36,930 bases of DNA from Promethearchaeota archaeon. GTDB lineage: Archaea > Asgardarchaeota > Lokiarchaeia > Sigyniarchaeales > SOKP01. Position numbers and translations under genes: made by a program. Shown piece after piece: positions 1-36,930 of the stretch; within the stretch, counting starts at the first letter, position 1, and the number at the start of each line of letters is the position of its first letter. Under the pieces are notes generated by a model that worked only from the letters and a program-made list of their open reading frames with translations, was not told the origin of the DNA and did not search any database. The DNA lies in the NCBI GenBank assembly GCA_016839915.1, contig JAEOTH010000201.1, forward strand, positions 1 through 36,930, written 5' to 3'.

Positions 1-3000
1 TAAGCCCCTTCCATGCGGTAGAATCTCGACACCAATCAATCTGGACGGCGTACCACTGATCCAATTCCGGATCTGGGATGTTCGGTACAACAATCCAATC
101 ATTCCCATCTTTACACTTCCATTTCCCGTTATCAAGAGCAAAGTAAAACGCACCGTATGGATAGACTTTTCGACATCCATCAAAAATATAAGTTGCACCA
201 TAGGAAGATAAGTGTCCTGTTATCATAAAATAGAATAACGCCGTGCCATGCCCTTTATATTGCCCATCATCATATTGCATGTATGCGCGTTGTGATTGAA
301 CACCATCCGTATCATTTAATATCAAAACATCCCTATGACCGTTTGCCCAAGCCAGTTCATGAAGGTGGCAACCAGTCCCAGTACAATTTATCCAGTCCTC
401 GGACTCTGGAAATTCGAAATCGGGACCAAAATATGTACCATAATAATCACCTGGAGTTGTTGAGTTCAAAGGATATCCGATAGCGATTTCATAATCACCA
501 TAATAGTTGTAGTTGAGCGTATCGTTATTCATGACATCCGAAATGTCAATGACTTGGGAAAAATACCTTGTCGAGTTCGTACTAAAGTTTGCAAGAACAA
601 TTCCATCATCTTTTTTTGTAATAATAATCGAAATATCGTACACACTTTCATTAGCTACCCCATAAGAGCTTGTAGAGTTAAATTCGCCAAATTCTCCAAA
701 GGAAATTCCAAAACTAATTTGGGCTGCACTTGCTTGCTCAAAATTATGGGGGAAATGAATCGTAACAGGACTTGTCAAGTTCACCTTTTTATCGAGATCA
801 TCAAAGCCTTCATCTTTAAAATTATAGAAGTATCTTTGAATTTCCGCAGAATCACTTACAAAATCATGATCAGTATCTGCGTCAAGGGGATTCGTATAAA
901 AACCAATTCCCCATCCATAGACTTCCTCTCCATCCTTTAGTCCATCTGAATCTGTATCGGTGTTATTGTAATTTGTTCCAATTAGTATCTCATCATAATC
1001 GCTGAGTAAATCTTCATCCCCGTCCCATTTTGAAACAAACGGATCTATATTATCAGCAAGATTATCATTATCAGTATCTGATTGTCTGGAATGCGCCCCT
1101 TTATAATATTCATCATAATCTGGCAACCCATCGCTATCAGTATCATTGGAGAGAGCATCACTATCAATATGGAAGGTAGAAGAGTTTTCAAAATATACCA
1201 CCGTTATATTCCAACCATAAATTTCTGTTCCATCAGACAGGAAATCATTATCAGTATCCCAATCTAACGGATCTGTATTCATTGACAGTTCTCCCTTAGT
1301 TTCGTTGACATTATACCCATCCCAAAGTCCATCACCATCAGTATCAGGATCCAGATAGCTGGTATTTGAGACTGTCTGCTCATAACTATCAGTAAGACCA
1401 TCTCCATCAGCATCACTGGTAGAGCCTTTAATTATAAACTCCGTTTCATCTGATATCCCATCTAATGAGGAATCTACGGTCGAATGGATTTCAAATATAG
1501 CCATCTTCTCATTCCCTTCAGGGTCAATCACATGGACTTCTCCAAGGTAAACTGTAGTTCTCGTACATTTAAAAAACACTTCAGAACAAGAACCCGGATC
1601 ATAATCATACCAATTATGAATTCTAGTTCCATCCCTTATAATCCAGTGATATATTAACTCGCTGTTGTCAAATATTGAATCTGTTCCGTATGCTCGCAAT
1701 AAAAGTTTTCCATCATCACTACTTGAGCCAATCTCTCCGGCAACTCCATAGTACATATAGCTTGATACGAGTACTTCTGGGGAGAGGGCATGGATCACAA
1801 TTTTAACCTCTTGGGAAGAAGTATAACCAGAAGGATCTTCAACAACTAAAGTGTAAATATACTCACCATCATCCAAGACCATTGTTGGGCACTTTTCTGT
1901 AGAAATTAGTCCATTTGTCTCATCATACCAGAAATACTTTAAAAATGGCTCATCAGATTCACTATCATAAATTTCCATATCAAGGGTTAATGCTTGTCCC
2001 TCTAATCCCTGAAAAGCAAATGGTCCAAGGATTTCGGGAACTTTTGAAAGGATGGTAATATTTTTTACATCCCTATGGATATTGCCGAATGCATCCGCAA
2101 TCGTGAGAGTAATGTTGTATACTCCTGCGTGTTGCCATGCGTGTTGTGTATGCGGAGTATATGCTATATATCCATCACCAAAATCCCACATGAATTTTAA
2201 TCCATTAAGGCTCTTATCCACGCGTGATATTAATTTAACCCGTTCTCCTTCATACGCCGTGGGTAAAAAGGATTTAATATACCCATAAGCAACTGGTTCA
2301 GAATCTAGATCAATAGAGGAGTTAATTCTTGGAATTAAATCGGAAAACTCAATATCTTTTGTGGTATTAAAAGAAACACGTAGTTGATTTTGTCCTAAAT
2401 CATCATCTATAATTTCTGCTTCTATAAAGTTATTAGAGTTAAGACAACGAATTATATCTAGTTTTTTTAATTTTAGTACATTCTCTAAAATTTCAGAAAT
2501 GTCGATTAAGGGATAGATCTCATGGGTTAATTCTTTTTTAAAAGGGAATGAGTTATTTTCAAATAGATTTGAATAGACCAGCTTTTCTGCGGTTATATTA
2601 GCGAATTTTATTAAATCTTGTTCAAATATATCTATATTATATTGAATGTCATCGATTATAAATGCGCTGGTTATAGGAAGAGCGTTTCTACAGGTAATTT
2701 CAAGCATTTTATTTTCAATATATTGTAGAGAATATTGCACATCATCGTTTGAAGGGTCATATAGTTGCGAATTTAAGGTAATCGGATAGCAAAAAGAAAA
2801 ATCCTCAAGATTATAAAAGTAAGAGGATATACTCTCCTGCCAGTATCCATAATCATCACCAAATAGCCGAGGACTTTCTAAAGTTAATTCTTGACCATCG
2901 AAAAAAGCCAATTTGGCAAATACTTGATACCAAGAATTATTCGTAAGCACTTCAGTTGAATTAACCATAATTTCCCAATTTTTCAATAGAGAGAAATCGA

Positions 3001-4492
3001 ATGGGAGATCAGCTATTTCTATCATGTTTTCAGTCGAATTAATAAAATCTAGTGTTGTTTTAGTTATTGATTTATTATTGCCTACCATTTGGAAAATGAA
3101 AGCTGCAGGCACAGAAGAATCATTTCTAACTACTTGAAATGTTACATTCGCTGGGATCTTTGGATCATATATACTTACCTGGGGAGCAACATTCAAAACT
3201 TCTACATTAGTATTAGCAACACTATACTCTCCAGAAGGATCCAAAACTGCTACGGAAATATGACCTTGATAATCATCGGTAAAAATATGTTTATTCAAAT
3301 ATCCGCCCTGCTCAAACCCATCAAGAACTAATGGATCAAAATTAGCAGAATCAAAATTCCAATAATATAATAACTGAATTACATCAACACTATCATCTGT
3401 GGCTTTTGCTGTGAATAAATATGGTTCACCCTCATTAATTATATGGGTTATATTAGAATCAATAAAATCTATGTGTGGTAAAGTATTATTTAACTCAATA
3501 ATTTTCGAAAATGAATTTATAGCGCCATCATCATCTTTTACTGTGAGAGTAATATTATAAATCCCTGATTTAAAGTATGTATGAGTAGTATATTTGCCCC
3601 AATCAAATGAATTATCCCCCCAATCCCATATATATCGTAAAGAGTTTAGGTCAGAGGGAGTGTCTATGCTTGAGTCCGCGCTAAATTTGATTTCTTTACC
3701 AATTCCAATGTGATTATCATTATCGATTGAAAACCAAGCAATAGGAGGTTTATTTTTAATTTTAATATATACAGTTTCTTTACTTAGTTCATTTGTAGGG
3801 CCTATTACAGTTATAGTTACTGGATAAATTCCAGCATTTTTCCATGAATAAGTTGTAAGGTTTTCTGTAGTTTTTATTTCTGCATCAGCAAGGTTGAATA
3901 TATAGGTTAAACTCTGATTAGGTGTACTACAACCTTCAACTGAAATTAATACTTCTTCATCTTCATAGGCTTCATAATCAAATGCAGCGGTCTTTAATCT
4001 ATTATCATTCGAACGTATTTTTCCATCAATGGCAATATTAAATAAAGGAGGCGTGTTTTGTATTATAATATCTAAGGTTTTAGTATATGAATGCCCCCTG
4101 TTATCCCAGACTTTTAGTATAGGAGTATAACGCCCTTGCAATACATAAGCATGTGAAAGCTCACCTGACCACCATCCATTATTGTTTCCGCCCTTATCTT
4201 TAATATCAATAACAATTCCATCTCCAAGAATTAACGATGCTTGATTTGGAACTCCTGTAATATCCCAATGAAAGATAATAGGGTTATCTGTACGAAATTC
4301 ATCATCTTGATCTAATATTGCGAAGTTTTTTATTTTAAAATCTATAGATGTAATTGGTGTACTTTGAATCGTAGATATTAAGATAATCAAAAGTAACGTT
4401 GCAGCAATACTGTATTTTATTTTCCTTTTTTTCGTTCTGGATAACCAACGTTTACATTTGGTATCCAAACGCTTTATTCTATAATTATTCAT
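1..4492 (-). CDS. Giant secreted PKD / calcium-repeat / LamG-like surface protein (3' end outside window)
   Basis: The frame stays open from an ATG at 4492-4490 to the left edge, at least 1,497 codons; I checked the phase at several points. A basic N-terminus is followed by a hydrophobic helix at residues about 29-45 (ATLLLIILIS), a signal peptide or signal anchor. Two PKD domains show the WDWGD and WDFGDG motifs with the downstream NITLTV/NITLTI strand, near residues 285 and 765. Residues about 1018-1222 carry thrombospondin-type-3-like calcium repeats (DTDGDGL, DTDSDGL, DTDNDNL). The last visible part (about 1430-1497) looks like a LamG/concanavalin module (FYFALDNGKW ... WYAVQIDW), the same kind as in the next gene. 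NxS/T sequons are frequent. Probable role: S-layer-associated or adhesive extracellular protein. The function is inferred, and anchoring cannot be judged without the C-terminus. Confidence 0.85.
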   Translation of the reverse strand, partial: MNNYRIKRLDTKCKRWLSRTKKRKIKYSIAATLLLIILISTIQSTPITSIDFKIKNFAILDQDDEFRTDNPIIFHWDITGVPNQASLILGDGIVIDIKDKGGNNNGWWSGELSHAYVLQGRYTPILKVWDNRGHSYTKTLDIIIQNTPPLFNIAIDGKIRSNDNRLKTAAFDYEAYEDEEVLISVEGCSTPNQSLTYIFNLADAEIKTTENLTTYSWKNAGIYPVTITVIGPTNELSKETVYIKIKNKPPIAWFSIDNDNHIGIGKEIKFSADSSIDTPSDLNSLRYIWDWGDNSFDWGKYTTHTYFKSGIYNITLTVKDDDGAINSFSKIIELNNTLPHIDFIDSNITHIINEGEPYLFTAKATDDSVDVIQLLYYWNFDSANFDPLVLDGFEQGGYLNKHIFTDDYQGHISVAVLDPSGEYSVANTNVEVLNVAPQVSIYDPKIPANVTFQVVRNDSSVPAAFIFQMVGNNKSITKTTLDFINSTENMIEIADLPFDFSLLKNWEIMVNSTEVLTNNSWYQVFAKLAFFDGQELTLESPRLFGDDYGYWQESISSYFYNLEDFSFCYPITLNSQLYDPSNDDVQYSLQYIENKMLEITCRNALPITSAFIIDDIQYNIDIFEQDLIKFANITAEKLVYSNLFENNSFPFKKELTHEIYPLIDISEILENVLKLKKLDIIRCLNSNNFIEAEIIDDDLGQNQLRVSFNTTKDIEFSDLIPRINSSIDLDSEPVAYGYIKSFLPTAYEGERVKLISRVDKSLNGLKFMWDFGDGYIAYTPHTQHAWQHAGVYNITLTIADAFGNIHRDVKNITILSKVPEILGPFAFQGLEGQALTLDMEIYDSESDEPFLKYFWYDETNGLISTEKCPTMVLDDGEYIYTLVVEDPSGYTSSQEVKIVIHALSPEVLVSSYMYYGVAGEIGSSSDDGKLLLRAYGTDSIFDNSELIYHWIIRDGTRIHNWYDYDPGSCSEVFFKCTRTTVYLGEVHVIDPEGNEKMAIFEIHSTVDSSLDGISDETEFIIKGSTSDADGDGLTDSYEQTVSNTSYLDPDTDGDGLWDGYNVNETKGELSMNTDPLDWDTDNDFLSDGTEIYGWNITVVYFENSSTFHIDSDALSNDTDSDGLPDYDEYYKGAHSRQSDTDNDNLADNIDPFVSKWDGDEDLLSDYDEILIGTNYNNTDTDSDGLKDGEEVYGWGIGFYTNPLDADTDHDFVSDSAEIQRYFYNFKDEGFDDLDKKVNLTSPVTIHFPHNFEQASAAQISFGISFGEFGEFNSTSSYGVANESVYDISIIITKKDDGIVLANFSTNSTRYFSQVIDISDVMNNDTLNYNYYGDYEIAIGYPLNSTTPGDYYGTYFGPDFEFPESEDWINCTGTGCHLHELAWANGHRDVLILNDTDGVQSQRAYMQYDDGQYKGHGTALFYFMITGHLSSYGATYIFDGCRKVYPYGAFYFALDNGKWKCKDGNDWIVVPNIPDPELDQWYAVQIDWCRDSTAWKGL

Positions 4493-4809
4493 TTTTTATT
4501 TAGATTCTTTTATTATTTGTAATTTTTACAATTTTTAGTTAAATTATTAAAAAAGTGTTCTTCTAAGTGAATAATAATTGAAGAACTGTGAGATCTCCTT
4601 TCTATCAATTTTATTTAAAGAAAGAATTATGTAAGACCAAAACTTAAAGTAAAAAAACAAACTGAAAACTATAAAATTTTTATATGACACTATATTAACC
4701 AATGAACATTTTTGATGTTTTTGTCAGTTAATATTTATGATTTTTTCTTTTTTAAATATTACGGCTATTTATTAAATTTTTATATATTTATCCTTTTATT
4801 GATATATAC

Positions 4810-5220
4810 AGAGGTTCATTTGGTGTAAAAGAGATTAAAGAACACCAAATAAGATATAGAAATTGAACTAAAGGTATCGAGAGGCTTTCCTCTCTAAATT
4901 TGCAAAAATTTTCCAGTTAGTTTTAAGAAATATTTGGGGGGGAGTGTGCTTTTTAAATCTTATCCTCTCGATCGAAAAATGAAGTTAGGTAAGTTCTCCT
5001 CACAAATTAAACTTTTGCACTTTTGCAAAAATGAGTAAAAATTCCATTTCATCGATCACCCCTCTCTGATCAAAGTCGATGAGAATTTGTACCAGTGCCT
5101 ATACATAAAACTAAGGTTAAGTTTAAATGAAATAATTTTATTAGGCTTAAAGTTTTACAGGTTTGGTTAAAGTTCGAGATTTTAAATTCTTTGATCTTGA
5201 TCAAAGATTTTTGTTTTTTT
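4810..5220 (+). ncRNA. Candidate structured RNA bounded by a TATA box and a T-tract hairpin
   Basis: A TATA-like stretch at 4777-4790 (TTTTTATATATTTA) would place a plus-strand start near 4810. Downstream come four perfect inverted repeats: ATTTGGTGT/ACACCAAAT (4818-4826 with 4842-4850), ATCGAGAGG/CCTCTCGAT (4876-4884 with 4964-4972), TCATCGA/TCGATGA (5049-5055 with 5076-5082) and TCTTTGATC/GATCAAAGA (5188-5196 with 5199-5207). The last is followed by a T-rich tract at 5208-5220, as in a terminator. GAGAGG at 4879-4884 can also pair locally with CCTCTC at 4889-4894, giving two exclusive folds. Known: alternative pairing is typical of regulatory RNAs. Inferred: that this is transcribed. Some dyads could instead be protein-binding operators. 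Confidence 0.35.
5188..5220 (+). terminator. 9+2+9 bp dyad followed by T-tract
   Basis: TCTTTGATC, TT, GATCAAAGA is a perfect 20-base dyad (5188-5207) followed by TTTTTGTTTTTTT. On the plus strand it resembles an intrinsic terminator. The half-site GATCAAAG occurs again at 5068-5075, so an operator for a dimeric regulator is an alternative. Confidence 0.4.
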
Positions 5221-5385
5221 GGAAAACACGATTTCAAAAATATATATAAATCGAACACAAATTTATGAACAATTTGAAATTTGGAGCAGCCCCTAGAGTT
5301 TAAAAAGGATGTTTACATATTTGTAAAATTAGAACAAAAATCTACCACAATAAAATTAAGCATAAATAAATAGAGGGAAGAAAAT

Positions 5386-5640
5386 ATGCTAAATTTAAAA
5401 AGAAAAACCAAAATCATGTTAGCCTGTTTGGTGCTTTTGTCCTTACTCTTTTTAAGCTCTTGGGCACTTCTTGATACAAACGCTTAATGTACCCGAAGCT
5501 ACATTAAAGCGATGGCAACCCTGAAAACAGAAACGCGGGATGGAAAACTCATTTCAGTCTACTACCCTAGACTCGTGGCTAAAATAAAAAAAGATAATTG
5601 GAAAATCTTTAGTCCTAAAAAGCTTATTAAATTGGTTTAA
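5386..5640 (+). pseudogene. Short secreted-protein reading frame interrupted by one in-frame TAA
   Basis: An ATG at 5386 with GAGGG about 10 nt upstream opens a 33-codon frame that is almost entirely a signal peptide: basic start (LKRKTK), hydrophobic core (LACLVLLSLLFLSS) and an A-x-A-like end (TNA). TAA at 5485-5487 stops it exactly where a mature protein should begin. The same frame then stays open for another 50 codons to TAA at 5638-5640, with a basic, tyrosine-containing sequence (SVYYPRLVAKIKKDNWKIF). Its codons are more GC-rich than the surroundings. It could be a pseudogene of a small secreted protein of about 84 residues, a sequencing error at the TAA, or a stop that is read through. 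I do not recognise the family. Confidence 0.4.
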
Positions 5641-5713
5641 AGATCATACTATCTTCCTATTTCTTTAGTTTTTCTCAATCTAAATGATTCAAGATTAAAC
5701 CAATATTTAATAT

Positions 5714-5739
5714 AAAAAAATAGCTGTTGAAGGTAGCTA
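5714..5739 (-). terminator. Intrinsic-terminator-like hairpin after the giant gene
   Basis: On the minus strand TAGCT (5739-5735) pairs with AGCTA (5725-5721) across a 9-nt loop, followed directly by seven T. It lies about 40-65 nt past the stop of the 3,706-residue gene, where its transcript should end. Confidence 0.5.
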
Positions 5740-5779
5740 ACCTATTTAATTTTTCTCTTTTCGTGTTTTTTCGTTTCAT

Positions 5780-8700
5780 TTATTTATTGAAATATATTTT
5801 ATCAGATTTGAATTTTCCAACGAATGTTTCGTGAATTCCAAAAATTTGAATGCAATGAGTTCCTGATAATAATGGAATAATAAATGTTTCATCTTGTGTA
5901 ATAGTAAGTTCTGATCCTTCATCAAAAGAATATGTAAACGGGTTGAATTTATCGTCAGCAGAAAATCCTAAGATTTTTCCTTCATACTTATTATATCCAA
6001 TAGAATATCTTTCATCCCAAGAATATCCAAAAGCATCAAAACTTGTTGCATATATTTGATCTGTAACATCACCTTCGATATAAATATTACTTAGAGTAGA
6101 AGCACCAGTACTAAAACTATAAGCTCCATATTTTGTTTGACTTTCTCCTTTAGGCATAATATATACGTAGAATTTATCAGGATCTAAACTTTCATATTCA
6201 CCATTCCCACACTCGAAATCAATTCGAATATGATACCAAGTATAATCGGAAGCTGATCTGATAAGAGTTGTTCCAGCATAGAAATTATTATTATCTATTT
6301 TTACTTTAATATTTTCTGTAGTTGAAGATCTTAAATTAATATCAGTTCTCTTATTAGCATTAGATGTTTGTACCCAAAATTCTACAGTTCCATATTCTTG
6401 AGAAGCTGAGAAATCATTTTTAATTTCACATCTTGTTACAGAAGATAAATCATGCAAATATAATATCTTCTTATGATCTCCGACTTTTTCAACAAGTTCT
6501 ATTGAACATCCACTCCCTATAGTTTCATCCCAATCATCAGGAATTTCTCCTATAGTATCATCATAAAATCCATAAGTTGAAGCATAATATCCTTGATCTC
6601 CATTTGAATAAGTCTTTAGTTGTTCAATAGTATCAATTTTAATCGGGTTATCAACAGTAAAGTATATTTTCTCAGATTCATGAGTTGTACCATCATTAAA
6701 GAACATTTGAATGTTATGGGTTCCGTTTGAAGGCATTGGAATAGATGTTGTTCCTGGAGAAATTTCAGTTTGCGTTCCTCCATCCAAACTATATTTAATC
6801 CAATTATAAATTTTATCTTCATACTCAAATGATAATGGTAATCTTAATTCATATTTCTTATTATCTCCGATTTCATACTCTGAATCATCCCAAGAATAAC
6901 AAATTGAATCGATCCAATAATCTCCTTGTCCTGCAACATTATACGTACTGAATTCCCATTCTACTAAGGAATCTGGAGTTCCTCTAAATGAATATCCCGA
7001 CCCACTGTCTTTAGAAGTTCCATCAATCCAAAGATGCCAGTCATCTGAGCAATCAAACTCGATTCTAACATGATACCATGTATTAGCACTATAAGATTCT
7101 ATCGTATGCCAACCGGTACTATCAAGATATTTCATATTTCCATCAGAATCCCATTTTAGAACAAGATCATGCCCACTTGATTCACTTAATTTCATTTGAT
7201 GTGGAATATTAGTTTCACCAAGTCTGACATGATATTCTACAGTTCCAGAAGATTGTCCAGAAAAATCATTCCTAAATCCTCTGTAATTAACACCAGCTCC
7301 ATCATATCCATAAAGAACTTTCTTATATTCACTATTAAATGCAACTATTTCAACGTTTCCAGCGTTTCCAATTACTGAATCAACGAAATCAATATTAGTT
7401 CCAGTTGTTCCGATTTCTTCACTTTCAAAATCTGAAGATAATTCATAATAGTTTTTATAATAATAATTATCACCAAGATCATAGTTTGAATCCCATGAAT
7501 AGCCTACTGCATCAATATACATGGTTCTAGCTCCTGAGTCTCCTCCACTACTTATATGTAGTGTATCTAAATCATCAAGATTATCATTTTGATAAAAATT
7601 ATAAGGACCATATTTTGCTCCATCAATCCAAAGATAATATTTATCAGCAGCTAATCCCTTATATCCACCAGCTCCGCATTCAAAGTCTATTCTAATATGA
7701 TACCAAGTATTTGCAGAATAAGTTTCTGATCCTACCTGATAAAATCCATTAGTATAATAATAGATTTTTCCATCTTCTCTAAAATAAACTAATGGTCCAT
7801 GATCAGAATCATCTAAAGAGTATCCAATCCATCGAATACGTTTATTAGTTACAGTAGGTTTAACCCAAAATTCATAGGTTCCACTTACCTTATTTTCAGA
7901 CCAATCACTTCGAATATAATCCCAACCGTTCCCAATTAATTTCAAGATATTTTTTCTTGAACTACTATCAGAAACAATTTCACAGGTATCCATATTTCCT
8001 GTACTAACAAATTTAATATCGGTATCACTCGTTCCAACTTCTTCTTTATCGAATCCGTCAGAGGAAGGATAATGATCGGTATCAAATATCGAATATGTTG
8101 TATTTTTTGGATTAGAAATAGCATGCTTAATTGTAAAGTCTAATTCTCCTGAAGAATATTCATCATTAAAGATATCAACTCCATAAATAATTATGTCATG
8201 ATTTCCTGGTTGTGGATATGATAATACAAAATTTCCATCAATATCAACTCTTGACCCTGAATCTAATGAATATTCTAAATCATCCATAGCAAAATCACTA
8301 AACTGAACATGTAGTCCAGATTGAAGATCGTATACATGAATATTATCAATCCAACTATGAGCATAATCTTTATTTTCGAATTTAATCCCTGTAAATTTAG
8401 TAATGCTATTTGAGGTTTGAATTGAATGTTCTGATGTGAGCATTTCATTATTAATAATAACGTGAATTCCTTGATCTTTATCAAAACATAATTGGATAGT
8501 ATACCAAACTCCAGTTTGACAAACATTAAAACCAATTAAATTCTTTGAAGAATATGACCCAGAATATATATTATTATCTTCAATATGAAATTCTGCATTT
8601 GCTCCACTTCCAAGTAATGTAATATCTATTCGATCATTGTTTGCGAGAAGAATATCAAATGATGTTTTTCCTTTATTATATCCGTTTTCATCATCAAAAT

Positions 8701-11700
8701 CAAGTTGTGCAGAAATTGTTCCAGCAGAATCTCGTATCATTTCAACTATCAATCTTTTACCATTTTTAATATCATCAATTTGAACTTCTCCACCAGCCTC
8801 AACAACTGTTAAATCTGAGGGATTTCCTCCAACAGTATCATCTTCAAAACTATATGTTTCTTTTGATTGATACGTATTACTAATACCCGAAATAAATTCA
8901 GTTGGATAATGAATATCAATTGGATAATCAACATTAAAATAAATTTTATCGGATTCATATTCTGTTTGTTCAGCATCTTCTCCAAATACTTGAATAGAAT
9001 GCTCACCTTCTGTTTTAGGAATATCAATATATTGAAAATATTTATCTCCTGTAATAGAAATAGGAGTTCCATCATCGATAGAATATTCAGTTGACACTAA
9101 AGAAATATCAGAAACAATATCTAAAACTAATTTATCATCTAAACCAAAATTTTTCCCATAAATCGATGTTTGATTATTTGGAAAAACTATATGAATTTCA
9201 TCAATATCAAGATTATCAATATAAGTCCGATATACAGGATCATCCCGTATGTTATATTTAATTTCTCGGTAAAAGAGATTATTTACAGATGTATCAGGAG
9301 TTTCAAGTTCAAAGCTTTTCTCAAGTGTATCTCCCGGCTGAATAATATTAAATTGATTTTCGTAGGGTTCCGGATCCGAAGAAGGTGATGTATAATATAC
9401 TTTTATATAGACATGATCAACGTAGGCATCTCTAACAAAATAGTTATTATCATTATAGGCTGATAGATCTACCCCGAATCCTTCTGAGTTTATTTCTTCA
9501 ACCGTCCAAGTGGTTCCCCATAAATCAGAAGATCCGCCGTAAATATCATAATCATCTCCATAATCAGTTCCCCAAGAAGTTCCTGTCGCCTTATCATCAC
9601 CTTTTTGTCCAGATGATGTCCGCAACTTTATGGAACTATCTTTGATATAGGTATCCATTCCTCTACGATCAAATCCAACTTCAATTCCGTTTATGATCGA
9701 TCCCTCAGGAATACTAAAATCAAAATCTGTTGCACGAATCCAGTCAGAATAGTCATCAGTCCCTATATTATCAGCTTTAGATCGTGAATCATCTTCAACT
9801 TTTATATAATCGGGATTACCCCATGAAACTTTTCCGTCTCTATCAACACTTGCAGCTACAGTTGGACTTTTAGTTTGATCTGCTGATCCTCCCGCTTGAC
9901 CATCAATTTCGATTCCGAAAAATGAGAATTCGACAAATTTCGGAATGTTTCCATTATTCATAAAGTCAATGGGATTGAATGATGTTCCGACCGAAGTATC
10001 GGCATTAAGAATAGTAACTTTCTTAACATCAAAATATCGACATCTTTGAGAAAGAAAACTAATCTTATCGAAAGTAATCGATTCATTCATTAAAATATAT
10101 TCTGTTTGAGCTCCAAAATGTAAATTTCCTTTTGGAAGTAAAGTATATGTTCCTTGAACCTCAGGAGTTTGACCGACATCACGAAATTCTATTAAAATCT
10201 CATCATGAGAAGTAGTTAAAAATTCAACAACAATTACATCTCCTTTTGAAATTTGAGTTGTTGATCCATAATGTTCAGTACAAATTGTTGAAGGATAATA
10301 ATTATCTCCAGTAATATAGTCATCATTCCAACTATATCCAACAGCATCAATAAATGCAGAATATCCAAGAACAAAAAGACCATTTCCCCAAAATGTTAAT
10401 TCACCAAAAGCTTCAGGTTCTCCATAAAATCCATATCCTTCTCCTTCATCTATGCTTTCTCCATCAATCCATAAATGCCAATCGTTAGATCCATCTCCTC
10501 CATCATCACAATCAAAACTAATTATAAAATGATACCAAGTATTTATTTCATATTCTCCAATTTCATAATAAGATCCATCAAATCGATATATCTTTCCTAA
10601 ATCAAGTTCAATCCAAACAGCTTCAGCATAATTATCATCCAATTTAATTACAAAATTATCAGCACATCCCTCAATCATAATCCAGAAATCTATAATTCCA
10701 GTTTCTACGTCTGGAATTGCATCAGTAATAGATACTTCTCCAGAACCATAATTGTCAAAAATTTCAACTACTTTTGAATGAGCATCTGATTCTTGAACTA
10801 CATTAACTGTTTGACCACTATATTCTATGGTAACCCAACCTGCAGGATTTTGACCGACGGTACTTTTTTCAAAATCTTCATTTGAAGTATATATTTCTTC
10901 AAATTCATCTTCTTCAAATAGAACTCCATTTTGTGAAATTACTAAATTATCTACAATTGGAATTCTAAAAGGAATGTCCATTGAAAATAATATAGTATCA
11001 TCAGTAGTAAGACATAATTCTAATGAAACATAATATACACCAGCTAATTGATCTGAATCGATAGCTGTAACCGTAAAAACTATTGCATCATCTAATTCTT
11101 GTTCTAATAATGAAGAACTTAACGTAAACAAAGAGTCATCAACATCTAATGAAATATCTACATCTTCTGTTCCATCATTTCCGTCAAGATCTAAATTAAA
11201 ATTGAAGCTAGCAACATCAGTTACAGTATTCATTTCAACTATATTATCAAGTTCATCCATATCGCAATCAATGTCAGTATCAATTAATAAATTATTATAG
11301 ATATTGGTATATTCAGTTATATCATCTAAATCATAATTATATGAAGATCCTCGATCTTCATAATATCCACTATCCCAAGAATAGTCAATATTATCTAAAT
11401 ATGTAAGAACATATGAAAATTTTTCATCGTTTTCATGCTCAAATATATTCTCAAAGATAAAACTAATTTCATCAGCATCTAGCGGATATAATCTATTGAT
11501 ATTATCACCAACTTTTAATCCGTTGACATAAATATCAAATTCTCCTGAATAAAAATCAATCTTAATATGATTCCAAACATTTTTTGCTAACGTCCACAAA
11601 TATTCGTTATCATCTCCATTTGCATCTAATGAATATATTTCACTATTATTTGAAATACGACAAAATTCGTCAATTTGTATTGAAGTATACATATTAGTAA

Positions 11701-14700
11701 ATACCCAAAATTCAATCTTTCCACTGGTTATAGAAGCTCCTAAAGGGTTATAAAAATCTATTATTCCTGCTTCACCAAGATTCATAATTTTCATTACGTT
11801 ATCATGTCCTTCATAAGAAGAACAAGTTTCACCATAAGAAGGATAATTATCTTTATCATAAAATACTTTAGCATATACAGCTTCTATAAATCCTCTGTCA
11901 TTAGCTCCGGCAGTAGGAGCGATTAATTTTACTTGGAATTCAGATAAATCATCTTCTGTTTCCTCCAATATCCAAGATAAAGATTTCCATTCTCCCCAAG
12001 GATTTGGAAAATTATAATATTTATTTCCCTTCCAATTAGTTCCTCCATCAAACGAAATATCAACACCTGTGTTTCCTGCAGATCCCCATTCAAATCCGAA
12101 AATATATACATCAACTCTAGAAACATCATACCCTGCAAATGTCTCAAAATCAAATATTACTTCATCTCCATCATCATCACTCCACCATTCTATTCCATAA
12201 AGATCTATACTCTGTCCTTCGGGATATAAAACATCATCGTCTATATCATCAAATCCATGAGTTCCATTTTTAAAACCCCACTCAAATTTATCGTCTCCAT
12301 TCGGACGTAGAAATTCAAAATAAATATCTTGTAAATCCTGATCATGATACCAACCACCGGGCCAATAGGGGGGAGTATCATAAAGAAAATCATAAGTACT
12401 TCTACTTTTTAATTTAGATACTACATCATCAATTTGTTTATGATTATAAGTTTTACAATATTTTTTATAATCAAGTTCAAGTTCTCTATAGGATTTAGGC
12501 TTTGAAGCAATAGTTACATCTTGATAAAATTCTGATATACTTGATTTTAATATATAAATATCTGGATATAGTTCTATAATTTCATCGTATATGTTTCTTC
12601 TTTGATCGTATTCTACATCAATTTCTGTATCAATTTTTAATTCTAAATGATCATTTACTTCAGATAATGTTCTTGATATTTCATAAGATTGTGTTTCTGA
12701 TGGAGCGTATCCATCACCTGTCCATTTTCCAAAATAATTACTCCATTCTGGTGATCCATTCTCTTCTTCAATAGCGAATCTAGTATGCATCCAAGCCTTT
12801 CCTGTTCCTTCATTTGTAACTTTTATATGAAAACTTATTTCATCACCTACCTCTAAACTTCCATGAGATCTTATCTTATCTTCTGGAAATTCTATATAAG
12901 TTTCAGAAGGATTATCACTTACTGAAAAATCGGGAAGAGGAAGTGGATTATAGTGTCTATATATTGATTCACCTATAAACCAAATAAATTCTATTGCTAA
13001 ACCAATAAGTAACCCCCAATATCCACCCAAAGAACTAAATTGCACAATTAAATAAGGAATTAAAGTTGCAGATAAAACTTTTGCCGTTTCATAAAACATA
13101 GCCCATATAGGATTATCAATCATCCAATGTCCATCAGTCCAAATATCATATATAGCAACAGCCCAATCATATATCAGTATTGCATATCCAAATAACATTA
13201 ATGCATAACCTAAGTACTTAGAAGTTCCAGATAATCCTTTACTTATTGCCTGATAATAATGTCTATTATATGCTCCTTCAATTAACATTAAAATTCCAGA
13301 AACTATGAGAGCGACTCCTAAAGATATTTTTAGATATCCACTTATCATTCTTAGCATAAACTCTGCTGAAGTAGGATCAACTGTTTTTTCAACATTACAT
13401 ATTTCTAAAAATCCTACAAGAATATTTAGTACACCCATTCCAATTCCTAGAACTCCTTTTTGCACTTTTTTAAGACCTGTTGTTGCCCAATATTCTTTTA
13501 CTCGAGTTAATCTAATTTCTAATTCTAGTATTTCTCTTTGAATTCGAATTCTTATAAACTTTGAAGTGCGAGCAACAACTTTCAACAACTTAGGAAAAAA
13601 TTCTCTACATCTTTGTTGTAATTCAGCGTATATAAAAAACCCAGCAAAATCTTTTAAATCATCAGGAAATCCAGCCATATCAAGTAGATCATTCGTAACT
13701 TCTTGAGTTATATAAACATAATTATTTCCATATGCATATTTAGGATTATTATCTGGACCCACATACAACTCCACATTACTCATATCATCGAACCAATTAT
13801 TAAGTGTTCTTAAGTGTTTAATGTTTTGCTTTATAATATCATAATCATATATAGTATCAGGACCGTGATCAAATAGTTCATCCCACAAATTTTCTATGTC
13901 CCAAATGCTTACAACTTCAGGATCTCCGAACCAATCAAGTCCTAATCCAAAATGCTCTTCGAACGTTCTAAATTGAAAAGTACCCGACAAATCTTTACTA
14001 AACTGTCTTCTTCTCAAAATGGCTCGATGAACTGGATTTATTTGTATAGCATTATATTCATTTACACAATCTATTACTCTCCTATTAGGTGAAGTAAAGA
14101 AATCAAATACATCCTCTGATAAAAAGGATAGAAGATCATCGACGTTTAAGTTAAGTTCTCCTGCTAGATCAACAACGCATGGAGTAATACCGGCTGGAAG
14201 CCCCCAATCGAAATCTTGAAAGCCTACAGATAAGATAATCAGATTAAGATATAAAATTGTCCATATTTCAGGATACCAATATGTTATAAAAAAACTATTT
14301 ACATCCCAAGAATATTTACAAAATACTAATTTTCCGGCATCAATCTCTAAAGTTCTTCCATCATATAATATTTTTTTTACATCATTATCATAATCAAATC
14401 CAATATTAGGAATTCCTTCAGAAGTATCTGGCTTTTCTATGATAGTAATATTAGTAAAAGTTAATTTATCATGAAAAGCTCCGTTAGAAGTTTTGATTTG
14501 ATTTTCAGGAATACCCAATCCTTGAATATAATCAAATTTAAGAACTTCACCATCTGAAAAAGTAAGTCTCTCCATATTTATTGGAAATCTAGTAATATCT
14601 AATCTTTGTTCATATAAATCATTATAATCTCCATATAAATCCCATGTTTTAGTATAACATTCTATATATTCTCCTACATTATCTCTATATTCAAATAATT

Positions 14701-16900
14701 CTACATCTTCTTCTAAAACATCATTACACGAATAGTAAGCTACAAAAGCCTCATAATCTCCTGTATGTTTTACCCATTCTCGTGGATTAACCCAATTAAG
14801 TTTAATAAAATATTTTGCTAATAAATCACGAGATGAATAATTAAAAGAATTATAAATCACTTCATTCTCAGTAATAATTCCATATTGATCTTTAGCAATT
14901 GGATTTGTATCTCTATCTGTTTGTAAACTATCAATAAGACTAAGATAATCAACAGTTCCACTACCATCTACATCATCATTAACGCCAAAGTCTGTAAAAC
15001 TTCCTAAATCTTCGTTCTGAATTAATTGAAAAAAGATCTCATTTTCAACATTAGAATCTGGGGAGGCTAAAATATAATTTACATTTCCAATTTCTCTTAA
15101 AGAGAAAGATTGTAAAATTATATCTTCGACAAAATCATAATAATGAAAAATATTAATATTTTGGTCTCCTTCTACACCTTCAAAAGAAAAAACTGCCCAT
15201 ACTATATCAAACCGTATATCTATTACACTATCGTCTTTTGCATCATTTGTAATTCCATAAATGAAATTATATGTAAATGATTCTCCACTTGGTTGAGGCA
15301 TAAGAATATCCATTTCTAAATCTTCTTCATCATTATCAGGAATTACATCTCCTAAACTCGGTGGACTATTATCATCTAAATTATAAGTTACTATTTCTTT
15401 ATCCCATCTTGTTTCTAATTGAGATTTAGTATAAGAATGACTATCAAATATTCTAATAATCGGTACAGTTTTAATTTCTATTTTGTTATTCCAAATTTCT
15501 GTTTCAGAAGTATAATAATCAGTTTGAGGTCTTTTGATCGTTATCGTAAACATAGAATTCTTTTGAGAATCATGAGGAACTACGAATTCATACATATTAA
15601 CTTTGTCTAAAGTAATACTTCCTAAAGGTGAAGCGTCGAAACCATCTATAATTCCGTCAGCATCTGAATCAGGAACATTCATTCTAGTTCCTAAAGCTCT
15701 TTCTTGAGAATTCTTTAAATAATCGGCATCAGTATCTAAATCGCTATCTTTATTTTCAATTATGATATTTTTTCCATCTATTTGAAATATTATATCTATT
15801 GGAATTTCACTTTGGATTGATTTATAATCTACAGAATGAAATCCAGATTCTAATTTCCCGTAAAAAATATATTTAGGTAATCCTAAATAATCTGTTGAAA
15901 ATGTTTTTTCTTTAAATGTTAAATCATCATCATCAATTGTAAGTTCTGAAATTGTTCCTGCTAATAAATAGATAGAAAAATATTTAATTCCCGTATATGT
16001 CTCTGAAATATAAAAATTAAATTGACATGTTTCATTAATATATCTAAGTGTTCCCATTAAAGATTTACCTCTTTCAAACATCCCCCATACATTTGGTACT
16101 ATTGGATTATATCGAGAATCAGTCTGATTTTTTTGAAATTCTTTTGAGTCAACAAGTTTATCTTTATCCCAATCGTCAGCAGTTATAATTTTATAATCAA
16201 GAGTTCCATCACCTTTTATACTTAGAGTATGTGAAAATGAATCTAAATATAAATCATACTGGACATATGGACCCTCATAAAATACTGCTGTAAACAATAC
16301 TGAAGATAATTCTTCGTATTGATCTGTACTATATGTTCCCTTAATAACTTGTCCGTCTAATTTTATATCTAACCAATTGTAAGCAAAACAAGGACAAGTT
16401 AGTAAAGAAATTTCTCCTCCTCCATCAAATGATATATCAGTATATGTATCTTTATTTACCTCAATAACATCTTCTTTAATAATTAAGGGTTGAACTAAAA
16501 GATAATTAAATACATCGTTATCAGCATCATCTTGAGATATAGTTATAGTATAAGTCTGTTGTTCATTTCCGAAATCAATTGGAATATAATTTAATCCATA
16601 ACTAACATCATACTCTACTTGATCGAGATCAAAACTCGTAAAAGCTCGATTTTGAATATCACAGATTATATATGATTCATGATACGCGTTGAATGGATAA
16701 GTTGTTTGATTTACATCTCCAACATATAAATAATCTGATGCATGTGGATCAAAAAATTTTATATTCTCTTCTTTATCATTTTCAGTTAAAATATTTACAA
16801 ACTGATCTATTCCACTAAAAACGAAGCAGAAGATTAATCCTATCGCAATTATTCCATATTTATATTTTCGTCGTTTTTCAATTTGTTCTTTTGTTTTCAT
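5780..16900 (-). CDS. Giant 3,706-residue modular surface protein with central membrane region and repeated LamG-like modules
   Basis: The N-terminus has a basic start and one hydrophobic helix (about 15-33), a signal anchor. Calcium-binding loops follow near residues 250 (DKDKLVD) and 390-430 (DSDLDTDAD, DSDADGIIDG) and a dockerin/EF-like loop near 640 (DVDGSGTVDY). Four to six transmembrane helices cluster at about 1149-1315, unusual inside a surface protein. A CARDB-like domain comes next (about 1318-1430), then six LamG-like modules with (N)xWYHIRIDF cores near 1770, 2120, 2795, 3062, 3268 and 3550. Most are followed by a GYSWDxxYxxGDN signature. A beta domain at about 2333-2507 (PEGSIINGIEVGF ... 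AYVDHVYIKVYYT) resembles modules of viral and bacterial surface proteins. Ig-like spacers ending in SDKIYFTVD recur up to the C-terminus. Probable role: cell-surface adhesion or architecture (inferred). Confidence 0.85.
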   Translation of the reverse strand: MKTKEQIEKRRKYKYGIIAIGLIFCFVFSGIDQFVNILTENDKEENIKFFDPHASDYLYVGDVNQTTYPFNAYHESYIICDIQNRAFTSFDLDQVEYDVSYGLNYIPIDFGNEQQTYTITISQDDADNDVFNYLLVQPLIIKEDVIEVNKDTYTDISFDGGGEISLLTCPCFAYNWLDIKLDGQVIKGTYSTDQYEELSSVLFTAVFYEGPYVQYDLYLDSFSHTLSIKGDGTLDYKIITADDWDKDKLVDSKEFQKNQTDSRYNPIVPNVWGMFERGKSLMGTLRYINETCQFNFYISETYTGIKYFSIYLLAGTISELTIDDDDLTFKEKTFSTDYLGLPKYIFYGKLESGFHSVDYKSIQSEIPIDIIFQIDGKNIIIENKDSDLDTDADYLKNSQERALGTRMNVPDSDADGIIDGFDASPLGSITLDKVNMYEFVVPHDSQKNSMFTITIKRPQTDYYTSETEIWNNKIEIKTVPIIRIFDSHSYTKSQLETRWDKEIVTYNLDDNSPPSLGDVIPDNDEEDLEMDILMPQPSGESFTYNFIYGITNDAKDDSVIDIRFDIVWAVFSFEGVEGDQNINIFHYYDFVEDIILQSFSLREIGNVNYILASPDSNVENEIFFQLIQNEDLGSFTDFGVNDDVDGSGTVDYLSLIDSLQTDRDTNPIAKDQYGIITENEVIYNSFNYSSRDLLAKYFIKLNWVNPREWVKHTGDYEAFVAYYSCNDVLEEDVELFEYRDNVGEYIECYTKTWDLYGDYNDLYEQRLDITRFPINMERLTFSDGEVLKFDYIQGLGIPENQIKTSNGAFHDKLTFTNITIIEKPDTSEGIPNIGFDYDNDVKKILYDGRTLEIDAGKLVFCKYSWDVNSFFITYWYPEIWTILYLNLIILSVGFQDFDWGLPAGITPCVVDLAGELNLNVDDLLSFLSEDVFDFFTSPNRRVIDCVNEYNAIQINPVHRAILRRRQFSKDLSGTFQFRTFEEHFGLGLDWFGDPEVVSIWDIENLWDELFDHGPDTIYDYDIIKQNIKHLRTLNNWFDDMSNVELYVGPDNNPKYAYGNNYVYITQEVTNDLLDMAGFPDDLKDFAGFFIYAELQQRCREFFPKLLKVVARTSKFIRIRIQREILELEIRLTRVKEYWATTGLKKVQKGVLGIGMGVLNILVGFLEICNVEKTVDPTSAEFMLRMISGYLKISLGVALIVSGILMLIEGAYNRHYYQAISKGLSGTSKYLGYALMLFGYAILIYDWAVAIYDIWTDGHWMIDNPIWAMFYETAKVLSATLIPYLIVQFSSLGGYWGLLIGLAIEFIWFIGESIYRHYNPLPLPDFSVSDNPSETYIEFPEDKIRSHGSLEVGDEISFHIKVTNEGTGKAWMHTRFAIEEENGSPEWSNYFGKWTGDGYAPSETQSYEISRTLSEVNDHLELKIDTEIDVEYDQRRNIYDEIIELYPDIYILKSSISEFYQDVTIASKPKSYRELELDYKKYCKTYNHKQIDDVVSKLKSRSTYDFLYDTPPYWPGGWYHDQDLQDIYFEFLRPNGDDKFEWGFKNGTHGFDDIDDDVLYPEGQSIDLYGIEWWSDDDGDEVIFDFETFAGYDVSRVDVYIFGFEWGSAGNTGVDISFDGGTNWKGNKYYNFPNPWGEWKSLSWILEETEDDLSEFQVKLIAPTAGANDRGFIEAVYAKVFYDKDNYPSYGETCSSYEGHDNVMKIMNLGEAGIIDFYNPLGASITSGKIEFWVFTNMYTSIQIDEFCRISNNSEIYSLDANGDDNEYLWTLAKNVWNHIKIDFYSGEFDIYVNGLKVGDNINRLYPLDADEISFIFENIFEHENDEKFSYVLTYLDNIDYSWDSGYYEDRGSSYNYDLDDITEYTNIYNNLLIDTDIDCDMDELDNIVEMNTVTDVASFNFNLDLDGNDGTEDVDISLDVDDSLFTLSSSLLEQELDDAIVFTVTAIDSDQLAGVYYVSLELCLTTDDTILFSMDIPFRIPIVDNLVISQNGVLFEEDEFEEIYTSNEDFEKSTVGQNPAGWVTIEYSGQTVNVVQESDAHSKVVEIFDNYGSGEVSITDAIPDVETGIIDFWIMIEGCADNFVIKLDDNYAEAVWIELDLGKIYRFDGSYYEIGEYEINTWYHFIISFDCDDGGDGSNDWHLWIDGESIDEGEGYGFYGEPEAFGELTFWGNGLFVLGYSAFIDAVGYSWNDDYITGDNYYPSTICTEHYGSTTQISKGDVIVVEFLTTSHDEILIEFRDVGQTPEVQGTYTLLPKGNLHFGAQTEYILMNESITFDKISFLSQRCRYFDVKKVTILNADTSVGTSFNPIDFMNNGNIPKFVEFSFFGIEIDGQAGGSADQTKSPTVAASVDRDGKVSWGNPDYIKVEDDSRSKADNIGTDDYSDWIRATDFDFSIPEGSIINGIEVGFDRRGMDTYIKDSSIKLRTSSGQKGDDKATGTSWGTDYGDDYDIYGGSSDLWGTTWTVEEINSEGFGVDLSAYNDNNYFVRDAYVDHVYIKVYYTSPSSDPEPYENQFNIIQPGDTLEKSFELETPDTSVNNLFYREIKYNIRDDPVYRTYIDNLDIDEIHIVFPNNQTSIYGKNFGLDDKLVLDIVSDISLVSTEYSIDDGTPISITGDKYFQYIDIPKTEGEHSIQVFGEDAEQTEYESDKIYFNVDYPIDIHYPTEFISGISNTYQSKETYSFEDDTVGGNPSDLTVVEAGGEVQIDDIKNGKRLIVEMIRDSAGTISAQLDFDDENGYNKGKTSFDILLANNDRIDITLLGSGANAEFHIEDNNIYSGSYSSKNLIGFNVCQTGVWYTIQLCFDKDQGIHVIINNEMLTSEHSIQTSNSITKFTGIKFENKDYAHSWIDNIHVYDLQSGLHVQFSDFAMDDLEYSLDSGSRVDIDGNFVLSYPQPGNHDIIIYGVDIFNDEYSSGELDFTIKHAISNPKNTTYSIFDTDHYPSSDGFDKEEVGTSDTDIKFVSTGNMDTCEIVSDSSSRKNILKLIGNGWDYIRSDWSENKVSGTYEFWVKPTVTNKRIRWIGYSLDDSDHGPLVYFREDGKIYYYTNGFYQVGSETYSANTWYHIRIDFECGAGGYKGLAADKYYLWIDGAKYGPYNFYQNDNLDDLDTLHISSGGDSGARTMYIDAVGYSWDSNYDLGDNYYYKNYYELSSDFESEEIGTTGTNIDFVDSVIGNAGNVEIVAFNSEYKKVLYGYDGAGVNYRGFRNDFSGQSSGTVEYHVRLGETNIPHQMKLSESSGHDLVLKWDSDGNMKYLDSTGWHTIESYSANTWYHVRIEFDCSDDWHLWIDGTSKDSGSGYSFRGTPDSLVEWEFSTYNVAGQGDYWIDSICYSWDDSEYEIGDNKKYELRLPLSFEYEDKIYNWIKYSLDGGTQTEISPGTTSIPMPSNGTHNIQMFFNDGTTHESEKIYFTVDNPIKIDTIEQLKTYSNGDQGYYASTYGFYDDTIGEIPDDWDETIGSGCSIELVEKVGDHKKILYLHDLSSVTRCEIKNDFSASQEYGTVEFWVQTSNANKRTDINLRSSTTENIKVKIDNNNFYAGTTLIRSASDYTWYHIRIDFECGNGEYESLDPDKFYVYIMPKGESQTKYGAYSFSTGASTLSNIYIEGDVTDQIYATSFDAFGYSWDERYSIGYNKYEGKILGFSADDKFNPFTYSFDEGSELTITQDETFIIPLLSGTHCIQIFGIHETFVGKFKSDKIYFNK

Positions 16901-17174
16901 AATTTTTTCATTTTTTTAATTGTCTTTTTTTTGTTTAAATTTTTAGTTAGATTTTTGGTTTTTTAAAAATTTATCACATAATTTTGTGATCTTGATATTG
17001 TTATACTATAGAACTTTGAAAGTATAATCTAGGTCTTTCATATTATTTCGCCAAAAATGTATAAACTACAATATCAACATTCTCTTAAAAAAGTTTTCTT
17101 TTAAATATCTTCATCTTTTTTAATCCCTAACAACTAAAACTACTAAGTGATTTTAAAGCATGGCAGGAGATGAT

Positions 17175-17555
17175 ATGAAATGTGACACTAAAGGGATTAT
17201 TGAGAACTTTATCGAGAAAAAAATTCGAGCATTATTGGAAGAACCCATGAACGAGTTTCAAGATCCAAATTGGGTTCAAGCAGCCGAATTATTCGCTGAA
17301 ATAATTGTACCCTGCGGTTCTGTGTATTTTGCCCATGATGGGTTATTAACATTAGCAAAAGATATCGTGCAAAAGGCAAAAGCGCATAATTGTCAGTTAT
17401 CCTATTATTATGGAAAAGGATACAATGCAGTTGCGGGAAATCCTAGAGATGGGTTCACGCGGAAAGAAGAAGTTGATTACAGTAATATAATCCGCGAAAT
17501 TGAGCAATGGATTAATAATTATGTTGAATTTTGGAAAAGAATCAAAAAAGATTAA
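17175..17555 (+). CDS. Hypothetical 126-residue protein
   Basis: The longest frame begins at ATG 17160, but AGGAGATGAT at 17165-17174 matches the archaeal SD consensus AGGAGGTGAT at nine of ten positions and sits directly before a second in-frame ATG at 17175, so I place the start there. The product is mixed alpha/beta with no signal peptide or membrane helix. It includes FAEIIVPCGSVYFAHDG and a glycine-rich YYGKGYNAVAGNPRDG stretch, and ends in a basic helix. I do not recognise the family. A TATA-like TTTTAAATATC lies at about 17098-17108. Its stop codon overlaps that of the convergent gene at 17552. Confidence 0.7.
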   Translation: MKCDTKGIIENFIEKKIRALLEEPMNEFQDPNWVQAAELFAEIIVPCGSVYFAHDGLLTLAKDIVQKAKAHNCQLSYYYGKGYNAVAGNPRDGFTRKEEVDYSNIIREIEQWINNYVEFWKRIKKD

Positions 17556-18061
17556 TTTAAGAATTGATATATTTCAAAACAAGACCCGTCATTTTTTTCT
17601 TGACGGGGAGTCTTTATTTTTTTAAAAAATTGTCTTGAAAGTTCTTCTGGATTTTCATATTTATTAGATCCCGCGTAGCAACAATATAGGAGTTGGGATT
17701 CAATATTCATGGTAAATACAATTAAATGCGTGGTTTTACCGTGAGAGTGTGCGGTATAATATGATAGATCGATAAATACACCAATTAATCGAAGAAAATC
17801 CTCATCATTCTTAATATCTTTCCTTAAAATCTGTTCAATATTCTTCTGGATCTCTTTTTTTAAGGAATCGAGCATGCGTGGTTTTAAATAATCTATTCGG
17901 ACTTTTAGATAATCTCTGCAAAACTTAAATAAGCTACCGAGGTACCATGATGATTCAGTTCCAACTATAAATCCAAACTCTTTATAGTTGTATGAATTTC
18001 TCTTCATATTAAAGTCAAGAGGTTCAATAACCAAAAGGAAGCTTTTACCCAATCGTTCCAT
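17552..18061 (-). CDS. Hypothetical 169-residue protein
   Basis: The start is ATG at 18061. The product has no signal peptide; it has a helical middle (KKEIQKNIEQILRKDIKNDEDFLRLIGVF) followed by a strand-rich part with H-S-H and C-C residues (YYTAHSHGKTTHLIVFTMN, QLLYCCYAGSN). I do not recognise it. It lies about 90 nt downstream of the nuclease gene on the same strand and may be cotranscribed with it. It converges on the 126-residue gene, and the two TAA stops share the bases of one TTAA. Confidence 0.65.
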   Translation of the reverse strand: MERLGKSFLLVIEPLDFNMKRNSYNYKEFGFIVGTESSWYLGSLFKFCRDYLKVRIDYLKPRMLDSLKKEIQKNIEQILRKDIKNDEDFLRLIGVFIDLSYYTAHSHGKTTHLIVFTMNIESQLLYCCYAGSNKYENPEELSRQFFKKIKTPRQEKNDGSCFEIYQFLN

Positions 18062-18153
18062 TCTTTATTCATTATTTAACTTAAATAAACTTATTATCTG
18101 ATATCTACCTAAATATTTAAAGGAAAAATTAATTTGAAATTCAAATTTTTGAA

Positions 18154-19077
18154 CTACATTTTCAGAATCTTTCCATTGATCAAAAGTCGTTCCATATCCT
18201 TTTTTCTTAATAGATCAAATTTATTTGCTTCTTTTGTGAGATTTGCTCTTTTTAATAATTCATAGAAGTCATCTGAATCTACTAATAAAACATCATACTT
18301 TTCTTTCGAAAATAGGCAAGATGGGAAATTAGGTATATGATTTTTATTGAAAAAGACAACTTTCATTGGAGGAAATCCATTCCCATAATTTTTATTAAAC
18401 TTTTTTGCTGCTTGTTTATAGATATCACGAGCAGAAAAATCTTCTATAGATTTGATTTGAGAACGAGGAATTATTAGTTTTTTATAATAGGCATTTACAT
18501 ACTGAATTGGATCATTCTTCTGGTTTTGTAAAAAACTATTTTGACTGTCAATAAGAGATCCAGATGTTATTAAAATTATCTTTGAAGGCGAATTTAAATT
18601 TTTAATTTCTCGAAAATATTTCATTACCTGAGAGATTTCAGAATCTCCACAAAGATAAGATTCATGATATGCCTTAAGTTCAACGCAAATATTTAATTTA
18701 TCCTTTTTTATTAGCATATCTGGATGATAAGGACCTAATCTAGGTTTCAATTTCACTTTAAAACCATATTTTTCAAAGAGAGCACGAGTCGTTAATTCCA
18801 AACATTTCTCTCGTTGTCGTCGAGATGAGTGAAGTGTTTGACCACCAAACTTATAGATTTTAAAATATTCTTTAGGATTTTTTCTATGGATGATTCTTAA
18901 GCTTTCAAAATTTCCATCAATAAAAAAGCAAACGGCTTTCTTGCCTTTATATAATCCAAATTCGTATGAAATTCGCGTCTTAAACGGATATCCCAGTGAG
19001 TAATCAACATACTGGATTGGTTTAGATATCGATTTAAAATCTTGCTTTCTACTGAACTTTTTCTTAGAATGATTCAT
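18154..19077 (-). CDS. PD-(D/E)XK nuclease, RecB-like (QxxxY)
   Basis: Residues about 80-155 show the core of a PD-(D/E)XK endonuclease: a helix (RRQREKCLELTTRALFEKYG), then P119-D120 in GPYHPDMLI, then E133-x-K135 in VELKAY, and a Q150-xxx-Y154 helix (SQVMKY) as in RecB/Cas4/AddB-type nucleases. A beta-strand (SKIILITSG) follows as expected. The metal ligands D120, E133 and K135 are all present, so it is probably active on DNA. N- and C-terminal parts are unrecognised and may bind target or partner. Probable role: restriction, repair or recombination of DNA. The 169-residue gene follows in the same orientation. A palindromic TATA-like element sits about 23 nt upstream of the ATG. Confidence 0.8.
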   Translation of the reverse strand: MNHSKKKFSRKQDFKSISKPIQYVDYSLGYPFKTRISYEFGLYKGKKAVCFFIDGNFESLRIIHRKNPKEYFKIYKFGGQTLHSSRRQREKCLELTTRALFEKYGFKVKLKPRLGPYHPDMLIKKDKLNICVELKAYHESYLCGDSEISQVMKYFREIKNLNSPSKIILITSGSLIDSQNSFLQNQKNDPIQYVNAYYKKLIIPRSQIKSIEDFSARDIYKQAAKKFNKNYGNGFPPMKVVFFNKNHIPNFPSCLFSKEKYDVLLVDSDDFYELLKRANLTKEANKFDLLRKKDMERLLINGKILKM

Positions 19078-19092
19078 TTCTACTTAAAATAT

Positions 19093-19107
19093 CTATATTA
19101 ATATAAG
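19093..19107 (-). promoter_or_regulatory. TATA-like box for nuclease gene (near-leaderless)
   Basis: CTTATATTAATATAG on the minus strand is centred about 23 nt before the ATG at 19077, a spacing that would give a leaderless or nearly leaderless mRNA. Confidence 0.35.
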
Positions 19108-19206
19108 GATTTTTATTTTTTTTCTTTTAAATAAACTAAAATAATTAGGGTATTAGAGGTTTTAGTTTAATTATTTCAGAAAAAAATTCATATAATTATC
19201 GTTCCT

Positions 19207-19506
19207 ATGTCAAAAAATACAGAACAAAATGAGAAGCCCTGGAAAAGAATAAACTTAACTAGGTTTCAGATTAAGGTATTTCTCTTTAGGTTAGCAGGAC
19301 CAGAAGGGTGTCGCTATGGGTATAAAGATTCAAGGTGTGGTGGAAGTGAATATACATATGCTAGGAAAATTCTCGGTTTAATGCAAATATCAGAAGCCGA
19401 ACAGCAAAAGTTTCTTGAAAAGTGCCAAGAATTGGGAGGATTTTGTGATTGTGAGATTCTTATGAATGCTGCTCCAAGATTATTAGGAGAAGATACTCCT
19501 TGGTAG
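19207..19506 (+). CDS. DUF2695-like small cysteine-containing protein
   Basis: The 99-residue product has W12, a helix (FQIKVFLFRLAG), C35 in PEGCRYG, and the ending G77-G78-F-C80-D-C82-E-I-L-M-N. GGxCDCExLxN together with an upstream C/T-rich loop is the signature I associate with the DUF2695 family of short proteins of unknown function. The cysteines could bind a metal (inference). It is divergent from the nuclease gene, with a 129-nt shared promoter region, and is followed 36 nt later by a frame leading to the deoxyribosyltransferase/TIR-like gene. Confidence 0.75.
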   Translation: MSKNTEQNEKPWKRINLTRFQIKVFLFRLAGPEGCRYGYKDSRCGGSEYTYARKILGLMQISEAEQQKFLEKCQELGGFCDCEILMNAAPRLLGEDTPW

Positions 19507-19573
19507 AACTTGTTATAGGTTTTAAATTTTTGACTTTTAGCGATGTATATTAGGAAGCACATTTTCTCTATGC

Positions 19574-19582
19574 ATTTAAATA
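19574..19582 (+). promoter_or_regulatory. TATA-like box upstream of the 209-residue gene
   Basis: ATTTAAATA would place transcription near 19603, about 39 nt before the ATG at 19642. That argues against the longer frame that starts at 19543. Confidence 0.35.
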
Positions 19583-19641
19583 ATTACCATTTACTTTTAT
19601 TAATTAGAGGAAAAGCCAAAAATTTTCAAGAGAAAATCAAG

Positions 19642-20271
19642 ATGAAAGATAAATTTAGAATTTTCATGTTAATGCCTTTTAAGGATAACTTAACAAAAAT
19701 ATACGAAGACTTTATAAAAAAACCCTTAGAGGATTTAGGACATAGAATATCACGAGCGGATGATATTTTCCGATCAACCCCGATTATGGAAGATGTAATA
19801 AATTCAATTAAAAGAGCGGATATTATCATTGCCGATTTAACAGGAAAGAATGCTAATGTTTTTTATGAGTTAGGAAGAGCGCATGAACAAAATAAATATG
19901 TTATTCAAATATCTCAGGATAGTAAAATACCATTTGATACTAGCCATATTAGGACAATAATTTATAGGGATAACCCAGAAGGACACATAGAATTGACAGA
20001 AAATATTAAGAAATATTTAGAATCAATTGAAATAGAAATTACTGTTAACAAAATTCTAGATAAATTAGAAAACTCCTGGGACTATTCTGATGCGATTAAC
20101 AATACAAATTGGTTATCACAATATGAAGATAACTTATTAGAGTATCAAGTTAGTAGATTAAGAGACATAATAGATAAAAATGATCAAGTTTCTGGTTCCT
20201 ATGCAATAGATATTTTGGATCGAATTATTGCAAAATATAAAGGAATTAGAAAAGGTCAATTTAATAGTTAA
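19642..20271 (+). CDS. Nucleoside 2-deoxyribosyltransferase-like / TIR-like domain protein
   Basis: From ATG 19642 the protein is 209 residues and enters its domain at once: FRIFMLMPF, then EDLGHRISRADDIF, IMEDVINSIKRADIIIADLTG (D65) and NANVFYELGRAHEQNK (E76). This is the Rossmann-like nucleoside-deoxyribosyltransferase/TIR-like family, whose members cleave N-glycosidic bonds of nucleosides or NAD; E76 sits where the catalytic glutamate is expected. The C-terminal third is helical and unrecognised. The frame extends upstream to 19543, but those residues look non-coding and a TATA-like box lies within them. The next gene follows 76 nt later on the same strand. Probable role: nucleotide or NAD hydrolase, possibly a defence effector (inference). 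Confidence 0.75.
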   Translation: MKDKFRIFMLMPFKDNLTKIYEDFIKKPLEDLGHRISRADDIFRSTPIMEDVINSIKRADIIIADLTGKNANVFYELGRAHEQNKYVIQISQDSKIPFDTSHIRTIIYRDNPEGHIELTENIKKYLESIEIEITVNKILDKLENSWDYSDAINNTNWLSQYEDNLLEYQVSRLRDIIDKNDQVSGSYAIDILDRIIAKYKGIRKGQFNS

Positions 20272-20309
20272 TCTGACAACTTAAAAGATTAATATATCCA
20301 TTCTAATAA

Positions 20310-20318
20310 TTTATATAA
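20310..20318 (+). promoter_or_regulatory. TATA-like box for 317-residue gene
   Basis: TTTATATAA is centred about 34 nt before the ATG at 20348, which predicts a leader of less than about 10 nt. Confidence 0.4.
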
Positions 20319-20347
20319 AAAAGATAATTAAGTCCAATTAGATTCAA

Positions 20348-21301
20348 ATGAGTTTTTCGGATATTAAGGAAGATTTGGTAGATAGTTTATTGATCTTTTA
20401 TAGGAGAATTGAAGAATTACGTAAAACAAGATTTTTTAGTTTCTATAGAAATAACATCTCACAAATCTCTCTTCAATTTAATAGTAAAAAGCAATTTAAA
20501 ATAGATACAAGTGATTTAGAAGATAAAAATGATGAATTCTTAAGATCCTTTGTAGCCATCCTTCGTTTATTTCTCTTGGATATTGATAAATTTTCCCTTA
20601 GATATTTAGATGAGAACTACTTTAATTCTGACTCGGGTTTATTATATCAATTATTTCGTGATGAATCTATATTGTTTAATAAGTTGAGAACAGCTTTAAA
20701 CAATTTTCTTAATTCTAAACCCCAAGTTAATATAATTCGAAGTTTTCGAGATAAGAGTTATTCATTTGAATCTAATTTAGAAATGTTAAATGATTTCGCT
20801 TATGGTGGATTAATACATAGTAATCGCGATAAATTAGATAGATATTTTGTTTTTAATCTTAATGTAAATGAGGGAAAATATGCAATTGTATATCCACTAT
20901 ACAGAAATTACGTCATACATATTCTTTTAAATATAGTAAGCATAATCAATCAAATTTCTAGTTTTATTGTTGAAAAGATTATCTCAGAAATTTTAAATTA
21001 CCATATTAGTAAAGGCAACGAACAGTTTACCACGAATGCAATAAAAGCAAATACACATTATAATAGCGCATTATATATCGCAAATCGTCTTGAAGATTAT
21101 AAAAAGCGAATAATATTGCATAAAGCATTGGTAGAAATAAATTATACTCTAAAAAACGAGGATTTGGCAAAAGCTCATGAAAATAAAGCAGCTGACATAA
21201 AGAGAGCAATGGAAGGTCTACATCCCGATTTTTCAGATTACAAAGTATCTATAGACATTAAAAAAGGAGCTAAAGATCAATTTAAAAAAGATAAAAAATA
21301 A
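20348..21301 (+). CDS. Hypothetical 317-residue alpha-helical protein
   Basis: The sequence is helix-rich throughout, with no signal peptide and a very basic tail (KKGAKDQFKKDKK). Residues about 230-285 (NAIKANTHYNSALYIANRLEDYKKR ... LAKAHENKAADIKRAME) look like TPR-like helical pairs. A hydrophobic stretch at about 187-210 (YVIHILLNIVSIINQISSFIVEKII) is amphipathic or weakly membrane-seeking. I do not recognise the family. It lies directly downstream of the deoxyribosyltransferase/TIR-like gene but has its own TATA-like box, so a functional pairing is possible but not shown. Confidence 0.65.
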   Translation: MSFSDIKEDLVDSLLIFYRRIEELRKTRFFSFYRNNISQISLQFNSKKQFKIDTSDLEDKNDEFLRSFVAILRLFLLDIDKFSLRYLDENYFNSDSGLLYQLFRDESILFNKLRTALNNFLNSKPQVNIIRSFRDKSYSFESNLEMLNDFAYGGLIHSNRDKLDRYFVFNLNVNEGKYAIVYPLYRNYVIHILLNIVSIINQISSFIVEKIISEILNYHISKGNEQFTTNAIKANTHYNSALYIANRLEDYKKRIILHKALVEINYTLKNEDLAKAHENKAADIKRAMEGLHPDFSDYKVSIDIKKGAKDQFKKDKK

Positions 21302-21307
21302 AATAGG

Positions 21308-21442
21308 TTATTTTTTATTTTTAGCAGCAGCACGTTGGGCTCTCGCCCTGAATCCTTGATTTTTTCCGCTTCGGTCTGCATGAGACTGAATCCTACTTGC
21401 CGCTTTAGAGGTCATCTTACCCTTACCTTTTCCTTTTCCCAT
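21308..21442 (-). CDS. Very small SMP-like basic protein (44 residues)
   Basis: Minus-strand ATG at 21442, TAA at 21310-21308. AGGTG lies 6 nt before the ATG, a good SD. The product starts with a lysine/glycine run (GKGKGKGKM) and continues TSKAASRIQSHADRSGKNQG then FRARAQRAAAKNKK. The ASRIQS ... F+ARAQ+AA pattern is that of short SMP-type (seed-maturation-protein-like) proteins known from plants, fungi and some microbes; this is from memory of the family pattern. The role is unknown; a small, basic, probably disordered protein could be stress-related or bind nucleic acid. It lies 45 nt downstream of RNA element copy 1, in the same orientation, so its mRNA may carry that element as its leader. 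Confidence 0.75.
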   Translation of the reverse strand: MGKGKGKGKMTSKAASRIQSHADRSGKNQGFRARAQRAAAKNKK

Positions 21443-21476
21443 TTATTCCACCTTTTTTTCTTATTTTTAAAGGGAA

Positions 21477-21666
21477 GACTCCTGCCACCAAGACCTAAAC
21501 CCAAGGTCGGAAACAAAATAGGGGGAGGAGGGCGAAATCAGAGTGCGCGTTTACACACTACCAAAAGACAAAAATCCAAGGTAGCAGCAGGAGTCATAGT
21601 TCGCAATTTATTATGGTACATATTGTATTCATGGATGCTTGAGTTTGGCGTTCCTATTTTGTCAAG
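21477..21666 (-). ncRNA. Structured RNA element, copy 1 (upstream of SMP-like gene)
   Basis: Positions 21487-21601 match 33617-33731 with two differences in 115; beyond that the alignment continues without gaps but more diverged, to a conserved block (21650-21669). The core is clearly more GC-rich than its flanks. The minus-strand RNA can form AGUGUGU-AAAC-GCGCACU (21559-21542), using two G-U pairs that exist only on this strand, a 5-bp GACCU/AGGUC hairpin with 7-nt loop (21508-21492), and a closing 9-bp stem GACTCCTGC/GCAGGAGTC (21595-21587 with 21485-21477). A TATA box is 25 nt before the inferred 5' end. It could be an independent RNA or a 5' leader or riboswitch of the SMP-like gene. I do not recognise a known RNA family. 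Confidence 0.6.
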
Positions 21667-21677
21667 ATACATATAGT

Positions 21678-21929
21678 AACCCATCTATTTATAGTTTTTC
21701 AGGCATTTGGAGTTTAGAATTTTTGCTTTAAATATAGTAATTAAAAATCAAAAATTACGTACACTTTTCAATTTAATATTGATCAATTATATCAGACATA
21801 AGAATTTAAATAATTATCATGGATAAAGTATAATATAAGGCAAAAAGTTTGATAGATTGATATTAAATAATGCCAGGTGTTCAAGCGAGTCTATTATATA
21901 TGAGAGAAAATTAAGAACAGAATTTTATA
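21678..21929. other. Intergenic region between RNA copy 1 and TPR gene
   Basis: It holds the minus-strand promoter of RNA copy 1 and, to the right, the plus-strand promoter of the TPR gene. I see nothing else. Confidence 0.5.
21685..21700 (-). promoter_or_regulatory. BRE/TATA promoter of RNA copy 1
   Basis: On the minus strand GAAAAA (BRE-like) is followed by CTATAAATAG. The same promoter lies at exactly the same offset (12,130 bp) in copy 2. A second conserved block, TTTAAAGCAAAAATT, lies further upstream. Confidence 0.6.
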
Positions 21930-24095
21930 GTGATAAAATTGAGTGAAGATTTTAAAAATTTTTATAAGGATTACTTTTTAGATTATTGGGAATTAAAATA
22001 TAAGTTTCTAAAGGATAGGATTGAAAATTATAATAAACGGGATGAATTATTTGTTGACATCGACGGAATTGACACAATTCCAGACTATAAAAGGAAATTC
22101 GTAACTTTACTAAAGTTCGAGGTTCATTCTCTAAAATTTCAGATTATTGAGACCTTGTTTAGTTTTATTTTTGCATTAGAGAAATGCGATGATATAGATT
22201 TATGGTTTAATCTTAGTTTCCCTAGTAATGTTAGTGAAAGAAGTTTCGCTGCTTATGATAAAATTTCAGAATTTAAAAATTCATGGAAATTGGAAGATTA
22301 TTTAAAAAATGAAGTGGAATTAAATGAAGAATTGATTCCATATTGGAAATACGTGTTTTATTATGATAATGATCTATCTGCATGTGGAGTAGATGTTGAA
22401 ATTATTGAAAAAAAGATTATTAATCTCTTACACCAAATGTCTCAGACATTTGCAGATAGAGAAGATTATAATGCTTATAAACATGCACTGAGATGTTTTT
22501 CAACCTCATTATCCGTCTCAATAATACCACAAAATACAAATAGATCAATCCCTATCGGTTTTGCTAAGAATGGAATGAATTTTCTTACTAAAATAGTAAA
22601 AAAGGATGATATTGTTATTAATTCTACTTTTAAAGCTTTTTCTCCAAAAGAAGATTTATATTATATTCAAGAAGCAATGAAATTATTAAAGAATATCATA
22701 AATGTAAGAAAACCACATTTCTGTAATGAGCAAAGTGATGATATATATTATTGCGAAGAAGTTAAAGAGCCATATTACGTTTCTGATGACTATTCTTTAC
22801 CAAGGTTCTCAAGATCTACAACTTCTTTGAATACAATTTTAAGACAAGCAGATTATCATTACCACCAAAATAATATTGATAATGCAATAGTTTTTTTTGA
22901 AAAAGTACTTCAGATTGACAATACTAATCAGAGTGCAATTCTAGGTTTAGGGTATTGTTACTATAAACTTAAAGATTTTGACAATGCTATTAAATTCTTC
23001 AAGAAATACACATATAACAATAGAGCAGAATATTGGAAAAGAGCACAATATCATTTAGCATTATGTTATTATTCGAAAAATGATTTGAAGCTCACAGACG
23101 TTGAATTAAATAAATTAATAAACCATTTTCCAGATGATAAGGATAGCATACTTACTTATGCAAGATATTTTCTGGCAGACATAAAATTAAGATTAAATCA
23201 AAAATACTTTGAGGAAAATGGAAGAAATGATGTAAAATATGTTAAAGCAGCATCGAAATTATTAAAAAAAGCAGAAGAGAATAATTTCGAACATCCTGAA
23301 ATATGGTTTAAATTGGCTCTAGTCAAATCATATTTAGGACATTTTGAGTCTGCCAAGGAAATATATCAAAAGCTTAATCATTACTTTCCTGATGACTTAT
23401 CGACCAAATTAAATTTAGCTCACTTAGAAATTGACTCTGAAGGAGATTTAGATTACGCTGAAAGATTACTTCAAGAATGCTTAGAATTAAACAAAGATCA
23501 TTTTAATACATGGGTAGGTCTCTCTTTTTTAAAACAAAAGCAAGGTAAACTTGATGATTGTTTATATGCATGTAAGAAAGTGTTGGAACTATCAAATAAT
23601 CCAGAAGAAAAAAAGATTGCTAATAATATTATGGGTGGATATTATCGTGATTGTGGTGATTTTGAAAAAGCATTAGAGTGTTTTCGAAAATCTCTTGAAA
23701 TCGATAAAAACTTTGATTACGCATTAGAAGGATATATACAATGTTTATTGAACCTCAAAAGGTATGGAGAAATTGATGAACTTACTAAAAGCTTAGAATA
23801 TAATAAAGTAAATAGATATAATTTAAAAGCAAGAGGATATGCACTCTCTTTTATGGATAAACATGAAGAAGCCTTGGAATTGATTGATAAATGTATTGAA
23901 ATTTTTACAGATGATTTGAGATACTTAAGCGACCTATATGATTCTAAAGGAGATTTTCTAGTAAGAAGTGGAAATATTATAAAAGCTCTGGATTACTATC
24001 AGAAATCCTTGAATACTGGAGATGGAGATTATGAGTTTAATTCTGAAACAAGGGAAAAAATTAAAAAATATAGCCCTAAAAAACTAGAAGAATAA
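21930..24095 (+). CDS. TPR-repeat protein (721 residues)
   Basis: The start is GTG at 21930; no ATG lies in frame until well inside the protein. Residues 1 to about 290 are helical and unrecognised, with aromatic-rich segments (NFYKDYFLDYWELKYKFLKDR). From about 300 to 700 the sequence is a TPR solenoid with G/A/Y-spaced helix pairs, e.g. YHQNNIDNAIVFFEKVLQID, GLGYCYYKLKDFDNAIKFFK, LALVKSYLGHFESAKEIYQK and GGYYRDCGDFEKALECFRKS. No catalytic domain is visible, so it is probably a cytoplasmic scaffold. It is flanked by defence-type genes and is convergent with the Orc1-like gene. The partner of the solenoid is unknown; the N-terminal domain may be the specific part. Confidence 0.8.
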   Translation: MIKLSEDFKNFYKDYFLDYWELKYKFLKDRIENYNKRDELFVDIDGIDTIPDYKRKFVTLLKFEVHSLKFQIIETLFSFIFALEKCDDIDLWFNLSFPSNVSERSFAAYDKISEFKNSWKLEDYLKNEVELNEELIPYWKYVFYYDNDLSACGVDVEIIEKKIINLLHQMSQTFADREDYNAYKHALRCFSTSLSVSIIPQNTNRSIPIGFAKNGMNFLTKIVKKDDIVINSTFKAFSPKEDLYYIQEAMKLLKNIINVRKPHFCNEQSDDIYYCEEVKEPYYVSDDYSLPRFSRSTTSLNTILRQADYHYHQNNIDNAIVFFEKVLQIDNTNQSAILGLGYCYYKLKDFDNAIKFFKKYTYNNRAEYWKRAQYHLALCYYSKNDLKLTDVELNKLINHFPDDKDSILTYARYFLADIKLRLNQKYFEENGRNDVKYVKAASKLLKKAEENNFEHPEIWFKLALVKSYLGHFESAKEIYQKLNHYFPDDLSTKLNLAHLEIDSEGDLDYAERLLQECLELNKDHFNTWVGLSFLKQKQGKLDDCLYACKKVLELSNNPEEKKIANNIMGGYYRDCGDFEKALECFRKSLEIDKNFDYALEGYIQCLLNLKRYGEIDELTKSLEYNKVNRYNLKARGYALSFMDKHEEALELIDKCIEIFTDDLRYLSDLYDSKGDFLVRSGNIIKALDYYQKSLNTGDGDYEFNSETREKIKKYSPKKLEE

Positions 24096-24301
24096 CTTTC
24101 GAATTTTCGAATTTTATTCAGCTTGAGATACCAAGAATAAAACTCTTAATGATTTAACATTTAATCAATTCTAAAAGATTAATATATCGTTAATAAAAAA
24201 AGATTTATCGAGGCCTTTACTGATATAAAAGTTGATATATATTTAAATTCCTTTAAATATTTGATTGAATGAATACCAATCTAATTTTTAAATGCAAATT
24301 A

Positions 24302-25462
24302 TTAAGAATACAAATTTGTATATTTGTTTGAATAAGAAGGAACGGATAGATTTAGATTATTTACTATGCTCTGAAACTGAAATAAGTCAATCGTGAAAAA
24401 AATTATATCATTTTCATAAGGTTCCTTTCCTAAAATTCTATTCTCGCTACAAAACAAGCAATTTTTTTCCATTAGATTTAAAAATTTTTTTAAATTATCA
24501 TAATTTCTTTTTTTATCAAAATAATCGCAAGCACCTTCATAAATTTTTACTAGATCACTTGAGCTTATACCAAATTTTTTGTAAATAAAGTTATGAAGAA
24601 ATTTGCTATACTCTTCTGTGAGGTCTCTCAGAAACTTTTTATATACTTCTGTGCAATCCAAAAAAAAGTTTTTTAAAAAGATTTCATCAAAAATAAAATC
24701 ATCAATACAATTTCCAATGATTTGTGAAACGTTATAATTAAATAAACCTTGACAGCTTATTTTGAGATAAGTTTCTTTTAGAATGCTATTGATTCTTCCA
24801 GGGTTATTAACTTTATGTTGAATACATTGAGCAGTAATATATTTTATATATTCTAAGTTTACTTGGTTGAAATTTGCTTGCTCACAAAAAAAAATGCCGA
24901 TATCGATTAATTTTGTGTATCCGAATGGTTTTAATTGAAAGGGATCTTGACAAAATTCATAAATACTTCTAAGGTTTTTTTTTAATTTACCGTTACATGT
25001 CCCAAAAAAATAAATTTTATTCCTTTTGCAATTTTTAACTATCTTTTTCAATAAATTTGAATTAAGTTTTTCGACATTATTGACTACTAATGCATAATAA
25101 GCGTATTTTTTTCTATTATTAAGTAAAAATTCAATCTCTGGAATTCTATGGAGCAAGCTTGGGTTTAAGGAAAGTTTATTTGTAATAAAATTAAAACACT
25201 CATCCATCAACATGTTTGAATCGTTATTTCGACCATCAATGCAAAGAGCACAACTTTCCAACATATCAAAAAATTTTTTCACAGATTTAATCTCGAAAAC
25301 TCTTTTACCTTCACCTTTTTCTCCTTGGATAATTATAGGTTTAAAATCTGCATCTTCAATCGAGTTTTTAATAGAATTTTGGAATTGTGATATCTCCCTT
25401 TCTCTATGTAATAGCTCTGGAGGTATATATGATGGTAAAAATATTTCAGGTAGGATGCTCAA
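24302..25462 (-). CDS. Degenerate Orc1/Cdc6-like AAA+ protein
   Basis: Residues 10-35 (PSYIPPELLHREREISQFQNSI) and 153-180 (FGTCNGKLKKNL ... DPFQLKPF) match the start and sensor-1/arginine region of archaeal Orc1/Cdc6 initiators, and 205-245 fit the lid helices (ITAQCIQHKVNNPGRINSILKETY). The active site is damaged: Walker A reads G47-EKGEGK-R54 with R in place of T/S, and Walker B reads ALVVNNVEKL where an acidic pair (DE) is expected. ATP hydrolysis is therefore doubtful, though the fold is kept. The C-terminal 130 residues have helix-rich but unclear winged-helix character. It might be a decoy, regulator or plasmid/virus-derived initiator. A perfect palindrome lies about 150 nt upstream of its start. 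Confidence 0.75.
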   Translation of the reverse strand: MSILPEIFLPSYIPPELLHREREISQFQNSIKNSIEDADFKPIIIQGEKGEGKRVFEIKSVKKFFDMLESCALCIDGRNNDSNMLMDECFNFITNKLSLNPSLLHRIPEIEFLLNNRKKYAYYALVVNNVEKLNSNLLKKIVKNCKRNKIYFFGTCNGKLKKNLRSIYEFCQDPFQLKPFGYTKLIDIGIFFCEQANFNQVNLEYIKYITAQCIQHKVNNPGRINSILKETYLKISCQGLFNYNVSQIIGNCIDDFIFDEIFLKNFFLDCTEVYKKFLRDLTEEYSKFLHNFIYKKFGISSSDLVKIYEGACDYFDKKRNYDNLKKFLNLMEKNCLFCSENRILGKEPYENDIIFFTIDLFQFQSIVNNLNLSVPSYSNKYTNLYS

Positions 25463-25772
25463 ATTTGAAACAACTATTTAAAAGATCTTTACCTTAATAT
25501 GGTACTCTAATTATAAAAACAGCTCGAAAAAAATGTTTGCTACTAAGGAGAGTTATATATTAACTATCTTACGGTTATATGTCATTAAATTTATGTTGTA
25601 AAAATTAACTTAATCATAAACGTTTATGATTTTTTTTCTTTACAAATTATAGAATTTTTCCTTAAGTAGTAAAGAAAATAACTTATTCTCATCCTAATAG
25701 ATTCTTTTTTATATTTCTATTAGTATTAAAATAATGAAATGTCTAGAATTAAGAGAATAATTTATAAATCAG
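25463..25772. other. Divergent promoter region beside Orc1-like gene
   Basis: This 310-bp AT-rich gap must hold promoters in both directions (a TATA-like TTTTTATATTTC near 25706 would serve the plus-strand gene) and contains a 20-bp perfect palindrome. Confidence 0.5.
25612..25631. repeat. Perfect 20-bp palindrome beside Orc1-like gene
   Basis: AATCATAAACGTTTATGATT reads the same on both strands without a spacer and is followed by a T-run. It could be an operator, a replication-initiator site or a terminator stem. It does not resemble the usual archaeal ORB sequence. Confidence 0.6.
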
Positions 25773-27851
25773 ATGCTTATGGATTTCGATATCTTTAAAC
25801 CGTTAAATAAATTGCCTACTAAATTATTAGTATATTCAAAGGAGGATTTTAGAGAAGAGGAGTTAAAATTAATTAAAGCATATTGTGACTCCTTATCTAA
25901 TCGTATTTCTCATAATGATAGACATTTATTATTTGAAAATAAAATCCCTAAACCAAAAGATTTATCCTTAGAGGGGGATTTAAAATGTGGCTTTAACTTA
26001 CTTAAAGAAAAAAGAATGACTATAGAAAATGGTCTTTGTTTCAGAACTATTTTGTATTATGAAGAATATTTAACTGGTAAGCTAGAATATACTAATAACC
26101 TTTGTAAATTAATTGAAACTATAATAAGAAACGAGGTTGAAATTAAAAATCCTAATACTACTTTTTTATCGTTTATAGGAAGTTATTATAATAGACACTT
26201 ACTTAAATCTTTTTTTTTAGCTTATATATTAAACGATCTAGGTTATATCCAAATATCCTTTGGATTGCCTGATTATGTTCGTAAGGATTATCGTTATTAT
26301 CAAGATTTAAAGATTTATGAGATTACGGATAAGTGTAGGGATTTTTATAGAAATATCTGTCCACTTCAAAGGTTTAAGGAATTAGTCACTTATATTAAAC
26401 GACTTAAAGATAATTACCTTTTTGAAAGTTATTCTAATATACAAGTAAGAATTACTGCGTTAGCTCGTGATTCATTTTGGGAAATCATATACATAAGATT
26501 TGACTTTACTAACGAGCAAACTTTAATTAAAAAACCCAGATACTCTTATCCCAATAAAGAGGTTGTTTTGTTTGAAGAAATAATTGAATTAGAAAAATTA
26601 ATTAGCGGCTTTAAAGTAGAAGATAGTCTTTTAACATATAATTCTGCAGAATTTAAATTTGAATTTGTATATTTCATTAAATTTCCATCCAATTTTTTAA
26701 AATTTAAAGAATTGATGAAACCAACTTTTCAATTACAACGAATAGAATGCAAAGATCCTTTAAATTTTATTTATTTTAACTTGTTAACATCATATTTAGG
26801 AAATAAATGTGAATTTGACTTTAAAGAGATAATGAAAAAGGAATTTAGGGATGATACGACCAAAATAATAAAAAGCTCCACTGAGGTAATTAATGAATTT
26901 ATGGGATATAATCTTAATTCTTTATCCTTACCCTTTATTATAGGAGTATATCCTATTAAATCATTTGAAATCTTAAATATAGTGTTAGGAGAAAATATCA
27001 AAAAAAAAATTAAGATCACATGGACTGTAAATCCAGAATATGATACATATTTCAGATGTAAAACAACAATTAATGGTATCCAATACGAAATTCCTAAAGA
27101 AGGGATCGATATTACTATCGATGAAAATAGCCCTAGATCTTTTCCTTGCGATATTCAGTGGAATGGAAAATCAGATTTAGTCTCATCAGATGAGATTTTA
27201 GCTAAGGTTGACATTAAGAATCCATACTATAAAGAAAAAAGCATAAAAGAGTATAAAGGAACAGTTTTTGAAAAAATAAATAGGCACTTAAAAGAAGCGG
27301 GAATCCTAGAAAAAGAGCCAAGAAATATTCAAGATAAAACCTGGAAATTGCTTTTAGAATATTTGGGAAGATTGCTGATTCAGTCATATAATAAAAAAAA
27401 TTCTTTTCTAAAATCAGCAGAAGAATGGAAAAAAGAAATAGAAATGCATGAATGGTTTCATATAAAGTTTCAAGTATTTAAACAGGAACACAATTTCATT
27501 ACTTACCACACGGAGGCAGAATCTGGTGGAGGGAAATGTGAACACTTCATAAATTATATTCCAATTGAAGATAAAATTGTGGATAAATCAGATAATAAGG
27601 AGATGAAGGCTTTTTTAGAAGAGCAATATAAAAAATATTATTCACAGATTAGAAGATATATGGGTGGGCAACAGAGTAAATATGGAATTCTTCTAATTAC
27701 CGATAAAAGAGAAGGGATTAAAAATGATGTTATCAGAGCATCAGTGCCTGAGAATTGTTTAATATTTCAATACAATGAAAGAGATGATTTATGGTGTGCC
27801 GTTTTTGCCTTTCAAGTATTATTAAAATCCCCGTCACAGCTGAAGGCATAA
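25773..27851 (+). CDS. Large protein with C-terminal PD-(D/E)XK-like nuclease domain
   Basis: The 692-residue product has an unrecognised N-terminal and central part (about 1-480). It is cytoplasmic, with a beta-rich segment at about 410-470 that resembles a ligand-binding or Ig-like fold. The C-terminus (about 560-690) has nuclease-like order: E581 and E583, a G585-G586-G587 turn, acidic E590, then E599-D600-K601 (ExK), and after a helix Q625-IRR-Y629 (QxxxY) and a strand YGILLITD. E replaces the usual D of motif II, so activity is less certain. It heads a plus-strand run with the AbiTii/HEPN-like and TPR-CHAT genes (gaps 103 and 38 nt). An ATG 6 nt further in (25779) is an alternative start. 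Probable role: DNA sensor or effector (inference). Confidence 0.6.
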   Translation: MLMDFDIFKPLNKLPTKLLVYSKEDFREEELKLIKAYCDSLSNRISHNDRHLLFENKIPKPKDLSLEGDLKCGFNLLKEKRMTIENGLCFRTILYYEEYLTGKLEYTNNLCKLIETIIRNEVEIKNPNTTFLSFIGSYYNRHLLKSFFLAYILNDLGYIQISFGLPDYVRKDYRYYQDLKIYEITDKCRDFYRNICPLQRFKELVTYIKRLKDNYLFESYSNIQVRITALARDSFWEIIYIRFDFTNEQTLIKKPRYSYPNKEVVLFEEIIELEKLISGFKVEDSLLTYNSAEFKFEFVYFIKFPSNFLKFKELMKPTFQLQRIECKDPLNFIYFNLLTSYLGNKCEFDFKEIMKKEFRDDTTKIIKSSTEVINEFMGYNLNSLSLPFIIGVYPIKSFEILNIVLGENIKKKIKITWTVNPEYDTYFRCKTTINGIQYEIPKEGIDITIDENSPRSFPCDIQWNGKSDLVSSDEILAKVDIKNPYYKEKSIKEYKGTVFEKINRHLKEAGILEKEPRNIQDKTWKLLLEYLGRLLIQSYNKKNSFLKSAEEWKKEIEMHEWFHIKFQVFKQEHNFITYHTEAESGGGKCEHFINYIPIEDKIVDKSDNKEMKAFLEEQYKKYYSQIRRYMGGQQSKYGILLITDKREGIKNDVIRASVPENCLIFQYNERDDLWCAVFAFQVLLKSPSQLKA

Positions 27852-27954
27852 GGATTATAACATATTTGAATTTCAGTGAAATTTCAATAAAGCAGTTAGA
27901 ATTATATTTTAAAATTATTATATTAAGTATAAAAAAGTCAAAAATCAATACCAT

Positions 27955-28893
27955 ATGAAAAGAAACTCCCTTGATTTAGATAATGTTAAAAAAGATGTCT
28001 ATAAGAAAGATAAAATAGTAGAAAATCTAAAATTAATTAAAAAAATCTCTAAAAATAATAACTATTTAAGTGTTTTATATTGGATCAATGCAGAATTAGA
28101 AGGATATGATGATAAAGAATTTCGATTACCATATCGTAAAATCCGAAAAAATGTATTGAAGCATGCTTCTAAATTTTTTCTTGAGAGACTCAACAAGAAA
28201 TTAGAATATATCACAGATCCTATAGGAAAAATAATCAAATGGACAGAACGAGATAAAATAACATACAAATCGACTAACTTTTGGGGTACTACCTTAACAA
28301 TTACAATATATAAATCTGAATTAGACGATGTTTTACAAGGAGTAATGAGAAAAATTGCTGATTTTTTTCTTTTGTATGACAAAGATCAGAAATTAATCGA
28401 AAAAGAGTTTAATTTCCTTCCAGATGATAATTATGAAGAATTCAAAGAGAAAACTAATAAAGAAACATTAGATATCGATCTAGGCAAGTTAAATCAATTC
28501 TTATACGATTATAAAGAGAAAGAAATATTTAAAGAGAGCTTAAAAGATCTAATACGTTTTGAATATGAGAAGAAATTCAAATATGCTATAATTCTTATGG
28601 GGTCAATTTTAGAATTTCTGTTAATAAGATATTATGCTGTCAATAATATAGAATTAAGTTCGGTGTATGGTAAGAAACGTTATTATAAATTCTCGGAACT
28701 TGTGAATTATGCCATTAAAACTGATTTCATGAATGAAAAAAAAAGATGGGAAATAGTTCAATCTTATTTACGTGATTTTAGGAATCAAATTCACCTTATT
28801 AATGAAATGCGCGAAAGGAGAATAGATGAGAAATGGTATGAAACGCTAAAACCTGTTTTTGAGTTTTTATACGATAAATTTAAACATTTTTAA
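27955..28893 (+). CDS. AbiTii-like / HEPN-like protein
   Basis: Residues 38-61 (LSVLYWINAELEGY then FRLPYRKIR) fit the AbiTii domain, an N-terminal helical domain known from abortive-infection proteins. The C-terminal third (about 200-312) resembles a DUF4145/HEPN-type helical domain: YAIILMGSILEFLLIRYY, then R273-D-F-R276-N-Q-I-H280, which meets the HEPN RNase motif Rx4-6H (R273 to H280) and the RNxxH form. HEPN proteins are commonly RNA-cleaving toxins; that role is inferred here. It has no signal peptide or true membrane helix. It sits between the PD-(D/E)XK-like gene and the TPR-CHAT gene in one orientation, so it may be the effector or proteolytic substrate of the latter. Confidence 0.65.
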   Translation: MKRNSLDLDNVKKDVYKKDKIVENLKLIKKISKNNNYLSVLYWINAELEGYDDKEFRLPYRKIRKNVLKHASKFFLERLNKKLEYITDPIGKIIKWTERDKITYKSTNFWGTTLTITIYKSELDDVLQGVMRKIADFFLLYDKDQKLIEKEFNFLPDDNYEEFKEKTNKETLDIDLGKLNQFLYDYKEKEIFKESLKDLIRFEYEKKFKYAIILMGSILEFLLIRYYAVNNIELSSVYGKKRYYKFSELVNYAIKTDFMNEKKRWEIVQSYLRDFRNQIHLINEMRERRIDEKWYETLKPVFEFLYDKFKHF

Positions 28894-28931
28894 TAATTTT
28901 AGGAAGAATCTAGGGTAAGAATTACTGATAA

Positions 28932-31900
28932 GTGAATGAAATGGAAATTAGAATGAAAATTTTATTATTTTTTAAACAGGCACAAAGAGAAACTGAAAAT
29001 GGCAATTACAAGGATTCTAATAATTTTCTTGATATGTGTATTGAATTATCACAACTAGAAAAAGAGTCCTTTAATATAGCTGTATTCCGCCTTTATAAGG
29101 CTCGAAATTTCATTAAAATGAAGAATCCCGATAAAGCTTTAGAAGAACTTTTCTTAAGTGAACAGATTCTTATTGATCTTAGAAAAAATCCATCTTTAAA
29201 TATTGAGAATGTTGAAAAAAAATTATCTGTCTGTTATTTTAAAAAAGCAATAGTATATTATTGGTTAGGAGAACATTTAAAATCATTAATCAATTCTAAT
29301 ATAAGTCTTAAAATTGTTAAAAGATTAAAATTGGCTTCAGAAGTTCCCAAAATTCTTATACATATGGGCATATGTTATAAAAGTAGAGGGTGGGTTTTGA
29401 AAGCCTTAGGTAAATATCAAAAAGCTAAGAGCTTATTAGAAAAAGAGGGAAATGACGAGAAGTTACTTGAATGTTTGTTAGGATTAATGGAAATAAATCT
29501 AAAGATGATTAATCTCAAGGAATGTAATTCTCTCATAAAGCAAGCAATATATTTGGCTTCTCCATCGAAAAATGCAATAGGATACGCCCGATTAAGAGAA
29601 AAAATTGCTGATTATTTCCTTGCAATTAACGATTTGAATTGTGCTCTGAAGAATTACGACATAAGCCTTGAGAATTATAGACAAAAGGAATTACAACTCG
29701 ACTATACTCGATGTCTTTCTAATAAAGGTTATGCTTTATATGATTTTAAACGGAATAAACTTGCTTTCCAAATATTTAAGAAAGTTGAGAAAATTCTTGT
29801 TGATTTAAAAGATGATGAATTAATAGTAGCAAATTCTATAAATTTAGGTTTAATATTTCAAAGATTTAAAGAATATGATCAAGCTGAAGACTATTTTCTT
29901 AAAGCTTTTGATTATGCGAAACAAGGTAATATACTTGAGCATCTTGATAAGTCAATTTTCAATTTAATAGGGATAAGATATTGGAGAAATGATCTTAATG
30001 GTGCTATTTCATTACTTGAGGATTTTATTCAAGATGCGAAAAAAAATGAAAATAAAATTCTTGAAGGGATGCTATATCTCAATTTAGGGGAAATATATAA
30101 ATGGAAAGGCGATTATGATTTAGCTCTTAAGCATTTTCAACAATCTAAAGATATTTTTAATTCACTCTCTTATAAAATTTACGAATTAAATGCTGTATCT
30201 CAAATTGGAATTATTCATAAAATGAGGGGAGATTTCGAAAGCATGATATCCCTTTTAAAGAGTGTTAGAGCGATTATAAGATCCTCAAAATCTAATCAAT
30301 TAACAAAATATCTCTTGGAAATTGGTACAGCGTATTTTGAATTAAATAATATGGATCAGGCTATACCTTACTTTTATCAATCATTAAGAATGAGTAGGCG
30401 AATGGGGGATTGGATGCAAGAACTAGTCTCTCTTAGCCATATAGGTCAAATCTTTCTCAAGAAAGACAGGTTAGATAAATCATTAAAATTGTTCAATAGA
30501 TTACATAAAAAATCCGAAATGTTAGGTTCAAATAAGGGTATCAATAATGCAATTATGCATAAAGGATTAATCAAGTTAAAAAAAAATGAGTATGATGATG
30601 CATTTCATCTATATAATAAAGCAATTGAATTAAGCATTGAATTAAAGGAACTTCATTCTTATACACTTATACATAGGTATATTGGGGAAGGTTATATGAA
30701 ACAAGGACAATTTGTAAAAGCTTTAGTAAAATTTCGAATAGCATTAAAAAACAGCAAACGGTTTTTCTTTCGTAAAGAAACTAGGCTCTCATTAATAGAT
30801 CTTGGTCGTCTTTATGGAAAGATGCACAAGATCTCAAAAGCGGAGGCTTCACTTCAACAAGCAAAACAACTATTTAATGAATCAGTATTCTTGATCAAAT
30901 CAGAGGAATTAAGAAATCTCTACAGAAGTTCTGAGACGACTCCTCATAAATTTATTCTTGATTTATATCTGAATGAATATAAAGAAACCAATAATAAAAA
31001 CACCTTAATGAAACTATTAATAAATCTTGAAGATAATAGATCTCAAGAAATTCTAAATAGCTTGAAATATAGTGAAGTAAAGAAAGATGTTATAGAGAGA
31101 GAAGGGGATACTAAGAATTTAGAAAGGAAAATGAATAAACGTATCAATTACCTGGAAGAAGAATTAGATAAGAAACAAAAACAAGCAATTGTTTTGAAAC
31201 ACAGGATTGAAGAGAGAAACATAGACGATTTTGTTTCGAATGTATTGAAAAAAAAGTTTAATGAATTGTTAATAGAAATAAACAGTTACATCGAAGAAAT
31301 TAGAGAAAAAACATATTCACGAGGAATTATTTATACTCACGAAAGAAGCGAAAATCTTATCACCGAAATAGAATCAATCATACAGAAATATAATATCATA
31401 ATTTGGTACATGATTATTATTGAAAATCATCAAAAGATTGATAACAATTTTTATATTTTAAGATGGTCAAATGAGGCAGTGGACTTGATTAAAATCAAAA
31501 ATTTTCATAAGAATGAAATCCTAAAATTGATAAGAGATTTCCATCACATTGAGAGTAGTGTATTAACAAATTATTTTCTTAAACCTTTAAAATTGAATGA
31601 GCTTAAAGATAAGCTTAGAATGTCGCTTCCAAATATGCTTTTTGAAAATTTGAATTCATTCAATGCCTTAATTATCATCCCCCACGATTTTCTTTTCTCC
31701 ATTCCGTGGGAAATCTTAGAAGATGTAAGCCTTAAGATTCCATTAGTACAAAATTTATCTCTTAATCTTTTTTCTTACTTATTAAAAAAAAGCCCGACTC
31801 TTATGGATAAAAATTTTTTAATCTTCTTTAATCCTAATTATAATCTTCCTGATAAAAACTTGTTATTTGATAAGAATAAAAAACAATGGATCACATATTA

Positions 31901-32435
31901 CTTACAAAATCTTCCTATAGAACTCATTACAAGAGAACAAGAAACAGCCACTAAATCAGAATTTAAAGAACTAATTAATCGAATGAATTTTAACCTCATT
32001 CATTTTTCAGGACATGCTCAGTATGATATATTTGGAATTAATCCAAAGCTTACAGGTATTTCATTTTACGATAAAGATACATTGGATGTAATGAACTTAT
32101 ATGAAATTTCTCAATTAGAATTAAAAGATTTCCCTTTTATTTTCGTTGATGCGTGTGAAAGTTCAAAAGGAATAAGCAGTAAAATAAATGAACCAATTAG
32201 TATTATTAAAAGTTTGTTTGTAGCTGGAGCGGGATCAATACTAGCAACTAATTGGAGTTTAGAGGATCGAATATCTTTTGATTTTTCAAAAATATTTTAT
32301 AAATATTTATTGGATGGCTATGATATTGCAATCGCTCTCTTCAAGACGAGAAAAGACTTAAGATCAATGTATCCTGAAAGCTCTATATGGGGAAATTTCA
32401 CGTTATACGGAAATCCCTTTATAAAGTTTTTCTGA
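28932..32435 (+). CDS. TPR-CHAT caspase-like protease
   Basis: The 1,167-residue product starts at GTG 28932 (ATG at 28941 is an alternative). Residues about 10-690 form a long TPR solenoid (AKRNKLAFQIFKKVEKI-like pairs; GDYDLALKHFQQSKDIF; NMDQAIPYFYQSLRMSRRMGD). A charged coiled coil spans about 715-790 (EREGDTKNLERKMNKRINYL). The last about 230 residues are a CHAT domain with the catalytic histidine H1028 (LIHFSGHAQYD) and cysteine C1075 (PFIFVDACESS), then AGAGSILATNWSLED and the closing WGNFTLYGNP strand. CHAT enzymes are caspase-like cysteine proteases, and TPR-CHAT proteins are known as activated effectors in several defence systems. Substrate unknown; the AbiTii/HEPN-like protein 38 nt upstream is a candidate. 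Catalytic residues are intact. Confidence 0.85.
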   Translation: MNEMEIRMKILLFFKQAQRETENGNYKDSNNFLDMCIELSQLEKESFNIAVFRLYKARNFIKMKNPDKALEELFLSEQILIDLRKNPSLNIENVEKKLSVCYFKKAIVYYWLGEHLKSLINSNISLKIVKRLKLASEVPKILIHMGICYKSRGWVLKALGKYQKAKSLLEKEGNDEKLLECLLGLMEINLKMINLKECNSLIKQAIYLASPSKNAIGYARLREKIADYFLAINDLNCALKNYDISLENYRQKELQLDYTRCLSNKGYALYDFKRNKLAFQIFKKVEKILVDLKDDELIVANSINLGLIFQRFKEYDQAEDYFLKAFDYAKQGNILEHLDKSIFNLIGIRYWRNDLNGAISLLEDFIQDAKKNENKILEGMLYLNLGEIYKWKGDYDLALKHFQQSKDIFNSLSYKIYELNAVSQIGIIHKMRGDFESMISLLKSVRAIIRSSKSNQLTKYLLEIGTAYFELNNMDQAIPYFYQSLRMSRRMGDWMQELVSLSHIGQIFLKKDRLDKSLKLFNRLHKKSEMLGSNKGINNAIMHKGLIKLKKNEYDDAFHLYNKAIELSIELKELHSYTLIHRYIGEGYMKQGQFVKALVKFRIALKNSKRFFFRKETRLSLIDLGRLYGKMHKISKAEASLQQAKQLFNESVFLIKSEELRNLYRSSETTPHKFILDLYLNEYKETNNKNTLMKLLINLEDNRSQEILNSLKYSEVKKDVIEREGDTKNLERKMNKRINYLEEELDKKQKQAIVLKHRIEERNIDDFVSNVLKKKFNELLIEINSYIEEIREKTYSRGIIYTHERSENLITEIESIIQKYNIIIWYMIIIENHQKIDNNFYILRWSNEAVDLIKIKNFHKNEILKLIRDFHHIESSVLTNYFLKPLKLNELKDKLRMSLPNMLFENLNSFNALIIIPHDFLFSIPWEILEDVSLKIPLVQNLSLNLFSYLLKKSPTLMDKNFLIFFNPNYNLPDKNLLFDKNKKQWITYYLQNLPIELITREQETATKSEFKELINRMNFNLIHFSGHAQYDIFGINPKLTGISFYDKDTLDVMNLYEISQLELKDFPFIFVDACESSKGISSKINEPISIIKSLFVAGAGSILATNWSLEDRISFDFSKIFYKYLLDGYDIAIALFKTRKDLRSMYPESSIWGNFTLYGNPFIKFF

Positions 32436-32511
32436 ACATCAATATCCTAATATTAAAAATAAATCTTATTCTTAATTCCATTCTTAGTTTAATTAATGCT
32501 TAAGAGTCTTT
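32436..32511. other. Gap between TPR-CHAT gene and 56-residue gene
   Basis: A short AT-rich spacer between convergent genes; no feature seen. Confidence 0.5.
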
Positions 32512-32682
32512 TCAATTAAATAATTTGAGAACTTTTCCTTCTCCACTGGAGGGTTTTTCCCATGAATTATCCTCTTTTTTTTGGATAAAGGTTAAGAAAA
32601 TATATGGATCATGCCATGAAGGACTCTGGAGCATCATACCTACATTCTGACCAAAAAACATTTTTCTGTGGGTATTTACCAT
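32512..32682 (-). CDS. Short WEKPS-motif protein (56 residues)
   Basis: Minus-strand ATG at 32682 and TGA at 32514-32512. The product reads MVNTHRKMFFGQNVG, then SWHDPYIFLTFIQKK, and SWEKPSSGEGKVLKLFN. The W-x-D-PY-x-FLTF strand and the WEKPSxGEGK motif look like a genuine conserved fold. I have the impression that longer archaeal proteins carry such a motif with a helical continuation after GEGK, but I cannot name the family. The frame stops six residues after GEGK, so it may be a truncated copy or the 5' remnant of a longer gene. The SD is weak (GAGAAG), with an AT-rich TATA-like stretch upstream. It is convergent with TPR-CHAT and lies downstream of the M50 gene. Confidence 0.55.
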   Translation of the reverse strand: MVNTHRKMFFGQNVGMMLQSPSWHDPYIFLTFIQKKEDNSWEKPSSGEGKVLKLFN

Positions 32683-32767
32683 TTTTATCGCTTCTCTTAT
32701 TTTTATAACTAAATATCTATAGCTTTTTTTTAAAAAAAATCATTTTTAATTTTTTCAATTTAATTAA

Positions 32768-33520
32768 TTACGGAATAGATAGAGAAAATAATGGTCTTGT
32801 GTAAACAATAAAAATTATAATTATTGAAAACATCAATATTAGATATAAAAGACTAAAAGAGGGTAAATCAATTCTCTTTTGATTTTTGCTCTTTGTAAAT
32901 GTATATTTTTTTGTAATTTCCTTAATCCTATATACTAGCCCAAGAATCAAAAGAATTAAAATTAAAGCACCAAAATATATGGTAAAATATTGTACAACGA
33001 CTGGATTAACTTGAGGGGGGATATTTATGAAGTTATATGCATCATAGGTATATGATCCACTATTAACTCCACTAAACCAATACCAAATATCTTTAATTAT
33101 CATAGTTAAAGTTGAGACAAATAAAGGGAGAGACGCAGAAAATGGAATTTTTTTATAAAAGGTTACTAAAATATTTATTAATCCCATAGACAGACACCCT
33201 GATAAACTCCCTGCGATAGTAATTATTTTAAGTTGAACCCATTGAGGATCATTAAAAGGCAGAGACCAAGAAAAATCAAAAATAGTCAGTCCTCCAAAAG
33301 GATAGTATACAATTAATCTGGCATCGGAAAAACCAAAAGCTTTTGCGCTAATAAAATGACCTAATTCGTGAAAAAAGGTGGAGATAAAAGGGATATAAAG
33401 GATGGTAATTACAGTTAAGCAAATGAATATAAGTAAATGTTTATCTAAGACTTCTTTCTCGATGTATATCCTATTTTTCATATGCATAATTTTTAAATGA
33501 GTATGTACTTTAGGTTTCAT
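32768..33520 (-). CDS. M50-type intramembrane metalloprotease
   Basis: The 250-residue protein has about five transmembrane helices (about 29-50, 98-120, 130-148, 172-196, 222-245). The zinc site H51-E52-L-G-H55 lies at the end of the first helix (STFFHELGHFISAKAFG), and a candidate third ligand, D160, is in SGSYTYDAYNF, as in peptidase M50/M50B-like proteins. These enzymes cleave membrane-spanning regulators or signal proteins; the substrate here is unknown. Other in-frame ATGs occur at M12 and M14. RNA element copy 2 sits 97 nt upstream in the same orientation and may form part of its leader. The catalytic residues appear intact. Confidence 0.8.
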   Translation of the reverse strand: MKPKVHTHLKIMHMKNRIYIEKEVLDKHLLIFICLTVITILYIPFISTFFHELGHFISAKAFGFSDARLIVYYPFGGLTIFDFSWSLPFNDPQWVQLKIITIAGSLSGCLSMGLINILVTFYKKIPFSASLPLFVSTLTMIIKDIWYWFSGVNSGSYTYDAYNFINIPPQVNPVVVQYFTIYFGALILILLILGLVYRIKEITKKYTFTKSKNQKRIDLPSFSLLYLILMFSIIIIFIVYTRPLFSLSIP

Positions 33521-33616
33521 CCAATTTCTTCCATTTAAAAAATGGAGTGGGAATTAATTTATCGACTTAATAATAAGATTACTTAGTTTTTGAAAATATT
33601 AAAAAGGATATTATAG

Positions 33617-33796
33617 ACCAAGACCTAAACCCAAGGTCGGAAACAAAATAGGGGGAGGAGGGCGAAATCAGAGTGCGCGTTTACACACTACCAAAAGACA
33701 AAAATCCAGGGTAGTAGCAGGAGTCATAGTTTAGATTTTGTCGTTGTAAATCGTATACGTATGGATACTTGAATTTGGTATTCCTATTTTGTCAAG
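33617..33796 (-). ncRNA. Structured RNA element, copy 2 (upstream of M50 protease gene)
   Basis: The core 33617-33731 matches copy 1 (21487-21601) with only two differences and keeps both internal hairpins (33672-33689 and 33622-33638). The inferred 5' block TATCTTGACAAAATAGGAA (33799-33781) is also identical, and the TATA box is at the matching position. The 3' arm of the closing stem seen in copy 1 is missing: the sequence past 33617 is AT-rich and runs into CCTTTTTAATATTTT, a possible T-rich terminator. The RNA may therefore end there or continue into the M50 gene. Confidence 0.55.
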
Positions 33797-33814
33797 ATAG
33801 AAATAGAATTTGAA

Positions 33815-33830
33815 GTATAAATAGTTTTTC
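33815..33830 (-). promoter_or_regulatory. BRE/TATA promoter of RNA copy 2
   Basis: GAAAAA followed by CTATTTATAC on the minus strand, aligned base for base with the promoter of copy 1. The upstream block TTTAAAGCAAAAATT recurs here too. Confidence 0.55.
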
Positions 33831-34036
33831 CCTTGAAGTTTAAAATTTTTGCTTTAAATAAAAGTGTAATTTTATTTATCAAATTATAAACCTCTCATAA
33901 GAAAGTCTCCCGAAATATCCTTCCATTTTCTTGCGGTTTATTTACTTTCTCTTATTTTTTTCTTACTCTTTTGTATAAAGTATAAATTAATGAGCATCTT
34001 TAATTAATCAATAAATTACATAATAATGCATCACAT
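33830..34036. other. Divergent intergenic region
   Basis: AT-rich, with the upstream element of RNA copy 2 and the promoter of the LRR gene; nothing else seen. Confidence 0.4.
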
Positions 34037-35191
34037 ATGGAAGACATATCACAAATTTCAGAAGAAGAAGTATCAGTGCTTAAAGATTTGGAGAAATCAA
34101 TTGGGGAGCCTCCTATATTTTCAGTAAAAGAAGGACATATCAGCCAAATTGATTTAGGTTCGAAAAATCTTAGAAGGCTACCTGAATCTATCGGAGATTT
34201 GATACATTTGACAAACCTTAATTTAAGTTATAATATGCTTAAAGAATTACCCAGATCTATTTGTAACCTTTCCAAACTGTCTGATCTTAATATTGCATAC
34301 AATGAATTAGAGAGATTACCAGAATGTATTGGAATGCTCCCCAAATTAATTTCTCTTAATGTTAGTCATAATCGATTAAGGAAACTACCAAAATCATCAA
34401 CTAAAATCCCACTGCTTGTTATTGAGAATAATTATATTAAAAAATGGGTTAGAATAAAAAATAATATAAAAATGCTTTTGCAACTATTACTTTATATTGT
34501 TTTTCCCATTTTTACTCTCTATGTATTTCATGAATATCTTTTTATAAATTTAGTCTCAACTTTTAGCGTACTAATTATTTTTATTGCTATTTTGTTGTAC
34601 GTAAAATTCTTAATTAAACCTCCAAAAATGGAGCGAAAGAAAATTAGGTTCCTAATTTTTAATAAGATTTTAGATGAGTTAAAGTTAGCAGATGAACATT
34701 GGTTTAACCCGTATTATTCTGATGTGAAAATATTAGAAAAGTCTATCATTGATTTGTACGATCCCGATCTAATTAAATCAGAGTTTTTAGATTTCTATAT
34801 TCATCTAGAATTATACATCTTATTATATGCTATTTATATACCAATTGCGGTGTTTCTTGTTAATATATCTGTGATAGAAGTTGTTGTATTTCTTAGAATA
34901 ATGGTCCTAGTACAAATATTTTTTATGATTAACGGTTATATCTTTTTTCATACTTTGGCGTGGTTATACCATAGAATCCGTGATACAAAAAAAATCCGAC
35001 ACACGTATGAATTAAGACTTAAAAGACACGTAGATAATAAGGAGGTTTTACCCGAGAATGAAAGAAGTAAGTTAGAATTCCTATTAAATTTCTTGGACGA
35101 GCCAATATTCATTTATCCTTTTTCGTATAAAATATATATTGCATTTACTAGCATTTTAGGTTTAATTTCTATTATTATAACATTTAGTTAG
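34037..35191 (+). CDS. Leucine-rich-repeat membrane protein
   Basis: Residues about 35-125 hold four LRRs of the short LxxLxLxxNxLxxLPxxI type (LRRLPESIGDL, LKELPRSICNL, LERLPECIGML, LRKLPKS). They are followed by two transmembrane helices (about 146-163 and 170-190), a cytoplasm-like segment with FNPYYSDV, two more helices (about 258-277 and 280-305), a charged region and a C-terminal hydrophobic end (about 365-384). There is no N-terminal signal peptide, so the LRR domain is probably cytoplasmic. LRRs bind proteins; this arrangement suggests a membrane-tethered sensor or scaffold (inference). The membrane part is unrecognised. Its 3' end overlaps the convergent 51-residue gene by 30 bp. Confidence 0.75.
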   Translation: MEDISQISEEEVSVLKDLEKSIGEPPIFSVKEGHISQIDLGSKNLRRLPESIGDLIHLTNLNLSYNMLKELPRSICNLSKLSDLNIAYNELERLPECIGMLPKLISLNVSHNRLRKLPKSSTKIPLLVIENNYIKKWVRIKNNIKMLLQLLLYIVFPIFTLYVFHEYLFINLVSTFSVLIIFIAILLYVKFLIKPPKMERKKIRFLIFNKILDELKLADEHWFNPYYSDVKILEKSIIDLYDPDLIKSEFLDFYIHLELYILLYAIYIPIAVFLVNISVIEVVVFLRIMVLVQIFFMINGYIFFHTLAWLYHRIRDTKKIRHTYELRLKRHVDNKEVLPENERSKLEFLLNFLDEPIFIYPFSYKIYIAFTSILGLISIIITFS

Positions 35192-35317
35192 AAATCCCAA
35201 TTTTTTATTTCCTACATTTGGCACATAATCAGGAAGAGGATTATAAAACTCGGCATCAACATCAATATCACATGGATATTCGGTTATGATGACTATCTCT
35301 TCTATTGACTCTACCAT
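35162..35317 (-). CDS. Hypothetical 51-residue acidic protein with strong SD
   Basis: The minus-strand ATG at 35317 is preceded by AGGAGATGAT (35330-35321), a near-perfect archaeal SD three bases upstream of the ATG; the same ten bases precede the start at 17175. The product is MVESIEEIVIITEYP then CDIDVDAEFYNPLPDYVPN, and ends KCYNNRN: acidic, proline-rich in the middle, no membrane helix. The family is unknown. Its last ten codons overlap the 3' end of the LRR gene on the other strand. The SD is the best evidence that it is translated. Confidence 0.55.
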   Translation of the reverse strand: MVESIEEIVIITEYPCDIDVDAEFYNPLPDYVPNVGNKKLGFLTKCYNNRN

Positions 35318-35554
35318 AGTATCATCTCCTTTTTTTTATTAAAGCAAAAATTTCCTGAAGTTATAGTAGTTGATTATTCCTATTACTAAGTAGGTTACAA
35401 ATTTCACTTCTAGAAGATTCTTTACGTTTATTAACAATTTCTTGTTATAAAATTGTTAAAAAAGGGAGTTAAAAAAACTTCTTTTACAAATAAGTATATA
35501 TACTTTTTTGTCAATTTTTGATATGCAAAAAATATAAAAAATTTGTTGATAAAT
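35318..35554. other. Divergent intergenic region
   Basis: Contains the SD of the 51-residue gene on the left and a TATA-like AATATAAA (35531-35538) about 20 nt before ATG 35555 on the right, suggesting a leaderless message for the following operon. Confidence 0.45.
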
Positions 35555-35755
35555 ATGGAAAAAATGGAAAGAAAAATCGAAAAAGAGGATATTTTTTTGT
35601 CAAGAAAATTTATTGAAGCCTCACAAAAGAAGTTGGAGGAAATGATGAGGAAAGATCCAGATGGAAAGGCGTTTTTAGATGAATTACTTGAACTTATCAA
35701 AGAGGGAATGGAACTAACCGATAAAGAATCTTCAAGTGGAGGAGGAGAATTATGA
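35555..35755 (+). CDS. Hypothetical 66-residue charged helical protein
   Basis: The frame extends to a TTG at 35543, but ATG 35555 fits the TATA spacing better. The product is a charged amphipathic helix (MEKMERKIEKEDIFLSRKF, EASQKKLEEMMRKDPDGKAF) with a glycine-rich tail (SSSGGGEL). The GGAGGAGGAG that encodes this tail doubles as the SD of the next gene, which overlaps it by four bases (ATGA). This translational coupling suggests the two products act together. No family recognised. Confidence 0.65.
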   Translation: MEKMERKIEKEDIFLSRKFIEASQKKLEEMMRKDPDGKAFLDELLELIKEGMELTDKESSSGGGEL

Positions 35756-36324
35756 CTCTCGATGAATATACTTTTACATTAACTCCATTGATTCCTGTAG
35801 CAAGTCTTGCCGGAAAGTATTATGCGTGGATTAGAGCCTTTGGAGCTCATTTTAGTCATGCTGATTATATAAATACATTACCTACATCATTAGCGAAACA
35901 GCATCAAGATAATGTGATGGTTATTGGATTTGATCACGCTTCTAATGGCGATTTTCCAATCGAACAATATGCTCGTAATAGCTGTTTTGAGATCGGCTTT
36001 ATGGCCAGACCAGGATTGCCAAATAATCTTGAAGTTACTCTACGTGTAGTTTTAAGATCTCGAGCCAATCTAAATACTCGTCCTAAAGTACAAACTTTTA
36101 CTGGATATACCCATTATAAAGATTTTGAATGGGGTGATCCTTTAAATACGAATGTATCGGAATACGATCCAGAAGGTTCTCTATTTATTAAATTTGAAGC
36201 ACCAAATTATATAGACCCCCAAGATAGTCTATCGAATCGAATATTGATTCTGATTAGACCAGTAACTAAAACTGGGTGGATTGGATTCGTAAAAGCAACT
36301 GCAACTTTTGCTGGTTTCATATAA
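35752..36324 (+). CDS. Hypothetical 190-residue beta-rich protein
   Basis: The start ATG overlaps the preceding stop (ATGA) and has a strong SD (GGAGGAGGAG). The product is rich in predicted strands (NVMVIGFDHA, CFEIGFMARPG, LEVTLRVVLRSRA, RILILIRPV, GFVKATATFAGFI), without signal peptide or membrane helix, and has a jelly-roll-like feel. Such short beta-sandwich proteins occur as structural or carbohydrate-binding proteins and in viruses, but I do not recognise this one. It is coupled with the helical 66-residue protein. Confidence 0.65.
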   Translation: MTLDEYTFTLTPLIPVASLAGKYYAWIRAFGAHFSHADYINTLPTSLAKQHQDNVMVIGFDHASNGDFPIEQYARNSCFEIGFMARPGLPNNLEVTLRVVLRSRANLNTRPKVQTFTGYTHYKDFEWGDPLNTNVSEYDPEGSLFIKFEAPNYIDPQDSLSNRILILIRPVTKTGWIGFVKATATFAGFI

Positions 36325-36452
36325 TTTTATTAGTTGACATTATTATACGGTTCTGGAATTATGGTTCCCCATAGGTCCGCTCAATATTTTCTTTATTGAG
36401 AATTGAATATAATTTAAATTTACTCACTTTTTTTTTAAAAACTTAGATTAGG
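36325..36452. other. Spacer, nothing seen
   Basis: AT-rich spacer between convergent features; no gene seen. Confidence 0.4.
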
Positions 36453-36717
36453 CTAAAGAGGTTTGTAAACTCTTTTTCTTAATTCAAAATTTGGTATTCT
36501 ATCGAAATCTACATGAATGAATTCTGAAGGCTCAATTCCTATTTTTATTAAATAGTAGGTAATATAGAACAACCACTCAATTACCGCTTTTTAACCTCTC
36601 ATTTTCGTTTCGTAAACTATGTAATTCCTGTTCTAATCGTATTCTTTCAGCTTCTAATAATTGCTTCTCAGTCTCTAAATTACGAAGTCTTTTTTCTAAA
36701 TGCCAAGATAAAAAATT
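36453..36717 (-). pseudogene. Decayed coiled-coil gene remnant with frameshift
   Basis: On the minus strand 36717-36577 stays open for 46 codons but has no ATG, GTG or TTG in frame after the upstream TAA (36720-36718). It encodes a heptad coiled coil (HLEKRLRNLETEKQLLEAER, then EQELHSLRNENERLKSGN) like the N-terminus of PAN/ARC-type proteasome ATPases or other coiled coils. A second open stretch (36590-36453, another frame) begins near its end, at a run of five A, and encodes IEWLFYITYYLIKIGIEP then FDRIPNFELRKRVYKPL before TAG. Together they read like one gene with a missing start and one frameshift. Confidence 0.45.
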
Positions 36718-36809
36718 TTATGATTAATAATATAAAGGATTATACAGATATTTAAATGTCCTAATTGGTAATTGTAAAATTTAACATTTCTAAATAGAAA
36801 AGTAAAAAA

Positions 36810-36930
36810 ATGAGAAAACTAAAAAATCTAAAAAAGATAATTAAGAAAAAAATAGAACTAAGAAATAAGAAGAAAATTTCAATTTATAGACATAGATTTT
36901 CTAAAGAAATAAATTATATGGATTATGGAA
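36810..36930 (+). CDS. Start of a lysine-rich protein (runs off right edge)
   Basis: ATG at 36810 opens a frame that continues to the edge: MRKLKNLKKIIKKKIELRNK, then a basic stretch with YRHRFSKEINYMDYG. The strongly basic N-terminus may bind nucleic acid, but an AT-rich region can produce lysine runs by chance. Too short to identify. Confidence 0.35.
   Translation, partial: MRKLKNLKKIIKKKIELRNKKKISIYRHRFSKEINYMDYG

Follow-up and report, generated by a model that had tools for sequence, protein, structure and literature searches.

A putative stand-alone structured noncoding RNA, carried in multiple copies by one family of Lokiarchaeia

Comparative analysis indicated that two related elements on the minus strand of the window, i.e., the whole stretch of 36,930 nucleotides analysed here, are most likely copies of a structured noncoding RNA gene that stands alone, is about 165-200 nt long and belongs to a multicopy family. 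This RNA probably works on its own, and not as a switch for neighbouring genes. As far as searched, the sequence matches place the RNA family in one single family of Lokiarchaeia, and such a family-wide, strongly conserved structured RNA is apparently uncatalogued so far. Rfam 15 indeed gave no gathering-level match across the whole window, in line with the initial annotation, which knew of no matching RNA family, and no match at E ≤ 1 in 14,131 bases from five related loci; no description of this RNA was found in the literature searched.

The two copies in the window

Comparison of the window with itself revealed the two minus-strand copies (Table 1) as the top-scoring of three repeat pairs, 84.8% alike over 250 nt (21487-21734 versus 33617-33860, E 2.6e-65). 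As initially annotated, they are nearly identical over a core of 115 nt (AACTATGACTCC...GTCTTGGT), with two differences, and are GC-rich (0.50 and 0.48, versus 0.29 in the AT-rich window). Upstream of the core, the linker is far more diverged, yet similarity carries on: a 39-nt 5' block (TATCTTGACAAAATAGGA...ATCCAT) shows four differences, all of them transitions, and a TATA-like box lies upstream of this block in both copies, which bears out the shared 5' block described earlier and, as a promoter-like sequence, the shared promoter. The 3' limit of the similarity lies within the 3' strand of the closing stem P1, copy 1 being intact and copy 2 lacking the 3' half of that stem. The core of copy 2 is nearly unaltered despite this loss, which the model of a stand-alone RNA leaves unexplained. 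Four more model matches occur in the host genome: C169 and C97 are strong, C196 and C166 are weak and diverged.

Downstream, 34 nt separate the core of copy 1 (to 21477) from the ATG of a 44-aa ORF, and 96 nt separate copy 2 from the ATG of a gene for an M50 membrane protease; these distances correct the 45 and 97 nt given earlier. The M50 identity was upheld by Pfam (PF02163, PF13398), while the 44-aa ORF matched zero Pfam families at E 0.001, so that its description as SMP-like is unconfirmed.

Table 1. Features of the two copies (window coordinates).
Feature	Position	Strand	Remark
Copy 1 TATA-like box TATAAATA	21686..21693	-	direct reading; ~26 nt upstream of leader strand
Copy 1 leader strand GACAAAATAGG, 5' half of pseudoknot helix	21653..21663	-	pairs with 21512-21522; found in L001, L002 and L136
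Copy 1 predicted transcript start	near 21664	-	inferred
Copy 1 structured core, P1 to P1', intact	21477..21595	-	R1 match 21476-21596, 122.9 bits, E 6.1e-28
Copy 1 P1 5' strand GACTCCTGCTGCTA	21582..21595	-	pairs with 21477-21490; helix 1 in covariation tests
Copy 1 J1/2 motif TTGGATTTTTGTCTTTTGGT	21560..21579	-	differs from family motif at one position
Copy 1 P2 hairpin	21542..21559	-	MFE and centroid; covariation
Copy 1 J2/3 strand CCTATTTTGTT, 3' half of pseudoknot helix	21512..21522	-	adjoins C-rich stretch 21521-21534
Copy 1 P3 hairpin GACCT...AGGTC	21492..21508	-	MFE; covariation
Copy 1 P1 3' strand	21477..21490	-	sequence reading and fold
Copy 1 pyrimidine/T-rich tail TTCCCTTT	~21469-21476	-	directly after P1 3' strand
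Copy 2 TATA-like box TATTTATA	33816..33823	-	direct reading
Copy 2 leader strand GACAAAATAGG	33783..33793	-	MFE structure pairs it with 33642-33652
Copy 2 core (motif, P2, J2/3, P3; no 3' half of P1)	33617..33715	-	R1 match spans model positions 12-110 only, 89.2 bits, E 3.4e-19
Copy 2 J1/2 motif, identical to family sequence	33690..33709	-	no differences

Conserved structure and the invariant strand

The comparative fold of the RNA is a three-way junction, made of the closing stem P1 and the hairpins P2 and P3. From 110 non-identical elements retained (including L151, a chance viral match), 107 were used for P1 comparison; 84 were kept by P1 score, five loci being left out by hand, and 58 remained without near-duplicates, among which 39 (alignment A1) and 45 diverse members (A2) were hand-picked, so that the pair statistics cover members with a recognisable P1. 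Within this scope, double-sided changes were observed at 22/22 modelled pairs in A2 and 20/22 in A1, which substantiates the structured RNA initially proposed. None of 500 shuffles of A2 matched any of the five measures, and 88.3% of its cells were paired, versus at most 46.3% when the pairing was slid. G-U cells (60) exceeded A-C cells (29), and the transcribed strand was assigned on this basis. Folding energy was ordinary and lent no support, with z-scores of -0.99 for copy 1 and -0.89 for copy 2 (37 and 38 of 200 shuffles as stable, respectively).

While the sequence of P1 diverges widely among copies, with compensatory changes, the 20-nt strand CUGGAUUUUUGUCUUUUGGU between P1 and P2 is invariant throughout A1 and A2, the aligned members having been gathered via this motif itself or close matches to it. 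It resembles none of the partner sites that were testable. Action of this strand through pairing with ribosomal RNA was considered, as 14 contiguous pairs (including G-U) are possible between the motif and 23S rRNA (GGGACAGAAATCC). Such a role is very unlikely: shuffled motifs equalled this pairing in 10/60 cases with the 23S rRNA of a family member and in 3/60 with that of a non-carrier, and equalled its duplex energy in 7/60 and 2/60, respectively, pairing being better with the non-carrier; with the 16S rRNA of a non-carrier, the shuffles gave 30/60 and 2/60. The own genome, in an assembly that shows no SSU rRNA, has no antisense site with fewer than three mismatches outside the elements, the antisense targets found being the elements and one three-mismatch site (control, 2). 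These rRNA comparisons, together with the Rfam scan, are what bears on a box C/D or H/ACA guide RNA.

By the same comparative approach, the 5' leader and the pyrimidine-rich junction between P2 and P3 form a pseudoknot helix. At a single orthologous locus with 21 elements, each element's own leader:junction partner indeed outscored 5000/5000 permutations, and 2000/2000 permutations were outscored across 119 elements. An ungapped helix scoring at least 20 was found in just 38 of these 119, so that the pseudoknot is perhaps not general. A U-rich triple helix of motif and leader was dropped as a candidate because the leader varies while the motif stays fixed. A coding origin was also rejected: the motif has no constant frame (54 elements split 23/20/11) and 65/119 elements lack the ATG sought. 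The 5' block of copy 1 looks codon-like and an ATG frequently overlaps P1; in copy 2, no ATG is in frame with the 5' block.

Distribution and genomic context

The R1 covariance model retrieved the element in 62/65 genomes of the host's family, including 15/15 of the best ones, with 195 matches in total, 0-10 per genome and two or more in 47/65 genomes. Further copies with compensatory changes in relatives, the check set in advance by the initial annotation, are thus abundant, and the duplicated noncoding RNA gene which it also envisaged is supported, the two window copies belonging to a family-wide multicopy RNA instead of a local two-copy element. In the rest of the phylum, 162 genomes were searched with R1, without a match. 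Run with an E threshold of 0.1 on 27 selected genomes, the R2 model yielded weak matches (E 0.006-0.08) in 7 of the 21 that lie outside the family; six of these matches, L215 and L219 not among them, were inspected by eye and none contained the full motif together with P1, that of G039 being a near-motif with two differences and no evident P1. A viral origin was rejected as well: a motif scan of IMG/VR yielded two contigs whose stretches are alike in kind, one of them inside a 999-aa ORF, so that neither was counted as an element.

The genomic context bears on the riboswitch or cis-acting leader, governing the gene downstream of each copy, which the initial annotation had put forward. Both window copies do sit 5' of a minus-strand gene, and among the 96 elements with a downstream ORF, this ORF is co-oriented for 59 and opposed for 37; an aptamer would also be compatible with an invariant single strand amid a junction of covarying helices, a feature shared with riboswitches and leader RNAs. 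However, grouping the elements by locus gives 58 kinds, 30 with a co-oriented and 21 with an opposed downstream gene, co-oriented ORFs begin a median of 236 nt away, and a TTT run follows P1 within 12 nt in 85/97 members. Neighbour proteins (98 representatives out of 102 listed, from 114 clusters, upstream and downstream pooled) hit each of the 25 Pfam families listed, of 56, with a single protein, so that no common regulated function was seen among them, and the search for a recurrent neighbour gene as a functional clue was unsupported. Regulation of the downstream gene is consequently improbable as the role of the family, but single copies, such as copy 2 of the window, could read through. 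This mixed orientation points away from a leader or riboswitch and towards a stand-alone, putatively trans-acting RNA. The slight surplus of co-oriented downstream genes (30 to 21) counts against the stand-alone reading.

One locus is common to 22 elements, flanked by a membrane-like protein of ~130 aa on one side and a radical-SAM protein on the other. These orthologous neighbours also weigh against a small MITE-like mobile element, with P1 as terminal inverted repeat and a transposase provided in trans. The family is indeed dispersed and multicopy, the P1 strands form an inverted repeat and the duplication in the window looks recent. However, P1 varies with compensation and with G-U pairs on one strand, the fixed part is the internal 20-nt strand, similarity in the window stops within P1 instead of at its border, and transposases are absent among the 25 of 56 neighbour Pfam families listed, making such mobility highly improbable.

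Regarding the preferred reading, a stand-alone RNA gene, an information peak occurs at the TATA-like box offset in 31 anchored members, on a very AT-rich background. Transcription would start just ahead of the leader, and P1 together with the T-tract would terminate the transcript.

Possible partners and mode of action

As the uridine-rich strand is fixed while the surrounding helices vary freely, it may serve all members for docking to a common partner, which would most likely be a protein. The AUUUUUG stretch of this strand, unpaired beside stems, is reminiscent of the Sm site of Sm-class snRNAs, with the difference that it is enclosed by P1; this likeness permits no inference of a trimethyl cap, a partner, a splicing role or common descent. 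A particle of the Y RNA type, bound by Ro60 (TROVE), was considered on the basis of a likeness (end-to-end closing stem, pyrimidine-rich internal segment, U-tail). It deserves hardly any credence, TROVE (PF05731) being found in 0/37 family genomes sampled and in 1/58 overall, that one a non-carrier.

Archaeal Lsm proteins are reported to bind sRNAs (PMC10779274). At the sequence level, the element resembles such Lsm/SmAP-bound sRNAs in being stand-alone and intergenic and in carrying both a U-rich stretch and a promoter-like sequence of its own, and differs from them by its much stronger structure and its invariant internal strand of 20 nt. Lsm genes occur in 58/58 genomes sampled, carriers and non-carriers, and so do not single out the carriers.

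Action in trans is put forward tentatively. Each paralogue would then meet its target through its pyrimidine-rich P2/P3 junction, whether exposed or covered by the leader. More speculatively, and rather unlikely as a whole, the paralogues could constitute a lineage-specific ribonucleoprotein system of Lokiarchaea, with one invariant docking strand (possibly of Sm/Lsm type), stems and junctions giving copy-specific targets, and the leader pseudoknot as a mask.

The determination of a 20-nt strand that stays constant amid changing helices offers a sharp handle on the partner, and closed or near-closed carrier genomes allow well-defined pull-down and transcriptome tests. The covariance model is an annotation tool for this RNA family that anyone can use. 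Almost no noncoding RNA biology of Lokiarchaea is described in the literature searched; if the proposed ribonucleoprotein system proved true, it would represent a modular regulatory layer, similar to snRNPs or sRNPs, that arose among the archaea most closely related to eukaryotes.

Structure and covariation of the element

The initial annotation had looked to compensatory changes among further copies, and these were indeed abundant. In the alignment of 45 more diverse sequences, all 22 pairs were changed on both sides, against at most 16 when partners were slid, paired cells amounted to 88.3% against at most 46.3%, and none of 500 shuffles attained any covariation measure; in the alignment of 39 sequences, 20 of the 22 pairs were changed on both sides and slid partners reached at most 11. 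The closing stem P1 was highly variable in sequence among copies with its pairing kept, as in the variant strands TGGTCCTTATCC/GGATAAGGACCA and TGATTTACTCCCACCCCAT/ATGGGGCGGGAGTAGATCA beside the common form GACTCCTGCC/GGCAGGAGTC. Hairpin P3 was absent from some members (e.g., L032 and L069), and others (L067, L115, and L129) carried an additional hairpin within the P2/P3 junction. Pairs comprised 60 G-U versus 29 A-C cells, and the transcribed strand is therefore the window's minus strand.

The 20 columns of the motif between P1 and P2 were invariant in both alignments. Most members were gathered via this motif or DNA near it, so that members with an altered motif are under-sampled, as illustrated by the relative at C166 in the host genome. 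Of the 97 members with a good P1, 85 had a TTT run no more than 12 nt beyond this stem, and U-tracts are described as functioning in archaeal termination (PMC8716108). In 31 anchored members, an A/T information peak preceded the leader strand, itself located upstream of P1, by about 27 nt; TATAAATA and TATTTATA occupy this position in the window copies. On this basis, a transcript of about 165-200 nt would be predicted, with the leader strand at its start and the T-tract at its end.

The window copies and their relatives in the host genome

Reading of the sequence bore out the two minus-strand copies described initially, which aligned over 250 nt at 84.8% identity in a self-comparison of the window (E 2.6e-65). 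Near-identity of the 115-nt core also held, with 2 differences, while the linker upstream of it had strongly diverged, a contrast suggestive of selection or gene conversion acting on the core. The 39-nt 5' block showed 4 differences. Similarity ended within the P1 3' strand, so that half of the closing stem is missing from copy 2 and its match to the covariance model R1, built from 39 members, was restricted to model positions 12-110 of 121. The lysine-rich ORF of 44 aa after copy 1 matched no Pfam family at E 0.001. Six element matches were found in the host genome (Table). The same self-comparison also revealed a second, weaker direct repeat.

Table. Features of the window and element matches in the host genome.
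Feature	Coordinates	Bits	Remarks
Copy 1 (core)	21477-21595	122.9	
Copy 2 (core)	33617-33715	89.2	
5' block, copy 1	21624-21663		
5' block, copy 2	33754-33793		
44-aa ORF	21308-21442		
Direct repeat	6172-6243 and 7639-7710		77.8% over 72 nt
Match at C169		121.7	
Match at C97		104.8	
Match at C196 (L186)	15787-15881 (C196)	42.9	diverged; only first part of motif kept
Match at C166 (L187)	11925-12046 (C166)	38.6	diverged; P1 and T-tract kept, motif lost

Leader pairing and alternative folds

In many copies, the leader strand (e.g., AAATAAAATAGGG) was complementary to a strand of the P2/P3 junction (CCCTATTTTATTT), and the two changed in step (AAAATACAATAG/CTATTGTATTTT, TAATATAGGG/CCCTATATTA, and AAATTAAATA/TATTTAATTT). 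An element's own partner outscored 5000 of 5000 permutations among 21 elements of one orthologous locus, picked irrespective of leader pairing, and 2000 of 2000 among 119 elements. This pairing is clear in part of the family and unproven for the remainder, since an ungapped helix of score at least 20 occurred in only 38 of the 119 elements and 17 of 102 beat all 20 dinucleotide shuffles (4.9 expected). Together with a formed P1, the modeled leader:junction helix would constitute a pseudoknot. In a subfamily of six elements (L066, L074, L104, L113, L133, and L206), the leader seems to pair not with the junction but 3' of P1 (ATAGGT with ACCTAT).

The 5' block of the window copies and of element L136 showed partial complementarity to the invariant motif, so that a further fold would be available to these three elements. 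In the minimum-energy fold of copy 2, without P1, the molecule was closed by the leader:junction helix and the 5' block was paired with the motif; this may represent an alternative state, predicted by a fold of unremarkable energy (z -0.89).

Distribution, genomic context and putative function

Further copies in related genomes, proposed as a check in the initial annotation, were widespread: R1 produced matches in 62 of 65 genomes from the host's family (195 altogether, 0 to 10 per genome), including all 15 of the most complete, and in none of the 162 genomes outside it among 227 of the phylum, under strict filters with 15 candidates scored per genome. With the broader model R2 at a threshold of E 0.1, 7 of 21 outside genomes yielded weak matches, and the full motif with P1 was not seen in the six matches that were read. 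By DNA search, 35 of 58 genomes contained relatives, every one of them in the host's family. The exact 20-mer CTGGATTTTTGTCTTTTGGT occurred in at least 117 stretches of the named genome collection; among the 80 matches listed, 78 were titled Lokiarchaeota or Lokiarchaeia. The other two (L072 and L094) came from one Patescibacteria-titled MAG, AMOR_Bin_1762, for which contig mis-binning is likely, because L072 combines a good P1 with a neighbor protein that clusters with Loki neighbors.

A downstream ORF was present for 96 of 110 elements (one of the 110 a chance viral match), co-oriented in 59 (median distance 236 nt) and opposed in 37 (89 nt). Once elements were grouped by shared neighbors into 58 locus kinds, the downstream gene was co-oriented in 30 and opposed in 21, and the upstream gene in 29 and 20, respectively. 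The best conserved locus (22 elements) was flanked on one side by a radical-SAM protein carrying an HMPTM zinc ribbon and on the other by a divergent protein of ~130 aa, for which Pfam had no match. No fixed neighbor gene was found across these locus kinds and 98 scanned neighbor representatives, since the 25 of 56 Pfam families listed had one member each.

As claimed initially, no known RNA family applied: Rfam gave no match, and no description was found in the literature searched, which in part covered the top-ranked papers of larger result sets. We filed the element as a new family among structured small noncoding RNAs. Ribosomal RNA was rejected as pairing partner of the motif, being not usefully better than shuffles, and the 23S of a non-carrier paired better. 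Beyond the elements themselves, no sequence of the host's assembly matched the antisense of the motif with fewer than 3 mismatches, and Ro60/TROVE was found in none of 37 family genomes. The invariant strand contains AUUUUUG, which we take to resemble an Sm site; Lsm proteins were present in 58 of 58 genomes, carriers and non-carriers alike. The best reading is that of a putative stand-alone, trans-acting RNA, and the invariance of this strand amid helices that change freely points to what would be one shared partner.
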